Origin: Phycisphaerae bacterium | Lineage (GTDB): Bacteria; Planctomycetota; Phycisphaerae; Sedimentisphaerales; Anaerohalosphaeraceae | DNA length: 64,000 nt | Assembly: GCA_014859965.1 (NCBI GenBank) | Contig: JACZKQ010000144.1 | Span: 1 to 64,000 of the forward strand | Direction: 5' to 3' | In this document: in pieces, positions 1-64,000 of the stretch | Position numbering within the stretch: the first letter of the stretch is position 1 | How the letters are laid out: each line of letters opens with the position of its first letter | The notes under the pieces: model-generated | The model's database searches: none | Told to the model about the DNA's origin: nothing | What the model saw: the letters and a program-made list of their open reading frames with translations, nothing else | Translations under genes and position numbers: made by a program

Positions 1-460
1 GGTGTACGTGACGGTGGGCGGGGATATCTGGTGGGGCAAGGAGGAGGCGTGGCTCCAGTGTATCGATCCCTCGGGCGAAGGGGACATTACCAAGACCGGG
101 CTGGTGTGGTCATACCCTGTGGAAAAGCACTGCTGCGCGACGCCGTCGGTTTATGATGGGAAAGTGTTTGTGGCGGATTCGGGCGGATTTGTGCATTGTG
201 TGAACGCCGCCGACGGCAAGCCGTGGTGGCGGCACGAGGTGGGCGGTGAGGTGTGGGCGTCGACGCTGGTTGCCGACGGCAAGGTGTACGTGCCGACGCG
301 GCGAAGGAATTTGGCGGTGTTTGCGGCCGAGAAGGAGGAGAAACTTCTGACGACGATCCAACTGGACAGCGCCATGAACGGATCGGCAACTGCGGCCAAC
401 GGCGTGCTGTACATTACGACGATGCGGAAGCTGTACGCGGCAAGCGTCGGCGGGCGATAA
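1..460 (+). CDS. PQQ-type beta-propeller protein, 3' end only
   Basis: The open frame enters from the left edge and stops at a TAA at 458-460, so only about 152 C-terminal residues are visible. They carry repeated propeller-blade signatures: a 'TPSVYDGKVFVADSGG' stretch, 'ADGKVYVPT' and 'ANGVLYITT', each the 'G-x-(V/L)-Y' strand typical of PQQ-like/BamB-like repeats. Proteins of this type in planctomycetes are usually exported and are found beside sulfatases and DUF1080 proteins; the substrate is unknown. It ends 25 bp before the sulfatase start, so the two are probably co-transcribed. The N-terminus, any signal peptide and the real start lie outside the window. Confidence 0.8.
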   Translation, partial: VYVTVGGDIWWGKEEAWLQCIDPSGEGDITKTGLVWSYPVEKHCCATPSVYDGKVFVADSGGFVHCVNAADGKPWWRHEVGGEVWASTLVADGKVYVPTRRRNLAVFAAEKEEKLLTTIQLDSAMNGSATAANGVLYITTMRKLYAASVGGR

Positions 461-485
461 CAGCAAGACGGGAGAGAACGAGCGG

Positions 486-2417
486 ATGAAGAGGGCAGGA
501 CAAACGCGGCGTGAATTCCTTGCGGGCGGTGGGCTTTTTGCCGGATCCCTTCTTTTGAACGGGTGCCTCGGTTCGGCTAAACGGCAAGCAGCAGTAACGG
601 ATCGGCCGAACGTGCTTTGGATTACGTGCGAGGACATCGGTCCGTGCCTGGGCTGTTATGGCGACGCGCTGGCGGACACGCCCAACCTGGACCGGCTGGC
701 CGCGGGCGGGGTGCGGTACACGAATGCGTACGTGACGGCGCCGGTGTGTGCTCCGGTGCGATCGTGCATTATCACGGGGGTGTATGCGACGTCGTTAGGG
801 ACGCAGCATTTGCGGAGCGACGTGGTGCTTCCACGGGAGATCCGGTGCTTCAGCGAGTACCTGCGCGAGGCGGGATATTACTGCACGAACAATTCGAAGA
901 AGGATTACAACTTTACGGATGTGAACGCGTGGGACGAGTCCAGCGCGCAGGCGCACTGGCGAAAGCGGCGCGAGGGGCAGCCGTTCTTCAGCGTGTTCAA
1001 CATCATGAACACGCACCAGTCGCAGATCAACGGGTCGGACGAGGAATGGCACGAGAAATACGGCAGGCTGCTTGCAGACGCCGAACGGCACGACCCGGCG
1101 CAGATGACCGTGCCGCCCTACTATCCCGATTCGCCGATGGTGCGGAAGATTCTGGCGCGGTATTACGATTTGATTACGCTGATGGACCGGCGGGTTGGGG
1201 AGATTCTTGCGGAACTCGAGGCGGACGGGCTGGCGGACGATACGATTGTGTTTTTCTATTCCGATCATGGTTTCGGCATGCCGCGGTATAAGCGGGTGCT
1301 TTATGATACGGGACTGAGGGTGCCGTTTATCGTGCATATCCCGGAGAAGTATGCACATCTGGCGCGGGGGCGAGCCGGGGCAAGCACGGATCGGCTGATC
1401 AGCACGGTGGACCTTGCGCCGACGATGCTGGGCCTGCTGGGATTGACGGCGCCCGATTACATGCAGGGAACGGCGTTTCTGGGGCCGGGAGCTGGCCAGC
1501 CGCGGGAGTATGTTTTCGGCGCGAGCAGCCGCGTTGATGAGGCGTACGAGATGGCGCGGTGCGTGCGGGGCCGGCGTTACAAGTACATTCGCAATTACCT
1601 GCCGCACCTGCCGCTGATTCAGACAAGCGCCTACTGCGATAAGGCGGAGATCATGCAGGAATTGCGGCGGCTGGCGGAGGGCGATCTGACAGAGGCGCAG
1701 GCAGCGCTTTGGCGGGCGCGGCCGGCGGAGGAATTGTACGACACGCAGGCCGATCCGCTGGAACTGAATAACCTGGCCGATTCGTCGAAGCATGCGAAAA
1801 TCAAGGCGCGACTGAAGGCGGAGCTTCGGGCGTGGATGATCGAGATCAGGGACGCGGGGCTCTTGAGCGAGGCGGCGATGCATGTGCGGTCGGCGGGGTC
1901 GACACCGTACGAGATGGCCCGTCGGCCGGAGGTGTACCCGATTCAGCGGATTTTGGCGGCGGCGGATTGCGTAGGCGTTACTTGTGATGAAGACCAACTT
2001 CTTACATTGCTGCAGGATGCCGACAGCGGCGTACGTTTCTGGGGGGTGATCGCCGCGACGTGTTGTGGGCAGACGGACCGGCTGACGGCGGCTGTGCAGC
2101 GGCTGCTTGCCGATAAGGACGCCAACGTGCGGTTTGCGGCGGCGGGGCTGCTGGCGCGGTGGGCAGGTTCGGCGGAGGCGATTGCGGTGCTGACAAAGGG
2201 ACTTGATGAGCCGGACGGGCCGACGGCGCTGTTTGCGGCTCGCGAACTGGAATTGGCGGGGGCAAAGGCGTCGATGGCGGTCGAGAAGATCGAGGCGGCT
2301 CGCGCGGCCAACTTTGAATCGCAGCGGCATAAGGACTACAAGATGTTCATCGACTGGGCGCTGACCGGGGCGATTCGGGCCTGCGGAGTCCAAACGGATT
2401 ACCTGATAACATTCTGA
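486..2417 (+). CDS. Tat-exported sulfatase with C-terminal HEAT repeats
   Basis: 643 aa. The N-terminus has a twin-arginine motif (TRREFLAGGG) and a lipobox-like LLNGC ending at C27, so export by Tat, possibly as a lipoprotein, is likely. The sulfatase core spans about residues 40-460: C88-A-P-V-R92 matches the C-x-P-x-R motif whose Cys becomes formylglycine; 'TPNLDRLA' follows the first metal-ligand segment (here E-D rather than D-D, as is common in planctomycete sulfatases); and 'SDHGFG' with 'KRVLYDTGLRVP' supplies the second metal site. Residues about 500-600 look like alpha-helical HEAT/armadillo repeats. It would hydrolyse sulfate esters, probably on a glycan, in the periplasm or at the cell surface. 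A GGGAGAG ribosome site precedes the ATG. No formylglycine-generating enzyme is present in the window. Confidence 0.93.
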   Translation: MKRAGQTRREFLAGGGLFAGSLLLNGCLGSAKRQAAVTDRPNVLWITCEDIGPCLGCYGDALADTPNLDRLAAGGVRYTNAYVTAPVCAPVRSCIITGVYATSLGTQHLRSDVVLPREIRCFSEYLREAGYYCTNNSKKDYNFTDVNAWDESSAQAHWRKRREGQPFFSVFNIMNTHQSQINGSDEEWHEKYGRLLADAERHDPAQMTVPPYYPDSPMVRKILARYYDLITLMDRRVGEILAELEADGLADDTIVFFYSDHGFGMPRYKRVLYDTGLRVPFIVHIPEKYAHLARGRAGASTDRLISTVDLAPTMLGLLGLTAPDYMQGTAFLGPGAGQPREYVFGASSRVDEAYEMARCVRGRRYKYIRNYLPHLPLIQTSAYCDKAEIMQELRRLAEGDLTEAQAALWRARPAEELYDTQADPLELNNLADSSKHAKIKARLKAELRAWMIEIRDAGLLSEAAMHVRSAGSTPYEMARRPEVYPIQRILAAADCVGVTCDEDQLLTLLQDADSGVRFWGVIAATCCGQTDRLTAAVQRLLADKDANVRFAAAGLLARWAGSAEAIAVLTKGLDEPDGPTALFAARELELAGAKASMAVEKIEAARAANFESQRHKDYKMFIDWALTGAIRACGVQTDYLITF

Positions 2418-2454
2418 CAAACACAGGACAAGATGCATGAAAAGGAGGCGGAGC

Positions 2455-3579
2455 ATGAGCACGCTCAAACGTTCGCTCTTCGCAGCATTTGCCGTCGTCG
2501 TGTGCGCACACGCCCTCGCCGCCGAACCGGCCGCGCCGACCGCAACGACGCGGCCGTGGGGCACCATGCCGGACGGGGCCGGGGTGAATCGCTTCGATCT
2601 GAAAGTCGGCACGATGGAAGTCGGCGTGATTGAATACGGCGCGACCCTGGTTTCGATCCGCGTGCCCGACAAAGACGATAAGATCGACGATGTGCTCCTG
2701 GGGTTCGACGACCTCGAAGGCTATCTCAATCGAAACTTCGGCGGCGTCACCGGCCGTTTCGCCAACCGCATCGGCGGCGCGAAGTTCACCCTCGACGGCG
2801 TCGAATATAACGTGACGCCGAATGCCGGCAAGAACCACATCCACGGCGGGCGAAAAGGTTTCGACAAAGTGCTGTGGAAAGGCCACACTTTCACCACCGA
2901 AACCGAAGCAGGTGTCCGCCTCACCTACCTCAGCAAAGACGGCGAAGAAGGCTACCCCGGAAACCTCAACGTCACCGTCACCTACACCGTCGACCGGCAG
3001 AACTCGCTCACAATTCATTACGAGGCAACGACAGACAAGCCGACCGTTATAAATCTGACGAACCATGCATACTTTAATCTGGCCGGCGCAGGCAGCGGCA
3101 GCGTCCGCAACCATCTGGCAAGGATTTTCGCTGAGAATTTTACACCCGCCGACGAGGCGCTGATTCCCACCGGCGAAGTCCGCAGCGTCGAAGGCACGCC
3201 TCTTGATTTCCTAAGACCGGCCTTGATCGGCGACCGTATCGATGACTTGACAGCCACCAGGGGATATGATCACAATTTCGTTTTTGGAGCTACTTACGGC
3301 AGACTCAGGCGGGCGGCCTTCTTTTATGACGCCGCAACCGGACGTCAAATGCAGCTTGCCACGACAGAGCCCGGAATGCAGCTATATACGGCAAATCACC
3401 TCCGGGACTTGAAAGGCAGGGACGGCAAAGTGTATCATCAACACGGCGCGTTCTGTGTCGAGACGCAGCATTATCCCGATTCGCCCAACAAGCCGCAGTT
3501 TCCGTCGGTCATACTCCGGCCGGGCGTCAAATTCGATTCGATAACAATGTTCGAATTCACTGTCCATAGGACTGATTGA
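2455..3579 (+). CDS. galM: Exported aldose 1-epimerase (mutarotase)
   Basis: 374 aa. It interconverts alpha and beta anomers of free aldoses; a signal peptide (hydrophobic FAAFAVVVCAHALA) places it in the periplasm. Family landmarks are in order: substrate-binding 'NHIHGG', the catalytic His in 'NLTNHAYFNL', and the catalytic Glu in 'CVETQHYPDSPN'. Length fits the GalM family plus signal. An in-frame ATG lies 18 bp upstream at 2437, but AAGGAGG at 2442-2448 is placed six bases before the ATG at 2455, which decides the start. It is 37 bp after the sulfatase and 12 bp before the next gene, so it belongs to the same operon. Confidence 0.92.
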   Translation: MSTLKRSLFAAFAVVVCAHALAAEPAAPTATTRPWGTMPDGAGVNRFDLKVGTMEVGVIEYGATLVSIRVPDKDDKIDDVLLGFDDLEGYLNRNFGGVTGRFANRIGGAKFTLDGVEYNVTPNAGKNHIHGGRKGFDKVLWKGHTFTTETEAGVRLTYLSKDGEEGYPGNLNVTVTYTVDRQNSLTIHYEATTDKPTVINLTNHAYFNLAGAGSGSVRNHLARIFAENFTPADEALIPTGEVRSVEGTPLDFLRPALIGDRIDDLTATRGYDHNFVFGATYGRLRRAAFFYDAATGRQMQLATTEPGMQLYTANHLRDLKGRDGKVYHQHGAFCVETQHYPDSPNKPQFPSVILRPGVKFDSITMFEFTVHRTD

Positions 3580-3591
3580 AAGGACTGAATC

Positions 3592-4692
3592 ATGGCAGAC
3601 AAAATCACACGCAGACAGTTCATGCGGGACAGCGCCGTTACGGCTACGGCGCTAGTGGCGGGTTTTGTGGGAACGGAAATCGTGAGGGCCGGCGCCGCGG
3701 GCGTCGACACGCGCAAGATTCTCAACTACAACCCGGACATGGAGTACCGCCGGCTGGGGCGGACGGGGCTGATGGTGTCGGCGGCGAGTCTCGGCGGCCA
3801 TTGGAAGCGGGTGGTGAAGGTCATCGGCGGCGACGAGCCGGCCGGCTGGATGACGATGAACATCGACGGGGCCGCCTTCCAGAAGAACCGCCTGGACGTG
3901 GTGAATCGGTGCATCGACCGCGGGATCAATCTCGTGGACGCGTGCTGCCGCGAGGAAATTATCGCCTACGCCAGGGCCCTGAAGGGCCGTCGCGACAAGA
4001 TGTACTTCGGCTATTCGTGGCACATCACGGAGAGCCGCTTTCCGGAGTGGCGCAGCGCCAAGAAGCTCCAGGAGGGTCTCGACGCGGGGATGAAGGAGGC
4101 CGGCCTGGATTACGTGGACCTGTGGCGGATCAGCCTTTTGGAGACGAGCAGTCAGCACTCCGCCGGCGAAATCGAGGAGGCCGTCGCGGCGCTGGATTGG
4201 GCGAGGAAGACCGGGCGGGCGCGGTTCATCGGTTTTTCGTCGCACGATCGGCCCCATCTGAAGCACCTCATCGAGACGTATCCGAAACAGATGGACGTGA
4301 TCCTGACGCCGTACACCGCAAAGAGCAAGCTCGTGACCGACGAGACGGGCCTGTGGGCGGCGCTTCGCAAGCACGACGTCGGGTGGCTCGGCATCAAACC
4401 CTTCGCCAGCAATTCCGTCTTCAAGGGCGACAGCTCGGCCGACAGTCCGCACTTCGCCGAAGATAACCGCATCGCACGGCTGGCCATCCGCTACATCCTC
4501 TGCAACGAAGCGATCACCGCGCCGATACCGGGGATGATTACGCCGCAGCAGGTGGACAACGTGGCGCTGGCGATCATGGAGCGGCGGCAGTTGGACGTCA
4601 AGGAGCAGGTCGACCTCGCCGAGGCGATGGACCGGGCGTGGGCGAATCTGCCGGAGAACTATCAATGGCTCAAGCAGTGGGAATACGTTTGA
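3592..4692 (+). CDS. Tat-exported aldo/keto reductase-like protein lacking the usual catalytic tetrad
   Basis: 366 aa. A Tat signal (TRRQFMRDSAVTATALVAG) precedes an AKR TIM-barrel: 'YRRLGRTGLMVSAASLGG' at about residue 52, 'GINLVDACC' at 111, 'GLDYVDLW' at 171, 'GRARFIGFSSHD' and the C-terminal 'PIPGM' segment. Of the canonical Asp-Tyr-Lys-His tetrad only Asp116 is recognisable. The stretch that normally carries the Tyr is shortened (DACCREEIIAYARAL), the Lys strand reads 'KMYFGYSW', and the His position in 'YVDLWRISLLE' is Ser181. Ordinary NADPH-dependent reduction is therefore doubtful. Its stop codon overlaps the start of the tetraheme cytochrome gene, so translation is coupled. The fold assignment is secure; the activity is unknown. 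Confidence 0.85.
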   Translation: MADKITRRQFMRDSAVTATALVAGFVGTEIVRAGAAGVDTRKILNYNPDMEYRRLGRTGLMVSAASLGGHWKRVVKVIGGDEPAGWMTMNIDGAAFQKNRLDVVNRCIDRGINLVDACCREEIIAYARALKGRRDKMYFGYSWHITESRFPEWRSAKKLQEGLDAGMKEAGLDYVDLWRISLLETSSQHSAGEIEEAVAALDWARKTGRARFIGFSSHDRPHLKHLIETYPKQMDVILTPYTAKSKLVTDETGLWAALRKHDVGWLGIKPFASNSVFKGDSSADSPHFAEDNRIARLAIRYILCNEAITAPIPGMITPQQVDNVALAIMERRQLDVKEQVDLAEAMDRAWANLPENYQWLKQWEYV

Positions 4693-5294
4693 TGATGCAT
4701 GCGAAGTTTTTTGTGATATCGACGGCAGGGGTGATGATGACATTAGCGCTTGTCGCGGGCGGCTGCCGCACGACAGGCCGTGCACAGCGGGAGAGCCCGG
4801 CCGGCGAACCGGATGCACCCGCTGCAAGCGAAGCGGCACCGCTGCCGCCCCTGCCGCTGCTGGTCGTCGACGCCGACGCCCCCCTGCTGCTGGACGACCA
4901 CGCCGAGCCGGAGCACGCCGCGCCTGTCGACGGCGCGGACAATTCACACTGTCTGGTCTGTCACGCCAACTACCGGCAGGAGTCGCTGGCGGTTCGGCAC
5001 GCACGAGCGGAGATGGGCTGCGTGGTCTGCCACGGCGAGTCGTTTGCGCACCGCAACGATGAGAACAATACCACGCCGCCTGAGAGAATGTTCGCACGGG
5101 ACGTGATCGACGACGCCTGCGGGAAGTGCCACAAGGGCCACGACGTCGCCCCGGGCAAGGTCATCGCACGGTTCAGGAAACGCGGACTGGACGCCTCGGA
5201 TGCAGGGACGGTGGTATGCACCGACTGCCACGGCGACCATCGCCTGAAGGTTCGCAGCGTGCTATGGAACAAGAAAACGGGCGAGCTGCTTTGA
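4692..5294 (+). CDS. Tetraheme c-type cytochrome lipoprotein
   Basis: 200 aa from the ATG at 4692, which overlaps the preceding TGA stop (ATGATG; the second ATG at 4695 is equally possible). A signal segment ends in a lipobox-like LVAGGC (C25). A Pro/Ala-rich linker (residues 38-80) leads to four CxxCH heme c motifs: C87-LVCH, C110-VVCH, C143-GKCH and C176-TDCH, in a region resembling the NapC/NirT or doubled-CXXCH families. It would carry electrons in the periplasm. Translational coupling to the AKR-like protein suggests the two act together, for instance as a redox partner pair, but this is inference. The ORF could begin further upstream at 4638, inside the AKR gene; the lipoprotein signal argues for 4692. 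Confidence 0.88.
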   Translation: MMHAKFFVISTAGVMMTLALVAGGCRTTGRAQRESPAGEPDAPAASEAAPLPPLPLLVVDADAPLLLDDHAEPEHAAPVDGADNSHCLVCHANYRQESLAVRHARAEMGCVVCHGESFAHRNDENNTTPPERMFARDVIDDACGKCHKGHDVAPGKVIARFRKRGLDASDAGTVVCTDCHGDHRLKVRSVLWNKKTGELL

Positions 5295-5324
5295 CGTAAT
5301 ACCAAGACGCTGCGTGCCGTGCTG

Positions 5325-6899
5325 CTACGGCTGTCTTCGCAGGACAAGTTCACTGACTGCGAGGGTGAGTGAGCCGCCCAGCGGGGCGAGGCGCAGGTCA
5401 GCCTGGTTGCAGCGGTTTACAAAACGGCATTGCGGCAGTTCCACAGTTGCGGTTCGCCATTCGCCCGTGCCCGTCAGCCTCACGACTTCGGCGTTTCGAA
5501 ATGCTCCCTGCACAGGCCCTTGTGCAGGGTCGGTGTTGTCGTACTCGACCTGAAAGGCGTCGCAGCCGCTGTCGCAGTAGCGAATGGTGAGAGAGAACGC
5601 GGCATCCGCATCGTAGGCAAACGAGTCGTCCACGCAGAAGTAGAGGTACTGTGCGGGCGAGAGGGTGTTCGCCTGTGTCATCACGCACGTCTGGCCTGCC
5701 ATCGTCGCTTCCTTCCATTCGCCGTCTCCGCCGCAGGGCCGCAATGAGATCCCCTGGTCGCGGCCGGGTCGCCACTGGACCTGGGCTGCCGAGGTGTACT
5801 CGCCCCGAATCGGCGTCTGCACCCCCTGCCGGAACAGCGCGGCGTACTTGTGCGTCAGGTCGATATACGTGCGGCCGTACTCGCGCGAGTCGGCGACATC
5901 GGTGCCCTCGTGCCATTCGTTCCATGTTTCGACGTGGACCATCCACGGCCGGCGGCTGGGGGAGCAAGCCAGGAGCTTTTGCCAGCTTTCCGTGTAGGCT
6001 GCACCGTTGCGTCGCTCGACAATCAGCGGTGTGCGGCCGGGCACGGCACTGTGGTCGTAGCCGGGGCCCAGTGCGGCGACGTGCTCGTCGATCTGCAATG
6101 CAATGGCGCCGCCCCACTGATAGATCGCGTCGGCGGGGCCCTGCCAGTCGCGATGCTTGACGATGAAGGGTTCGACGCCGAAATCGGCGGCGAATCGTTG
6201 TCGCACGTACGCCATCTGGGCGGGGTCCTGTCCTTTGGCGAACTCGGCGGCGTAGAGGAAGACGATGGGGCGGCCGTCGATGCGGGCCCATTTGGACGGC
6301 GGGATCATGCTGAAAAAGTCTCGCATTGCGGTGTAGAACCAGTCCTTGCCTGAAGCGGTGGAAAGGTCGATGTGCCGGCTGGAGCCGTCGGCATTCGCCC
6401 AGTTAAACTGGAGGATGCTGGTGTCGTAGAACAGGCCGATGGGCGGCGGCTCTTTGCCTTCCTTGAGCAGCGCGTCATGAGCCTCGACCAGCGGCGACAG
6501 TCCGCGAAACGACCAGCCGTCGTACTGGCCCGGCACACCCCAGTAAACCGGCATACAGAAGTCCAGCCCCGCGTCGATCATGTCGAGCAACTGGCGGCGG
6601 TGCCATGCCGCTCGTTTGAAACTGAGGTTGGCCATATCTGCCGGGTGCGTGGTCAGGGCGTCGGTCCCGTCGTGGTCGATGATGTGCGCGCCCGTGTCCA
6701 CGTCGTACCAGTAGAAATAAGTCGTTCCGACGACGGGCTCACCGAAGGCAAATGTCGGCAGATTCTGATGGCGGCTCGCCGTCAACGGAAAATACGGGCC
6801 GGGGGGCGCCGCAAATTCCGCTTGACCTCGTACCGGCGCAACGCCGGACAGTGCGGCGACCAGCACCAGCACCCCAATTGCTTTTCGTGCATCACTCAT
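5325..6899 (-). CDS. Secreted GH99-like / DUF5010-like glycan-active protein
   Basis: 524 aa from the ATG at 6897-6899, with AAAGGAGG just upstream on the minus strand; a longer in-frame start at 6956 has no such site. A signal peptide (GVLVLVAALSGVAPVRG) is followed by a TIM-barrel-like region with 'VGTTYFYWYDVDTG', 'MIDAGLDFCMPVYWGVPGQY', 'IGLFYDT', 'RPIVFLYAAEF' and 'VHVETWNEWHEGTDVADSREYGR'. The W-N-E-W-H-E-G segment resembles the active-site end of GH99/GH71-like proteins. The last 130 residues form a beta-rich domain resembling carbohydrate-binding modules. I read it as a DUF5010-type protein; exact substrate unknown. Divergent from the GH32 gene with promoters on both sides, and convergent with the cytochrome gene (30 bp gap). 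Confidence 0.75.
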   Translation of the reverse strand: MSDARKAIGVLVLVAALSGVAPVRGQAEFAAPPGPYFPLTASRHQNLPTFAFGEPVVGTTYFYWYDVDTGAHIIDHDGTDALTTHPADMANLSFKRAAWHRRQLLDMIDAGLDFCMPVYWGVPGQYDGWSFRGLSPLVEAHDALLKEGKEPPPIGLFYDTSILQFNWANADGSSRHIDLSTASGKDWFYTAMRDFFSMIPPSKWARIDGRPIVFLYAAEFAKGQDPAQMAYVRQRFAADFGVEPFIVKHRDWQGPADAIYQWGGAIALQIDEHVAALGPGYDHSAVPGRTPLIVERRNGAAYTESWQKLLACSPSRRPWMVHVETWNEWHEGTDVADSREYGRTYIDLTHKYAALFRQGVQTPIRGEYTSAAQVQWRPGRDQGISLRPCGGDGEWKEATMAGQTCVMTQANTLSPAQYLYFCVDDSFAYDADAAFSLTIRYCDSGCDAFQVEYDNTDPAQGPVQGAFRNAEVVRLTGTGEWRTATVELPQCRFVNRCNQADLRLAPLGGSLTLAVSELVLRRQP

Positions 6900-6927
6900 C
6901 TTAGGGCCTCCTTTGTAACCGCCGTCT

Positions 6928-6956
6928 ATTGTACCGACCGCCGGAACGCAGGTCAA
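6928..6956 (-). promoter_or_regulatory. Sigma-70-type promoter for the GH99/DUF5010-like gene
   Basis: On the minus strand TTGACC (6951-6956) and TACAAT (6928-6933) are separated by 17 bases, about 29 bases before the start codon. The TTGACCTGCG segment recurs in the promoter of the SGNH gene (51621-51648). Confidence 0.55.
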
Positions 6957-6984
6957 ACGCTCCGGGCCCGTTGTGACAGCGCGC

Positions 6985-7013
6985 TTGATTTTGCGGGCGG
7001 CTGAGCGTATCCT
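6985..7013 (+). promoter_or_regulatory. Sigma-70-type promoter for the GH32 gene
   Basis: TTGATT (6985-6990) and TATCCT (7008-7013) are spaced by 17 bases, 50 bases ahead of the GH32 start at 7064. It is back to back with the minus-strand promoter at 6928-6956, leaving a 164-bp divergent control region. Confidence 0.45.
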
Positions 7014-7063
7014 GTCAAACTGGAATTTACAGTTTTCCGGTGTCCAGTCAGGAGAAGGGCCAA

Positions 7064-9175
7064 ATGAAACAATCTATTCTGCTCGTCATTCTTTTCGGCT
7101 GCATGTACCCTGTGGCCCAGGCGGAAGATATCCTGATCGCCGATTTTGAAGCGGCAAGTTATGGTGATTGGACGGTAACCGGTGAGGCGTTCGGGCCGGG
7201 ACCGGCCGAAGGGAGGCTGCCCGGCCAGATGGACAACCTCAGCGGTTATGAAGGCCGGCGGCTGGTCAATTCGTTCTATAAGGGCGACGACAGCACGGGA
7301 ACGCTCACCTCGCCTGCTTTCAGGATCGAGCGTCATTACATCAACTTCCTGATCGGCGGCGGCATGCATCCCGGCACGGCGTGCATCAACCTGCTTGTTG
7401 ACGGCGACATCGTGCGGACGGCGACCGGCCCGAACGACCGGCCGGGCGGCGTCGAGGCGCTCGCCTGGCATACGTGGGATGTGTCCGATCTGGCGAACAG
7501 AACGGCTCGCATTCAGATTGTCGATCAGCAGACAGGCGGCTGGGGGCATATTAATGTCGATCACATCTACCAGAGTGACACCAAGGCGGCCGGCGAAAAG
7601 AACCGTGAAATCCGTCTCGACAAGCGATACCTCAACCTGCCGGTGAAGACCGGCGCCGCCAAGCGGCGCATGAGCCTGATCATCGATGGCCGGACGGTTC
7701 GCGAGTTCGAGATCGAACTGGCGGACGGCGAGCCGGATTTCTGGTGCTTTGTGGACGTTGCGGGTTTTGCGGGCAGGCAGGCGACGATCAAAATCAATGC
7801 CGTCGGCCGCGATTCGAAAGGACTTGCCAATATCGTTTGTGACGACAAGATCATCGGGGCAGAGGACCTTTACCGCGAAAAACACCGGCAGCAGTTTCAC
7901 TTTTCGTCGCGGCGAGGCTGGCTCAATGATTCCAACGGCCTGGTTTATTATAAGGGCGAATACCACCTTTATTACCAGCACAATCCTTACGGGTGGGCCT
8001 GGGGGAACATGCACTGGGGGCACGCGGTCAGCACGGACCTGGTCCACTGGAAGGAACTGCCGATCGCCATTTATCCGCACACGTTCGGCGACTGGGCCTT
8101 CTCCGGAAGCGCCGTCGTCGACACCGAAAACACGGCCGGCTTCAAAACCGGCGACGAAGACGTCATCGTCGCCGCCTACACCAGCACCGGCCGCGGCGAA
8201 TGCATCGCGTTCAGCAATGACCGCGGGCGGACCTTCGCCGAGTACGAAGGCAACCCCGTCGTCAAACACCGCGGCCGCGACCCGAAGGTGTTCTGGTATG
8301 CACCCGGCAATCACTGGGTCATGGCCGTCTACCACGAGACAGACGGCAAACAGACCATCGCCTTCCACACATCGCCCGACCTGAAGCACTGGCAGTATCA
8401 AAGCCTGATCGACGGCTTCTATGAATGTCCGGAGATTTTCGAATTGCCGGTCGACGGGAATGGGGCCAAGAAGCGATGGGTGCTGTACGCAGCCGACGGC
8501 GCTTACATGATCGGCTCGTTCGACGGTAAAACCTTTACACCCGACGGCGGCAAGATATGCTTTAATTACGGCAACTGCTTCTATGCCTCGCAGACGTTCA
8601 ACGACATGCCCGAATCGGATGGGCGGCGCATTCAGGTCGCGTGGGGCCGTATCGCGACACCCGGCATGCCGTTCAATCAGTGCATGCTCTTTCCGACCGA
8701 GTTGACGCTTTGCACAACTGACGAAGGCATCCGCATGTTCGCCGCCCCGGCAAAAGAAATCGCAACGCTCCACAAGCTCGAACGTCGGTGGGAGAATCGC
8801 ACCATCAAACCTGGCGAAAACATTCTCGCGGACCTACGCGGCAAACTGTTCCACATCGTCGCCGAATTCGAGCCAGGCGACGCAACTCAGGTCGGCTTCA
8901 ACATCCGCGGTACATCAATAATCTTCGATGCCGAAACGCATTCTCTAATCTGCCTCGACAAGAAGGCGCCGCTGAGAGCCGTGAACGGCAAGATCAGGCT
9001 CGAACTGCTCGTCGACCGCAACAGCATTGAAATTTTTGCCAACGACGGCCGTATCTACATGCCGATGGGCATAGTCCTTCCCGAAGAGAATAAAACGATC
9101 GAGTTGCTCACCATGGGAGATGATACACTGGTGCGTTCGCTTGCGGTATACGAACTCAACTCCGCCTGGAAATAG
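7064..9175 (+). CDS. Secreted GH32 fructan hydrolase (levanase/inulinase type)
   Basis: 703 aa. The start at 7064 has AGGAGAAGGG seven or so bases upstream; the alternative GTG at 7040 does not. After a signal peptide, residues about 20-175 form a beta-sandwich module of the kind fused to planctomycete and Bacteroidetes GH32 enzymes, and residues about 270-690 are the five-blade GH32 propeller with C-terminal sandwich. The three catalytic signatures are present: nucleophile Asp289 in WLNDSNG (the usual Pro of NDPNG is Ser), Asp406 in RDP, and acid/base Glu454 in YECPEIF. It would hydrolyse beta-fructosidic bonds in levan, inulin or sucrose outside the cytoplasm. No fructose PTS or fructokinase lies nearby; uptake may use the symporter at 15521 (inference). 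Confidence 0.93.
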   Translation: MKQSILLVILFGCMYPVAQAEDILIADFEAASYGDWTVTGEAFGPGPAEGRLPGQMDNLSGYEGRRLVNSFYKGDDSTGTLTSPAFRIERHYINFLIGGGMHPGTACINLLVDGDIVRTATGPNDRPGGVEALAWHTWDVSDLANRTARIQIVDQQTGGWGHINVDHIYQSDTKAAGEKNREIRLDKRYLNLPVKTGAAKRRMSLIIDGRTVREFEIELADGEPDFWCFVDVAGFAGRQATIKINAVGRDSKGLANIVCDDKIIGAEDLYREKHRQQFHFSSRRGWLNDSNGLVYYKGEYHLYYQHNPYGWAWGNMHWGHAVSTDLVHWKELPIAIYPHTFGDWAFSGSAVVDTENTAGFKTGDEDVIVAAYTSTGRGECIAFSNDRGRTFAEYEGNPVVKHRGRDPKVFWYAPGNHWVMAVYHETDGKQTIAFHTSPDLKHWQYQSLIDGFYECPEIFELPVDGNGAKKRWVLYAADGAYMIGSFDGKTFTPDGGKICFNYGNCFYASQTFNDMPESDGRRIQVAWGRIATPGMPFNQCMLFPTELTLCTTDEGIRMFAAPAKEIATLHKLERRWENRTIKPGENILADLRGKLFHIVAEFEPGDATQVGFNIRGTSIIFDAETHSLICLDKKAPLRAVNGKIRLELLVDRNSIEIFANDGRIYMPMGIVLPEENKTIELLTMGDDTLVRSLAVYELNSAWK

Positions 9176-9312
9176 AGGCTCCATTTGGCTCCAATACCAG
9201 CCCGGCGGACAGAGGGTGTCGTCTGCGCAGTTCAGCTAAGCCGGTGAAGACCACGCCGACAGCAATAACACCTTTTCCGGAGCGATGGGTACGGACTCGC
9301 GGCTTCAGCCGA

Positions 9313-9341
9313 GAGTTGTGTACGCCCGCGCGGCACAACTC
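9313..9341. terminator. Possible hairpin between convergent genes
   Basis: GAGTTGTG (9313-9320) and CACAACTC (9334-9341) form a perfect 8-bp stem with a 13-base loop. It lies in the 174-bp gap between the convergent GH32 and HEAT-protein genes. No clear T-run follows on either strand, so function as a terminator is uncertain. Confidence 0.3.
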
Positions 9342-9349
9342 AACCCACG

Positions 9350-9886
9350 CTATTGCCTTCTTCGGCGGCGCTGCTGAAGTATCGCCAGATTCTGCTCAAT
9401 GGTCGGTTTGCACTTCGGGCCGGCGTTGGGAAGGGCCTTTTCGAACTGGTCCGCGGCGCCTCGGCGGATCGCCATGAGGGCCTGAGCCGCGGGCTCGCAG
9501 AGATCCTCGTCGCAAAGGAGTCCGCCTAACGTCTCGGCCTCGGCCGGTGTGCCGACCATCTGCAGTTCCTGGACCAGATAAGCCTTGACGCCCTTGGGCA
9601 TATCGCCCCCGACACACTTGGCCAGGGTGGCGGCGACCATCTGCCGTTGTTCGTCCTGATCCTTGCCGACGGCAATTGCGACACAATGCAGCGCATAGCG
9701 GGCCTTGTGATCGCCGCCTTCCGCCGGCACCTTCAGTGCGCCGACCACGGCCTCGATGTTTTCGGCTCCGCCGGCCAGGATGCCCGCGGTCACCTCGTCG
9801 GCGACCTGTTTGTCAATGTTTGACATGAACCCCCGATCGTCGGGATCGGGCAGCTTATTGATCAGATTGGTAAGTTTCTCATTCAT
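9350..9886 (-). CDS. HEAT-repeat-like protein, function unknown
   Basis: 178 aa, no signal peptide, so probably cytoplasmic. The sequence is a run of amphipathic helices spaced like HEAT/armadillo repeats ('AGGAENIEAVVGALKVP', 'YALHCVAIAVG', 'GVKAYLVQELQMVGTPAEAETLG', 'EPAAQALMAIRRG') and ends in a basic tail RRRRRQ. AAAGGA lies before the ATG at 9886. It is 42 bp downstream of the Gfo/Idh oxidoreductase gene start region's partner on the same strand, i.e. it follows that gene (9929 stop, 9886 start) and is likely co-transcribed. HEAT proteins are usually protein-binding scaffolds; no enzymatic residues are visible. Confidence 0.75.
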   Translation of the reverse strand: MNEKLTNLINKLPDPDDRGFMSNIDKQVADEVTAGILAGGAENIEAVVGALKVPAEGGDHKARYALHCVAIAVGKDQDEQRQMVAATLAKCVGGDMPKGVKAYLVQELQMVGTPAEAETLGGLLCDEDLCEPAAQALMAIRRGAADQFEKALPNAGPKCKPTIEQNLAILQQRRRRRQ

Positions 9887-9928
9887 TATCGTTATCCTTT
9901 CCGCGGCTGCTGCCGCAGGATGAGCCTC

Positions 9929-11137
9929 TTACAGGCGCCACGGCGCCCGCATCGGCTGATTGACCAGACGGTTAGCCTGCTCGTCGCCGACAATGCGCTC
10001 GCGCACCGGATCGTATTGAATTTTACGTCCGACACGAATTGCAATATTCGCCAGGTGCATCAGGCATACGCACCGATGGGATACGTCGGCATTGCCGCCG
10101 GCACGTTTACGGGTTCGGATGGCGTCCGGGAAACTGACGAGCGGTTCGGGATCAGGCATGGCCTTGAGCTTTTCCTGGCTCTCAGCATCGAGGTCCTCCA
10201 TGCGGATGTCGCGCGGCTGCCTGCGGTCGTAGGGCTGGCCCCATTCGCCGCTGTCAAAGACAAGCGTCAGACCGTCCGCGTACTTCATTTCGACCCAGCC
10301 CCACATGCCGCACGCCTCCGGATGGGCGACGGGGGCGTGTGGTTCGATCTCGACGGGACTTGTGTCGTCCCTGGCGTACATGTACGAGAAGCCGTCGAAG
10401 TAATGCTGACCCATATCCGTCAGGCCGCCGCCTTCGTAATCCCAATAGCCGCGGTGCGATCCGCCGAAGCGATGCGGATGAAACGGCCGAAGCGGCGACG
10501 GTCCGCAGTACATATCCCAATCCAGGCTTCTGGGGGGCGTCTGCGGCTTGGCATTAACCACGCCGCTCCACTCCCTGACCTTAAACCCGCCGCGTTGGAT
10601 ATAAACAACGGAGTTGTCTTTGATAAGTCCGCTGGCCATAATCTTGCGTTTTCTGCGGTCTGCCCCAAATCGTCCGTAGGTGCCCACCTGAAAGATGCGG
10701 CCGGTGCGCCGCTCGGCTTCGGCGACCGCCCGACCTTCGGCGATAAACCGCGTCATCGGCTTTTCGCAGAGAACATCCTTGCCTGCCTCCATGGCGGCGA
10801 TCGATATCAGCGCGTGCCAGTGCGGCGGCGTGGCGATCGCGACGACGTCGATGTCCTTGCGTTCGAGGACACGGCGGAAGTCGGTGTAGACCGTCTTGTT
10901 GTCGGCGTGGTCGAGGAATTTGACGTCGCAGATGGCCAGTTTTTTCATGTCGGGTCCCAGCCCCCCGAAGGTGCCATTGCCCTGGCCGCCGCATCCGATC
11001 AATGCTGCACCGAATGTCTCGCTGGGCGGCGTCTGCCCCTGCCCCAGAACGTGCCTCGGAACAATCGTAAACGCCGCAACCGCACCCGCCGAGGTCTGGA
11101 TGAATCGCCGGCGCGAAATGCCCTTGCGCTGCTGCAT
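9929..11137 (-). CDS. Tat-exported Gfo/Idh/MocA-family oxidoreductase
   Basis: 402 aa. Tat signal ISRRRFIQTSAGAVAAFTIV, then a Rossmann fold opening with 'ALIGCGGQGNG' (NAD(P)-binding GxGGxG), 'ICDVKFLDH', 'DVVAIATPPHWHALISIAAMEAG' and 'CEKPMT' carrying the catalytic Lys. The C-terminal sheet domain has 'DYEGGGLTDMGQHYFDGFSYM' with the usual Asp/His active-site residues and ends in 'MRAPWRL', as in the paralogue at 46880. The family oxidises or reduces sugars and cyclitols with bound NAD(P); exported members act with tightly bound cofactor. AGGGAGG precedes the ATG. A strong promoter (11205-11233) lies upstream, so it heads a two-gene unit with the HEAT protein. Confidence 0.92.
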   Translation of the reverse strand: MQQRKGISRRRFIQTSAGAVAAFTIVPRHVLGQGQTPPSETFGAALIGCGGQGNGTFGGLGPDMKKLAICDVKFLDHADNKTVYTDFRRVLERKDIDVVAIATPPHWHALISIAAMEAGKDVLCEKPMTRFIAEGRAVAEAERRTGRIFQVGTYGRFGADRRKRKIMASGLIKDNSVVYIQRGGFKVREWSGVVNAKPQTPPRSLDWDMYCGPSPLRPFHPHRFGGSHRGYWDYEGGGLTDMGQHYFDGFSYMYARDDTSPVEIEPHAPVAHPEACGMWGWVEMKYADGLTLVFDSGEWGQPYDRRQPRDIRMEDLDAESQEKLKAMPDPEPLVSFPDAIRTRKRAGGNADVSHRCVCLMHLANIAIRVGRKIQYDPVRERIVGDEQANRLVNQPMRAPWRL

Positions 11138-11204
11138 GATGGTCCTCCCTTCTTTTCTTTTCCCCGCATCTGCGGGCAGTCACATCGACATACCCTGTCT
11201 GGTA

Positions 11205-11233
11205 TTTATAACGGACGGCCGCAATCCTGTCAA
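11205..11233 (-). promoter_or_regulatory. Strong sigma-70-type promoter for the Gfo/Idh gene
   Basis: On the minus strand a consensus TTGACA (11228-11233) and TATAAA (11205-11210) are separated by 17 bases, about 68 bases before the start codon at 11137. Confidence 0.65.
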
Positions 11234-11297
11234 GCGGCATTACACCCTGACCGCCGTGCCCAACAGTCCATTCAGATGCGTCCTTAAGGCGTCCTCA

Positions 11298-11711
11298 TCA
11301 AGGCATTTCCGTCCACCGGCCGGTGTGGTCAAGGACCATGGCCGAATGTCGTGAAGTTCCCCTGGGCGGGGAAACAACTATTGTGTAGTGCAGTTTCGGC
11401 TCTCTCGCACGGTCATAATTTGTGGTCCAGGTGAAGTCCGCAGGGTCAAAATACGTTCCGCTAAAATTGTCGGATGAATAGCCCATGGTCGAAAACGAAG
11501 GCTGCCCCTCGCCATACGTACCATCGTTCCCCTTGGCGGCAGCATACGTATTGAGCGCAGCACCCAGCGTATCGGCTGCCGCGCGCCCCTCGGCCCACTT
11601 GGCCTCCTCCACACCGCCTCGAATTGCCGGAACCGTAATCACCGCCAGAATCGCCACGCCCAGAACGATCACCAGAAGCTTAACCACCGTGAAAGCTCTT
11701 TGTTTCAGCAT
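11298..11711 (-). CDS. Prepilin-like protein with atypical N-terminal motif (K at +5)
   Basis: 137 aa. The N-terminus MLKQRA-FTVVKLLVIVLGVAILAVITVPAI has the layout of a type II secretion pseudopilin/type IV prepilin: a short basic leader, the Phe after the cleavage point, and a hydrophobic helix. The conserved Gly at -1 is Ala and the near-invariant Glu at +5 is Lys (codon AAG). The rest is a soluble domain with an Ala-rich helix and an aromatic, Gly/Ser/Asp-rich C-terminal part, unlike a full GspG calcium loop. GGGGAA lies upstream of the ATG. No other secretion or pilus gene is in the window. It could be a decayed minor pseudopilin or one of the many orphan prepilin-like proteins of planctomycetes. 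Confidence 0.75.
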   Translation of the reverse strand: MLKQRAFTVVKLLVIVLGVAILAVITVPAIRGGVEEAKWAEGRAAADTLGAALNTYAAAKGNDGTYGEGQPSFSTMGYSSDNFSGTYFDPADFTWTTNYDRAREPKLHYTIVVSPPRGTSRHSAMVLDHTGRWTEMP

Positions 11712-11939
11712 GACTTAATTCCCCTTTAAACCGATCATTCGCTTGATACATTCCCATATGCCGCACTTGCTTCCACCCTGTTTTCACACCAACATTACCC
11801 CCGGATTATGCTTTGTCGTCGCTTTGCACATCATTATGAATGGCCGCCTCCGCAAATGCCGCAAATGCCATGCGGCGGTGGTCCTGGTCTGCTCCATGAC
11901 CGATATGACCTGTGGTGCGGGCCCTTTCGCGGAATAAAT

Positions 11940-11967
11940 TTGCCTGAACCGCATAGACCGCTATAAT
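11940..11967 (+). promoter_or_regulatory. Sigma-70-type promoter for nfu
   Basis: TTGCCT (11940-11945) and a perfect TATAAT (11962-11967) with a 16-base spacer, 38 bases before the nfu start codon. The remainder of the 294-bp gap 11712-12005 shows nothing else I can identify. Confidence 0.6.
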
Positions 11968-12005
11968 GTATAAACATGGTTAGTATTTTATTCAGGAGAT
12001 GAGAC

Positions 12006-12266
12006 ATGTGTGAAAACTGCGGATGCGATGCAGACAAGAGTTTCAACGAGCAGGTCACCGAAGTGATACAGGCGATCCGGCCGATGCTTCAAAACGACGG
12101 CGGCGATATTGAGCTGGTGGGCATAGACGAGGACAACACCGTTCGGGTGCGTCTCCAGGGCGCATGCAGAGGCTGCCCGGGAGCCGCCATGACGCTCAAG
12201 ATGGGTGTGGAACGGCTTCTTAAAGAAAAGGTCGCCGGCGTCAAAGAAGTTGTCGCCGTCCAATAA
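12006..12266 (+). CDS. nfuA: NifU C-terminal-domain (Nfu) Fe-S scaffold protein
   Basis: 86 aa. The Nfu domain is complete: 'IRPMLQNDGGDIELVGI' and 'VRVRLQGACRGCPGAAMTLKMGVERLL', with the cluster-binding C54-x-x-C57. It carries and delivers [Fe-S] clusters to apoproteins in the cytoplasm. An unusual extra is the N-terminal M-CENCGC motif (C2, C5, C7), which is not part of the standard domain and might bind metal or a cluster. AGGAGATGAG precedes the ATG. It is convergent with the NifA-like regulator (21 bp apart). The symbol is by family only; it could equally serve housekeeping or nitrogenase maturation. Confidence 0.92.
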   Translation: MCENCGCDADKSFNEQVTEVIQAIRPMLQNDGGDIELVGIDEDNTVRVRLQGACRGCPGAAMTLKMGVERLLKEKVAGVKEVVAVQ

Positions 12267-12287
12267 TATGGCAGATCAGCAAAGAGC

Positions 12288-13862
12288 CTACTTCTCTCGC
12301 CGATAGCGGCGATAGTCGATGTTCAACTCCTTTACTTTGTATCGCAGAATACGAGGGGTGGCGCCGAGGTCGCGTGCTGTGGCGGCCAGGTTGCCGTTGC
12401 ACCGTTTGAGCCCGTCGACTATCAGATCGCGAGTAAACAGGTTCACCCGTTCCTCAAGCGAGCCCGTGCCGACCGTATCTGAAGCATCCGACGTTTGCAG
12501 GGTCGGCGGCAGGTGATGGCCGTGAATGACGTTGTCGGTGCTGATGAGGACCGCCCGCTCGATGCAGTTTTCCAGTTCCCGGACGTTGCCCGGCCAGTGA
12601 TAGGCGACCATCATGTTGATGGCGGGCGTGCTGATCCGGCGCACCTCCTTGCCCATCTTGCGTGCGTACTGCTCCACGAAATGGTCTGCCAGCAGCAGAA
12701 TATCGTCCTTCCGTTCACGAAGGGGCGGCAGGAAGATGGGAAAAACATTGATGCGATAATACAGGTCCTGCCGAAATCGCCCCTCCCCCACCGCTGTCTC
12801 CAGGTCACGATTGGTCGCGACAATGATCCGGGCGTTGGACCGCAAGGCCTTATTGCTGCCGACGCGCTCAAACTGACGCTCCTGCAAAACCCGCAGGAGT
12901 TTGACCTGTGTCAGCGGGGAGAACTCCCCGATTTCATCCAGAAACAGCGTGCCCCCTTCGGCCTCTTCAATGCGTCCTTTTCGGCTGGCAATGGCCCCCG
13001 TGAAGGCCCCCTTCTCGTGACCGAACAACTCGCTGTCGAGCAGGTTTTCGTTAAGGGCGGCGCAATTGACTTTGATAAACGGCCGCTTGGCCCGCGGACT
13101 GGAGTAGTGAAGGGCATGAGCAACCAGTTCCTTGCCCGTACCTGATTCGCCGCGAATCACGACGGTGGTATCGCTGGCGGCCACCTGGTGAATCTGGCGG
13201 TACACGTCGCGCATGGCATTGGAATTGCCAATGATATTCTCCGGCCTAAACCGGTCCTCGAGTTCGCTGCGCAGCCGTACGTTCTCGTCTTCGAGCACCC
13301 TGTTCATGAGGGCCGCCTCCCGACGCGTGCTGACGTCGTTGGCGATCATGCTGGCTACGATGCTCAGCACCCGCTTGTCCTCCTCCAGGGCCACTGCTGC
13401 ATCGTACACCTTGTCTACCGAAATGGCGCCGATGGCCTCCTTGCCGATAGAGATGGGAACACAGATAAAACTGATCTCATGCCCCCCCTCCTTCTTTCGC
13501 TCGAACCGGTCGAGAAACAGGGGTTCCTCGGAGACCTTGGGGACAATCATGGCCTTGCCGGTTTGCATAACGCGGCCGGTGATGCCTTCGCCCACGCGGT
13601 AACGAATCTGTTTTTCACGGCTTTGCGGGAGATTGTGGGCGACCTCGATCGTGATCTCGTCACTGCCGAGCGACAGGAGCGTGATCATTCCTCGCTTCAT
13701 CCCCAGTTCGCTTTCGAGCGCATCCAGAACTTCGGCGAGGACCTGACGCTGATTGCTGCCGGTAACGAGAATTTGGCTGATATTATAAAGGGTCTCCAGT
13801 TCGCCGACATGACGCGCCGCACCGCCTGTGGCATCGCGGGGTTTCACTGCCTGGGAATCCAT
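12288..13862 (-). CDS. NifA-like sigma-54-dependent transcriptional activator (GAF-AAA+-Fis)
   Basis: 524 aa in three parts: a GAF sensor domain (about residues 20-185), a sigma-54-interaction AAA+ domain (about 205-440), and a Fis-type HTH (about 475-515, '[23 protein letters not shown]'). Walker A is G238-ESGTGKE, the sigma-54 contact loop GAFTGA is 285-290, Walker B is 'GGTLFLDE' ending at 310, and the R-finger segment '[14 protein letters not shown]' is present. The domain order and HTH match NifA/VnfA-type activators; the linker lacks the cysteines of oxygen-sensitive alphaproteobacterial NifA. No nif structural genes are in the window, so its regulon is unknown. A 12-bp palindrome (13900-13911) lies 38 bp upstream of the start. 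Confidence 0.9.
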
Positions 13863-13899
13863 GCTAATCCACTCCTTTTATGTCAATGGCAACTAAGAT

Positions 13900-13911
13900 A
13901 ATTACGTAATT
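13900..13911. promoter_or_regulatory. 12-bp palindrome AATTACGTAATT upstream of the NifA-like gene
   Basis: A perfect palindrome in an A/T-rich block (13890-13950) just upstream of the sigma-54 activator gene. It could be an operator; no recognisable -24/-12 or -35/-10 pair could be assigned with confidence. Confidence 0.4.
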
Positions 13912-14055
13912 GTAACATACGCAAAGACTAAAAACAATTAAGTTACCAAATTTGTATGAAAAAAGTTGAGTGCCCCTACTTGCGGACCAACGCGGTGAAG
14001 TTCGTGAGTCTGTCGGCGGGATGGGGCAAACGGCCACGGCTGCATTTTCTGCCTA

Positions 14056-14157
14056 ATGCCGGCCGCGCGGACTATTGAACGGATCGCCGACCAGGCGGTC
14101 AACATCGCCGAAGACGTCATCTACATCGTCAAGGGCGAGGACGTCCGGCATTCTCGC
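14056..14157 (+). pseudogene. phoU: Remnant of phoU (C-terminal tail only)
   Basis: The frame starting at 14056 encodes 'ARTIERIADQAVNIAEDVIYIVKGEDVRHS', which matches the last conserved helix and tail of the phosphate-signalling regulator PhoU (family pattern L-E-R-I-x-D-H-A-x-N-I-A-E-x-V-x-Y). Only about 33 codons are homologous; the frame is closed by a TGA at 14005-14007, and the rest of the three-helix bundle is absent on either strand. Beyond the match the frame continues as a Lys/Arg-rich tail into the antisense of the flavoprotein gene. It therefore looks like the 3' scar of a deleted phoU. The 346-bp gap 13863-14208 holds no other gene I can support. Confidence 0.65.
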
Positions 14158-14208
14158 AGGCGACAAGGACGCCCGCGGGGAAAGAACCGCTGGAAGCAGC
14201 CGCCGGCC

Positions 14209-14784
14209 TCAGCTGTGCAGCTTCTTGAGCAGCCAGGCCATGTTCCGGCCGAGCGTCTGCATCGTTTCCAAGCCCTCGGCATCGCCTTCGATGTCACCGG
14301 GACGCAGGCCAAAACCCATATTCCAGTAGCGTGACCCAGGAATGATCATCTGGCTGATCGTGAAAAGGTGATTCATAGTATCAAATGCATGAATTGAGCC
14401 GCCGCGACGGACCGCCACAACGGCAGCGCCGACCTTTCGCTGAAGCATGTCGTCGTTGGCGCGTGAGACGAAGCCGGCCCGGTCGATCAGGGCCTTCATC
14501 TCGGTGCTGACGTCCGCGAAATACGTGGGCGAGCCCAGAATGATCCCATCCGCCTCCAGCATTTTGTCCAGGCACGAGTTAAGCACGTCATCATCCACGA
14601 CGCATCGCCGGTTCTTTTTCTCGAAGCACCCGCCGCAGGCGGTACAGCCTCGAATGCGGCTGCCCGCAAGCTGCACCATTTCAGTGGCGATCCCCTCGGC
14701 TTCCAGTTCGGCAAGCACTGTGCGAATCAGGGTCGCCGTATTGCCATCCTTGCGAGCACTTCCGTTAAATGCCGCTACCTTCAT
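14209..14784 (-). CDS. Iron-sulfur flavoprotein (NADPH-dependent FMN reductase family)
   Basis: 191 aa. The start at 14784 has AAAGGA upstream; a longer frame to 14835 lacks support. 'AFNGSARKDGNTATLI' at residue 5 is the FMN-phosphate loop of the flavodoxin-like fold, and 'DGIILGSPTYFADVSTEMKALIDR' is the second flavin segment. Between them 'GCTACGGCFEKKNRRC' gives C-X2-C-X2-C-X7-C, the compact motif that ligates a [4Fe-4S] cluster in archaeal/bacterial iron-sulfur flavoproteins. It would transfer electrons between ferredoxin-type donors and small oxidants such as O2 or peroxide in the cytoplasm. The phoU remnant abuts its 3' end and a divergent ferritin-like gene its 5' side. Confidence 0.87.
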   Translation of the reverse strand: MKVAAFNGSARKDGNTATLIRTVLAELEAEGIATEMVQLAGSRIRGCTACGGCFEKKNRRCVVDDDVLNSCLDKMLEADGIILGSPTYFADVSTEMKALIDRAGFVSRANDDMLQRKVGAAVVAVRRGGSIHAFDTMNHLFTISQMIIPGSRYWNMGFGLRPGDIEGDAEGLETMQTLGRNMAWLLKKLHS

Positions 14785-14894
14785 TATGCGTCCTTTCCAG
14801 ATTGTCCAGCAAGATACGTTATTCCACCGGATCATAACCGATTAAACACGTTCGTTCAAGCATGCAAAAATCTCTCCATATACCAGTTGTTCTC

Positions 14895-14922
14895 TTGACT
14901 TGTACTGCGAAAACGCCATAAT
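14895..14922 (+). promoter_or_regulatory. Sigma-70-type promoter for the ferritin-like gene
   Basis: TTGACT (14895-14900) and CATAAT (14917-14922) with a 16-base spacer. GGGAG at 14931-14935 follows as ribosome site for the ATG at 14942, giving a very short leader. Confidence 0.5.
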
Positions 14923-14941
14923 CGTGGTGTGGGAGACCAAG

Positions 14942-15397
14942 ATGGACGAGCAACTGACACTTGCTGAAATCTTCGACATTGCCGACCAGGTTGGGCGGAA
15001 CGCTCGAGACTTCTATGAAGAGGCGACAACGTTGTTCGCCCACCACTCCAATTTATTCCTGGACATGGTGACGCTGGAAGACGATTTCGCCCGGGCACTG
15101 GACCGCCTCAAGCAGGTCTACCTCAAAGGCAAGAAAAGCTCGGTCGTGGCCGACGACAGTCTCAGGAAATCCGTGTCCGGGCTGCATGTCCTGGCCTCGG
15201 CGGACCCTGCAAGGATTTTCCACGACCGAATCAGAAAAGATGAAATCATCCAGATATCGATGAAAATCGAGAAGGATGTCCTCAAGTACTTTAGCGGTTT
15301 GAAGAGCTTTACCGCCGACGATGACGTGAAAAAAATACTCCAACTCATTCTCGAAGCCAAGGCCAGGCAAATAAGGACGCTGGCTTCCTGGCTGTAG
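14942..15397 (+). CDS. Ferritin-like (rubrerythrin-type) four-helix protein, diiron ligands apparently lost
   Basis: 151 aa, all helical by inspection, soluble. 'LAEIFDIADQVGRNARDFYEEATTLF' followed by 'LFLDMVTLEDDFARALDRLKQVY' has the helix-pair spacing of ferritin-like/rubrerythrin proteins, and the second half ('ISMKIEKDVLKYFSGLKSF', 'ILQLILEAKARQIRTLASWL') repeats the layout. However the usual E...Y and E-x-x-H ligand pairs are not intact: the first-helix Glu position is Gly/Asn and the E-x-x-H position reads EDDF. It may be a structural or regulatory relative rather than an iron oxidase. The ATG at 14942 is preferred over upstream 14900 because of GGGAG six bases before it. It faces the iron-sulfur flavoprotein, suggesting a shared oxidative-stress or iron theme (inference). 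Confidence 0.65.
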   Translation: MDEQLTLAEIFDIADQVGRNARDFYEEATTLFAHHSNLFLDMVTLEDDFARALDRLKQVYLKGKKSSVVADDSLRKSVSGLHVLASADPARIFHDRIRKDEIIQISMKIEKDVLKYFSGLKSFTADDDVKKILQLILEAKARQIRTLASWL

Positions 15398-15436
15398 TGC
15401 TGAGTCGGCTTTGCAAACAATCTGGGTCCCCGCTGT

Positions 15437-15470
15437 AAAGTGCGCCGCAGGCGGCGGTTACACTTTTGTT
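15437..15470 (+). terminator. Probable intrinsic terminator after the ferritin-like gene
   Basis: AAAGTGCGCCG (15437-15447) pairs with CGGCG (15452-15456) and CACTTT (15461-15466) across a 4-base bulge, followed by TGTT. The T-run is short, so moderate support only. Confidence 0.4.
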
Positions 15471-15520
15471 ACAGGGAGCGGCCGAGACGAACCCCTGCCG
15501 AGCCGGAAAGGCATCCTGGC

Positions 15521-17122
15521 ATGCTGACGGAAAGCACGTTTACTACGCTGGACTGGGCGGTTCTCATCGTCTATTTCTCCTGCACCATGGCCATCGGGTT
15601 TTACTTCTACCGCAGGAGCCGCTGCACCGAGGGGTTTATGGCGGCTCGGCGGTCGCTGCCAGGCTGGGCGTGCGGGTTGAGTATTTTCGCGACTTACCTG
15701 AGCAGCATCAGTTTTCTCGCCCTGCCGGGAAAATCCTTCGCTTCCAACTGGAACCCGTTTGTGTTCAGTCTGTCGTTGCCGCCGGCCGTATGGATCGCCG
15801 TGCATTTCTTCATGCCCTATTATCGCCGTACAAACGAGGTGAGCGCATACGCCCACCTCGAGCGCCGCTTTGGTCCGTGGGCGAGGGCGTATGTGAGTTT
15901 TTTTTACATCCTGACGCAATTGGCCCGCATGGGCGTGGTGATGTACCTGATGGCGCTGCCGCTGAGCATTCTGCTGCGGCAGAATATTCTGATCATTATC
16001 CTGCTGACGGGGCTGAGTGTTACGATCTACGCCTTCGTCGGCGGCATTATCGCGGTGATCTGGGCCGATGCGCTGCAGGCGGTTGTGCTGATCGGCGGCG
16101 CAGTCGTCTGTTGTCTGTTGATGCTGTTCAAGATGCCGGAGGGGCCTCAGCAGATCTTCGCCCTCGCCGCCGAGCACGACAAGTTTAGTCTGGGCAGTTT
16201 CGGGATGTCTCTCGCACAACCCACCTTCTGGGTCGTGCTGGTGTACGGGATCGTGATCAACCTGCAGAATTTCGGCATCGACCAGAGCTATATCCAGCGA
16301 TACATTGCATCGGGCTCGGACAAAGAGGCACGCAAGAGCATCTGGCTGGGCGGGCTGCTGTATCTGCCGGTATCGGCGATGTTCTTTTTCATCGGAACCC
16401 AGTTGTTTGCGTTTTACGATGCGCACCCACAGCACATGCAGCAGGCACGCACGACCGTCGCCGAGATGCAACTCTTGCGGCAAGGCATATCGCCTGAGTC
16501 GTCGACCTTTGACGCGCATCGCCGGGAGATTGCCTGGCAACTGACCGACAGCGAGATAGGCGACAAAGTCTTCGCCCATTTCATCGGCCGGATGCTGCCG
16601 GCCGGCGCCAAGGGCCTGCTGATCGCCGCACTGTTTGCGGCCGGCATGAGCACCGTCAGCACAAGTCTAAATTCGTCGGCGACGCTGCTGGCGAAAGACT
16701 GGTATCAGCGGTTCATCCGCCCGGCAGCGGGCGAACACGCCATGATGCGGGCTCTTTACGCCTCAACGGTCTTATGGGGCATTCTCGGCACCGGCGTTGC
16801 GCTCTTTCTAACCCGCACCAGCGAAAACATTCTTGACGTCTGGTGGCTGCTGGCGGGCATACTCGGAGGCGGCATGCTGGGGCTGTTTCTGTTGGGGATG
16901 ATCAGCAGAAGGGCCAATAATAGCATAGCTCTCACCGCAGTGCTCCTCGGTCTTATTGTTTTGGGCTGGATGAGCCTGTCGGCAAGGATACCCGGCTGCC
17001 CCGAAGCCCTGCAGAGCCCTTTTCATGGCTTCCTGGTTCCCGTCTTCGGCACGTTGACCATATTGCTGGCCGGACTGCTGTTGTGCGTGATTTTGAGACC
17101 CCCGCCCGCCGCAAGGGCATAG
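15521..17122 (+). CDS. Sodium:solute symporter (SSS family)
   Basis: 533 aa with about 13 hydrophobic segments. SSS landmarks: 'FTTLDWAVLIVYFSCTMAIGFYFYRRSR' as TM1, 'EGFMAARRSLPGWACGLSIFATYLSSISFLALPG' (the family's A/G-T-x-x-S-x-x-S segment), and 'GLLIAALFAAGMSTVSTSLNSSATLLAKDWYQRF' with the Na+-coordinating Ser/Thr pair. It would import a sugar or organic solute with sodium; the closest type is the SGLT/putative sialic-acid or sugar branch, but the substrate cannot be read from sequence. A longer frame begins at 15440; the ATG at 15521 fits the start of TM1, with GGAAAGG about 11 bases upstream. It may serve the sugars released by the flanking secreted enzymes. Confidence 0.9.
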   Translation: MLTESTFTTLDWAVLIVYFSCTMAIGFYFYRRSRCTEGFMAARRSLPGWACGLSIFATYLSSISFLALPGKSFASNWNPFVFSLSLPPAVWIAVHFFMPYYRRTNEVSAYAHLERRFGPWARAYVSFFYILTQLARMGVVMYLMALPLSILLRQNILIIILLTGLSVTIYAFVGGIIAVIWADALQAVVLIGGAVVCCLLMLFKMPEGPQQIFALAAEHDKFSLGSFGMSLAQPTFWVVLVYGIVINLQNFGIDQSYIQRYIASGSDKEARKSIWLGGLLYLPVSAMFFFIGTQLFAFYDAHPQHMQQARTTVAEMQLLRQGISPESSTFDAHRREIAWQLTDSEIGDKVFAHFIGRMLPAGAKGLLIAALFAAGMSTVSTSLNSSATLLAKDWYQRFIRPAAGEHAMMRALYASTVLWGILGTGVALFLTRTSENILDVWWLLAGILGGGMLGLFLLGMISRRANNSIALTAVLLGLIVLGWMSLSARIPGCPEALQSPFHGFLVPVFGTLTILLAGLLLCVILRPPPAARA

Positions 17123-17153
17123 TAGATCCCCTTGAGGCTAAATTGCTTATTTG

Positions 17154-17182
17154 TTGCTCTGCGCAGCGATTTGTGTTATAAT
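17154..17182 (+). promoter_or_regulatory. Sigma-70-type promoter for the CotH/lamin-tail gene
   Basis: TTGCTC (17154-17159), 17-base spacer, perfect TATAAT (17177-17182). The same TTGCTC-17-TATAxT pattern is used at 45685-45713. The leader to the start codon is about 145 bases. Confidence 0.6.
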
Positions 17183-17333
17183 CCTGTGAGGGGAGCAAAT
17201 TCGTCGTCCTGAATTCCATGCATGGTAGACTAATTCTGGGCGGTTCTGGATGTAATCGCGCGGGACACCTGTGTCGATAGATAAAGATTCGGCGCGTTGA
17301 TCCCCTTGAGCTACTGCAATGATGAGGTTGGGT

Positions 17334-20300
17334 ATGAGAAGCGGAAAGTGGCAGGTAACGGTCCTGGGGTGTGTCTTGATGTGCATGGCGGTGCCGGCGA
17401 TTGCGGATGCGGACGTGCTCTGGACGGCCTATAACGACTGCCTGACGCAGGAACTCGGCTTCACCCAGCCAAACGTAACCCGCTGGACAATCCACAACGC
17501 CGACACGGGCAACTACACCGGCCCGCTGAAGGACTTTCTCACCGGCAGCACTCGCGATATGCCAATCGTCACCTTTAGCATGGCTGTGGGCATCATCCCC
17601 AGTTCCATCGGCGGCGGTTCGGGGGGGAACGCGGCGCCGGGCACGCCCGCCGACCAGATATTTGGCGGAATTATCGATCTGGGCCCAAACATTCTCAGTT
17701 ACACAAGCATGGGCTGGGCACAAATTATCGAGTTTTCCAACCTGAATCCTAGCCTGACCTATACTTTTGTCGGCACCGCAATCCGCACAAGTAATTATCC
17801 GACCCGCAGGACCCTCGTCACCGTGTCCGGCCACGCATCGGCAACAAACAACAGCAGCAACGGGCCGATGATTGCGGCCAAAACCCCGCACACCACCGTT
17901 CTCATAGCAGGCAACAATACGTTTGCCGGTGACGTGGTGCGATGGGACGAGATTTCGCCGGGCGCAGACGGCCGGTTTACGATCCGCGCGGAGGCGGCTG
18001 CCGATGCGGAAGGCGGCTACCAAGCCTACGCCATCAACGGATTCATGGTACAGGCTACCGGCGTCCTCGGGAATCGCCCGCCGCAGGTCATCGTCGGCGA
18101 GGATCAGGAACTTACGCTGCCGATGCGCACGCTTGCACTGGATGCAACAGTCATCGATGACGGTCTGGGCGACCCGGACGGCTATCTTGGGTACACATGG
18201 TCGAAAGTCAGCGGACCCGGCGACGTGGTGTTCAAGCCCAATGCTCATGTCGAAGACCCGGAGATCGAGTTTCCCATAAACAGCCCGGGCACCTATGTCT
18301 TGCGGCTTGTCGCCACCGACGGTGAACTGCAAACCGCCGAGGAGGTCACCATCATCATTCATCCAGCCGACTGTCCGCTGGGCGATCTCAATGGCGATTG
18401 CCTCGTCGACACGGCCGACCTGTACCTGTTCGCATTAGAGTGGCTGTCTAACCCCACAGGCGGCGCCGACATCAGCGGTGATGCTTACGTCGATTTCGCC
18501 GATTACAACTGGCTGGCCGAGTCCTGGCAGGAGAACCGTCAAAAAGGCGGATTACAGGTAGTCATCTACCCCGAAGAAGCCCGTGCGGCTGCGCTTTGGC
18601 GCGTCGGCGGCGGCTTCTGGCGCAACAGCGGCGACCCCGTACAAGGTCTGCCTGTCGGCACGTATACGGTGGAGTTTCTGCCGATTGACGATTTTGACGC
18701 CCCGGCCGACCGGGAGGTCGAGGTTGTTTACGGCCAGATGGCCGAAGCGGAAGGAATCTACATCCGGCATACCGGCTCACTGCAGGTCAACATCTCCCCG
18801 GCCGAAGTGGTGGGCGAGGCCCGCTGGCGGCGCGTTGGAGAAACCCCCTGGCGCGTCAGCGGCGAGCAGGAATATAATGTGGCCGTCGGGCCGTGCGATG
18901 TGGAATTTTCATCCGTCGAGGGCTGGCTGCCGCCGGGTCTCAAGGAAGCGGCGGTCGAACAGAATAGTCTCTTCATCCTCAATGCGATTTACACCGAACG
19001 GTCCGACATTACTCTGCGCATCAATGAGTTTATGGCCGCCAACCACAGTTCGACAGGCATGCACGACGAGCACGGCGATTACGACGATTGGATTGAGCTT
19101 TTTAACGCCAGCGACAACCCCATTGATATCGCGGGCATGTACTTGGCCGACGATCAAAACATCTGGCGGATTCCTGCCGGCAGCCCCTCCCAGACGACAA
19201 TTGCACCCGGAGGCTATCTGATCCTCTGGGCGGACGGCCAAACGGAACAGGGGCCCCTGCACCTGGCGTTTCGGCTGAGTGCCGAAGGCGACCAAATCAT
19301 TTTGTATGACACGGACGGGATAACTGTTATTGACAGCATCGTATTCGGCACTCAGGTTGTGGGCGTCTCGTACGGCCGACACCCGGATGCTGCGACTTCG
19401 TGGTACTTCTTCACAAGCCCCACGCCGGCGGCACAAAACGCCCAGGCCGGCATCGCCGGACGTGTTGCCGACACCAAATTCGAGCCCAACCGCGGCTTCT
19501 ATGATTCGCCGGTCCACGTCAGCATCACCTCAAAGACCGGGGGCGCGACCATCTATTATACAACCGACAGCACCCCGCCAATCGACATTAATGGCAATCC
19601 GACTCCGACTGCCCAGGTGTACAATGACCTTGATAAGGTCTACATCGCAACGACCACCTGCCTGCGGGCCGCAGCGGTCAAGGCGGGGTCTCTCCCAACC
19701 AACATCGACACGCACACTTATATCTTCCTCGAACACGTGCTCACACAAGCCAACAGCGGCACGCCTGCCGGGTATCCGTCCACCGGATGGGGATGGAACG
19801 GCCCCGATTACGAAGTCGACCCGGATATTGTGAACCATGCCAACGCCAACGACCGCCTGACGACCCTCGACTTGCGGGCCCTTCCCACCATCGTCGTCTG
19901 CATGCCCAAAGACGACTGGTTCAAGTACGGACAAGGCCTGTACGCCACGGGCGCGCTGGACGGCACCGAGTACCCCTGCAGCTTTGAATACATCGACCCG
20001 AACGGCGGTCTCGTGGTACAGCAGAATTGCGCGATGGCCATGCAGGGCGGCATCAGCGGCGGCGGAACCAGCCTGAACCGCTGGAAGACGGATAAACTTT
20101 CAATGCGTCCTCGGTTTAAGACGCACACGGACAATGGAACCCCAACCGGCGGCTGGTCCAAACTGAGCGCGGCGATCTTTCCGGATTCACCGGTCACCGA
20201 GTACGACAGCTTCGTTCTGGACGCCGCGATTAACCACTCATGGCTTCACAGTGGGCAGCATACACAACCCATGTACGTGCAGGACCAGGCGGTGGCCGAT

Positions 20301-22895
20301 TTCCATAACGCGATGGGCGGTTACTCGCCGCACGGCGCATACGCCCACCTCTACATCAACGATCTCTATTGGGGCATGTATTACATTCACGAGCGCCCCG
20401 ACCACTCGTGGGCAGCCGAGACATTCGGCGGCAATAAGGAAGAGTACGACGCCATCAAGCACAGCGCCACCGGCGTCATAAATGACGGCGTGGGTGGTCC
20501 CGGCGCAACCGCCAGCTACAATGCCATGCTCAGTGCCGCCAGCGCCGCGGGCAGCAACCCAACGGATATGACCAGGTGGCAGACTATCGAGGAACAGTTG
20601 GACGTCGACAACCTTATCACGTATTTGTTAGCCAACTGGTTTCCCGGCAACCATGACTGGCCGTTCAAGAACTGGTACGCCACGCACCGCGTCGCCGGCC
20701 GGTGGCGTTATCACAGTTGGGACGCCGAACACACCTTTGAAGGCACCAATAATATCGGGCAGAGCCCTAATGACGTGCATGGCCGCTTGAAGAATCACAT
20801 CGAATACAAAATGCGCTGGGCCGACCACATCCACAGGCACTTCCACAACGGCGGCGCGCTCAGTTATCCGCGCACCAACGAAATCTACCAGACACGTGTG
20901 CAGCAGATTCGCAACGGCATCCGCGGAGAGAGCGGCCGCTGGGGCGACAACCGATCCGCCATTCCGCACACCCGCACGGAGTGGATCAACTACGGGCCGC
21001 AGAACGGCAGCTTTTTCACAACACGATCCAACGTTGTATTCAACTGGATTAAGGGCTCCGGTCTCTATCCCAACACAGCGCCGCCGGACTTCAGGATCAA
21101 CGGCTCGCCTATGTACGGCGGTCACGTATCGCCGGCAGCCGCATTAACCCTCACGAACCCAAACGGTTTGGGCCGCATCTGGTATACGATGAACGGCCAG
21201 GACCCGCGTGCGCCCGGCGGGGCCTTCAATGCGGCGGCGATTGAGTTCACGGGTACGCCTATACCGCTGACGCACAGCGTGCGCGTCAAGGCCCGTGTCC
21301 TCAACGGGACCGAGTGGAGCGCGTTGAGCGAGACCGTCTTCGCAGTCGGGCCGGTCGCCGAAAGCCTGCGGATCACCGAAATCATGTTCAATCCGCCGGC
21401 GGCGCCCGCCGGCCATCCGGACGCCGAGTTTGTCGAACTCAAGAACGTCGGCGATACGCCCATCAACCTCGCGCTGGTGCGTTTCACAAAAGGCATCCAC
21501 CTCGAACTGCCTTATCTGCAGTTGCTCCCCGGCGCACTGGCTGTGGTCGTCAAGGACCGTACGATTTTCGAAACACATTACGATGTCGGCAATATTACCG
21601 TCATTGCGGTTCCGTTCACCGGCGCACTGGACAATGCCGGCGAGCGCATCGAACTGGTCGATGCCCTGGGACGAACCATTCACAATTTCCGTTATAACGA
21701 TAATTGGTACCTCGGCACGGACGGCGACGGTTTATCGCTGACGATTCGCGACCCCTACGGCACCGATCCCAATGCTTGGGACCGCAAGGGCGCATGGAAA
21801 GCATCGTCGGTATTCGGCGGCACACCGGGGCAGGATGATAACGGCGTCGGACGCGGCGACATAGTCATTAATGAATTGCTGGCGCATTCTCATGCCGAAG
21901 CCCCTGACTGGATCGAACTGCGAAATCTCACCGAGCAGTCGATCGATCTGAGCGGCATGTATCTCAGCGACAAAGACGCCAACAGCGTCAGCCTCATGAA
22001 ATTCCGTATTCCTGACGGCACAATAATCGGCCCGGTGGACACACCCTCCAGCTATGTTGTATTCCACGAAGACGTCCACTTCAACAACACCGCCAATCCT
22101 GCCGTCATTCAGCCGTTCGCTTTCAGTGAAAACGGCGAGGGCGCCTACCTGTCGCAGGACATCGGCGGCGCGCTGACCATCCTGGCAGAGGAGGTGTTCG
22201 GTCCATCCGAGACCGGTGTCGCCTTCGGCCGCTATATCAAGAGCACCCTCGACGGCGGAGTCAACTTCGTCGCCATGAGCGTCAACACACCGGGCGCCCC
22301 CAATGCCTATCCCAGGGTTGGGCCGGTCGTCATTAATGAGATCGCCTATAATCCCCTCTCACATGGTGACGCCGAATTCGTTGAACTGCTGAACATCAGT
22401 GATGCGCCCGTTAGCTTTTTTAGCTACGCAACGAACGAGCCTTGGCGGTTCGTCGATAACCCCGGTGATCCCGGCCTCGACTTCAGGTTTCCATCGGGCC
22501 CATCGGCAATCACCTTGGCCGCAGGCGAATATATGCTGCTCGTGAAGGATCGGACGGCATTCGAAACCGTATTCCTCGGCGGCAGCAACATTAACAGTCT
22601 GGGCGTCCAGTGGCTCGAATGGGGCGTGGCCGGCGGCAGTCTTTCAAATGGCGGCGAAAAACTCGAATTGCAGATGCCCGGCGACGTCGACGGCACAACC
22701 CGCATGTACATCCGCGTGGACCGCGTGGCCTACAGCGACGGGTCGCACCCGGCAGGTGAGGACCCCTGGCCGACGCAGCCGGACGGTTCGGACGCGTACA
22801 CGCTGTGCCGAAAGTCGTCCGCTGAGTACGGCAATGACGCAGCCAACTGGCAGGCCGCCGCCCCGACCCCGGGCGCGACAAATTCTAATCCGTAG
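17334..22895 (+). CDS. Large secreted CotH-kinase / lamin-tail-domain protein with internal dockerin
   Basis: 1853 aa. Signal peptide (VLGCVLMCMAVPAIADA); N-terminal sandwich domain; a PKD/Ig-like region at about 246-342; a dockerin-type calcium-binding repeat pair at about 345-402 ('GDLNGDCLVDTADLYLF', 'DISGDAYVDFADYNW'); a lamin-tail domain (LTD) at about 560-700; a chitobiase/hexosaminidase C-terminal-type beta domain at 722-796; the CotH kinase domain at about 842-1210 with 'DLYWGMYYIHERPDHSW', 'NWFPGNHDWPFKNWY' and 'WRYHSWDAEHTFE', the last two resembling the catalytic Asp segments; a second chitobiase-type domain; then three more LTDs to the C-terminus. CotH kinases phosphorylate secreted proteins in Bacillus; here the targets are unknown. 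GAGG six bases before 17334 favours that ATG over 17319 or 17322. It is probably cell-surface or extracellular. Confidence 0.88.
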   Translation: MRSGKWQVTVLGCVLMCMAVPAIADADVLWTAYNDCLTQELGFTQPNVTRWTIHNADTGNYTGPLKDFLTGSTRDMPIVTFSMAVGIIPSSIGGGSGGNAAPGTPADQIFGGIIDLGPNILSYTSMGWAQIIEFSNLNPSLTYTFVGTAIRTSNYPTRRTLVTVSGHASATNNSSNGPMIAAKTPHTTVLIAGNNTFAGDVVRWDEISPGADGRFTIRAEAAADAEGGYQAYAINGFMVQATGVLGNRPPQVIVGEDQELTLPMRTLALDATVIDDGLGDPDGYLGYTWSKVSGPGDVVFKPNAHVEDPEIEFPINSPGTYVLRLVATDGELQTAEEVTIIIHPADCPLGDLNGDCLVDTADLYLFALEWLSNPTGGADISGDAYVDFADYNWLAESWQENRQKGGLQVVIYPEEARAAALWRVGGGFWRNSGDPVQGLPVGTYTVEFLPIDDFDAPADREVEVVYGQMAEAEGIYIRHTGSLQVNISPAEVVGEARWRRVGETPWRVSGEQEYNVAVGPCDVEFSSVEGWLPPGLKEAAVEQNSLFILNAIYTERSDITLRINEFMAANHSSTGMHDEHGDYDDWIELFNASDNPIDIAGMYLADDQNIWRIPAGSPSQTTIAPGGYLILWADGQTEQGPLHLAFRLSAEGDQIILYDTDGITVIDSIVFGTQVVGVSYGRHPDAATSWYFFTSPTPAAQNAQAGIAGRVADTKFEPNRGFYDSPVHVSITSKTGGATIYYTTDSTPPIDINGNPTPTAQVYNDLDKVYIATTTCLRAAAVKAGSLPTNIDTHTYIFLEHVLTQANSGTPAGYPSTGWGWNGPDYEVDPDIVNHANANDRLTTLDLRALPTIVVCMPKDDWFKYGQGLYATGALDGTEYPCSFEYIDPNGGLVVQQNCAMAMQGGISGGGTSLNRWKTDKLSMRPRFKTHTDNGTPTGGWSKLSAAIFPDSPVTEYDSFVLDAAINHSWLHSGQHTQPMYVQDQAVADFHNAMGGYSPHGAYAHLYINDLYWGMYYIHERPDHSWAAETFGGNKEEYDAIKHSATGVINDGVGGPGATASYNAMLSAASAAGSNPTDMTRWQTIEEQLDVDNLITYLLANWFPGNHDWPFKNWYATHRVAGRWRYHSWDAEHTFEGTNNIGQSPNDVHGRLKNHIEYKMRWADHIHRHFHNGGALSYPRTNEIYQTRVQQIRNGIRGESGRWGDNRSAIPHTRTEWINYGPQNGSFFTTRSNVVFNWIKGSGLYPNTAPPDFRINGSPMYGGHVSPAAALTLTNPNGLGRIWYTMNGQDPRAPGGAFNAAAIEFTGTPIPLTHSVRVKARVLNGTEWSALSETVFAVGPVAESLRITEIMFNPPAAPAGHPDAEFVELKNVGDTPINLALVRFTKGIHLELPYLQLLPGALAVVVKDRTIFETHYDVGNITVIAVPFTGALDNAGERIELVDALGRTIHNFRYNDNWYLGTDGDGLSLTIRDPYGTDPNAWDRKGAWKASSVFGGTPGQDDNGVGRGDIVINELLAHSHAEAPDWIELRNLTEQSIDLSGMYLSDKDANSVSLMKFRIPDGTIIGPVDTPSSYVVFHEDVHFNNTANPAVIQPFAFSENGEGAYLSQDIGGALTILAEEVFGPSETGVAFGRYIKSTLDGGVNFVAMSVNTPGAPNAYPRVGPVVINEIAYNPLSHGDAEFVELLNISDAPVSFFSYATNEPWRFVDNPGDPGLDFRFPSGPSAITLAAGEYMLLVKDRTAFETVFLGGSNINSLGVQWLEWGVAGGSLSNGGEKLELQMPGDVDGTTRMYIRVDRVAYSDGSHPAGEDPWPTQPDGSDAYTLCRKSSAEYGNDAANWQAAAPTPGATNSNP

Positions 22896-23256
22896 CCTGA
22901 CCCCTGTAGCTCCGCCCGGCGATAATCCGCAAAAAACGGAAAGGGAGACACTTTCTCCTTTGCGCCACCTTGTGCCGGAAAACCCTTGAACAATGCCCGC
23001 GACCAACGTGTAGTCTAATTTATTACGCCGGAGATCGGGATTATTTTATCGGAATATGGCATTGGGTCTTACGGTCTAAGCAAAAACGCTAAACGCATCA
23101 CCGGTTGCGCTCCTAGTCTGTACGCGTCTGGTCAACCGGCCTAAGGTGCAGTTTTTGGTCGGCTAATGTGATGCCCATCGGTTTATTCGACCGATAGAAT
23201 ACCGGCGGCCGTGACGACTGGCCACGCAGTTATTTGAGATTCAGGGGAATGGAACC
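22896..23256. other. 361-bp intergenic region with inverted repeats
   Basis: No gene is supported here. A weak hairpin (AAAGGGAGA...TCTCCTTT, about 22940-22961) follows the CotH gene. Further on, CCGGTTG (23101-23107) and CAACCGG (23133-23139) could pair across a 25-base loop, and ATCGGT (23177-23182) with ACCGAT (23190-23195) forms a 6-bp hairpin. These may structure the leader of the M16 gene, but I recognise no known riboswitch or ncRNA family. Confidence 0.4.
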
Positions 23257-26079
23257 ATGAAAAATGCATTCACCAGGGTGATAACAATTCTGTTGCTGAC
23301 CTCCGCCGTGTTCTGGGCCGGCTGTGAGGAGACACAGAGCATTGCTCGCACCGGCGCCCCGGTCGAGGAGAAGCTTTTCGACTATCAGCATATCACATTG
23401 GACAACGGCCTGCAGGTGATCACGCTGGAGGACTTCTCAAGTCCGATTGTCGCAGTTGATGTCTGGTATCACGTCGGCTCCAAAAACGAGGATCCCGGGC
23501 GGCAGGGATTTGCCCATATGTTCGAGCACATGATGTTCAAAGGCACCGACCGCGTAGCCGAGAAAGACCACTTCGCGTTCATTCAGCGCGTCGGCGGCAC
23601 GAACAATGCTTACACCAGCTTCGACCAGACAGTCTATACCCAGACGCTGCCAGCCGATCAGCTTGAGCTGGCTCTGTGGCTGGAGGCGGAGCGTATGTCG
23701 TTTTTGAAGATCGATCGGGAGTCCTTCGACACGGAGCGGCAGGTTGTCGAAGAGGAACTGCGCATGGGCGAGAACCGCCCCTATGGCACGCTGTTCAAAA
23801 AGATGTTTGCGGCGATCTTCGCGGGAACCCCTTATGAATGGACGCCCATCGGCAAACTGGCGGATCTGCGGGCTTCCAGAGTAGCCGAGCTGCGGGCCTT
23901 TTGGATGAAGTATTATGTGCCGAATAACGCCACGCTGGTGATTGTCGGTGCGGTCAAGCACGCCGACGCCCAGAAACTCGCCAGAGAGTACTTCGGCTGG
24001 ATTCCGAAGGACCCGCTGCAGGAGCAGGTGACGGTTCGCCCCGAGCCGATCACTTCGAGCCGGCGACTGGTCATTGATGACGAAAACGCCCCGGCGGGCA
24101 TGGTCGATATAGTCTGGCGGACGGTGCCGGCCGGCCATCCTGACGAGGCGCCGCTGGACCTGCTGGCCGAGATCCTCGGCGGCGGTAAAAGCAGTCGGCT
24201 CTATCGCGAACTGGTCGCCGAACGGCAGTTGGCGGTGGAGGCGGGTTCGTCGACGTTCAACCTGGAGCAGGACGGTGTCTTTGACGCCTCGGCCATTCAG
24301 CAAACGGGCGAAGATAACGCCGACGTCATTATCGAAACAATCCGCAAGCATGTCCGGAAGATTCAGAAGGACGGCGTAACTCAAAAGGAACTCGAAAAGG
24401 CCCGAAATCAGCGGCTCAAATCGGTGGTCACCTCCAACCTGAACGTGGCGAGCAAGGCGAACATTCTCGGCCACGCCGCAGTCATCGTGGGTGACGTCTC
24501 GCAGGTGAATCGTATTTTCGATGAGATTCGCCAGATCACCCGCGCCGATATCGGGCGGGTCGCGTCGAAATACCTCACCGAGGACAAGGAACTGGTGATT
24601 ATCGTCGAGGAAAACGCCAAAGGAGCGATGGCCGGCGAAAAGGATAAGGAGGATGCGCCAATTGCCGCAGAACCCGAAACCCAGGCGCCCGCGCCTGGCC
24701 GGCCCGGCGTGGAACGTCCGGCGGACTGGCCCAAAAAGCCGCCCCTTGCGGAACTCCCGAAGTATGAGGTCTCCGAAGACTACTCTGAAACAAGGCTGGA
24801 TAACGGACTTAAGGTGATCGTGGTGCCCAATCACGAGGTGCCGTTTGTCAGCATATCGCTGGGGCTTATGAACGGCGCCTGGACCGACGGCAGCCAGCCG
24901 GGCAAAGCGTCTATGACGCTGCAGATGCTGACCAAAGGCACAGCGGAGCACACGGAGGGTGAATTGGCGGCGGAACTGGAGCAGTATGCGATTGCTCTGT
25001 CGGGCAGCGCGGGCATGGACACCAGCACTGTCGCGGCAAACTGTGTGGCGGAGTATGCCGAACGCGCCATGGAGCTTATGGCGGAGGTAGTACTGACACC
25101 CACGTTCGACGCCGACGAATTCGAAAAACTCAAAAAACAGGTCATCACCGGGCTGGCCATCGAGCAGCAGGCCCCCAGCTATCTGGCCGAGAAGCAGCTT
25201 CGTAAGCAGCTCTACGGCAATCATCCTTATGCCCGGACGGTCACCGGCGAAGTCGCCGACGTGGCAAGTCTGACCACCCCCGACCTGAAGCTGTGGTGGA
25301 GCAAGTTCGCCCGGCCGGACCAGGCCACATTGATCTATGCCGGCGACATCACAACGGACAGAGCCGTGGAACTTGCTCGCCGGTTTCTGGGCAAGTGGAA
25401 AATAGGCCTCGTCGAGATGGGCATTATGTTGCCGGATATCCCGCCGGCGAAACCGACACAGATCACCATCGTGGACCGCCCCGGAAGTATGCAGGCCGAG
25501 ATTCGCGTGGGACAATTAGGCATTACGCGACATGAACAGCCCGAGTATTTTGTCAGCCGTATCGTGAGCCTGTATTTTGGCGGGTCGTTCAATAGCTGGC
25601 TCAACCGGGCTATCCGTGTCGAAAGAGGACTCACCTACGGCGCCAGAGGCGGCTATTACGCCCAGAGGATGGAAGGCGACTTCAAAGTGAGCACCTTCAC
25701 CAAGAACGAATCTGCCGCCGAAGCAATCCAGGTTATGCTGGACCAGCTCAAACGCGTACAGACCACGCCGCCTGCCGCTGACGAACTGGATGACGCAAAG
25801 AACTATTTCGCGGGCAGCTTTGTGCGGCAGCGTGAAACACCGCAGGCCATCGCCGGGGACCTCTGGCTTGTGGAGTCGCAGCGTCTGGGCAAAGATTTCT
25901 TTGACAGGCTCATGGCCGGGATCGCCGAGACGACGGCTGAGCAATGCGCCGCTTTTGCAGCCGCGACGCTGGATACCGACAAGATGGCCATTGTGGTTGT
26001 AGGCGACGCCGAGAAAATCAAGGCTGACCTGGAAGCGATCGCTCCGGTGACTGTTGTAAAGGCCGACGGCGGCAAGTAA
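23257..26079 (+). CDS. Two-domain M16 zinc peptidase lipoprotein
   Basis: 940 aa. The lipoprotein signal ends in FWAGC (C23). The first M16 domain has the inverted zinc motif H87-MFE-H91 with Glu90 as base and the distal ligand Glu167 in 'VVEEELRM', the spacing expected for M16B. The second half (from about residue 500, after a Pro/Ala/Glu linker) repeats the fold but has 'ISLGLMNGAWTDG' in place of HxxEH, so it is the usual non-catalytic partner domain. Clamshell M16 enzymes of this size cleave small peptides in the periplasm or at the outer membrane. AGGGGA lies upstream of the ATG. It converges with the MBL gene with only 6 bp between stops and no visible terminator. Confidence 0.93.
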   Translation: MKNAFTRVITILLLTSAVFWAGCEETQSIARTGAPVEEKLFDYQHITLDNGLQVITLEDFSSPIVAVDVWYHVGSKNEDPGRQGFAHMFEHMMFKGTDRVAEKDHFAFIQRVGGTNNAYTSFDQTVYTQTLPADQLELALWLEAERMSFLKIDRESFDTERQVVEEELRMGENRPYGTLFKKMFAAIFAGTPYEWTPIGKLADLRASRVAELRAFWMKYYVPNNATLVIVGAVKHADAQKLAREYFGWIPKDPLQEQVTVRPEPITSSRRLVIDDENAPAGMVDIVWRTVPAGHPDEAPLDLLAEILGGGKSSRLYRELVAERQLAVEAGSSTFNLEQDGVFDASAIQQTGEDNADVIIETIRKHVRKIQKDGVTQKELEKARNQRLKSVVTSNLNVASKANILGHAAVIVGDVSQVNRIFDEIRQITRADIGRVASKYLTEDKELVIIVEENAKGAMAGEKDKEDAPIAAEPETQAPAPGRPGVERPADWPKKPPLAELPKYEVSEDYSETRLDNGLKVIVVPNHEVPFVSISLGLMNGAWTDGSQPGKASMTLQMLTKGTAEHTEGELAAELEQYAIALSGSAGMDTSTVAANCVAEYAERAMELMAEVVLTPTFDADEFEKLKKQVITGLAIEQQAPSYLAEKQLRKQLYGNHPYARTVTGEVADVASLTTPDLKLWWSKFARPDQATLIYAGDITTDRAVELARRFLGKWKIGLVEMGIMLPDIPPAKPTQITIVDRPGSMQAEIRVGQLGITRHEQPEYFVSRIVSLYFGGSFNSWLNRAIRVERGLTYGARGGYYAQRMEGDFKVSTFTKNESAAEAIQVMLDQLKRVQTTPPAADELDDAKNYFAGSFVRQRETPQAIAGDLWLVESQRLGKDFFDRLMAGIAETTAEQCAAFAAATLDTDKMAIVVVGDAEKIKADLEAIAPVTVVKADGGK

Positions 26080-26085
26080 TGCCGC

Positions 26086-28014
26086 TTAATCGGCTGATTT
26101 CTCCGGTGCGTGGACCTCGATGAGGGCTTCGCACCATTGTTTGAGCGTGTGGCCTTCGAACTGAACATCGGCGGTGAGCACGTAGACGCCAGGCGGCGTA
26201 TCGGGCAGTACGGTAATGCGGAAATCCACGTGCTTTTCGCCGCGGGGCGGGACCAGAAGGGGTACGTTCTGCACACTGCATCGCAGACCATCCGGCATGT
26301 TCGGCCGCACCGTAAAGGCGCCGAGCGCGTCGGAGTGGTTCAAGATGTTCACTGCCATTTCCATCGTTTGGCCCGGGAAAGCCTTGAGCCCGTACGGGAA
26401 GAACCTCGCCCAGCGTTCGTCCGTACCGAAATTCGGATCGGGCCACGGAAAGAGCGGCTTCATGAGCTGCTGCCGCTGCTTGAGCAGATACGTCATGACG
26501 TTGATCTGGTCCGGGCTGAAGGCGAACGTCTCCAGCACGTGCTGATTGATCAGCAGCGTTTCTCTGGGCAGAGTCCGCAGGATATCCAGGCAGCGGAAGT
26601 ACCCCATCGACTCGTGAAAGATATTTCGGTTCAGAAGACAGTAGTCGTCAATGCCGGAAGGCGTAAATGCATCGCCGAGCAGGCATATTTTTTCGCCGCC
26701 GTCCTTCTCCGCTAACATCGCATCGTGGTAAATCGTCTGGCCCGGAAAATCATAAAACGTGAACATGAACTCCTTCCACCGCATTTTCTGCCCGTGGCGC
26801 ATGACGGTAATCTCGGAGATAGGCCGTTCCGTCATGGCGGGAAGGCGAAATGCCCACGGGCTCCTGAGAATCTGTACCAACGGCTCGCAGGCATAGACGG
26901 GGCAGCGAAACTCCCGCAGCAGGTCATTGACCGCTTGGGTGTGGTCATCGTGGTAATGCGTAATGAACAGTCCGTCAAGGGCCTTGAGCGTGCCCTGGTC
27001 ACGCAGTTTGATGACTTCTTTAATGATCGCTTCACCGCCGCAATCGACGAGAAAGCCTCGCCCGTCGGCCGACATGATCAACCGCGCATTGTGAATCGAG
27101 ATGATCCATGCCGGCGGCAGTTCGTTGATCTCCTCGGCCCATGCCATCCACTCCACCTTGGGCTCCGGCCCCAACACGCGTTCCGCAAGTGTGTCGTAGT
27201 TACTCTTAAAATACCACCGGCCCGCACTGACGGACAGATAGTTGGCATAGACGGCCTGCAGGCGCAAGGTCAGTCGTTCGATAGCCTCCTGCGGATCGCG
27301 GATCACCGGCCCGCGAACGGGGACAATGATATCCGGCTTCGCCTCGGCCACTTTTCGCAGGCTTTCAATCAGCGCGCCCATGCGCCCGGCCCAGCCGTGA
27401 TAGCCCACGATCTTCGCCTCCGGCACCGCATCCTGAAGACTGTACAAATCGAACAACTGGCCGTCGCCGTAGATTAAGTCGCCCACAAAGGCATATTTCA
27501 TTCTGTCGATGATTGCCAGATAGCTGACGGCGTTTCGTGCATAGCCGGGCGTATTGAGGACCTCGAACTCCACCCCACACAAATCGAACGTTTCACCCCC
27601 CTGCACCGTGCGACCGACAGGCAACGGACGGGTGATAATCTTCGTTGTCTGCTGTTCATAGTCGTGGTAGCGTTTCTGTGCAAACGCATTCCAGAACGCG
27701 TCTGCCCGGGTGAATTGCTCCTGGTCGCCCGCCGGCACAATCGCCATGGCGTCATTTTCCACGAGCCGCCGACCCGCCCAGACCACATCGCGCCGGCTGT
27801 GCGTGAACAAGACAGCGGCCGCGGCATCCAGCGTCTCATCCGGATCGCCATAGATGACGATACGCGATGGACCCTTTTCGATGACCACGCCGTTGATCGC
27901 GCCGTCGATAACCCGCACGTGCGAACTCAGCCGGTTGGCATCTGCGGCGTACAATCGGCCGCAAAGACACCCCAAAGCCGCCAGCACACTCACCAGGAAC
28001 TTCCCACTCTGCAT
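26086..28014 (-). CDS. Exported tandem metallo-beta-lactamase-fold protein; first domain degenerate
   Basis: 642 aa from the third of three consecutive ATGs (28020, 28017, 28014); GAGAGGG is best spaced for 28014. Signal peptide 'FLVSVLAALGCLCGRLYA'. Domain 1 (about 35-230) has the MBL layout but its metal motif reads 'LFTHSRRDVVWAG' instead of HxHxDH and 'TPGYARNAVSYL' instead of the PGH segment, keeping only 'FVGDLIYG'. Domain 2 (about 290-520) is intact: 'FITHYHDDHTQAV' (HxHxDH), 'FYDFPGQTIYHDAM', 'CLLGDAFTP' and 'LINQHVLET'. A C-terminal beta-sandwich of about 100 residues follows. It would be a periplasmic hydrolase with one working di-metal site. Last gene of the minus-strand block, 60 bp after the isomerase gene. 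Confidence 0.85.
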   Translation of the reverse strand: MQSGKFLVSVLAALGCLCGRLYAADANRLSSHVRVIDGAINGVVIEKGPSRIVIYGDPDETLDAAAAVLFTHSRRDVVWAGRRLVENDAMAIVPAGDQEQFTRADAFWNAFAQKRYHDYEQQTTKIITRPLPVGRTVQGGETFDLCGVEFEVLNTPGYARNAVSYLAIIDRMKYAFVGDLIYGDGQLFDLYSLQDAVPEAKIVGYHGWAGRMGALIESLRKVAEAKPDIIVPVRGPVIRDPQEAIERLTLRLQAVYANYLSVSAGRWYFKSNYDTLAERVLGPEPKVEWMAWAEEINELPPAWIISIHNARLIMSADGRGFLVDCGGEAIIKEVIKLRDQGTLKALDGLFITHYHDDHTQAVNDLLREFRCPVYACEPLVQILRSPWAFRLPAMTERPISEITVMRHGQKMRWKEFMFTFYDFPGQTIYHDAMLAEKDGGEKICLLGDAFTPSGIDDYCLLNRNIFHESMGYFRCLDILRTLPRETLLINQHVLETFAFSPDQINVMTYLLKQRQQLMKPLFPWPDPNFGTDERWARFFPYGLKAFPGQTMEMAVNILNHSDALGAFTVRPNMPDGLRCSVQNVPLLVPPRGEKHVDFRITVLPDTPPGVYVLTADVQFEGHTLKQWCEALIEVHAPEKSAD

Positions 28015-28074
28015 CATCATACCCTCTCAACGAATGAAGTCGCAACAGCGGCCCCGGCGGCCGGTCAGAGCCGA

Positions 28075-29481
28075 TCAGACATGCCGATAGACCTCCCAGC
28101 CCATATAGGTCGACAGGGCTTCGGCGATAGCGTCTGCCTTGAGGCAGATATTGACCGCCACGTGGTGCTCGAAGCCCATCCTGCAGATGTATTGCATCAG
28201 CACCTGCATATTCGGAATCTGCATTACGCCGTAGCCGCCGAACGTGTCGAGTTTGTCATCGGTGAACCTGCCATGGCCGGTATAGACGCTGATGACGCCG
28301 TCGGCATCGTCGGTGGTGGTCCGCAGAAACGTCGCGTCGTTGGGGGCGATCCGCCCGATCACCGTCCCGTAGGCGTTGTCCTTGCCAACCGAGCCGGCGA
28401 TAATCTCCTGGTAATCCATCTTCGCCTGTTTGAAGAATGATTTGGGCAGATTCGAACAGTGGAACAGAATGCACTTCTCCGGATCATCGCCAAAGTTATT
28501 GTTCCAGTCCAGGAGCGCGCTCGGATTGCCGGAAGCCAACTGCAGAATGTACATCCCCAGCAGCCCCGTGACATCGACTTCGCAGGCACTGGGCATAAGT
28601 GACTCGCTCATCATGCTCATGATCGCGCACGGCGTGATGCCGAAGAATTCTTCAATGCTCGTCCAGCATTGAATCGCCGTTCCCGCCAAATCGTTCGCCG
28701 CCGCCCAGTCGTCGACCACCGCACCAAACTTGGCCATTTTCATGAGTGCGTCCGCCGGGATCGAGTCGACGGTAATGTAATTCCTGATGTCGGCAAGTTT
28801 CTTTTCGACTGCCGCGTCGCCGTCCTTAAGACGTTCGACCCGGCCGAACACTTCCGACAGATCAATTGTCTCGACGGAAATATCCGACAGTTCGAGCAGT
28901 TTCTCGCTGTAGCGCACCGTGTTGAACGCCCCCGTGCGTGCGCCGATGGCCCCGAACCGCACGTTGCGAAGGCCCCGCACGATGCGGCAAACGGATGCGA
29001 AATCATCAAGTTCCTTCCTGAACTCCTCCGACCTGACGCCCACCGTGTGCGACCGCGTCAGCGTAAAGGGGATCCCCGCCTGCCGCAGATTATTGCACGC
29101 GCTGATCTTGCCGCAGAACGAATCGCGGCGGTCCTTTATGGTCATTCGCGGCGTTTCGTCGGGTTCCGCCTGGATCAGGATCGGCACCTCCAGCCCCGAT
29201 CGTTTGATCGTCTCGGCAACGCCCTTTTCGTCGCCAAAATTTGGCAGCGTCACGATGATACCGTCGATCGTTTCAGCATGCCGGGAGAAATAGGCCGCAC
29301 ATTTCTTCGCGTCGTCGAATGTCTCGACCGCCCCATACTTAATGTCGTTGGCTCCGATCGCGACGGCGTCGTAGCCGCTGGCCTTCAGTACGTCGAGAAT
29401 ATCTTTTCGCCCGCTCTGGGCGAGGTGATCGGGAAAAAACCCGCGATTGCCTACGATCACAGCAAATGTTGTCTTCTTCAT
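28075..29481 (-). CDS. L-fucose/L-arabinose isomerase-family protein
   Basis: 468 aa, cytoplasmic. It has the three-domain Fuc/Ara isomerase layout: an N-terminal Rossmann-like part ('ILDVLKASGYDAVAIGAND', 'IDGIIVTLPNFGDEKGVAETIK'), a middle part ('RFGAIGARTGAFNTVRYSEKLL', 'AGTAIQCWTSIEEFFGITPCAIMSMMSESLMPSACEVDV') and a C-terminal beta part ending 'FEHHVAVNICLKADAIAEALSTYMGWEVYRHV', where the H-H pair is a candidate metal ligand. It would interconvert an aldose and ketose with Mn2+. Directly downstream of araB and araD (11 bp gap), it most likely supplies the L-arabinose isomerase step in place of canonical AraA. AGGAG precedes the ATG. Confidence 0.88.
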   Translation of the reverse strand: MKKTTFAVIVGNRGFFPDHLAQSGRKDILDVLKASGYDAVAIGANDIKYGAVETFDDAKKCAAYFSRHAETIDGIIVTLPNFGDEKGVAETIKRSGLEVPILIQAEPDETPRMTIKDRRDSFCGKISACNNLRQAGIPFTLTRSHTVGVRSEEFRKELDDFASVCRIVRGLRNVRFGAIGARTGAFNTVRYSEKLLELSDISVETIDLSEVFGRVERLKDGDAAVEKKLADIRNYITVDSIPADALMKMAKFGAVVDDWAAANDLAGTAIQCWTSIEEFFGITPCAIMSMMSESLMPSACEVDVTGLLGMYILQLASGNPSALLDWNNNFGDDPEKCILFHCSNLPKSFFKQAKMDYQEIIAGSVGKDNAYGTVIGRIAPNDATFLRTTTDDADGVISVYTGHGRFTDDKLDTFGGYGVMQIPNMQVLMQYICRMGFEHHVAVNICLKADAIAEALSTYMGWEVYRHV

Positions 29482-29492
29482 GTTTTCTCCTG

Positions 29493-30182
29493 TCAGCGTT
29501 GTCCGTAATAGGCGTTTTCGCCATGTTTTCGTAAGTAGTGTTTATCCAGCAGAACCTGTGAAACAGCGTCCTGCCTCGCATGAACCAGCAGCGTTCCCAA
29601 GGCCATGTCGGCGACCTGTTCCAATACCACGGCGCTCTCCACGGCCGCGGCCGCATTGGGCCCCCATGTGAACGGCCCGTGGTTGGCGACGAGCACCGCC
29701 GGCACCTGCCGCGGATCGAGACTGCTGAACCGCCGCACGATCACTTTGCCTGTATTCCGCTCGTAGTCGTCTTTTATTTCCGCCTCGGTCATCGCCTCTG
29801 TGACAGGAACGGGACCATAGTAATAATCGGCATGGGTCGTGCCGAAACACGGAATCGGCCGGCACGCCTGGGCCCACATCGTCGCCTTGGGCGAGTGCGT
29901 GTGGCATACGCCTCCGATGGTCTCGAACGCACGATACAATTCCAGGTGTGTCGCCGTGTCGGACGACGGCTTGAGGTCGCCTTCCACGATGCGGCCATCC
30001 AGATCGACAAGCACCATGTTCTGCGGCGTCAGCGCCGCATACGAAACGCCGCTGGGCTTGATGACGACTATACCCGTTTGCCGGTCAATACCGCTGACAT
30101 TGCCCCAACTGTAGATGACAAGCCGATGGACTTCCAGCTGCTTGTTGGCTTCGTAGACCGCCTGTCGTAATTCCTCATGCAT
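29493..30182 (-). CDS. araD: L-ribulose-5-phosphate 4-epimerase
   Basis: 229 aa, normal family length. Class II aldolase/epimerase fold: 'GNVSGIDRQTGIVVIKPSGVSY' binds the phosphate, zinc ligands lie in 'CHTHSPKATMWA' (His95, His97) and 'LVANHGPFTWG', and 'FGTTHADYYYG' is the AraD-specific catalytic segment. It converts L-ribulose 5-phosphate to D-xylulose 5-phosphate, the last step before the pentose phosphate pathway. It begins 5 bp after the araB stop and ends 11 bp before the isomerase start, so the three are translated as one operon. Confidence 0.95.
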   Translation of the reverse strand: MHEELRQAVYEANKQLEVHRLVIYSWGNVSGIDRQTGIVVIKPSGVSYAALTPQNMVLVDLDGRIVEGDLKPSSDTATHLELYRAFETIGGVCHTHSPKATMWAQACRPIPCFGTTHADYYYGPVPVTEAMTEAEIKDDYERNTGKVIVRRFSSLDPRQVPAVLVANHGPFTWGPNAAAAVESAVVLEQVADMALGTLLVHARQDAVSQVLLDKHYLRKHGENAYYGQR

Positions 30183-30187
30183 AATGC

Positions 30188-31870
30188 TCAGCCATTCACC
30201 CGGTCTTTGATATTAAGAAGGTCCTTCATCACATTCGCAAGCCCGCCGGCACAGTCCTTAACTCCGAACGCGTCGTGCACTTGTTTGTAAAGGCCGTACA
30301 GTTGCGCGTAAGTTTCGCGGTTGGCCGGGATGGGCTTAAACGTCGTCGCCTTGACGCCGCACATCGCCTTCTGGGCATCGGCGAACGTATCATGGCCTCC
30401 GGCGGCCTTGCCCGCCACGACCGCCCCCGCAATCGCAGAACCCAGGGCGCAGGCCTGCCCCGATCGCGCGATCTTCATCTCGCGACCCGTCACGTCGGCG
30501 TAAATCTGCATGAGCATCGCATTCTTCTCGGAAATACCGCCGCAATTAACGACCTCCTCGATACGCACGCCGTATTCCTCGAAACGGTTGATAATGGTCA
30601 GTGCCCCGAAGGCCGTCGCCTCCACAAGAGCACGATAGATCTCCTCCGGCCGGGTGTGCAGCGTCTGGCCGACCAACAGTCCCGTGAGCCGCTGGTCCAC
30701 GAGGATCGTCCGGTTGCCGTTGTTCCAGTCCAGCGCCAAGAGGCCCGACTGCCCGGGCCGCAGCGCCGCGGCCCTCGTCGTCAGTGACTCGTGTGAACCT
30801 GCCTCCTTACCCCCCGCCTGCATATAATTGACGAACCAGTTGAAGATATCGCCCACCGCGGACTGCCCGGCCTCCAGACCGAAAAAGCCCGGCAGAATCG
30901 AACCGTCCACGATGCCGCAGATGCCCGGTATGTCCGGCAGTGTGGATGTGCCCGGCGCGACCACCATATCGCAGGTGCTGGTTCCGATGATCTTAACGAG
31001 GACGCCTTCGCGAATGCCTGACCCAACGGCCCCGAGGTGTGCGTCGAATGCGCCCATCGCAACGGGAATCCCGACCGGCACACCAAGTTTCTGGGCCCAT
31101 TCCCGGGTAAGGGTGCCCGCGGCCGTGTCCACGGCGAAGGTCTTATTGCCCAGCGTCGCCCCAAGACGCGACAGTTTCGGATCAAACTTCGAAAGGAAGT
31201 CGGCATCCGGATAGCCGCCCCAGGCGTCGTTGAACATCGCTTTGTGACCGGCGGCGCATCGGCAGCGCTTGAGCCGGTCAGGATGATCCGTCCCTGTCAG
31301 AACGGCCGGCAGCCAATCGCTGTGCTCCACCCAGGTGTAAGCGGCATCGAAAACCGTTGCATCCGCGCGAAGGCAATGCAATATCTTACTGAAGAACCAC
31401 TCGGACGAATATGTCCCGCCGCATTTGGCAAGGTACTCCGGACGCATGCGCTCGGCAAGAACGGTAATTTCGGCGGCCTCGGCATGGCCCGTGTGGTCCT
31501 TCCACAGCCAGGCCATTGCATTGGCATTATCCTTGAATTCATCCAGCATCCCCAGCGGTGTACCGTTTTTGTCGACCGGCAACGGGGTCGAACCGGTCGT
31601 ATCCACGCCGATCCCGACGATCTGTGATGCATCAAAACCTTTCGCTCTCTTCGCCGTGGCCAGCGCCTCACGCACCGTGACCTCCACCCCTTTCAGGTAG
31701 TCGGCGGGGTTCTGACGGGCAAGGTTGTGGTCCGACGCATCGAGGATAATGCCCGCCTCGCCTGTTTCATAACCGTGGATCGCCGTGGCAATTTCTTGTC
31801 CGGTGGCGGTTTCGACGATCACACACCGCACTGAATTCGTACCGTAGTCAAGACCGATTGTGTAAGCCAT
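30188..31870 (-). CDS. araB: Ribulokinase
   Basis: 560 aa from the ATG at 31868-31870, with AGGGAG upstream; a longer frame to 31996 is without support. FGGY-family kinase: 'AYTIGLDYGTNSVRCVIVE' is the N-terminal phosphate loop, 'GIGVDTTGSTPLPVDKNGTPL' is characteristic of AraB, and 'KIIGTSTCDMVV', 'NCGGISEKNAMLMQIYADV' and 'ACALGSAIAGAVVAG' form the C-terminal ATP-binding half. It phosphorylates L-ribulose with ATP in the cytoplasm. 19 bp separate it from the upstream NYN gene and 5 bp from araD. Confidence 0.96.
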   Translation of the reverse strand: MAYTIGLDYGTNSVRCVIVETATGQEIATAIHGYETGEAGIILDASDHNLARQNPADYLKGVEVTVREALATAKRAKGFDASQIVGIGVDTTGSTPLPVDKNGTPLGMLDEFKDNANAMAWLWKDHTGHAEAAEITVLAERMRPEYLAKCGGTYSSEWFFSKILHCLRADATVFDAAYTWVEHSDWLPAVLTGTDHPDRLKRCRCAAGHKAMFNDAWGGYPDADFLSKFDPKLSRLGATLGNKTFAVDTAAGTLTREWAQKLGVPVGIPVAMGAFDAHLGAVGSGIREGVLVKIIGTSTCDMVVAPGTSTLPDIPGICGIVDGSILPGFFGLEAGQSAVGDIFNWFVNYMQAGGKEAGSHESLTTRAAALRPGQSGLLALDWNNGNRTILVDQRLTGLLVGQTLHTRPEEIYRALVEATAFGALTIINRFEEYGVRIEEVVNCGGISEKNAMLMQIYADVTGREMKIARSGQACALGSAIAGAVVAGKAAGGHDTFADAQKAMCGVKATTFKPIPANRETYAQLYGLYKQVHDAFGVKDCAGGLANVMKDLLNIKDRVNG

Positions 31871-31889
31871 ATCTACTCCCTGCACGCAG

Positions 31890-32381
31890 TCAATCCTTGT
31901 CCATACCGAATAAATCGAGCCACTGATCCGTCTCGATATCACTGATGCCCTGCCGCTTGGCCCCGGGCTCGTTGGCGGGCTTGCGACGGTTCTCAAGCCG
32001 CAGCAGCAACTGCTGCCAGAAGACGTCCGACCGCACGGATGTGGCCTTTCGCCGCCCTGCCGCGGCGCGCACAGCCCTGTCTGTACTCACCACCACCAGG
32101 CTTTTTGGCGCGGTGTTGTCCTCGATCTTCTGCTCGATCACTGTGTCGGCGTCCGAGTGCTCTCCGGAAAAATAGACTTCCAGATTGTCAAGCCCGCCGA
32201 GTTGCTCCATCTCCTCCTTGTCCGGCGGCCCGGTGCCGTCGAAAATCACGTGCCCCCGGTCGCGCATCGTCACCAGGTAATCCGAAATGATGCGGCAGAG
32301 CCCCGACTCCCGCATTTCCTCAAACTGCTCGTCTTTCTGAACCGTACGCAGCAGATTGTAGCCGTCGACCAATAGAGGCAT
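31890..32381 (-). CDS. NYN-domain (YacP-like) ribonuclease
   Basis: 163 aa from the ATG at 32379-32381, where 'MPLLVDGYNLLR' begins, as is usual for the family; a longer frame to 32429 adds only a non-conserved stretch. PIN-like acidic residues are present: Asp in 'LLVDGYN', Asp in 'HVIFDGTG', Asp pair in 'EHSDADTVIEQKI' and 'VVSTDRAVRAAA'. YacP/Rae1 proteins are ribosome-associated endoribonucleases. The C-terminus 'DQWLDLFGMDKD' is an acidic tail. It sits at the head of the arabinose genes and 103 bp after pyrC, with no clear promoter of its own. Confidence 0.85.
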   Translation of the reverse strand: MPLLVDGYNLLRTVQKDEQFEEMRESGLCRIISDYLVTMRDRGHVIFDGTGPPDKEEMEQLGGLDNLEVYFSGEHSDADTVIEQKIEDNTAPKSLVVVSTDRAVRAAAGRRKATSVRSDVFWQQLLLRLENRRKPANEPGAKRQGISDIETDQWLDLFGMDKD

Positions 32382-32484
32382 GTAAACAATCCCAATAAAT
32401 TCCAGTGCAATACTTCGGCAAAATGCCATCGGGCTGCATCCGCAGAGTTGCGTCTCCGCTAAGCGGCGTCACCTGCGGCGAGAG

Positions 32485-33771
32485 TTAATCCGCCGAAAAC
32501 CGCAGTTCACCCGCAACGAATGTTTTCTCTACTCTGCCCTTGACCCGCCACCCGTGATACGGACAATTTCTGCTCTTTGAGAAAAAAGCATCAGCGTCGA
32601 TCACGTACTCGGCGCCGGGATCGATAATCGTCACATCCGCTCGATCGCCCGGGCCCAGGGTTCCTTTAGGAACGTCGATCACGCGGGCCGGCCGATACGT
32701 CAGCATGGAAATCAGGGCGGGCCAGTCCACCACGCGCGGCTCGATCAGCGCCTTGACGTAAAGACCCAAAGCACATTCCAGACTCGCAATCCCAAACGGC
32801 GCCGTCAGAAACTCCAGTTCCTTTTCGCTCTGCAGGTGCGGTGCGTGGTCGGTTGCCAGTGCGTCCACCAGTCCCTCCCGGATCGCCTGCCGCAATGCCT
32901 CCACGTCGGCCCGCGTGCGCAGCGGCGGATTGACTTTGTAGTTGGTGTCGTATTCGACAATGGCGTCGTCGGTCAGCAGCAAATGGTGCGGCGATACTTC
33001 GCACGTCACCGGCAGACCCATCTGTTTGGCTTCACGAATGATCTTCACGCCCCCGGCGGTCGAAATGTGCTGGGCGTGGTACCGCGAGCCGGTCTTTCGG
33101 ACAAGCTGAACGTCGCGCCAAAGCATCATCTCCTCTGCCAGCGGGTCGATCCCGGGCAGACCCAGAATTGTCGAATTGTACCCGGCATTCATCACGCCGC
33201 GCCCGCCTAAGGACTGATCCTGGCAGTGCTGGGCCACCACGCGGTCAAGCATGCCGGCGTACTTGAGCGCCCGCAGCATCACCGCTGCGTCCTGGACGCC
33301 GTCGCCGTCGTCGGTATACCCGACGGCGCCGGCCTGTGCCATGAGGCCCATTTCCGAAAGTTCCACCCCCTGGCGGTTCTTTGTCACGGCTCCCATTACA
33401 TATACGAATGTCTTGCGCGCCTGACGGCCCATGCGGTGAATGAACTCCACTCCGGTCGCCTCGTCGATGGGCGGGTCGGTATTCGGCATGCAAACGACCG
33501 AGGTATACCCCCCCGCCACGGCCGCAGCCGAACCGCTGGCGATGGTTTCTTCTTCTTCATCGCCTGGTTCGCGAAAGTGAACGTGCAGGTCAATAAGGCC
33601 GGGCACGACAAGCTTGCCCGCCGCGTCGATCACCTGGGCATCCGGGGCATCGACGACGCCGACAGAGGCAATTTTGTCGCCGACTATCAGCACATCGGCC
33701 TTGCCGTCGACCTTATTGGCCGGATCGATCAGCCGGCCATTCTTGATGAGCGTCTTTTCTACCATGGGCAT
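32485..33771 (-). CDS. pyrC: Dihydroorotase (class I)
   Basis: 428 aa. Amidohydrolase with 'GLIDLHVHFREPGDEEEETI' (zinc ligands His63 and His65 and the substrate Arg), 'VVCMPNTDPPID', the metal-bridging region 'VGYTDDGDGVQD', the His in 'RYHAQHIST', 'CEVSPHHLLLTD' and the catalytic Asp in 'ALATDHAPH'. It cyclises carbamoyl aspartate to dihydroorotate, step 3 of pyrimidine synthesis. It follows pyrR, pyrB and the patatin gene on the same strand, but a promoter-like sequence at 33859-33887 may serve it independently. Confidence 0.96.
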   Translation of the reverse strand: MPMVEKTLIKNGRLIDPANKVDGKADVLIVGDKIASVGVVDAPDAQVIDAAGKLVVPGLIDLHVHFREPGDEEEETIASGSAAAVAGGYTSVVCMPNTDPPIDEATGVEFIHRMGRQARKTFVYVMGAVTKNRQGVELSEMGLMAQAGAVGYTDDGDGVQDAAVMLRALKYAGMLDRVVAQHCQDQSLGGRGVMNAGYNSTILGLPGIDPLAEEMMLWRDVQLVRKTGSRYHAQHISTAGGVKIIREAKQMGLPVTCEVSPHHLLLTDDAIVEYDTNYKVNPPLRTRADVEALRQAIREGLVDALATDHAPHLQSEKELEFLTAPFGIASLECALGLYVKALIEPRVVDWPALISMLTYRPARVIDVPKGTLGPGDRADVTIIDPGAEYVIDADAFFSKSRNCPYHGWRVKGRVEKTFVAGELRFSAD

Positions 33772-33858
33772 CAGTTTACAGCCTCAAACGTCAAAGGGAA
33801 AGCCAAAAACGAGCGCCCGAAACGCATGGCGCCAGACTTTACAATAACCGCGGGGGGT

Positions 33859-33887
33859 ATCTTACCGGCTTTGTGTCGTCGCTTCAA
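33859..33887 (-). promoter_or_regulatory. Possible sigma-70 promoter for pyrC
   Basis: On the minus strand TTGAAG (33882-33887) and TAAGAT (33859-33864) with a 17-base spacer, about 88 bases before pyrC, inside the 216-bp patatin-pyrC gap. Confidence 0.4.
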
Positions 33888-33987
33888 ATACCATTTCCCG
33901 CCAACGCCGCAAGCGTGCATCCAGAGGGGGGCGCATATGAAGACTTTCGCGTCCTGTTTTCGCAGATTCCACTCGAACCTAAGCCGG

Positions 33988-35268
33988 TCACGCGCGAAAC
34001 AGGTCGAGGAAACGCTGCAAAGTCAGTTGGCGGCGACTGTTTGCCAGCGCCTTGCGGACGCGGCCCTCATCCATCCATTCCGGATGCGGCACCGCCAGGG
34101 GGGCCGCCACACTGGCAAGCTGCTCTGCATGCTGCCGCACCGCCGCATCCGCCAGCAGATAGCCGTGGTTTTCCAGAATGGCGATCTCCGCATCGCTGAA
34201 ACGGTTCATATCCGTGCGAATCCGCGAGATGCATTCCTCCGCAAGTTCCTTCGAATACCCTGGATAGGACGCGTGATATCTCTGCGGCGAGCTGGCCACG
34301 CCCCAGTAGGCCCCGTCCATCACCCCCTCGATCATCTGCCCGATCAGCCATCGCTTCCGCACCGTCGAGCCCTGACGGGCAGCGATGTCCACGTAGCGCT
34401 TCAGTCGGTGCCACGGCATCCTGCTCTCGACGAACTGAAAGGGCGCCCCGCCGTCCGAAACCAGCACCACACTGCTGTCTTTCCATACCGGCTCAAGACC
34501 CATGTTGTCATATACACCGCCGTCGCTCAGTCGAATGCCCCTTAGGAGTTCCTGCCGTCTCTGCTCCGGCTGAAAGCGTCCCCCTTGGATATGGTCGGCG
34601 GGCACCGGAAGGCCCATTGGTTCAAATAACGGCGGAAAACAGGATGATGCCGCGACCGCGGTCGCCACCGACACATTTTCGGGCCGCTGGGCATAACCTG
34701 CCTGCCTGTGACCCACACGGTCACGTTCAAATTTCCAGTTGGCCGCAAAGACAAGATCTGTGGCGCAGAAAACGTATTTCGGCCGATCCCCCAACTCGGA
34801 CAATTTCAGCGATGTCAGCCGCTCGTGGTATCGCCGCCGCAGCGCCGCCGCCTGGGATCCGGCACGAAACCAGTTCCATGGCAACAGGATTTGCAGCACA
34901 GGCCCCGTACACAAATCCCTGCCTGCAAATGCACGGAAGGGCGCCGCAACCACCGGTTCCCAATCTGCGAACACTTCGCCGGGCGCCGGCCAGTTGCGTA
35001 TCTGGGTTGCCAAATGTGCCGAGATGATGCTTCCGCCCGAAACAGAAGTGATCGCATCGACCTTTGAAAGTATTCCAAGTTCGTTGAGCCGCCGCAGCGC
35101 GCCCAGGTGAAACAACGCCGCCCGAAAACCCCCTCCCGACAAGCACAGGGCCACGCCGTCTCGCTGTCCTTTGGGCCTTGGCAGGTACCTGCCCGCAGCC
35201 GTTTCCGGTTGCTCATCCGGTTTTCCGAACGCCCCGCCCACCTCCGGAGCGTTGACCGAGACATCCAT
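33988..35268 (-). CDS. Patatin-like phospholipase
   Basis: 426 aa from the ATG at 35266-35268 (AAGGGGG upstream); the frame is open to 35298. Patatin landmarks: the oxyanion glycines 'LCLSGGGFRAALFHLGALRRL', the nucleophile Ser77 in 'ITSVSGGS' (the first Gly of GxSxG is Ser), and the partner Asp in 'LSDGGVYDN'. It would deacylate lipids in the cytoplasm or at the inner membrane; no signal peptide is visible. The C-terminal third (about 290-426) has no domain I recognise. It is inserted between pyrB (95 bp) and pyrC (216 bp), with no obvious link to pyrimidine synthesis. Confidence 0.88.
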   Translation of the reverse strand: MDVSVNAPEVGGAFGKPDEQPETAAGRYLPRPKGQRDGVALCLSGGGFRAALFHLGALRRLNELGILSKVDAITSVSGGSIISAHLATQIRNWPAPGEVFADWEPVVAAPFRAFAGRDLCTGPVLQILLPWNWFRAGSQAAALRRRYHERLTSLKLSELGDRPKYVFCATDLVFAANWKFERDRVGHRQAGYAQRPENVSVATAVAASSCFPPLFEPMGLPVPADHIQGGRFQPEQRRQELLRGIRLSDGGVYDNMGLEPVWKDSSVVLVSDGGAPFQFVESRMPWHRLKRYVDIAARQGSTVRKRWLIGQMIEGVMDGAYWGVASSPQRYHASYPGYSKELAEECISRIRTDMNRFSDAEIAILENHGYLLADAAVRQHAEQLASVAAPLAVPHPEWMDEGRVRKALANSRRQLTLQRFLDLFRA

Positions 35269-35363
35269 GGCATCCCCCTTTCCTTTCCATGCTATCATGT
35301 ACGCCCTGTGTCGGCGACTCGTCAGGAGCGCCCCTGCACGGCCGTCCCACTACAAGGGCCCAC

Positions 35364-36344
35364 TCAGCGTTCTTTGCTTTGTTCGGCAACCCCCTGGCTG
35401 ACCAGAAACAGCACGGCCATCCGCACCGCCAGACCGTTGGCCACCTGTCGCAGGATCACGCTGTTGGCGCCGTCGGCAACCTCGGACTCAATTTCGACTC
35501 CGCGGTTGATCGGCCCCGGGTGCATCACCACAAGGTCCGGCTTGGCCCGGGCAACGCGCTCCACCGTCAGCCCGAAGAAATGCGAATACTCCCGAACCGA
35601 CGGAAACGGATTGCCCCCCAACCGCTCGAACTGAATACGCAGCATGTTGATTACATCGAGTTCCTGGATCACCGCATCGAGGCTGTACGAAACCCGGACC
35701 GGCAACTCGTTGACTTTGGCGGGCATTAGTGTGGGCGGCCCGATCAGCGTCACCTCCGCGCCGAGTTTTGTCATCGCCCAGATGTTGCTGCGCGCAACCC
35801 GCGAATGCGCAATGTCGCCGACAATGCCGATCTTGAGCCCTTCCAGACTGCCCCGGACCTGCCGAATCGTATAAACGTCCAGCAGTGCCTGCGTGGGATG
35901 TTCGTTGTACCCGTCCCCTGCATTGATAATACAGGCGTTGATATGGCGGCTGAGCAGTTTGGCCGCACCGCCGGCGTTGTGCCGTATGACGACAATGTCG
36001 ATACCCATCGCCTCCAGATTGCGGGCCGTGTCGATCAGCGTTTCGCCCTTACTGACCGAACTGGATTTCTTGGTGAACTCCACGACATCGGCGCTGAGCC
36101 GGTTGGCGGCAAGGGTGAAGCTGGTGCGCGTTCGCGTGCTGTCTTCGAAGAATAAATTAACGACCACCTTACCCCGCAAAGTGGGCGCTTTTTTGATGGA
36201 ACGGGTGCTGATCTCCTCGAAACCTCTGGCGGTATCGAGAAGAAATTCGATCTCCCGCCGGGTGAGGTCCTTCAAACCCAGCAGGTGCTTGTGGGTCCAC
36301 GTAAGCTTTTCCTGGTCTGTTTCTGTCACTTGGCTACTCGACAA
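35364..36344 (-). CDS. pyrB: Aspartate carbamoyltransferase catalytic subunit
   Basis: 326 aa. 'FFEDSTRTRTSF' (carbamoyl-phosphate loop, residues about 66-76), 'SSSVSKGETLIDTARNL' (80s-loop), 'VIRHNAGGAA', 'NAGDGYNEHPTQALLDVYTI' and 'VMHPGPINRGVEI' are all canonical. It makes carbamoyl aspartate, step 2 of pyrimidine synthesis. Its start overlaps the pyrR stop by 11 bp, indicating translational coupling. No pyrI regulatory subunit is visible, as expected for a PyrR-regulated type. Confidence 0.96.
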   Translation of the reverse strand: MSSSQVTETDQEKLTWTHKHLLGLKDLTRREIEFLLDTARGFEEISTRSIKKAPTLRGKVVVNLFFEDSTRTRTSFTLAANRLSADVVEFTKKSSSVSKGETLIDTARNLEAMGIDIVVIRHNAGGAAKLLSRHINACIINAGDGYNEHPTQALLDVYTIRQVRGSLEGLKIGIVGDIAHSRVARSNIWAMTKLGAEVTLIGPPTLMPAKVNELPVRVSYSLDAVIQELDVINMLRIQFERLGGNPFPSVREYSHFFGLTVERVARAKPDLVVMHPGPINRGVEIESEVADGANSVILRQVANGLAVRMAVLFLVSQGVAEQSKER

Positions 36345-36861
36345 TGACCTGATCCGTTCCGTCCATTTCGGTCAGTCGTACTCTGACGGTCTCCTCAGGG
36401 CCGACATCAATACTTCGCCCCTGAAAATCGGCCTGTATCGGAAGTTCATGGTGCCCTCTATCGATCAGTACGGCCAGGCGGATCGCTTTCGGCCGGCCCA
36501 AATCGATCAGCGCATCCATCGCCGCCCGGGCCGACCTGCCCGTATACAGCACATCGTCTATCAGGATAATGATTTTGTCATTGATATCGAAAACAATCTC
36601 CGTGGTGCGAACCTGCGGCTGGCCCTTGCCTTTGGGTTCGTTGAGGTCGTCTCGGTATAGTGTAATGTCGAGGGTGCCGCACGGAAATGTTCGACCAAGC
36701 CGCTGAGCAAGTGTCCCGGCCAGCCGCTGGGCGAGTACTTCACCCCGGCTGCGAATGCCAATGACCGCGAAGTCCGTACCGTCAGGAAGCGTCGCGGCGA
36801 TCCGCTCGGTCAGGTCGTCCAGCGACCTGCTGATAGCCTGCGCGTCCATGATTACTTTCAT
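36334..36861 (-). CDS. pyrR: PyrR-type regulator / uracil phosphoribosyltransferase
   Basis: 175 aa. 'FAVIGIRSRGEVLAQRLA' and the PRPP-binding loop 'IILIDDVLYTGRSARAAMDAL' identify PyrR. The protein binds pyr mRNA when UMP is high and attenuates the operon; it also has weak uracil phosphoribosyltransferase activity. 'GTLDITLYRDDL' and 'LIDRGHHELPIQADFQG' match the family. First gene of the pyr block, with a 100-base leader that contains a hairpin (36888-36914) and a promoter (36969-36997). Confidence 0.95.
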   Translation of the reverse strand: MKVIMDAQAISRSLDDLTERIAATLPDGTDFAVIGIRSRGEVLAQRLAGTLAQRLGRTFPCGTLDITLYRDDLNEPKGKGQPQVRTTEIVFDINDKIIILIDDVLYTGRSARAAMDALIDLGRPKAIRLAVLIDRGHHELPIQADFQGRSIDVGPEETVRVRLTEMDGTDQVIVE

Positions 36862-36887
36862 ACCGTCGAACCTCTTAAATTTTTATT

Positions 36888-36914
36888 ATCGCCCCATTTT
36901 GACCTGCGGGCGAT
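36888..36914. promoter_or_regulatory. Hairpin in the pyrR leader
   Basis: ATCGCCC (36888-36894) and GGGCGAT (36908-36914) form a 7-bp stem with a 13-base loop, transcribed on the minus strand within the pyrR leader. Additionally GTCGACC (complement of 36944-36950) could pair with GGTTCGAC (complement of 36865-36872) that includes part of the GAGG ribosome site. A candidate PyrR- or UMP-responsive element. On the plus strand it is followed by T-rich sequence, but there is no plus-strand gene upstream for it to end. Confidence 0.45.
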
Positions 36915-36968
36915 CATTTTTTGTTAATTTTTGCCGGTTTTCTGGTCGACAAAATAGTGCTGGGCCAG

Positions 36969-36997
36969 AGTATAACCGCCTGTGTTGGATAAGGCAA
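36969..36997 (-). promoter_or_regulatory. Sigma-70-type promoter for pyrR-pyrB
   Basis: TTGCCT (36992-36997, minus strand), 17-base spacer, TATACT (36969-36974), giving a leader of about 100 bases to the pyrR start. The 329-bp gap 36862-37190 holds this promoter, the leader hairpin and the divergent promoter at 37081; no gene. Confidence 0.6.
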
Positions 36998-37080
36998 GCA
37001 GGTAATTGCTTTTTCAGCCTGCATGGAAGATGCTTTATAGGACGTTCACGCGGCGGAACAGGTCTTTTGCCGGCTTTTGT

Positions 37081-37110
37081 TTGCATCATGTCCCGGGGGT
37101 ATGGTATAAT
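37081..37110 (+). promoter_or_regulatory. Sigma-70-type promoter for the dockerin subtilase
   Basis: TTGCAT (37081-37086), 18-base spacer, perfect TATAAT (37105-37110), about 80 bases before the start codon at 37191. Confidence 0.55.
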
Positions 37111-37190
37111 CTGAAGGTGACTCGCAGGAGCCGCCGGAAGGAAGGCACTGTTTCAAGGGACGTTTCGGGGTACGGTGTGCCATTTCGAAT

Positions 37191-38912
37191 ATGATTAAAT
37201 CCAGCTACAGGATATTCTTTGCTCTGTGCTTTCTGACCGTGTGGTCGGCTCGGTCATCGTTGGGCCAGACAGAGCCGGGAGTGCTTCTTCAGCCGGCGGC
37301 CCTCGACTGGACGGGCACGTACAGCCTGAGGAGGACAGAGCCGGCGCTGACCGGCAAAGAAGTTACCATAGCCGCCGTCTGCCGATCCTTGACGTATCTT
37401 GCCGGCAAGCCGCAGGATGACTACCGACTCAACATTGATCATGCCTGCTTCGGAAGCCGCGACATCCATTTCGCCGATGGCCTGGATGCCTCAGGCGGCG
37501 TGTCGTTTCACTCAACGGCAATAGGCGGCATTCTTGTCGGCAGCGACGCCTATGGTTTTCATCCCTACACAGGACCGTTTTATTATCAGGGGGCGGCGCC
37601 GGGCGCACGGGTAGACGTCTATGAATTCTGGCGCTTTATTAGCCTCTATGTGTATGGCTCAAAAGAGTTTAAGGCCGACATCCTTACGATGAGCGTCGGT
37701 TCGGTATTCGAGGACTGGTGGACACGCGGCATTGAGCGTCTCGCCGACGAGCACGGTGTGCTGATTTTTGCGGGCATAGGCAACGGTACCGCCGTTCACG
37801 ATCCGGTTTTCTACCCAGGGGCCGGTTCTAACATAATCGGCGTGGGGGTCGTCGATTCGCTCAAGAGCGGCCATCCGGCTGATGCCTTGGAGCGATTTTC
37901 TCTGCCTCGGGCAGAGCACTCAAGCCGCGGGCCGACCGCTGATGACCGCTGCAAGCCGGATATCGTCGCCCCGGGCAATTGCCTGGTGCCCTCGGCTGAC
38001 AGCAGCAGCGGATACGAGATTACCGGAGACTGGTCCAGCTTTGCAACACCAGTGGTCGCCGGGACCGCGGCCCTGCTGGTGCAAAAGGCGACCAGCGATC
38101 CCACGCTTGCGGCTGCGGTTTCCAAGGACGGCGGAAACTGCGTAATGAAGGCCATTCTGATGAACTCGGCCACCAAACTCCCTTACTGGCACAAGGGTCA
38201 ACCGACCAAAGACGACGACCACACAGCGGTTTTGGATTATCTGCAGGGTGCAGGCATGCTCAACGCCGTCGGAGCCTATCAGCAGCTCACCGCCGGGCAC
38301 AGCAGACCAGGAGAAGTACCTGCGACAGGCTGGGATAACAGCGTCATACAAAAAAAGACGGGCATCGAGCACGTGTATTCGTTTTCTGTTGCCGAGCCGG
38401 CCGGACAAAGGCTCACAGCTACACTGGTTTGGAACCGACATTTCGAGCCGGAGCACCCTTTCCTGTCCCTCAGAGCAGCCGATAGCGATTTGACGCTGGA
38501 GTTGTGGGCTGTCGACCCTGAAAACGCTGATCGCAACCGTCTGCTGGACTACAGCGACAGCGTCAATGACAACGTCGAACATATTTGGTGCCCATTAGAT
38601 GCCGATTACACCCGGTACGAGGTCGTGGTGACCTTCAGCGAAATTGCCGGCGACGTGGAACAGTATCCGTCGGAACGCTACGGACTGGCTTGGCGGACCG
38701 CCCCTGCCGACAATGGCGACAGCATCTTCTGGTACGACCTTGACCTGGATGGCGATATCGACAGCGATGACCTGATCCTGCTGATGAATCGGTTCGTGGG
38801 ATCGGAGATGAGCAGCACGGGCTTCGGCCCCGGCGATATCGACATGAACGGCGTCGTCGACATAAAGGACATGCAGTCACTTATGGCTCGTGTCCAGCAG
38901 AACAAGCCATAG
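37191..38912 (+). CDS. Secreted subtilase-like (S8) protein with C-terminal dockerin; catalytic Asp apparently absent
   Basis: 573 aa. Signal peptide (FFALCFLTVWSARSSLGQ). S8 features: His107 in 'GVSFHSTAIGG' (family H-G-T-x-x-A-G), the strand 'ADILTMSVGS', Asn198 in 'FAGIGNG' as oxyanion residue, 'SSRGPTADDRCKPDIVAPG', and Ser283 in 'WSSFATPVVAGTAALL' (family G-T-S-x-A-x-P). The strand that should end in the catalytic Asp (V-x-V-x-D-T/S-G) reads 'VTIAAVCRSL', with Cys64 in the Asp position, so proteolysis is doubtful. A beta-sandwich (about 390-500) follows, then a dockerin-type repeat pair ('DLDLDGDIDSDDLILLM', 'DIDMNGVVDIKDMQSLM') at the C-terminus. No strong ribosome site is seen before the ATG. 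Confidence 0.85.
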   Translation: MIKSSYRIFFALCFLTVWSARSSLGQTEPGVLLQPAALDWTGTYSLRRTEPALTGKEVTIAAVCRSLTYLAGKPQDDYRLNIDHACFGSRDIHFADGLDASGGVSFHSTAIGGILVGSDAYGFHPYTGPFYYQGAAPGARVDVYEFWRFISLYVYGSKEFKADILTMSVGSVFEDWWTRGIERLADEHGVLIFAGIGNGTAVHDPVFYPGAGSNIIGVGVVDSLKSGHPADALERFSLPRAEHSSRGPTADDRCKPDIVAPGNCLVPSADSSSGYEITGDWSSFATPVVAGTAALLVQKATSDPTLAAAVSKDGGNCVMKAILMNSATKLPYWHKGQPTKDDDHTAVLDYLQGAGMLNAVGAYQQLTAGHSRPGEVPATGWDNSVIQKKTGIEHVYSFSVAEPAGQRLTATLVWNRHFEPEHPFLSLRAADSDLTLELWAVDPENADRNRLLDYSDSVNDNVEHIWCPLDADYTRYEVVVTFSEIAGDVEQYPSERYGLAWRTAPADNGDSIFWYDLDLDGDIDSDDLILLMNRFVGSEMSSTGFGPGDIDMNGVVDIKDMQSLMARVQQNKP

Positions 38913-38989
38913 AACAGCCCTTTTTAATACCCACTCAATCCTCTATTTCTGGTCGACAGCCAGTCTCGGCGCCTCACCTGATTGCCAAC

Positions 38990-39018
38990 TTGCGTTCTTA
39001 AGAAGTTTGGTGTAATAT
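38990..39018 (+). promoter_or_regulatory. Sigma-70-type promoter upstream of the Gfo/Idh-DUF1080 module
   Basis: TTGCGT (38990-38995), 17-base spacer, TAATAT (39013-39018). The transcript would have a leader of about 190 bases before the oxidoreductase gene, containing the small ORF at 39061. Confidence 0.5.
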
Positions 39019-39060
39019 TGGGTTGCGGTGGTTGGCTTACAATTAGATAAGGAGGGTTTG

Positions 39061-39192
39061 GTGCAATTAGTTTGCAGCATTGGCCCGGCCGCGTGCGATC
39101 GGCCGTTGTTTTCACCGATTTCCGCAAAAATCCCGTTTTCCGTCAATAGAATACGGTTTGAAACCGTTTGTGAGCGTGGGGACATGATCTAA
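39061..39192 (+). CDS. Putative 43-residue leader ORF (unverified)
   Basis: A GTG start at 39061 is preceded by a perfect AAGGAGG (39049-39055) at a 5-base spacing, one of the best ribosome sites in the window, and the frame runs 43 codons to a TAA at 39190-39192, 21 bp before the oxidoreductase ATG. The peptide starts MQLVCSIGPAACDRPL and ends VCERGDMI; it matches no family I know and has no signal peptide. It lies between the promoter at 38990 and the oxidoreductase gene, so it could be a regulatory leader peptide. It may also be chance. Confidence 0.35.
   Translation: MQLVCSIGPAACDRPLFSPISAKIPFSVNRIRFETVCERGDMI
39153..39167. promoter_or_regulatory. 15-bp perfect palindrome ACGGTTTGAAACCGT
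   Basis: Two 7-base arms around a central G, 47 bp before the oxidoreductase start and inside the putative leader ORF. The size and symmetry are those of a dimeric repressor site. Confidence 0.45.
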
Positions 39193-39213
39193 CCTGATGA
39201 ACAGGAGAAAGTT

Positions 39214-40506
39214 ATGCTGAGAACGACATTTTCTCGTCGCAGTTTTCTGAAACAGGCGGCAGCCGCGGGCGGTTTGGCGGCGTTTCCGGCGGTCGTGCCG
39301 TCGACGGTGTTCGGGCAGAATGCCCCGAGTAACAGGATCGTAATGGGCGCCATTGGCACGGGGTCTATGGGGATGGGCGACCTGAACGGCTTTTTGAGCA
39401 AGGACGAGGTGCGGGTGGTCGCTGTGTGCGATGTAGATCGCAGGCACCGCCAGAACGCAAAGACTACCGTGGACCGCAAGTACGGCAACTCGGATTGTGC
39501 GGACTATCTGGACTTTCGGGAGTTGATCGGCCGCGGCGACCTGGACGCCGTGATGACGGCGTTGCCCGACCACTGGCACGCCATTCCATCCGTTATGGCC
39601 GCCAAGGCGGGCCTGGACATTCATGGCCAAAAACCCTTGGCTCGCTCGATTCGCGAGGGACGGGCGATCTGCGACGCAGTGCACCGTTACGGGCGCGTCT
39701 GGCAGACGGGCAGTTGGCAGCGGTCGGTCGCACATTTTCGCCGTGCGTGCGAACTGGTTCGCAACGGGCGGATCGGCAAGGTAGCCTATGTCGAAGTCGG
39801 CCTGCCTACCGGCGGCACACGAGCCCCGCAGCCGGCGGTTCCCGTGCCCGACGGTCTCGATTGGGATTTCTGGCTGGGGCCGGCGCCGTGGCGACCGTTC
39901 TGCAACTTCGGCGGCAACGGCTGCCATTGGGACTGGCGGTGGATCATGGATTATTCCGGCGGGCAGTTGACTGACTGGGCCGGCCACAATATCGATATCG
40001 CTCATTGGGGAATGGATTTGGACGGCACCGGGCCGGTGGAGATCGAGGGCAAGGGTGACTTTCCGACAAACGGGCTGTATGATGCGCCGACCGCTTACAG
40101 GTTCCGCTGCAAGTACGCCAACGGACTCGAGATGGTGGTCGCCAACAATCAGCAAGTGCAGCAAGGGGCCAAGTGGTTCGGCGACAAAGGCTGGATTCAC
40201 GTCCACCGCGGAGGGCTGTCCGCATCGGATGAGAAGATCCTCAAAGAGGTGATCGGGCCTGATGAAATTCAGTTATACAACAGCCGAGACCATCTGCAGA
40301 ATTTCCTCGATTGCGTGAAAAGCCGCAAGCTGACGATCACGCCCGTCGAAACGGCCCATCGTTCGATCAGCGTCGGCCTCCTCGGCGAGATCGCCATGCT
40401 GACGGGCCGCAGGATTCGCTGGAACCCCGAAAAGGAAGAGATCGTCGGCGACCCCGCCGCAAGTGCACTATTAGGCAGAGCGTATCGTCAACCGTGGACG
40501 CTGTAA
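39214..40506 (+). CDS. Tat-exported Gfo/Idh/MocA-family oxidoreductase (module 1)
   Basis: 430 aa. Tat signal FSRRSFLKQAAAAGGLAAFP. Rossmann domain: 'VMGAIGTGSMGMGDL' (NAD(P) loop), 'VVAVCDVDRRHRQNA', 'DLDAVMTALPDHWHAIPSVMAAKAGLDI', and 'GQKPLARSI', where the catalytic Lys is kept although the usual E-K-P is Q-K-P. C-terminal domain: 'WRWIMDYSGGQLTDWAGHNIDIAHWGM'. Homologues oxidise sugar C3 hydroxyls with bound NAD(P). AGGAG precedes the ATG. It is 35 bp ahead of the DUF1080-ThuA-HEAT fusion, a pairing repeated at 46880-50757. Confidence 0.93.
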   Translation: MLRTTFSRRSFLKQAAAAGGLAAFPAVVPSTVFGQNAPSNRIVMGAIGTGSMGMGDLNGFLSKDEVRVVAVCDVDRRHRQNAKTTVDRKYGNSDCADYLDFRELIGRGDLDAVMTALPDHWHAIPSVMAAKAGLDIHGQKPLARSIREGRAICDAVHRYGRVWQTGSWQRSVAHFRRACELVRNGRIGKVAYVEVGLPTGGTRAPQPAVPVPDGLDWDFWLGPAPWRPFCNFGGNGCHWDWRWIMDYSGGQLTDWAGHNIDIAHWGMDLDGTGPVEIEGKGDFPTNGLYDAPTAYRFRCKYANGLEMVVANNQQVQQGAKWFGDKGWIHVHRGGLSASDEKILKEVIGPDEIQLYNSRDHLQNFLDCVKSRKLTITPVETAHRSISVGLLGEIAMLTGRRIRWNPEKEEIVGDPAASALLGRAYRQPWTL

Positions 40507-40541
40507 GCAATCGGGCCCAGGCTCTAACTTGAGGAATAATC

Positions 40542-43500
40542 ATGAAAAACAGAACGATGATTTCAATAGCATGCGTGGCGGCGTTGCTCGCTGCAACGCC
40601 CTTCGCGTCAGCCGAAAAAATTGCACTGAATGATTTCAGTGCATGGCGCACGCCGACAGGCAACTGGATGATTACCGGCGACGCAGTACTGAATCCGCAG
40701 AACGACGCGCGCTTATCGCCGAAGGCAGGTAGCGGCGTCATGCTCAACGGACCTACCGGCAGCACCAACAATATTGTCACGAAGAACGAATGGGGCGACG
40801 TATCGCTGCATATCGAATTCGTGGTGCCCAAGGGCTCCAACAGCGGCGTCTACCTGATGGGCCGCTACGAAATCCAGGTCTTCGACAGTTGGGGCGTCGC
40901 CGACCCGCAGCACAGCGACTGCGGCGGTATCTATCAGCGCTGGCGCAACGACCGCGGTTTCGAAGGACGAAGCCCGCGCGTCAACGCATCCAAAGCGCCC
41001 GGCCAGTGGCAGAGCTTCGACGCAATCTTCCGTGCCCCGAAGTTCGACGCCGCCGGCAACAAGATCGCCAATGCACGCTTCGTCGAGGTAAAGCACAACG
41101 GCGTGCTCGTTCACCAGAACGTCGAGCTGACCGGTCCCACGCGCGCCGCCACCTGGGAAAACAACGAAAAGGCGACGGGCCCGCTCATGCTGCAAGGCGA
41201 CCACGGCCCGGTGGCCTATCGCAACATCGTTATCACCCCGCTCGACCCTGAGTCTAAGCCGACCTATCCCTTGAAGGCGCTCATTGTCGACGGCCAGAAC
41301 AATCACAACTGGAAAGGCACCACGCCGGTGCTCAAGCAGTTGCTGGAAGAAACGGGGCTGTTCACGGTGGACGTCGCCACAACCCCCGCCGACCGACAGC
41401 CGATGGCCGGCTTCGCTCCGGATTTCGCAAAGTACGACGTCGTCGTCAGCAACTACACCGGCGACGAATGGCCCGCCGCAACCAAATCGGCCTTTGAAGA
41501 ATACATGGACAACGGCGGCGGCCTTGTCGTCTATCACGCCGCCGACAACGCCTTCCCCAACTGGCCTGCATGGAACGAAATGATCGCACTCGGCGGCTGG
41601 GGCGGCCGAAACGAAAAGTCCGGCCCCATGGTCCGCTTCCGCGACGGCCAAATGGTCCTTGACAACCGGCCCGGCGCCGGCGGTTCCCACGGCCCGCAGC
41701 ACGCCTTCCAGCTCATAACGCGAAATAACGAACACCCGATTACCCGCGGCCTCCCCGAAAAATGGATGCACGCCAAAGATGAACTGTACAGCACGCTCCG
41801 GGGCCCGGCAAAATATATGACCCTGTTGGCGACGGCGTACGCAGCCCCCGAACAGCGCGGCACGGGCGAGCATGAACCGATGCTTTTCACGATCAACCGC
41901 AACGGCGGCCGAATTTTCCATACCGCCCTGGGGCATGATATCGAGCAGTTGAAATCCGTCGGCTTCATCGTCACCTTCCTGCGCGGCGCCGAATGGGCCG
42001 CCACCGGCATGGTAACGCAGACCGAGGTGCCCGACGACTTCCCAACGGCCGAGGAAGTTCGCCTGCGAACAGCGAACAATGCTAAATTACCTGCCGGTTA
42101 CGGCAAAGAGATCGTCGCATGGGATCTGGACAAGGACCGCAAGGCGCTGACGGCTATCGAAGACGATATCCGCACCGCCGGACCGACACGGCTGCTGCAA
42201 ATCGAAGCGGCGATAGTCCGGGCGATGACGAATGCCCAGTGTACCTGGGCGGGCAAGCAATGGGTCTGCCGGATGCTGCGACAGATGGGCACGGCACAAA
42301 GTGTGCCGGCGCTGGCCGCGATGCTGACAGATGAAAAAGTTTCGCACATGGCCAGATACGCCCTGGAGCGCATGCCCGCACCCGAGGCAGGCGCTGCGCT
42401 CATCGCCGCACTGGATCGCGTCGAAGGCGACCTGAAGATCGGCATCGTCAGTTCCCTCGGCCTTCGCGGCGAAGAAGCCGCCGCCGACAAAATCGCACCG
42501 CTCATGAAAAGCGAAAACCGCATGATGGCCCGTGCGGCGATCACGGCGCTGAGCCACTTCTCCAATCGTACAACGGGCATGGCCTTGGTTGAGACCGAAC
42601 TGCCCGCCGACCTGGAAGATCTCCGCAATGACGCCATCCTCACCTGCACCGACACCATGCTGTCCAAAGGTCGCACCGACTTTGCTATCGGCATCTACCA
42701 GAGAATGACGGCTCAGACCTATCCGGTCTTCATCCGTCTTGCCGCGTACCGCGGCCTCGTCCGCGCACAGCAGGAACAGGCGGTCCCCACCGTCGTCAGC
42801 CTCTTGAGAGACGAAAACGAAGACCTCCGCCTTGCCGCGGCAAAGTTCATCGCGGAAATGCCCGGCGAAGCCGCAACCAAAGCCCTTGCGGCGCAGTTGC
42901 CTTCGCTGCCGGGGGCAACACAAGTCGTCTTGATCGGCGCTCTCGAAGACCGCGCCGACAAAGCCGCTGCCGAAGCTGTCGGGCAGGCCGCCGCAAGCAC
43001 CGATGAAACAGTCGCCGTCACCGCGATAAAGGCGCTGGCCACACTCGGCGACGCCTCCAATGTGCAACTACTGGCTGAGACCAGCGTCAAGAGCGGCCCC
43101 ATAGGCAAAGCGGCAAAGGACAGTCTGGAAGGATTGGGCGGCGACGATGTGAATAAGGCCCTCGTCGGCGTTCTGGACGCATCGGACAAAGGCAATGTCC
43201 GCGTCAACGTCGTTGACGTGCTCATTGCACGAAGGGCCGGCGAAGCGGTGGGCGCACTGCTGGTCGCGGCGGCGGACGGCGATGTGTCGGTCCGGCAGGC
43301 GGCCTATAAGGCTTTGGGCAGCCTGGGCGGCAGGGACGAACTGCCGACGCTCGTGGAGATGCTGCTTTCAGCGGATCTCTCGGAGCGGGCCGCCGTCGAA
43401 CGAGCCGTCAACGCGATGGCCCCCCGGCTGAACGCGGCCGACGCCGACACGGTGATCAAGGCGATCAACCGGGCCGACGCCGACGCCAAAGCGCGGCTGT

Positions 43501-44315
43501 TGGGCGTGCTGCCGAAGTTCGGCGGCGATGAAGCCCTCAACGCGGTCCGTTTCCATGTGATCCGCTCCAGCGGCGATGTGAAGAAGGCGGGTATCCGCGC
43601 AATGGCCGAATGGTCCGATCCCTCACCGTTGAAGGACCTCTTGATTGTGGCGACCAATCAGTCCGACGAGAGCATGCACGTCATCGCCCTCCGCGGCTAC
43701 ATCAAGCTCTGTTCGCAGCCGGCCAATCGCGCCGCTTCCGAAACGACCGAGCTGCTCGCCAAAGCGCTGCCGGTCGCAAGACGTGTCGACGAGAAGAAGG
43801 CCATACTGGGCGCATTGACTCGGTACCCGTGCAAGGAATCGCTCCAGCTCGCCGAAAGCTGCCTCGCCGACGCTGCCCTTCGACAGGAGGCGGAGCTTGC
43901 GGCGGCTAAGATCAAGGAATCGCTGATCAATAAGAGCCTTTCGGCGACCGCATCGCGCGAGCCCAACACCACAGGCAACGCACTGGATGGCAACACGGGC
44001 ACCCGCTGGACGACAGGACGCCCAATGAAGCCGGGCGACTGGTTTACCCTTGACCTGGGCGCCGAAGCGGCGGTTAAGAAGATCACTTTGGACACGCGAA
44101 ACAGCGGCAACGATTATCCGCGCGGGTACGAAGTGTATGTATCTTTTGACGGCGGCGAGTGGGGCAAGCCACTCCTCGTTGGCGAAGGCAACAATCCGAT
44201 TACGGAGCTGGCCTTTGAAAAGCCCGTGCACACGCGCTATGTTAAGATCGTGCAAACCGGATCTTCTGACGCATGGCATTGGTCGATTCACACGTTGAAA
44301 ATTGAATTCGAATAG
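40542..44315 (+). CDS. Exported DUF1080 - ThuA - HEAT - F5/8C fusion protein
   Basis: 1257 aa. Signal peptide (ISIACVAALLAATPFASA). Residues about 25-235 are a DUF1080/3-keto-disaccharide hydrolase beta-sandwich ('FVVPKGSNSGVYLMGRYEIQVFDSWG', 'DCGGIYQRW', 'GPLMLQGDHGPVAYRNI'). Residues about 240-485 are a ThuA-like class I amidotransferase-type fold ('ALIVDGQNNHNWKGTTPVL', 'VVVSNYTGDEWP', 'GGGLVVYHAADN', 'GGRIFHTALGHD'). Residues about 525-1120 are HEAT repeats, and about 1130-1257 are a discoidin/F5/8C sugar-binding domain ('ALDGNTGTRWTTGRPMKPGDWFTLDLG'). DUF1080 proteins cleave 3-keto-glycosides in characterised systems, and ThuA is linked to 3-keto-trehalose use. With the preceding oxidoreductase this suggests oxidation then cleavage of a glycoside outside the cytoplasm. 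GAGGA precedes the ATG. Confidence 0.92.
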   Translation: MKNRTMISIACVAALLAATPFASAEKIALNDFSAWRTPTGNWMITGDAVLNPQNDARLSPKAGSGVMLNGPTGSTNNIVTKNEWGDVSLHIEFVVPKGSNSGVYLMGRYEIQVFDSWGVADPQHSDCGGIYQRWRNDRGFEGRSPRVNASKAPGQWQSFDAIFRAPKFDAAGNKIANARFVEVKHNGVLVHQNVELTGPTRAATWENNEKATGPLMLQGDHGPVAYRNIVITPLDPESKPTYPLKALIVDGQNNHNWKGTTPVLKQLLEETGLFTVDVATTPADRQPMAGFAPDFAKYDVVVSNYTGDEWPAATKSAFEEYMDNGGGLVVYHAADNAFPNWPAWNEMIALGGWGGRNEKSGPMVRFRDGQMVLDNRPGAGGSHGPQHAFQLITRNNEHPITRGLPEKWMHAKDELYSTLRGPAKYMTLLATAYAAPEQRGTGEHEPMLFTINRNGGRIFHTALGHDIEQLKSVGFIVTFLRGAEWAATGMVTQTEVPDDFPTAEEVRLRTANNAKLPAGYGKEIVAWDLDKDRKALTAIEDDIRTAGPTRLLQIEAAIVRAMTNAQCTWAGKQWVCRMLRQMGTAQSVPALAAMLTDEKVSHMARYALERMPAPEAGAALIAALDRVEGDLKIGIVSSLGLRGEEAAADKIAPLMKSENRMMARAAITALSHFSNRTTGMALVETELPADLEDLRNDAILTCTDTMLSKGRTDFAIGIYQRMTAQTYPVFIRLAAYRGLVRAQQEQAVPTVVSLLRDENEDLRLAAAKFIAEMPGEAATKALAAQLPSLPGATQVVLIGALEDRADKAAAEAVGQAAASTDETVAVTAIKALATLGDASNVQLLAETSVKSGPIGKAAKDSLEGLGGDDVNKALVGVLDASDKGNVRVNVVDVLIARRAGEAVGALLVAAADGDVSVRQAAYKALGSLGGRDELPTLVEMLLSADLSERAAVERAVNAMAPRLNAADADTVIKAINRADADAKARLLGVLPKFGGDEALNAVRFHVIRSSGDVKKAGIRAMAEWSDPSPLKDLLIVATNQSDESMHVIALRGYIKLCSQPANRAASETTELLAKALPVARRVDEKKAILGALTRYPCKESLQLAESCLADAALRQEAELAAAKIKESLINKSLSATASREPNTTGNALDGNTGTRWTTGRPMKPGDWFTLDLGAEAAVKKITLDTRNSGNDYPRGYEVYVSFDGGEWGKPLLVGEGNNPITELAFEKPVHTRYVKIVQTGSSDAWHWSIHTLKIEFE

Positions 44316-44350
44316 AGAGAAATGAACACCGTATTAAAGGGAGAGGCATC

Positions 44351-45568
44351 ATGCCTAAGCAAGCGTTGATAATTGCACTGATAGTGATGATTGCGGCAGG
44401 TTCGGTTTGTGTGGCCGGCGACTGGCCTCACTTCCGCGGGCCCGACCGAAGCGGCGTAAGCAGCGAAAAAGGACTCATGACAAGTTGGCCCGCCGCCGGC
44501 CCGAAAATGCTCTGGTCGTACAAAGGCCTCGGCAAGGGCTTCGCTTCGATGACCGTCGTCGACGGCCTTATCTACACCACCGGCGTCGAGGACAAGACAG
44601 CCTATATCTACGCCTTCGATCTCGATGGCCAGCTCAAGTGGAAACAGCCCTGCGGGCCCGGCTGGACCGGCTCCTATCCCGGCAGCCGCACCACGCCCAC
44701 CGTCGACGGCGACCGCCTCTACATCATGAGCGGACAAGGCCGCATCGCGTGCCATAACGCCAAGACCGGCCGTGAGATATGGAAGGTCGAGACCACCGCT
44801 GTCTTCGGCGGCCGGAACATCACGTGGGGCTTCGCCGAAAGCCCCCTCATCGACGGCCAGAAGGTCATCTGCACCCCCGGCGGACCCGACGCCAGCGTCG
44901 TCGCACTTGACAAGATGACCGGCAAAACTCTGTGGACAAGCAAGGGCCTCAGCGACAAGAGCGCCTACTGCACGCCCCTTCTCGTCGAGATCGGGCCCAA
45001 CCGCCTCCTCTTCACCATGCTTGCGGAATCCATCGTCGGCCTTGACGTCGAAACCGGCAAAGTCCATTGGCAGGTGCCCCACAAAGTCAACTACGACATC
45101 TCCGCCGTCAGCCCCGTCTACACCAACGGCATACTCTATGTCACCAACAACTACGGCAAAGGCAGCATCGGTTTCACTCTCACCGAGAATGGCACGAAAT
45201 GTGAAAAGAAGTGGAGCGACAAGACCTTGGACTGCCACCATGGCGGCGTGATGCTCGTCAACGGAAACATCTACGGCGCCAACGGCCGCGGCTGGGTCTG
45301 CCAGGACCCTGTCACCGGCGCGGTGAAATACCAGGAAACGCTCGTCGGCAAAGGCTCCGGCATCTGCGTCGACGGCCTGTTTTACCTCTATGGCGAAAAA
45401 GGCGACATGGCCCTCGTCAAGGCAAATCCCAACGGCTTCGAGACAATCAGCACCTTCAAGATCACTCTCGGCAACGAGCAGCACTGGGCCCATCCCGTCG
45501 TAGCCAACGGCGTCCTCTACATGCGGCACGGCGACACCCTCATGGCCTTCGACATTAAGGCCAAATAA
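44351..45568 (+). CDS. Exported PQQ-type beta-propeller protein
   Basis: 405 aa. Signal peptide 'IIALIVMIAAGSVCVAG' is followed by 'DWPHFRGPDRSGVSSEKG', the hallmark opening of planctomycete PQQ-like propellers, then seven or eight blades with 'VDGLIYTTG', 'VDGDRLYIMSG', 'IDGQKVICTPGG', 'TNGILYVTNN', 'VNGNIYGANG' and 'VANGVLYMRHG'. The similarity is to BamB/quinoprotein dehydrogenase propellers; true PQQ binding is not evident. It follows the fusion by 35 bp with GGGAGAGG before the ATG and precedes a strong terminator, so it closes the first module. It may be a carbohydrate-binding or electron-transfer partner. Confidence 0.88.
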   Translation: MPKQALIIALIVMIAAGSVCVAGDWPHFRGPDRSGVSSEKGLMTSWPAAGPKMLWSYKGLGKGFASMTVVDGLIYTTGVEDKTAYIYAFDLDGQLKWKQPCGPGWTGSYPGSRTTPTVDGDRLYIMSGQGRIACHNAKTGREIWKVETTAVFGGRNITWGFAESPLIDGQKVICTPGGPDASVVALDKMTGKTLWTSKGLSDKSAYCTPLLVEIGPNRLLFTMLAESIVGLDVETGKVHWQVPHKVNYDISAVSPVYTNGILYVTNNYGKGSIGFTLTENGTKCEKKWSDKTLDCHHGGVMLVNGNIYGANGRGWVCQDPVTGAVKYQETLVGKGSGICVDGLFYLYGEKGDMALVKANPNGFETISTFKITLGNEQHWAHPVVANGVLYMRHGDTLMAFDIKAK

Positions 45569-45630
45569 TCGTAATCGCATCAATGGCCGCCCCCGGCCGG
45601 GCGTCGCCAGCGATGCGGACAAAGATCATG

Positions 45631-45670
45631 AAGGGCCGCGAACCGCCTCAAGCCGGTTCGCGGCCCTTAT
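45631..45670 (+). terminator. Strong intrinsic terminator
   Basis: A perfect 15-bp stem: AAGGGCCGCGAACCG (45631-45645) pairs with CGGTTCGCGGCCCTT (45654-45668) around an 8-base loop. It ends the transcript of the propeller gene. Its AAGGGCCGCG core recurs in the hairpin at 51673-51704. Confidence 0.75.
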
Positions 45671-45684
45671 TATGCGCGTTTTGT

Positions 45685-45713
45685 TTGCTCCGACACCGTT
45701 TTCCCTGTATACT
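45685..45713 (+). promoter_or_regulatory. Sigma-70-type promoter for the beta-lactamase-fold gene
   Basis: TTGCTC (45685-45690), 17-base spacer, TATACT (45708-45713), immediately after the terminator and 35 bases before the GTG start. Confidence 0.6.
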
Positions 45714-45748
45714 AAGTTCCGACGATACCCGTATCCGGAGGACACAAA

Positions 45749-46822
45749 GTGAAACACAAAGTATTGCCGGTGCTTGGACTTGCGATCTTTTTGGCGGCTT
45801 ATTCATATGCGGCGCCGCGGGCCCAAACGGTTGACGAACGGATTGACCGCTTGTTCGCAAAGTGGGACAGTAAGACCTCGCCCGGCTGCACGGTTGTTGT
45901 GATCCATCACGGAAAATGCGTCATCAAGAAGAGCTATGGCATGGCCGACATCGAAGCCGGAAAGACCATCGATGAACAGACGCTTTTCAATGTGGCGACC
46001 CTTTCGCGGCATTTCACCGGAGCCGCCGCTGCATCGCTGATTGACAACGGTGCGGTTCGGCTTACCGACAACATTCGCGTGACCATTCCCGAGATGCGGC
46101 GGGTCGACCCGCCGGTAACGGTCCAGGATCTTATCTATCATACCAGCGGACTGCCCGATTATATTTCTGTGTGGAAAAAGGCGGGGGCCGGCGACGCGGA
46201 AGATACACTCGCGATGGTTGATTTGCTGGCCGACGCCGAGTTGCTGTTTTCGCCGGGCAGCCGTTTTGCAGTCAGCCGAAGCGACTACCTGCTGTTAGGC
46301 CTTGTGGCCCAACGAGTTACGAGCGCGTCATTGGCCCAGTGGGCTCAGAATGCCGTTTTCAAGCCGGCGGGGATGGTGCATTCGGTGTTCTGCGATCATC
46401 CGGAGGGCTTGCCGGCGGGGGCTGTGGGTTACAAGGCGAAGCCGTTCGGGGGGTATTCCAAGGCGGCCAACCCCCTGCCGAGGATCGCCGGTGACGTGGG
46501 CCTGTGGACAAATATTCTGGATCTTGCCATTTGGGAGAAAAGCCTTCTCGAAAATACGCCAAATACGGCCGGATTCTATGATTTGCTGCAAAGAACCGGC
46601 AAAACCGATGGGGGGCGGCAGATCGACTATGCTTTTGGTCTGAATGTCGAAAAGTACAGGGATCGGACGGTTTTCACGCATAATGGCCGAGCAAACGGGT
46701 TTTCCGCCGGATTATTGCGATTTCCGGAAGAAAACCTGACTGTGATCTGCCTTTCCAACCTGGAATCGTTCAAAACTGCGCCGTTTCTCAAGAAAATCGC
46801 TGATTTCTACCTCGGGCGCTAA
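45749..46822 (+). CDS. Exported serine beta-lactamase-fold protein with substituted catalytic motifs
   Basis: 357 aa, GTG start with GGAGG (45737-45741) upstream. Signal peptide 'LGLAIFLAAYSYAAPRAQ'. The fold is clear: 'PGCTVVVIHHGKCVIKKSYGMAD', 'DLIYHTSGLPDY' with an intact HTSG, 'GDVGLWTNILDLAIWEKSLL', 'YAFGLNV' and 'THNGRANGFSAGLLRFPEENLTVICLSN'. But the S-x-x-K nucleophile motif reads T84-L-S-R87 ('NVATLSRHFTG') and the Y-x-N motif reads V175-S-R177 ('FAVSRSDYLLLG'). All three normally essential residues besides HTSG are replaced, so it is probably not a hydrolase by the usual mechanism. It has its own promoter but lies between the two oxidoreductase modules. A sugar- or peptide-binding role is possible. 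Confidence 0.85.
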   Translation: MKHKVLPVLGLAIFLAAYSYAAPRAQTVDERIDRLFAKWDSKTSPGCTVVVIHHGKCVIKKSYGMADIEAGKTIDEQTLFNVATLSRHFTGAAAASLIDNGAVRLTDNIRVTIPEMRRVDPPVTVQDLIYHTSGLPDYISVWKKAGAGDAEDTLAMVDLLADAELLFSPGSRFAVSRSDYLLLGLVAQRVTSASLAQWAQNAVFKPAGMVHSVFCDHPEGLPAGAVGYKAKPFGGYSKAANPLPRIAGDVGLWTNILDLAIWEKSLLENTPNTAGFYDLLQRTGKTDGGRQIDYAFGLNVEKYRDRTVFTHNGRANGFSAGLLRFPEENLTVICLSNLESFKTAPFLKKIADFYLGR

Positions 46823-46879
46823 CGAATTGCCACAAAACCACGGAAAACGCATCGAATTTCGAGTTCAAGTGAGAAAGAA

Positions 46880-48169
46880 ATGGTCAAAACCACGCAAAAC
46901 ATCACGCGAAGAGGCTTTATTTGTGCCGCGGCCGCAGGATTTGGGGTGCCGACTGTCGTTTCGTCGTCGGTTTTCGGTAAGAACGCCCCGAGTAACCGCC
47001 TGACGATGGGCGGCATTGGCATCGGCGGCCAGGGCATGCACAACCTGAAGAACTTCCTCCAGTGTGACGATCTGCGCGTATTGGCGGTTTGCGATGTCGA
47101 CGCAGCCCATCTGAAACGCGCAAAGGACGAAGTCGACAGGACCTATGGCAATGGCGACTGTGCGACATACAATGACTTTCGCGAGTTGCTTGCCCGGCCA
47201 GACATCGACACGGTGCTGATCGCCACGCCCGACCACTGGCACGCGCTCACCGCGATCGCGGCGGCCAAGGCCGGCAAGGACATCTATTGCGAAAAGCCGA
47301 TCTCGCTGACCATCGCCGAAGGTCGGGCGGTGGTGGAAGTGATGAAGCGGTACGGGACGGTGTACCAGAGCGGCACGCAGCGCAGGAGCATCGGGGCGTT
47401 TCGGTTCGCGGTGGACGTTGCCCGCAGCGGGATGATCGGCAGGCTGCACACGCTGCATGCGTATTATCACAACGGCCCGACCTGCCCGCCGCAGCCGGTG
47501 CAGGCGCCGCCGGAGGGCTTCGATTACGACATGTGGTTAGGCCCGGCGCCTTATGAGCCGTATACGCCGCGGCGGTGCCACGGCAGCTTTCGCTGGCTTT
47601 ACGACTATTCCGGCGGGCAGTTGACGGATTTGGGGGCCCATTTCAACGACCTTGCGCAATGGGCCAACGGCAGTCAACTGACGGGACCGGTGACTTACGA
47701 GGGATGGGCGCGGTTTCCAACTGAGGGACTGTTCGATACGCCGGTCCAGTTCGAGATAACGGCCACCTACTCCGACGGCGTCAAGATGATCTGCCACGAT
47801 GAGACGGAGCCGGGGCGAGGGCCGCGCGGCAATAAGTTCGAGGGCGATGCCGGCTGGGTGAGCGTCGACGACAACGGCAAGGTAGAGGCGCGGCCGGAAT
47901 CCATTTTGGCCACTCGAAACATCGTTCAGCAGGGCTATGGGTACATGATGGGGCACCACCGGGACTTTCTGGATTGCGTACGGACACGGGCGACGACGAT
48001 TGCGCCGCCGGAGGTCGCGCACCGGTCGACGACGACGTGTCACCTGTCGAACATTTGCCTTCGCCTGGGACGAAAGATCACCTGGGACCCGCAGCACGAG
48101 CAGGTCGTCGGCGACGACGAAGCCAATCAAATGCTGTCGCGCGCCATGCGTGCCCCGTGGCGGCTGTAG
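46880..48169 (+). CDS. Tat-exported Gfo/Idh/MocA-family oxidoreductase (module 2)
   Basis: 429 aa. Tat signal ITRRGFICAAAAGFGVP. 'MGGIGIGGQGMHNLKNF' is the NAD(P) loop, followed by 'VLAVCDVDAAHLKRAKD', 'DIDTVLIATPDHWHALTAIAAAKAG' and a canonical 'YCEKPISLTIAEG'. C-terminal 'WLYDYSGGQLTDLGAHFNDLAQWA' and the terminal 'MRAPWRL'. It is a clear paralogue of the gene at 39214 (shared 'NAPSNR' after the signal, 'TYGNGDCATYNDFREL' against 'KYGNSDCADYLDFREL') and ends like the one at 9929. It precedes the HEAT-DUF1080 fusion by 59 bp. The ribosome site is weak (GAGAAAG). Confidence 0.94.
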   Translation: MVKTTQNITRRGFICAAAAGFGVPTVVSSSVFGKNAPSNRLTMGGIGIGGQGMHNLKNFLQCDDLRVLAVCDVDAAHLKRAKDEVDRTYGNGDCATYNDFRELLARPDIDTVLIATPDHWHALTAIAAAKAGKDIYCEKPISLTIAEGRAVVEVMKRYGTVYQSGTQRRSIGAFRFAVDVARSGMIGRLHTLHAYYHNGPTCPPQPVQAPPEGFDYDMWLGPAPYEPYTPRRCHGSFRWLYDYSGGQLTDLGAHFNDLAQWANGSQLTGPVTYEGWARFPTEGLFDTPVQFEITATYSDGVKMICHDETEPGRGPRGNKFEGDAGWVSVDDNGKVEARPESILATRNIVQQGYGYMMGHHRDFLDCVRTRATTIAPPEVAHRSTTTCHLSNICLRLGRKITWDPQHEQVVGDDEANQMLSRAMRAPWRL

Positions 48170-48228
48170 GCGCACACCGGATGATCCGCAAGAGTAATAT
48201 AAGTTTCATGTATTGAGAAGGGGTTGTC

Positions 48229-50757
48229 ATGTCTGTGGTGAAGTGGATGTCGCGTCTTCGGCTGGTGGTCTTTGTCTTTCTGTGCGGGCTGATTTTTGCA
48301 CCGGTCACCTCTCTTCAGGGGGCGGATCAGGCGGCCGTTGACCCACACCTGGCAGCGATTCGGCAGTATCAGTGCGGGCAGAGCCGCCAAGCGCTGTTCG
48401 CTGTGGAGGAGGCGATTCGCACATCCCAGGAACAGCCTCAACTTCGAAAGTACATCGCCGGCCGTCTGGCGGGCATGCTGGCCGAGGACATAACTTCCGA
48501 CGCCAGGCTGTTTATTTGCAGGCAGTTATGGTACTTGTCGGCGGATGACTCCGCGGCGGTACTTGCGCGGATGCTGGATGATGAGGCAACCGCAGATATG
48601 GCTTGTTATGCGATTGGCTCGGATCGTTCACCACAGGCGGACGCGATGCTCCATGCAGCGCTGGCACACCTTAATGGAGCGGCTCTCTTGCGCGTGGTCA
48701 ACCTGATCGGCGAGCGCGGCGACGGGGCAAGCGTGGGCGCGCTGGTCGGCCTGACAAAGGCTAATGACACAGGCGTTGTCGAGGCGGCGGTTGCTGCGTT
48801 AGGCAAAATCGGTGGATCCGATGCCGCCCGAACACTCGACATCTTGCGAGACAAAGGACCGGTGCAGCTTCGCCCGCCGGTGACCGATGCGCTGCTGCAA
48901 TGTGCAGATTTCGCCATGCAAGGCGATCTAACGCAGGCGGCGCGTATTTACCGTAAGGTTTGCAACGATCACGACCCGTTGTTGCGCCGAGCGGCCCTGC
49001 ACGGGCTTTCACGTGTGGCCGCAGAAGAAGCAGTACCCCTGGTGATTGCTGCGTTACGAGACGAGGACCGCATGGTTCAGCGGACGGCGATCGGCTGCAT
49101 TCGCGCGATAGACGGTGAGGGGCCCGCGACGGTGTTTGCGCGAGAGTTGCCCAAACTCGACAGCGACGGCCAGGTCGCGCTGCTCGCGGCACTTGCCGAC
49201 AAACGCGCCCCCGCGGTATTGGCAATCATCCGGTCAGCAGTTAAGTTTCCCGATGCACAGGTAAGGACGGCGGCGTTTGCCGCAATTGCAAAGGCAGGCG
49301 ATGCTTCCTGCGTCGATTTGCTGATCGACTCGCTGGGCCATGCCGAATCTTCGGCCGCGGCGGCAAGTGCACTTCATACCATCCAGGGAGCCGGCGTCGA
49401 AGCGGCGATTGTCAACCGCATGAAGGGCGCCCCCGCAAACCTTAAGATACAGTTGATCGAGGCGCTGTATGCCCGCGATGCCCGGGATGCCGCCGAGGCC
49501 TTGCTTGCAGAGGCGGCCGGGCCGGACAGAGAAGTTCGCAAGACAGCCCTGTCTGCCCTGGGCCGATTAGCCTCGTCCAAAGAATTACCAGCACTCCTTG
49601 AGCAGCTCGTCAAACTGCCGGATGATTACGGGCGCCGCGAGGCAGAGCGATCGGTGACGGCGGTTTCCCAGAAAATCGCCAACCCCGAACGGCGGGCGGA
49701 TGCAGTAGTGTCCGCCCTCGCCAAGACGATAGACACGGCGGCGAGATGTTCGCTGCTGCGCGTACTCGGACAGATCGGAAACGATACCGCACTGACGGCG
49801 GTGACCGGACTGCTGGAAGATGACAACCCGCCGGTTCGCGACGCCGCCGTGCGCGCCCTGACCGAGCAATCGAGCAGCCGGGCTCTGGATGCGTTGGCAA
49901 AAGTGTTCAGCAAGCCCGCCAACGAGACGCATCGCATTGTTGCGCTCCGGGGATATGTGCGGCTCTTACAGCGGGACATGGATTTGATCGATCGTGAGAA
50001 GGCAAATGCGTATTCGCGGGCGATGAGTGCCGCGGTCGGCGCGGACGAGAAACGTTTGATCATCGGCGGGTTGTCGACGGTGCGGCATGCTGCCGCTCTG
50101 GATTTGGTGCGGCGGCATGTGCATGATGAGGAGGTGCAAGCAGAGGCAGCATTGGCGATTACAAAGATTCAAGAGTCGCTGGGACGGGCGCCGGAGGGGT
50201 TTACGGCGATCTTCGACGGCAAGACGCTTGCCGGGTGGGAGGGCAATCTCAACGTGTTCCGGATCGAGGAGGGGGCGATTGTGGGCGGCACGCTGAAGGC
50301 GGCGATTGCACGGAATGAGTTTTTGTGCACGCAGAATGAATACGGCGATTTTGAATTGCGGCTGAAGGTGCGGCTGCTGGGCGATCCGGCCGGGGCGAAC
50401 GCGGGCATTCAAGTCCGGTCCCGGCGGGTTCCGAACCATCACGAGATGAGCGGCTACCAGGCCGACATGGGGCAGCATTACTGGGGGTGCCTGTATGACG
50501 AGTCGCGGCGTAACCGCGTGCTGGCGGCGGCGGACCGGGCCCAACTGGACAAGGTGCTCCTGCTCGACCGCTGGAACGACTATATTATTCGCTGCGAAGG
50601 CAAGCGGATCCGCCTGTGGATAAACGATTACCAGACCGTGGACTACACAGAGCCCGAAGACAACATCGAACAGACGGGCCTGATCGGTCTGCAAATACAC
50701 GGCGGCCCCCCTGCCGAGGCATGGTACAAGGACATTTACCTGCGTCCGATCCGTTGA
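48229..50757 (+). CDS. Exported HEAT - DUF1080 fusion protein
   Basis: 842 aa. A signal segment 'RLRLVVFVFLCGLIFAPVTSL' is followed by about 600 residues of HEAT/armadillo repeats, with 'GDGASVGALVGLTKANDTGVVEAAVAAL', 'DPLLRRAALHGLSRVAAEEAVPLVIAAL' and similar units. Residues about 655-842 are a DUF1080/3-keto-disaccharide hydrolase domain: 'GFTAIFDGKTLAGWEGN', 'FLCTQNEYGDFELRLKVRL', 'NAGIQVRSRRVPNHHEMSGYQADMG', 'WNDYIIRCEGKRIRLWIND' and 'GLIGLQIHGGPPAEAWYKDIYLRPI'. The order is the reverse of the module-1 fusion. It would act on 3-keto-glycosides made by the upstream oxidoreductase (inference). AGAAGGGG precedes the ATG. Confidence 0.92.
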   Translation: MSVVKWMSRLRLVVFVFLCGLIFAPVTSLQGADQAAVDPHLAAIRQYQCGQSRQALFAVEEAIRTSQEQPQLRKYIAGRLAGMLAEDITSDARLFICRQLWYLSADDSAAVLARMLDDEATADMACYAIGSDRSPQADAMLHAALAHLNGAALLRVVNLIGERGDGASVGALVGLTKANDTGVVEAAVAALGKIGGSDAARTLDILRDKGPVQLRPPVTDALLQCADFAMQGDLTQAARIYRKVCNDHDPLLRRAALHGLSRVAAEEAVPLVIAALRDEDRMVQRTAIGCIRAIDGEGPATVFARELPKLDSDGQVALLAALADKRAPAVLAIIRSAVKFPDAQVRTAAFAAIAKAGDASCVDLLIDSLGHAESSAAAASALHTIQGAGVEAAIVNRMKGAPANLKIQLIEALYARDARDAAEALLAEAAGPDREVRKTALSALGRLASSKELPALLEQLVKLPDDYGRREAERSVTAVSQKIANPERRADAVVSALAKTIDTAARCSLLRVLGQIGNDTALTAVTGLLEDDNPPVRDAAVRALTEQSSSRALDALAKVFSKPANETHRIVALRGYVRLLQRDMDLIDREKANAYSRAMSAAVGADEKRLIIGGLSTVRHAAALDLVRRHVHDEEVQAEAALAITKIQESLGRAPEGFTAIFDGKTLAGWEGNLNVFRIEEGAIVGGTLKAAIARNEFLCTQNEYGDFELRLKVRLLGDPAGANAGIQVRSRRVPNHHEMSGYQADMGQHYWGCLYDESRRNRVLAAADRAQLDKVLLLDRWNDYIIRCEGKRIRLWINDYQTVDYTEPEDNIEQTGLIGLQIHGGPPAEAWYKDIYLRPIR

Positions 50758-50899
50758 GCGGAGCGAACGGTTTGCATTGCAGCAGCCGTCGGGTAATCGC
50801 TGCCGACGCACACGTTTTGACGTTTTGGGATCCCTTGTTTGACGCGTCTAAAGGACCGCTCGATGACGCCGGCCGATACTCCAAAAGTAGCGTAAAGGA

Positions 50900-51580
50900 C
50901 TATTGGCCTGTGAGCGTGTGTGCAACGGTCCGGGCCATGAGGCCGGCCCCCTCGGCATTGGGGTGTATTTTGTCGGGGAACAGGTCCTCGGCGCCGCTCA
51001 GCGCAGTGTAGAGATCGATGACGACAAGCCGATGCTTCTCTGCGATGTCCTGTATGATGGGAATAACTTCACCTTTGATCACCTCGTCGCGTATCTCCCA
51101 TTTGGTCTCGTAAGCCGGCACGGGCAGGCACAGGTAGATACGCGGCGTTGTATCCAGTGCGGCCAACGTATCGATCATGTCGGCATAGTCTCGCCTGAAA
51201 GCCTCGGCGTCCCAGTGGCTCTTGGAATCGTTGGTGCCGAGTTTGATCAGGACGATGTGCGGGCGAAAGGTCATCGCCTTGCGAAAGGTATCGCGCTGCC
51301 AATACGGCAGATCGCTTTTTCGAAGCATGGTCGCACCGCTGACACCGAAATTGCGCACCTCCCATCGATCGCCGAGCACCCGCTGGAGCTGGGCGGGATA
51401 GCTGTTCACCTCGCGGTCATTGATGCCGGAACCGTAGGTAATACTGTCGCCGATGCACGCCAGGCGAATGGTCTCTGAATAATCCTCCACGCGAACCGGC
51501 CCGTCGGTCCGCACCTCCGTGCAGCCGGCCGACAAAAGACACAACAGAACGAGCATCCCCCGCAAATAAGCCTTCGCCAT
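50900..51580 (-). CDS. SGNH/GDSL-family esterase lipoprotein
   Basis: 226 aa. Lipobox 'LLSAGC' with C20. Block I 'ACIGDSITYGSG' with nucleophile Ser46; block II 'NFGVSGAT'; block III 'IKLGTNDSK'; block V 'DKIHPNAEG' with Asp203 and His206. This is the SGNH fold of carbohydrate esterases and lysophospholipase-type enzymes; with these neighbours a glycan O-acetyl esterase is the most likely role. AAGGAGG is seven bases before the ATG. It converges with the HEAT-DUF1080 gene across 142 bp in which I see no clear terminator. Confidence 0.9.
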   Translation of the reverse strand: MAKAYLRGMLVLLCLLSAGCTEVRTDGPVRVEDYSETIRLACIGDSITYGSGINDREVNSYPAQLQRVLGDRWEVRNFGVSGATMLRKSDLPYWQRDTFRKAMTFRPHIVLIKLGTNDSKSHWDAEAFRRDYADMIDTLAALDTTPRIYLCLPVPAYETKWEIRDEVIKGEVIPIIQDIAEKHRLVVIDLYTALSGAEDLFPDKIHPNAEGAGLMARTVAHTLTGQ

Positions 51581-51620
51581 AGCACGCCTCCTTGTCTTGA
51601 AACGTTTTCTCGGCTTCGTA

Positions 51621-51648
51621 TTGTAGCCGAGCCCTTCCGCAGGTCAAT
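51621..51648 (-). promoter_or_regulatory. Sigma-70-type promoter for the SGNH esterase
   Basis: TTGACC (51643-51648, minus strand), 16-base spacer, TACAAT (51621-51626), 41 bases before the start. The first ten bases, TTGACCTGCG, equal those of the promoter at 6928-6956. Confidence 0.6.
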
Positions 51649-51672
51649 GGAAGATTTGCAGACGCAATGCAA

Positions 51673-51704
51673 AAGGGCCGCGGGTTTTGAGGCCCGCGGC
51701 CCTT
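51673..51704 (-). terminator. Intrinsic terminator of the giant gene
   Basis: A perfect 12-bp stem, AAGGGCCGCGGG (51673-51684) with CCCGCGGCCCTT (51693-51704), and an 8-base loop. Read on the minus strand it is followed by TTTTGC, 49 bp past the stop of the giant gene. Confidence 0.75.
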
Positions 51705-51752
51705 GCTTACGCATTCATCTCGAGCCTTCGCAGACTCGCCGCTTGTCGACGA

Positions 51753-54700
51753 CTACGGCACCGACAGCATCGGAGTCCAGGCACTGACGTTGGTGTCCCG
51801 GTTCGGCGACTGATCCCGAACACGGACGCGGTACCTGTACTTCAGGTTAGCCGCACCGGCACGCACCCACAACTGGTTAGGCAGCGGCGGCACCGACCCA
51901 GCCACGATAAGGGGATCAGGGTAATCCAAGCCCGGCACAAGCACCGTCAGGTCATTTCTCCACGCGTGCCTGTTGAGGTTAGAATTGTCGACACAATCCC
52001 ACTGGTACTCTTCGCCATTGCCGTCCGGATCGACCACGGGCTCTACACTCATGAAGTGCCACCAAATGCCGCCGAAGAAATACTGCTCGGGGGCATCCAC
52101 CCACAACGGGGTCGGCGGAGCTGTAAAGTCCACCATCGCCGGATCCATCAGCACGGAAGCCACAGGCGACTCTCCCGAAATCGTATGGTAGCGGTCGCGC
52201 GTGCTAACACGATAGCTGTAGACGACGCCGGCCGTCAGGCCGGTGTCTTCATAGACCGGGCTCAACTGCCAGCCGCTGTCATCTGCACCGGCCGGAGCGG
52301 GACCTGTGCCCGTAGCATCGGTGGCCTTGAAGTAGTATTCCACCGGGCCGCTGGCGTCGGTCGCCGTACGGGCGACCATGCTGACGGACGTTTGACTTGC
52401 CACCCGCGGCAGACCGTCGACACCATCTTCAAGCAGTGTCGCCCACTGGCTCGGGTTGGGCATCGGCGGATCACCTTCGACCTTGGCGATAGCGCTGGCC
52501 GGTTTGGATTCGGCGGTGTTACCGGCCGGATCGCTCACACGCACGATGAACGTATATTCTGCATCCTGAACCATGTTCGTGCCGTTGGGCTTGTAATACC
52601 ACGGGGTTGCTCGGTAGTTGGGCGCACCCTGATTATAGCCCTGCTGCGGGACACTGCTGAACGACGCATCGGTCGTACATATGAACCGGTACGTTACCAT
52701 GTCGCCAAACCATGCGTCCAGGGCAACTGCAGCACTCATCTCCATGCCGTCAGGCTGCGAATGCGGCTTCATGTCCCACTCGGCCGGATCCGGCGCGGTG
52801 GTATCTGCGGCAAACCAGCATGAAGCGAACATCACAAAGTCCGCCAGATCCACGACGTTGTCGCCGTTGAGGTCCGCGCCGTCGCAGTCGTCGAAGCCCT
52901 GGCACGTGCTCAGCCACTGCTGCTCGGCAAAGATCGCCAGATCCGCCAATTCCACCAGACCATCGAGGTGGAGATCGCAGAATCGACACGAATCCGGCGT
53001 GAAGTCCAGGCGATAGTGATAGCCCATATCGACGACTCCAATGTCGTACGCGTTGAAGGCGTCGTCGGTCCGCGTCGTGTAGCGGTTCATCCCAAGCACG
53101 CTTGCAAAATTGCTGCCGTGATTGACGCATGGGCTGTTGCTGTCCTGTCCCGCCAGAGGCTGACTGAGATAGAACTTACCCTTGGGTCCGTCTGCAAACA
53201 GCGGATTTGCCAGGATGTTGGTGTCATCCCAAAGCATGACGCAGCCGTCTTCCACGAGCACCGCCGCCTCGCCCCGTCCGCCTTCAACGTCGCTGTAACT
53301 GATCTTCAGCGTGGAAGGTCTGGGCTCAAACTCGAGACCCGTCCCAACAGTAATCTGCCGGCCGCTCTGAGCGTAGTTGCCCCAGAAGATGCTGTCGATG
53401 ACCTCGACATTGCTGCCGTAGGCACAGTAGAGGGCGCCGCCACCGCCCGCGAAATCGAGCTCGCCGTCGTCGTCGCCGTCCTGCGGGACTTGGTTCGGAT
53501 CGGTTATGAGCGGATCAAGAAAGCCAAAGTAGCCTGTGGCCCAGTTGTCAGCGAAGGTACAGTTGGAGATAATCGATTCCGAGAACCAGTTGACCGACAT
53601 ACCACCGCCGTCGCGGCCGGCCCTGTTGTCGTGGAACAGGCAGTTCTGAACTGTCGTCTCCAACGGCTCGGGACCCGAAAGGAAAAGCGCACCGCCGGAG
53701 AGATTCGCCTGGTTGCCGAACATTTGGACATCTTTCAAAGCCGCCGTGACGGATGCCAGATAAATACCGCCGCCGGAACCGGCAATGTCAACAATGCTCG
53801 TATCTTCAGAGCCGGCGAAGTTCCGATGGACGAAGCCCCCGGTGATGCTGGCTTGTCCGTCCAGCCCGTACATGGCGCCGCCGCTGTAGGCAATATTGCC
53901 CATAAAGTTGCAGTCGGCAACATTCAGGCCGGAATCGAGCCAGTACACACCGCCGCCAAGAGCCGCCCGGTTTTGCCAGACGCGGCAGTTGGTCAGCTTT
54001 ACTTGGCTGTTGTTTTCGGCGAGGATGCCGCCGCCAAAGCTGATGTAATAGTCATCCGGCGCGTCGACGGGGGTTGCGTCGGCCGTATTTCCGGTAATGA
54101 CGCAGTCGACGAATTCGGCTTCACAGCCATCGGCGATGTAGACTGCTCCGCCGCCGTTTTCGATGTCGAGCGGGCGGTACGGTCCCCAGCCGGCGGGGCT
54201 GCCGTTTACGCCGGAGACGCCGCCGGACGTAGCATTGTCTGTGAACTCGCAATTATGGAACTTCGGATTGGAGTTGACCTCAGCATAAACCGCGCCGCCG
54301 TAGCCGCTGTAGCGCCAGTGGTCGTAGTAGCGGTCGTATACATCCTCAACCCATGCCTGATACCACGGGTCGGTGGTCTTATACCAGCCGGTCCACATAA
54401 ACCAGCCATAATCACCGAGCTTGTCGCCCCATTGCCATCCATCCCAAGCCCATGACCAGCGAATGTACTCTTCGAGGGACTCGGTCCAGAGCCAGTTTCC
54501 AGCGCGACCGCCTGCTGCACCCTCGATGCCGTTGCCGCCGTCGCCGCCGTTGCCGCCGGTGGCGGAACAGTTCGTGAATGTGCAATTCTTGAACACAGGG
54601 TTGCTGTTCCATGCCATGTAGACAGCACCGCCGTATGCGCGACCGGCCCATCCGCCGTCATAGCCCCTCTGATGACCTTCAACGCCATCGGAGCCGCGGG

Positions 54701-57700
54701 CGCCGCTGCCGGCCGTGACCGTGCAGCCGTCGAATGTACAGTTGAGAATTTGAGGCGAACTGTCATACATGCGAATCGCGCCGCCGATCGCGTCGCCGCC
54801 GTCGGGGCCGTCCGACCCTTGCACACTGGGCGGAGTGCCGCCAATCCAGTTGCATGAGACGAAGCGCACGTTCCTGATCGTGGGCGAAGAACTGAACAGT
54901 TGGACGCGGCCGGCCGTCAGGGTGAAACCACTCAAGACGGTGCGCGGCCCTACGTTGTTGAAAGAGAAGCCGTAGCCGTTGATTATCGTACTGGCCACCA
55001 CATCCGCACTGTCGGGATTCTTGCCGGTCAGCGTGATTTCCTTGCCGTAGAAATCGAGTATGCCCCATGTGTCGGACGTATACTCGCCCGGTTGGAGTTG
55101 TACGATGTCCCCATCCAGCGCATCATCAATGGCGTGCTGAATGGATGTATAGCCAGGCTTGCTGCCAACAATCAGAATTCTCGGTTGATCCAGATAGACG
55201 ATAATGTCTTTATCGCGGTCCATCACAACCAGGTTCGTGGTTTCCCGGGACCGGTCGTTGAGGGTTCCGCCGGACCACGCCTTCACGCGGTAGTTCTGCT
55301 GCGGCTGTACCGTCAGTGTGACGACCATGCCCGAATAATACGGACCTGCGGGATTAAGGCTTACCACGCCGGGACCGCCCTCGACAGTGACCGTCAGATT
55401 GTACTGCGGGACCTGTGAATGCTGCGGGTAATGGTAACCAATATCAATGACGTCGGGATCGGGCACGCCATCGGTACGGGTAGTCAGTTCGTTCATTCCC
55501 AAGCCTTCAGCCGTGCCGTTTCCGCGGTTGATTGCGGGACTATCGGCAACCTGACCGGCGGCCATGTGACTGAGGTAATAACCTCCTAACGGACCTTGAA
55601 CAAACAGAGGGTTGCCAGTGAGGTTAGACGCATGGAGCGTAGGTCCGCCGGTCTTAGAGACGAACGGATACGTGAACAGACCCGTCTGGACGTTGGGGAC
55701 GGAGTTGTAGATTCCGTAGTCGCCGCCTGTATTAGAGTAGAACAGGTTGAACGTCATCGCCGAACCGCCGATGTCCTCTTCTGCGACAGCCACGTTCGAG
55801 CAATGTGCGAAGATGGAGTTGGTCGCCTTTAGCGAAGACATCCAATCGCAGCCTATCGCACCACCCGCCGCAGCCGTGTTGTCGACGAACGTGCAATTGG
55901 TTATGATCGGCTCAGTCACCATGCTGGCGGATATTGCACCGCCCTTAACCTGTGCGGCGTTGCCGGTGAACAGACAGTTGACAACCTGGTGGGTGATCTT
56001 GTCGTCTCCACCGTAGAAAGCAATTGCGCCGCCGGATGCCCGGTTTCCTTCCGCCAGGTTGGCGGCAAATGTCGCACCAGAGATTTTGGCGGTGGAGGAG
56101 ACAATTGCCAGCGCACCGCCGATGCCGTCGAGACCCTGGACGCTTTCATCCACGGCCTCGTTACCGCTGAACACGCCGCCTCTGACGATCAGGTCGCCAT
56201 CGGACAGGAACAGCCCGCCGCCGCTTTGCGCGGCGTTATTGGCCAGGTAACAATCGACAAACACGGCTTCGCTCTGGTGGGAATGCACGGCCCCGCCCCA
56301 AGCAGCGTCGTTGCCTGCGAACGAGCATTTATCGAAAACGAGATCGAGCATAATGCGGTTTGGATCGGTGTTGTCGAACGCGTCGACGGCGCCACCGTAT
56401 GCGCTTGCCGTATTATTGCTGAATGTGCATTCGCTGAAAGAAGCCGAACTCTTGGTATTAACCGCCCCGCCTATGTACGCCTCATTCTCCAGAAAGGCGG
56501 TGCGCTGGATCGTGGCCTGTCCGTTCGGACCAACATACAATGCGCCGCCCGGAGAGGTTCTGCTATCGGCCTGGTAATAGCTCCCAAGATAATAGTACGA
56601 GTAACCGTAATACATGTAATAGGAGTTCACAAGGCCGGGCACCTCATAATCCGCCTGGTCAAGGCCGCGGTTATCGCGGAACGTGCAATCTTCGATTGAA
56701 ACCTTATTGCTTTTTTCAGAATAAACCGCACCGCCCATGTTGCCGGCGAACTCGCATCTTTCCAAGCGGACATTATTGCCTTGAGCCGAATAGATGGCAC
56801 CGCCGCGCGTGTAGATCGGCAGCTCGGTGTACTGAAAACCTTGAATAATCGAGGAGATTACTTCGAAGGCCTTGTTGTCCGTGAAGACGCAATCGCTGAA
56901 TGCGACGTCGCAGCTATTCATGTAGTATACGGCCCCGCCGCTGACGACCTCAAATCCGCCAATATACAGGCTATTGAGATACATGCCGTTTGCGCCTGCA
57001 TACGCTTCCGGATCGCCTTCGTCTCCCTGCCCGCGTGCACCTCCGTGCCCGACGATGCCCCAGCGAACAGAGTTGTTAATAAATTGGCAGTGCTCGACAA
57101 CGGGATGGCTGAAGTTGTCTGCATAGATCGCGCCGCCGCGGCCGAAACCGAAGGCGTCTCCGCCTGCACCGCCTGCACCGGCTGCATTGCCGTTGCCGCC
57201 GTCGCCTCCGGTGCCGCCGCAGCCACCCATTGCAGTATTGTCCTTGAAAACGCAATACCGGAAGGTCGGGTTGCTCAACGTACGGACAGCTACCGCGCCG
57301 CCATGACCGTTGCCGCTGCCCGAGCCGCCGTGGCCGCCCCACTGGCCGTCCTGCTGATTATTATAATAGTTATTGGCACCTGCGGCGCCTTCGCCTCCGT
57401 AGCCGCCCGTCACAACACTATTGGTGACCACGCAGTGTTCAAAAGTTGGCGAACTGCCGTTTTCACAGAGGATCGCGCCGCCATAACCGTCACCGGCAAC
57501 ACTCTCACCGCCGTATGCACGGAACCGCTCGGCCGGATCTTCGTCGGGATCAATCGGCAGTCCCGGCACCACGGCGTGTCTGCCCAAAGCCCCATGGTAA
57601 TAGCCGTTGCGGATGGTGAAACCCTTCACTGTTGCTTGGGCGGTTTCGCCATTATGGAAGTGGAAGGCGCGCTTGGTAGTATACCGCGAACCCAGGCAGT

Positions 57701-60700
57701 CGATGATCGTCTGTGCGATCACTCCTTGGTTATCGGGAGCGATACTCGTCAGCGTGATCATCTTGCCGTCAAAATCGATGCCATCGGGACTGCTGATGTA
57801 GTGAATGCCCGGATCAACGATAATGGTGTCTCCCGGGCTGGCCGCCGCCACGGCCTCTTCGATCGTTTTGAAGACCGTGGGAACGAGCAGATTGCGCGCC
57901 ACATCCAGTTCGAAGAGCAACCTGATGACGCGATCGCCATTCATCAGCACGGTTGCTGAAGGCTGGTGCCAGGCAGGTGCATCGACCGTGCCGATCCACC
58001 GGCGAACACGGTAACCGTCATTGGGAACAGCAATCACCTCGACACTTGTGCCGCCCTTAAAGAGGGGCGCACCGGTTACGGGATCGTAGCCTATGGGCTC
58101 GGGCACGAAGGTGACCGTGCCGTACGGGCCGCCGATGACGTCTTGGTCGATCAGGACCGTAAGCATGTACTCCGCCGGCTCAAAGAGCAAGTAATGATAG
58201 CCGAGGTCTACTACGTCGACATCAGCCACCTGGTCGGTGCGTGTTGTGTAGCCGTCGGCAAGGCCCGCGTCGGCCGCGGTCATGCTGCCTGCGCCTATAC
58301 AGTTGCTGTCTATGACCTGACCGGCGGCGATATGGCTGAGCATGTAACCGCCAACGAACAGCAACGGATCGTCGCCACCGTAAAGAGAAGCGTCGCCTGT
58401 GAACTGCGGATTGTCACTAATGACGTAATCGCCGAGGTTATACTGCTCGGCAACCGGGTCAAAGTCATACCGGACAGTGCCGTTGAGCGTTCCGCCGTCT
58501 TCGACGTAGACAGGCGGGCTGAACGAGGCCGTATCGGAGAACGAACCGGCCTGGATGAAGACCGCCGAGTCCAGCGCGAAGTCGCCCACGTCGGCAATAG
58601 CCAGCTTGATGTGATGGATGCCCGGGCCGACATTCGGGGCCCGTGCGGTCAGAACAACCGTGAAGCCGTCGTATTCAATATTAAAGAACGGCCCGCCATC
58701 AGACAAATCGTTGTTGTTATAGAGTTCCGGATTATTCGGATTGACGCCGAGCGGATTGCCGCCGTTGATCGTGTTGATCTCAACCGGTGTACGGGTTCCG
58801 GGAATAAGCGCGATATTGACGCCGTCCAGGAAGAACGCGAACACGTCATTGAACGGACTGTTTGCGAACTCGTTGTATTCCTCGGACGCGAACACATAAT
58901 TGAAGAACAAGCTGCCGCCTCGCGTCTCAAAGTCGAACTCCAAAACGGCCGCATCGTTGGTGCCTCCGAAGAGGCCGCCGCCGACAATGGCATCAAGGTC
59001 GACGTCACCCGGGTAATTATTGACCGTCGTGGCAAAATCGCTGCCATTGGGGCCGGGGGCCGTGGACGCATCGCCGGTAGTCAGCACAATGCCCGCCTCT
59101 ATACCAATCCCCGCGGCTATTCCCCCGGTAAAGGAACCGGATGCAATGGCCGCACCGGTGTACGAAGGCACGCCGACAATTCGGATGCCTTCGCCGAGAA
59201 GCATTTCGACCATTTCTGTCGGGGAGGTCATGGGCGTAATGACGAGGCCCACTCCGAGTTCGTTGGCGTCCGGCACCAGATCGGGATTGGCCAGCGGGCC
59301 GATGTTGGAGTAGCTGATGGACACCGAGGTTGCGGCAGGATCGAGTTCATTGTCCCTGACCACAGCCACCTGGGCGCCTTCGGTGGCATAGTTGGCCCAA
59401 ACGATACTGTCGATGATCTCCGCCTGGCCGTCGTAGGCCACGGAGAGGCCGCCGCCCTGGAGTCCGCCGCTATTATCGGCGATGGTACAGTGGGCAATCC
59501 GCGGTCGCGCGAACCAGTCGCAGGCGATACCGCCGCCGCGCTGCGAGGCGCTGTTCATGGTAATGAGACAGTTGACCAGTTGCGGGTATACCTCGGGATT
59601 CACCAGTTCGGAATCCCCGGACAGGTAAAGGCCGCCGCCGCTGTTGCCGGCCATATTCATGCTGAACGCGCTGTCGAGGACGCGAATATCCTCGCCGAAC
59701 ACGTACAGGCCGCCGCCGAAGCCTGCGACGGAGCCGCTTGCTCCGGCTGATCCGCCGCCGGGCGCATTCGGATCGATGGGTCCCGATACCGGCCGGTTGG
59801 CCATATTGTCACGGAAAGCAGAGCCCTGTACGACGTTATCCACGCCGTAGATGCTGAAAAGACCGCCGCCGCGGAGCGCTTCATTCTCGACAATCGCGCA
59901 GTCCGTCAGCTTAAGGGCGTTGGTTTTTTGCATGTACACAGCGCCGCCGTCAGAGCTTGCGAAGTTGCCCGACATGAGGCTGAGATTCACCGTACCCGTG
60001 GTGTGCCGATCGAAGTAGATAGCTCCGCCGTGATCGGCCGTGTTGCCGATGAAGTTGGAATCGGCCACATCGACGGTGTTGTACATGCCGTAGTAGACGG
60101 CGCCGCCGTTGCCATAGTAGAGTGCCGGGTCGCCGAATGCGTACAGCGTGTTGTCGATGAACTGGCAGTTGGTGATTTGCGATTCACAGCGGAGCGAGAA
60201 GAAAACGGCCCCGCCGGCGATCGCGGCCGCGTTTTCCGTGAACAAGCAGTCGATGAACACGGGGCGCGTGTTTTCGGCGGAGTAGACCGCGCCGCCGGCC
60301 CCGTCGAAGGCTGAGCAGTTGGTGATCACGCACTCGATGAACGTGGGCGCGGCGCCGATATCGATAAACACGCCGCCACCGCTGCCGGCGACGACCGAGC
60401 AGTTTTCGATGATGACATTGATGAACGTCGGGCTGCTCCCGGGCGCGATGTAGAAGGCGCCGCCATTAGCAAGAACGGCACTGGAATTGGCCACCCGGAC
60501 ATTCTTGATGATCGGGCTCGTGTTCTCGCCAAAGTAGATCGCGCCGCCGGACTGGCCGGGTATGCCGCCGTTTACGATGGTGAAGCCGCTGACGACCACC
60601 TGGGAATCTTCGCCGTTGTCGAAGATGAACCCCCGTTCGCCGGGACCACAGTTAATCACTGTGGCACCCATAACGTCGGGGTTACTGGGATCGACGCTGA

Positions 60701-63700
60701 CGATCTTGAGCTTTCGACCGCGGACGTCGATGTTGCCCTGGTAAGTGCCGGGCGCAACGATAAGAATGTCGCCGTTCTGGGCGTCGAGCACCGCCTGGCG
60801 GAGGACGTCGCCGCCGCCGGAAACCTGGACCGTGCGGCCTTTCTTGAACTCGACTGTGAAGATGTTGTCTTTGTCGACGAGGATGGTGATTGCCGCATTG
60901 GTGGACACAAGCCGTCCGACACGGTCATACCAGCCTTTGACGAACGCACCGTCGCCGGGTATGGCCCTGAGGACGACCTCCTGGCCTTCATGGGCCTGGG
61001 CGCTGAGCTGTGTGCCCTCGACAATGGAACCGTCGGGAAGCTCGATTTGCGCCAGGCCGGAGATGGTTGGGTCGGCCGCGTTCTGGACGACGGTGACCTG
61101 GACCGGGTAGATGGGAACGCCCTGCCTGTAGTGGTATCCCATGTCCACCATGTCGGCATCAAGCTGTCCGTCGAGCCGCGTTGTGTAGAGGTTCATGCCG
61201 AGTTCGAGGGCCGGGGCGCTGCCGGCGTCGACGCACGGGCTGTCATAGTTCAGATAGTAGCCCGAGACGAAATCGGGCTCGTCGAAGATGTTGCGCGTCA
61301 AGTCGTAATCCCAAACCTCGTTGTCGGCATCCCAGCCCGGCAGTTCGCAATCTTCTTGCACGTAGATTGGAATGCTTGACATGCTTGCCAAGGCGGCCCC
61401 GAGGTTGACCCTGGGCTTGGTAATGAGCACCTTAGTATCGGTTACCGGCGTGCCGGTTACGACGAGGAGACTACGGATTTCACGAGGCGTCAGGAAACGG
61501 CCGAGCTTTTCGATCGCGGCCGACTGGATGCTGGCGACGCAGCCCGCGGCGAACGGAGTCGCCGCTGATGTGCCGTTGAAGGTCTGGGTATAATCGCCGG
61601 GGCCGTAGCCGCCGGCTCCGACAATGTCCGTTGTGGCAATCGGGTCGCCGGGGGCGAGGATGTCCAGCAGATCACCGGCGTTCGAATACCCGGTGACTTG
61701 GTCGGTCGTATCATAAACAGCGCCGACAGAGATCACGTCGGACAGCGCCGAGGGCACGGATATACCCTGCCCTGCAAATCCATCGTTGCCCGAGGCTGCC
61801 ATGACCGTAACACCCGCACGCGTCAGCGCATCGGCGGCATCGGCCAGCGCGGGATAAAGCGCATCGGCAACGGCTGCCTCGTCCACCGGGAAGCCGTACC
61901 GGCCCCAACTGTTGCTGACGACCAGAATCGGATTCTCAGGGTCGGCGTACATGTTAGTCAAGCACCAGTCCCAGGCGGCCAAGCCTGCGCTGAGCGACAA
62001 CATGCCATAAATGTCGGCTATCTTCAGTGCATAAAGTTTTGCTCCGTAAGCGACACCGCCGATGTAGTCGCCGTTGAGCCCGATGAGGCCTGCTGCAATA
62101 CCGGCGCATGCGGTGCCATGCGGCTCCCCGTCTGGCATCGGGTCTGGGTCTTTCATTGCAAAGTCATGTCCGCCGATAACTTTTGCATTCGGGAAGCCGC
62201 CGAGGCCGAGCCCTTGGCCGCCCAACATCGGGTGCGTGTAGTCAATGCCTGAATCGACGATGGCGATGGATACACCGGTCCCGTCGTAGGCCTGTCTGGC
62301 AACCAGGGCGTTTGCCAACGGCAGCGCCTGGGCCATCATGGGTGTGAAGTAGCGTTCCGGCTCGATGTGCGCAACCAATGGATGGGACGCAAGTTTGTCG
62401 AGGCCGGCGGGCGTCACCTCACCGCTGAACGAGGCGAGATTTTGGTAACGCTGACCCATGGTGAATTCGGCCGGCGATAGTGTCGAAAGAACCGCGTTTT
62501 GGCGTTGTGCAACGGCCTGCTGCAGGATTGCCACCGAGGCCGGGGACTTCCAGTCCGTCGCCTTGCGAATATCGAGGAGGTCCTGACCTTTCAGGCTGAC
62601 GACGATTTTGGCTTTCTGCCCGCCCGAGGCGAACGCAGCATTGATCGTGTCGGGCTCAATAATCACGCCGGTCGGGGTGATCGTCCCGCCGGAGTTTGAA
62701 TCGTCGGCGTCGTCGCCGAAGATGAGTTCCTCAAATGAATCGGGGTCAAGGAATGGACCGGCCGTACTATAGAGGAAGTCTATCTGAGTGCGAGTTTCTT
62801 CCGAGAACTCGTCCGGGTGCGCGACAGCCAACTGCGCCCCGAGCGAGCCGCGGTTGTACCATACGATGCTGTCTTTAATAGTGGCGCGACTGCCGGAGGC
62901 AACGTGGACGCCGCCGCCGTAGCCGAAGCCTTCGCCCGCCTTGCCGGTGACGGCGTTATGGGCGATGGTGCAGTTGTTGACCGACACGTCGGCATAGAAA
63001 TTAACGGACAGACCGCCGCCGTCCTGTGCCGCGGTGTTGTCGGTAATGAGGCAGTTCTTGAGCTCGGGCATGGCCAGAAGCGGAAAGATTGATTCCGGAT
63101 GGCCGCCAAGATAAACGCCGCCGCCCGAGAAGCTTGAACTGTTCTGCGTGATCGTTGTATCGGCGATCAGCGCATTGCTGTTGAAGCTGTAAATACCGCC
63201 GCCAGCACCATGGATCGGCAACGTCCCAGGATCGGGAGCGGTGCCGTCGGGCTGCTGGAACACGGCATTGTTGCCTTGGACAAGGCAGTTTGTAACAAAG
63301 GTGTCAGGACTGTCGAGGAAGTATGCACCGCCGCCCGCGAATGATCTGTTACGGACCATATTGCTGTCAGCCACATCCATGTACGCGTCGATCCAGTACA
63401 TGCCGCCGCCTACCGGCGCGAAGTTCTCCGCTATATGGCAGTCGGCCATGATGACGGAGGGCTTGGACTGCTCGGCCCCATGCACACAAACACCGCCGCC
63501 GTAGCCGTAGTACTGATTGGCGCTGTGATAATCATCGTATGTCTCACCGTCCGGATGAGGCTCAATCCGATTGTTCACCACCTGACAATCTGTAAGCACA
63601 GCCTCGACATCCGGCGCCGCGTAGAAACCCGCACCGTATGCCGGCATCTGGTAATGCCGGAATGGCGGATGAATGGACCCGCTGTAATTACCGCCTCGGC

Positions 63701-64000
63701 CGCTGATCGAGCCGCGCGTGATGTTGTTGACGATATCGCAATTGATCAACGTCGCATGCGTCTCCTGGCCGGGCAAGCCGCCGCCGGGGAACCCCGGGAA
63801 GGAGTACCCGCCCGAATAATCATACGCATAACCGCCGATATAGATTCCGCCGCCGTTGCCCGTCCACTGCCGCGGGTCGCCGATTCTCTGGAACCACAAT
63901 GCATCGTCAGGGAACGATGTTCTGTAAAGATCATATTCATCCGACAAACCGCCCCAGCCGGCGCCAAGACCATCGCCCGCGGAGTCGCCGCCCTGCCCGC
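51753..64000 (-). CDS. Giant secreted beta-helix protein with inserted subtilisin, choice-of-anchor L and dockerin domains (5' end outside window)
   Basis: At least 4082 codons; the frame is open through the right edge, so a TTG at 63947 is not a real start. The bulk is parallel beta-helix repeats of the polymorphic/pectin-lyase type ('NSSFSGGGVYLGG', 'GGAIYFGENTSPIIKNV', 'FTNCSATGGNGG'). Each helix module closes with a 'T-T-R-T/L-D ... V/I-D-x-G-Y-H-Y' cap and is followed by an InlB-B-like sandwich and a new helix start ('ILIVAPGTYQGNIDVRGR'). A complete S8 peptidase is inserted in the first visible module, a choice-of-anchor L domain in the second, and a dockerin-type repeat pair plus about three Fn3-like domains form the C-terminus. 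Presumably surface-attached or extracellular, perhaps an adhesin or self-processing scaffold. The minus-strand terminator at 51673 ends it. Confidence 0.93.
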   Translation of the reverse strand, partial: GQGGDSAGDGLGAGWGGLSDEYDLYRTSFPDDALWFQRIGDPRQWTGNGGGIYIGGYAYDYSGGYSFPGFPGGGLPGQETHATLINCDIVNNITRGSISGRGGNYSGSIHPPFRHYQMPAYGAGFYAAPDVEAVLTDCQVVNNRIEPHPDGETYDDYHSANQYYGYGGGVCVHGAEQSKPSVIMADCHIAENFAPVGGGMYWIDAYMDVADSNMVRNRSFAGGGAYFLDSPDTFVTNCLVQGNNAVFQQPDGTAPDPGTLPIHGAGGGIYSFNSNALIADTTITQNSSSFSGGGVYLGGHPESIFPLLAMPELKNCLITDNTAAQDGGGLSVNFYADVSVNNCTIAHNAVTGKAGEGFGYGGGVHVASGSRATIKDSIVWYNRGSLGAQLAVAHPDEFSEETRTQIDFLYSTAGPFLDPDSFEELIFGDDADDSNSGGTITPTGVIIEPDTINAAFASGGQKAKIVVSLKGQDLLDIRKATDWKSPASVAILQQAVAQRQNAVLSTLSPAEFTMGQRYQNLASFSGEVTPAGLDKLASHPLVAHIEPERYFTPMMAQALPLANALVARQAYDGTGVSIAIVDSGIDYTHPMLGGQGLGLGGFPNAKVIGGHDFAMKDPDPMPDGEPHGTACAGIAAGLIGLNGDYIGGVAYGAKLYALKIADIYGMLSLSAGLAAWDWCLTNMYADPENPILVVSNSWGRYGFPVDEAAVADALYPALADAADALTRAGVTVMAASGNDGFAGQGISVPSALSDVISVGAVYDTTDQVTGYSNAGDLLDILAPGDPIATTDIVGAGGYGPGDYTQTFNGTSAATPFAAGCVASIQSAAIEKLGRFLTPREIRSLLVVTGTPVTDTKVLITKPRVNLGAALASMSSIPIYVQEDCELPGWDADNEVWDYDLTRNIFDEPDFVSGYYLNYDSPCVDAGSAPALELGMNLYTTRLDGQLDADMVDMGYHYRQGVPIYPVQVTVVQNAADPTISGLAQIELPDGSIVEGTQLSAQAHEGQEVVLRAIPGDGAFVKGWYDRVGRLVSTNAAITILVDKDNIFTVEFKKGRTVQVSGGGDVLRQAVLDAQNGDILIVAPGTYQGNIDVRGRKLKIVSVDPSNPDVMGATVINCGPGERGFIFDNGEDSQVVVSGFTIVNGGIPGQSGGAIYFGENTSPIIKNVRVANSSAVLANGGAFYIAPGSSPTFINVIIENCSVVAGSGGGVFIDIGAAPTFIECVITNCSAFDGAGGAVYSAENTRPVFIDCLFTENAAAIAGGAVFFSLRCESQITNCQFIDNTLYAFGDPALYYGNGGAVYYGMYNTVDVADSNFIGNTADHGGAIYFDRHTTGTVNLSLMSGNFASSDGGAVYMQKTNALKLTDCAIVENEALRGGGLFSIYGVDNVVQGSAFRDNMANRPVSGPIDPNAPGGGSAGASGSVAGFGGGLYVFGEDIRVLDSAFSMNMAGNSGGGLYLSGDSELVNPEVYPQLVNCLITMNSASQRGGGIACDWFARPRIAHCTIADNSGGLQGGGLSVAYDGQAEIIDSIVWANYATEGAQVAVVRDNELDPAATSVSISYSNIGPLANPDLVPDANELGVGLVITPMTSPTEMVEMLLGEGIRIVGVPSYTGAAIASGSFTGGIAAGIGIEAGIVLTTGDASTAPGPNGSDFATTVNNYPGDVDLDAIVGGGLFGGTNDAAVLEFDFETRGGSLFFNYVFASEEYNEFANSPFNDVFAFFLDGVNIALIPGTRTPVEINTINGGNPLGVNPNNPELYNNNDLSDGGPFFNIEYDGFTVVLTARAPNVGPGIHHIKLAIADVGDFALDSAVFIQAGSFSDTASFSPPVYVEDGGTLNGTVRYDFDPVAEQYNLGDYVISDNPQFTGDASLYGGDDPLLFVGGYMLSHIAAGQVIDSNCIGAGSMTAADAGLADGYTTRTDQVADVDVVDLGYHYLLFEPAEYMLTVLIDQDVIGGPYGTVTFVPEPIGYDPVTGAPLFKGGTSVEVIAVPNDGYRVRRWIGTVDAPAWHQPSATVLMNGDRVIRLLFELDVARNLLVPTVFKTIEEAVAAASPGDTIIVDPGIHYISSPDGIDFDGKMITLTSIAPDNQGVIAQTIIDCLGSRYTTKRAFHFHNGETAQATVKGFTIRNGYYHGALGRHAVVPGLPIDPDEDPAERFRAYGGESVAGDGYGGAILCENGSSPTFEHCVVTNSVVTGGYGGEGAAGANNYYNNQQDGQWGGHGGSGSGNGHGGAVAVRTLSNPTFRYCVFKDNTAMGGCGGTGGDGGNGNAAGAGGAGGDAFGFGRGGAIYADNFSHPVVEHCQFINNSVRWGIVGHGGARGQGDEGDPEAYAGANGMYLNSLYIGGFEVVSGGAVYYMNSCDVAFSDCVFTDNKAFEVISSIIQGFQYTELPIYTRGGAIYSAQGNNVRLERCEFAGNMGGAVYSEKSNKVSIEDCTFRDNRGLDQADYEVPGLVNSYYMYYGYSYYYLGSYYQADSRTSPGGALYVGPNGQATIQRTAFLENEAYIGGAVNTKSSASFSECTFSNNTASAYGGAVDAFDNTDPNRIMLDLVFDKCSFAGNDAAWGGAVHSHQSEAVFVDCYLANNAAQSGGGLFLSDGDLIVRGGVFSGNEAVDESVQGLDGIGGALAIVSSTAKISGATFAANLAEGNRASGGAIAFYGGDDKITHQVVNCLFTGNAAQVKGGAISASMVTEPIITNCTFVDNTAAAGGAIGCDWMSSLKATNSIFAHCSNVAVAEEDIGGSAMTFNLFYSNTGGDYGIYNSVPNVQTGLFTYPFVSKTGGPTLHASNLTGNPLFVQGPLGGYYLSHMAAGQVADSPAINRGNGTAEGLGMNELTTRTDGVPDPDVIDIGYHYPQHSQVPQYNLTVTVEGGPGVVSLNPAGPYYSGMVVTLTVQPQQNYRVKAWSGGTLNDRSRETTNLVVMDRDKDIIVYLDQPRILIVGSKPGYTSIQHAIDDALDGDIVQLQPGEYTSDTWGILDFYGKEITLTGKNPDSADVVASTIINGYGFSFNNVGPRTVLSGFTLTAGRVQLFSSSPTIRNVRFVSCNWIGGTPPSVQGSDGPDGGDAIGGAIRMYDSSPQILNCTFDGCTVTAGSGARGSDGVEGHQRGYDGGWAGRAYGGAVYMAWNSNPVFKNCTFTNCSATGGNGGDGGNGIEGAAGGRAGNWLWTESLEEYIRWSWAWDGWQWGDKLGDYGWFMWTGWYKTTDPWYQAWVEDVYDRYYDHWRYSGYGGAVYAEVNSNPKFHNCEFTDNATSGGVSGVNGSPAGWGPYRPLDIENGGGAVYIADGCEAEFVDCVITGNTADATPVDAPDDYYISFGGGILAENNSQVKLTNCRVWQNRAALGGGVYWLDSGLNVADCNFMGNIAYSGGAMYGLDGQASITGGFVHRNFAGSEDTSIVDIAGSGGGIYLASVTAALKDVQMFGNQANLSGGALFLSGPEPLETTVQNCLFHDNRAGRDGGGMSVNWFSESIISNCTFADNWATGYFGFLDPLITDPNQVPQDGDDDGELDFAGGGGALYCAYGSNVEVIDSIFWGNYAQSGRQITVGTGLEFEPRPSTLKISYSDVEGGRGEAAVLVEDGCVMLWDDTNILANPLFADGPKGKFYLSQPLAGQDSNSPCVNHGSNFASVLGMNRYTTRTDDAFNAYDIGVVDMGYHYRLDFTPDSCRFCDLHLDGLVELADLAIFAEQQWLSTCQGFDDCDGADLNGDNVVDLADFVMFASCWFAADTTAPDPAEWDMKPHSQPDGMEMSAAVALDAWFGDMVTYRFICTTDASFSSVPQQGYNQGAPNYRATPWYYKPNGTNMVQDAEYTFIVRVSDPAGNTAESKPASAIAKVEGDPPMPNPSQWATLLEDGVDGLPRVASQTSVSMVARTATDASGPVEYYFKATDATGTGPAPAGADDSGWQLSPVYEDTGLTAGVVYSYRVSTRDRYHTISGESPVASVLMDPAMVDFTAPPTPLWVDAPEQYFFGGIWWHFMSVEPVVDPDGNGEEYQWDCVDNSNLNRHAWRNDLTVLVPGLDYPDPLIVAGSVPPLPNQLWVRAGAANLKYRYRVRVRDQSPNRDTNVSAWTPMLSVP
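52800..52995 (-). other. Domain inside the giant protein: dockerin-type calcium-binding repeats
   Basis: Two EF-loop-like units ('DLHLDGLVELADLAIFAEQ' and 'DLNGDNVVDLADFVMFAS') follow the last GYHY cap. Fn3-like domains (51760-52790) form the C-terminus after them. Confidence 0.8.
58520..59250 (-). other. Domain inside the giant protein: choice-of-anchor L
   Basis: 'IASGSFTGGIAAGIGIEAGIVLTTG', 'AAVLEFDFETRGGSLFFNYVFASEEYNEF' and 'DVFAFFLDGVNIALIPGT' are the signature of choice-of-anchor L extracellular domains. It occupies the same place in its module as the subtilisin does in the previous one. Confidence 0.85.
61440..62700 (-). other. Domain inside the giant protein: I9-like propeptide and complete S8 subtilisin
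   Basis: A propeptide-like segment ('KAKIVVSLKGQDLL' to 'LVAHIEPERYFTPMMAQ') is followed by all four S8 signatures: Asp in 'SIAIVDSGIDYTHP' (near 62250), His in 'EPHGTACAGIAAG' (near 62113), oxyanion Asn in 'VVSNSWGRYG', and Ser in 'FNGTSAATPFAAGC' (near 61570). It appears catalytically competent, unlike the subtilase at 37191. Confidence 0.9.

Follow-up and report, generated by a model that had tools for sequence, protein, structure and literature searches.

In the ThuA/ThuB trehalose utilization of Agrobacterium and Sinorhizobium, a ThuA protein acts together with a Gfo/Idh oxidoreductase. The glucose-fructose oxidoreductase of Zymomonas is a Tat-exported Gfo/Idh enzyme that must bring its own nicotinamide cofactor, which a second sugar recycles; it stands alone and is not known to have a HEAT or DUF1080 partner. 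In the BT2156-BT2160 locus of Bacteroides thetaiotaomicron, BT2158 is a periplasmic glycoside 3-dehydrogenase (PMC11300592), and BT2157, a secreted single-domain DUF1080 protein of 290 aa, is a 3-keto hydrolase, as is the DUF1080 protein of Caulobacter, CCNA_01705 (PMC9007349). In the 3'-ketolactose route of Caulobacter, a disaccharide is oxidized in the periplasm by the membrane-bound complex LacABC before the periplasmic DUF1080 protein acts (PMC9007349). Planctomycetes have many secreted DUF1080 proteins (PMC5673643, PMC10881899), among them the single-domain endo-xanthanase THTE_1561 of Thermogutta terrifontis, which is reported as a plain endo-glucanase acting directly on unoxidized glucans (PMC10881899) and for which no Gfo/Idh or HEAT partner is described.

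Gene layout of the locus

In the window (the whole 64,000-nucleotide stretch of Phycisphaerae DNA that was analyzed), a gene for an exported Gfo/Idh enzyme is followed twice by a gene for a secreted protein that combines HEAT repeats with DUF1080:

39214..40506, + strand: P0001, exported Gfo/Idh oxidoreductase that has the Tat motif RRSFL, retains the catalytic Lys140 and His258, and reads QKP at the EKP site
40542..44315, + strand: P0002, secreted DUF1080-ThuA-HEAT-F5/8C fusion
40632..41234, + strand: P0002 DUF1080 (3keto-disac_hyd) domain, 4qhz-like subfamily
41274..41999, + strand: P0002 ThuA domain; nearest solved structure 4e5v
42111..43925, + strand: P0002 HEAT solenoid, homologue of the P0006 solenoid
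43947..44285, + strand: P0002 F5/8 type C (galactose-binding-like) domain
44351..45568, + strand: P0003, secreted PQQ_2/BamB-like beta-propeller; end of the first probable transcription unit
45631..45668, no strand assigned: hairpin of 15 pairs, probable border of two transcription units
45749..46822, + strand: P0004, protein of the beta-lactamase/D-aminopeptidase fold whose catalytic motifs are altered
46880..48169, + strand: P0005, exported Gfo/Idh oxidoreductase with an RRGFI motif and an unchanged EKP
48229..50757, + strand: P0006, secreted HEAT-DUF1080 fusion
48358..50178, + strand: P0006 HEAT solenoid, modeled with pLDDT of about 94
50197..50745, + strand: P0006 DUF1080 domain, 4jqt-like subfamily; model matches 9fbe

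The open reading frames of both pairs lie where the original prediction had placed them, with gaps of 35 nt (P0001-P0002) and 59 nt (P0005-P0006), and all four proteins have Pfam matches above the curated cut-offs. Pfam also bears out the PQQ-type propeller and the beta-lactamase-fold protein between the copies. The description of the large protein as DUF1080 plus HEAT suits P0006 but is too narrow for P0002, which adds ThuA and F5/8C in the order DUF1080 (residues 31-231), ThuA (245-486), HEAT, and F5/8C (1136-1248). Since the strong hairpin sits between the propeller gene and the beta-lactamase-like gene, the two pairs are probably separate transcription units. On a motif reading, P0004 has TLSR at the expected SxxK and VSR at the expected YxN, which makes "pseudoenzyme" a fair label for this candidate.

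Like the Bacteroides locus, the window has an exported Gfo/Idh enzyme together with secreted DUF1080 that shares the BT2157 fold, and the AP_endonuc_2 TIM barrel of BT2156-BT2160 also occurs in relatives of the window. Unlike in BT2157, however, DUF1080 is carried on a HEAT solenoid of 600 aa, often together with ThuA and F5/8C. The oxidase also differs from the membrane-bound LacABC in being a Tat-exported Gfo/Idh enzyme.

Paralogy of the two pairs

P0001 and P0005 are 45% identical, and the HEAT parts of P0002 and P0006 are 32% identical over 641 aa; judged by these alignments, the pairs are true paralogues in Gfo and HEAT. The proposed duplication does not extend to DUF1080. This domain is N-terminal in P0002 and C-terminal in P0006, and the two domains, which belong to different subfamilies, are only 24% identical, indicating that DUF1080 was not coduplicated. 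A tandem duplication of the whole module including DUF1080 is ruled out, only Gfo and HEAT being homologous in register. A substrate difference between the copies, as predicted from the DUF1080 subfamilies and the swapping of slots, is plausible.

Conserved pairing of Gfo/Idh and HEAT genes

Conservation of the pairing in related genomes had been named as one of two tests that could refute the original prediction, and its outcome favors the prediction. The upstream sequence could be scored for 87 HEAT relatives, and 66 of these have a Gfo/Idh gene less than 250 nt upstream (median gap, 39 nt), which is more than chance adjacency. Across about ten phyla, 76 loci with a P0001-type Gfo/Idh enzyme were counted by domain coordinates, and at 56 of them the next gene encodes a HEAT protein. 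DUF1080, by comparison, is fused to the HEAT partner in only 18/102 cases in related genomes and in 2/56 in the cross-phylum set, which rules it out as a constant partner. The predicted pairing of Gfo/Idh with a HEAT and DUF1080 fusion is upheld for Gfo/Idh and HEAT but not for DUF1080 as a fixed part; here the constant partner of the oxidoreductase is HEAT, in contrast to BT2156-BT2160. ThuA is found in 29/102 HEAT relatives. In orthologues of P0002, the Gfo (70 to 76% identity), ThuA (64 to 73%), and HEAT (42 to 50%) parts are retained, and the DUF1080 slot is different or empty. In these comparisons, the constant unit is the Tat-type Gfo/Idh plus HEAT, and the HEAT chain carries DUF1080, ThuA, F5/8C, and further modules as interchangeable parts.

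The HEAT assignment is secure at the level of Pfam (PF13646, 99.1 bits in P0002 and 138.1 bits in P0006, above the cut-off), and an AlphaFold2 model of P0006 residues 30 to 652 forms an alpha-solenoid. A Foldseek search with this solenoid returned generic HEAT scaffolds only, with TM-scores near 0.3 and no specific relative; the closest folds are the PP2A A subunit, CAND1, and importins.

We lean toward the view that each pair is an exported two-gene module, a Gfo/Idh enzyme with a HEAT platform, whose predicted function is to oxidize and then cleave glycans. It is unlikely, by our estimate, that the genes are mere operon neighbors in a sugar-degradation cluster, with the HEAT protein playing an unrelated structural role and making no contact with the oxidoreductase. 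Such a role would fit the generic scaffolds found as the nearest folds. The distances in the Gfo and HEAT trees are correlated (r = 0.73, 61 pairs), and matched trees of this kind can arise from tight linkage alone; codivergence is expected from such linkage even without physical contact. However, the tree match is lost when partners are shuffled within genomes (maximum, 0.41 in 2,000 shuffles), the HEAT gene in most cases directly follows that of the oxidoreductase, and the association holds across about ten phyla with differing neighbor genes.

DUF1080, ThuA, and other exchanged modules

Both DUF1080 domains score well above the PF06439 cut-off of 26.8 bits (P0002, 105.4 bits; P0006, 122.4 bits). 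That of P0006 was unfolded in the full-length AlphaFold2 model but folded when modeled as a lone domain. This model matches 9fbe (Z 21.0, 2.0 A over 169 residues), 8tda (Z 19.8), and 8rr2 (Z 19.7), which are deposited as 3-keto-glycoside eliminase/hydratases or 3-keto-2-hydroxy-glucal hydratases; the binding module CBM66 is nearly as near (Z 19.3). As modeled, the domain shares the fold of the BT2157-type 3-keto-glycoside eliminase/hydratases. The family-conserved N724, G726, N799, Q822, and H824 are all present in P0006, and the P0002 domain keeps N100, G102, N186, and Q218, with D220 at the His column. For the ThuA domain, P0002 scores 108.8 bits against a PF06283 cut-off of 33.4 and matches the ThuA-like structure 4e5v with an E value of 6.8e-84. 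P0002 thus resembles the ThuA/ThuB system in joining ThuA to a Gfo/Idh partner, the difference being that the ThuA of the window is secreted and fused to HEAT. This genome has 34 DUF1080 domains.

These domains could instead be carbohydrate-binding modules or plain beta-glucanases in a classical breakdown of polysaccharides, with the Gfo/Idh enzymes acting on the released sugars. CBM66 and GH16 have this fold too, an endo-xanthanase/lichenase activity is reported for THTE_1561 (PMC10881899), and P0006 lacks the E-x-Q-x-x-D pattern of the P0002 subfamily and has YQAD instead. We nevertheless consider this improbable, as the top structural matches include the 3-keto enzymes named above and the GYQAEVD...GGLYDEGRR pattern of the same subfamily is itself fused to Gfo/Idh in this genome. 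This fusion is a single chain, Tat-Gfo-DUF1080-CBM6/35, and has counterparts of 67 to 68% identity in two relatives; a further one-chain Gfo-DUF1080 fusion occurs in another genome. Fusions of an AP_endonuc_2 TIM barrel to DUF1080 occur at 19 loci (a few counted twice), many of them adjoining P0001 orthologues.

Family, residues, and export of the oxidoreductases

Both Gfo/Idh enzymes score above the cut-offs of PF01408 (Rossmann; 35.0 and 66.5 bits) and PF19051 (C-terminal; 90.4 and 123.7 bits). The best NCBIfam model for P0001 and P0005 is the glycoside 3-dehydrogenase BT_2158_fam (8e-46 and 2e-43), supporting kinship of both with glycoside 3-dehydrogenases. At 156.6 and 148.8 bits, respectively, they are far under the equivalog cut-off of 750 bits, so that C3 is only the probable site of oxidation. 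Among 61 partner Gfo/Idh enzymes, the catalytic residues Lys140 (of the EKP motif) and His258 are invariant (61/61), and Glu139 is replaced by Gln in 12, including P0001; the QKP of P0001 as the mark of a dead oxidoreductase is thereby ruled out. This genome has 55 matches to the P0005 Gfo/Idh.

The extracytoplasmic location proposed earlier agrees with an RR-x-hydrophobic motif in 62/62 partner Gfo/Idh enzymes and an N-terminal hydrophobic segment in 64/67 HEAT partners. The Tat signal of P0001 is matched by TIGR01409 (22.0 bits; cut-off, 16.7), and that of P0005 is seen as a TRRGFI motif only, with no profile match.

The Gfo/Idh partner could alternatively be a self-sufficient NAD-dependent glycosidase of the GH109 kind, which would carry out transient C3 oxidation, elimination, hydration, and rereduction in one active site, with HEAT presenting the substrate and DUF1080, ThuA, and F5/8C serving for accessory binding or trimming. 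This would account for cofactor recycling by a periplasmic nicotinamide enzyme and for the majority of pairs, which are without DUF1080. P0005 does match the solved GH109-type enzymes 2ixa (1.6e-10) and 6t2b (2.7e-7), but as distant sequence relatives; much stronger matches are found to 8tdf/8tdh, entries of the glycoside 3-dehydrogenase type (2.6e-44), and the Gfo-DUF1080 fusions and TIM-barrel-DUF1080 neighbors point to a separate cleavage step. We give this alternative little credence.

Proposed function of the module

In the favored oxidize-then-cleave module, a Tat-exported Gfo/Idh oxidoreductase is paired with a Sec-secreted HEAT alpha-solenoid and would carry a tightly bound nicotinamide cofactor outside the cytoplasm. 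The enzyme may oxidize a sugar hydroxyl, probably at C3, of a glycan or glycoside and so labilize the glycosidic bond; DUF1080 and/or ThuA, either as part of the HEAT protein or from a gene close by, could then catalyze elimination/hydration or a further step. This role is supported by the one-chain Gfo-DUF1080 fusions, the TIM-barrel-DUF1080 neighbors, the glycoside 3-dehydrogenase kinship, and the DUF1080 model. As most Gfo-HEAT pairs are without a fused DUF1080, cleavage may come from elsewhere. The solenoid would unite the oxidase, the cutting module, and the glycan, the last through F5/8C, and a swapped module on the HEAT chain would lead to another bond or product while the oxidase-solenoid core stays constant. 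A role in remodeling glycans that the cell itself makes, in its envelope or outside it, instead of feeding on external ones is very unlikely: the Gfo/Idh and DUF1080 paralogues, present by the dozen in this genome, and the finding of no SusCD- or ABC-type transporter among the scanned genes beside the pairs would fit it, but the modules found next to or fused with the pairs are ones typical of catabolism (ThuA, F5/8C, GH18, CBM6/35, and sugar isomerase-like TIM barrels).

More tentatively, and with some doubt on our part, the secreted HEAT solenoid may serve in about ten phyla as a putative coevolving docking platform of a Gfo/Idh oxidase, on which cutting modules are swapped like tool heads; if so, this would be a noncellulosomal multienzyme complex for glycan degradation. 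The chemistry is of a known kind; a HEAT partner with exchangeable modules seems not to have been described before. Planctomycetes and their relatives have dozens of Gfo/Idh and DUF1080 genes with no assigned function. Should Gfo/Idh-HEAT be a real complex, it would provide a rule for assigning many of these genes to extracytoplasmic, oxidation-dependent glycan breakdown and would account for many combinations of oxidase and cutting domains. With the one-chain Gfo-DUF1080 fusion of this genome, the oxidize-then-cleave idea can be assayed directly.

A third, smaller pair of Gfo and mini-HEAT genes lies in the same window on the - strand:

9929..11137, - strand: third Tat-type Gfo/Idh of the window, with the mini-HEAT gene 42 nt downstream
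9350..9886, - strand: HEAT-like partner of the third Gfo/Idh, 178 aa, matched by a custom profile only and with no Pfam match

Gene layout and paralogy of the two pairs

The original prediction placed two exported Gfo/Idh oxidoreductases (P0001 and P0005), each followed by a HEAT fusion protein (P0002 and P0006), in this region. All four open reading frames were found at those positions on the + strand, separated within pairs by 35 and 59 nt.

Gfo/Idh-HEAT pairs in the window
39214-40506, + strand: P0001, Gfo/Idh (Pfam)
40542-44315, + strand: P0002, DUF1080-ThuA-HEAT-F5/8C (Pfam)
46880-48169, + strand: P0005, Gfo/Idh (Pfam)
48229-50757, + strand: P0006, HEAT-DUF1080 (Pfam)
9929-11137, - strand: third Gfo/Idh, with a mini-HEAT partner 42 nt downstream
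9350-9886, - strand: mini-HEAT partner of the third Gfo/Idh, 178 aa, HEAT-like

The DUF1080 (3keto-disac_hyd, PF06439) and HEAT domains previously assigned to P0002 were recovered with Pfam, which also revealed overlooked ThuA and F5/8C domains; the ThuA domain is strong (nearest solved structure, 4e5v; 6.8e-84). The mini-HEAT is assigned by custom profile only, with no Pfam match and no obvious signal peptide. A strong hairpin at 45631-45668 suggests two transcription units, one encoding Gfo/Idh, fusion, and propeller proteins and the other beta-lactamase-like, Gfo/Idh, and fusion proteins. The beta-lactamase-like sequence reads TLSR at the expected SxxK and VSR at the expected YxN. A secreted subtilase (37191-38912, + strand), with a dockerin-like C-terminal pair of DxDxDG-like EF-hand motifs, is encoded immediately upstream of the module, and a giant ORF on the opposite strand (51753-63947, - strand; 4,064 aa) contains subtilase, right-handed beta-helix, and InlB-type repeat regions.

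P0001 and P0005 share 45% identity and the HEAT regions of P0002 and P0006 share 32% across 641 residues; thus, the oxidoreductase and the solenoid are paralogous pairs. Unlike these, the DUF1080 domains are not a paralogous pair: they lie at opposite ends, share 24% identity, and belong to different subfamilies (4qhz-like in P0002 and 4jqt-like in P0006).

Conservation of the Gfo/Idh-HEAT pairing

We scanned 100 regions around HEAT relatives from related genomes with profiles made from the window proteins. Among 102 HEAT ORFs, 87 were scorable (complete start and ≥600 bp upstream), and 66 of these had a same-strand Gfo/Idh <250 nt upstream (median gap, 39 nt). At a generous chance rate of 2%, the binomial P is ~4e-93, a value that ignores sequence relatedness. 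HEAT was encoded by the next gene for only ~7 of the 30 own-genome Gfo/Idh proteins closest to P0005 (P0001's HEAT lies past the locus edge in this control), and the pairing therefore belongs to certain Gfo/Idh clades, not the whole family. The genome holds 55 matches to P0005 and 34 DUF1080 domains, and the best P0001 matches among named ones are MAGs of Sedimentisphaerales and Phycisphaerae.

Of 80 named P0001-type loci, 76 had sufficient downstream sequence, and a HEAT protein was the next gene in 56 (30 ThuA-HEAT, 23 HEAT, 1 HEAT-F5/8C, and 2 with DUF1080). According to the sequence records, these span Planctomycetota, Verrucomicrobiota, Bacteroidota, Acidobacteriota, Aminicenantes, Hydrogenedentota, Armatimonadota, and others. 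Elsewhere among the 76, the next gene encoded a separate ThuA (2 loci), DUF1080 (2 loci), or a second Gfo/Idh (5 loci). Short Bacteroidota ThuA proteins scored as ThuA-HEAT match just ~90 residues of the custom HEAT profile, and the three scanned had no Pfam HEAT match; after removal of these 11 or 12 proteins, HEAT is still next in ~44 loci. No description of the pairing was found in the literature searched, a search mostly outside subscription journals.

Gfo/Idh and HEAT tree distances were correlated (r = 0.73; 61 pairs), with r at most 0.41 in 2,000 within-genome partner shuffles. Linkage alone could produce such a match, so we take this co-divergence to reflect stable pairing, not contact.

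Module swapping on the HEAT core

At least 18 of the 102 HEAT ORFs bear DUF1080 and at least 29 bear ThuA; these are lower bounds, as the custom profiles overlook some domains (e.g., ThuA in L069:4799-7765). FG-GAP, DUF6807, DUF5077, GH18, and F5/8C modules also occur. In place of ThuA, partners at L121:3531-7136 (-), L100:3422-6880 (-), and L126:190-3411 (+) carry GH18 plus DUF1080, FG-GAP repeats, or DUF6807 at the N terminus.

Identity among P0002 orthologues and their partners is 70 to 76% for Gfo/Idh, 64 to 73% for ThuA, 42 to 50% for HEAT, and 57 to 65% for F5/8C. The N-terminal DUF1080 is 78% identical to that of P0002 in G019, comes from another subfamily in G008, G010, G048, G058, L169, and L170 (partial matches of 28 to 34%), and is missing in G009, G018, and G047. 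By these comparisons, a putative cutting module is swapped on a constant core.

Evidence bearing on oxidation and cleavage

For P0001 and P0005, the best model is the glycoside 3-dehydrogenase BT_2158_fam, yet both score far under its cutoff; the best structural matches are 8tdf/8tdh (2.6e-44, profile search). All 61 Gfo/Idh partners compared keep both the catalytic Lys and the catalytic His, and the residue in front of the Lys varies between Glu and Gln. P0001 has QKP rather than EKP at residue 139, a change found in 12 of the 61 that may mark altered cofactor or substrate handling. A Tat motif is present in 62 of 62 testable Gfo/Idh partners and a hydrophobic N-terminal segment in 64 of 67 HEAT partners.

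The original prediction regarded each pair as an oxidize-then-cleave unit. The same genome encodes a single-chain Tat Gfo/Idh-DUF1080-CBM6/35 protein (824 aa; L249:789-3263, - strand, contig C104), a natural fusion of putative oxidase and cutter, with full-length orthologues in two relatives (67 to 68% identity) and a similar protein in G015. Its DUF1080 and that of P0006 have a common GYQAx...LYDExRR pattern. Genes for AP_endonuc_2-DUF1080 fusions and stand-alone AP_endonuc_2 proteins adjoin P0001 orthologues in relatives; the fusion, a xylose isomerase-like TIM barrel with C-terminal DUF1080, is seen at L147:10985-12487 and recurs in other loci. This set of enzyme types is similar to that of BT2156-BT2159, the Bacteroides thetaiotaomicron 3-keto-glycoside pathway, in which BT2156 is of the TIM-barrel type.

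The P0006 DUF1080 model (pLDDT 86) matches the 3-keto-glycoside eliminase/hydratase 9fbe (Z 21.0; 2.0 A, 169 residues) and BT2157 (3osd; Z 19.9), yet also the binding module CBM66 (Z 19.3). Thus, the predicted fold is settled and keto-glycoside activity is putative. Periplasmic 3-keto-glycoside routes have been described before: the glycoside 3-dehydrogenase BT2158 works in the periplasm (PMC11300592), and BT2157 and, putatively, Caulobacter CCNA_01705 are DUF1080 3-keto hydrolases (PMC9007349). The abundance of DUF1080 in planctomycetes is likewise known and was read as xanthan-glucanase (PMC5673643, PMC10881899).

Proposed mechanism

The exported Gfo/Idh, with bound cofactor, would generate a keto-sugar inside a glycan. 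This could then be broken or processed either by a solenoid-borne DUF1080 or ThuA module or by the product of a nearby gene. F5/8C would bind the glycan, and the HEAT chain is a natural candidate for holding oxidoreductase, cutting module, and glycan binder together. HEAT residues 30 to 652 of P0006 are modeled at a pLDDT of ~94, and the closest folds to this solenoid are protein scaffolds. Near the C-terminal end of the solenoid, in a conserved WP motif, residue 547 of P0006 (48229-50757) is Gln where 57 of 61 partners have Trp.
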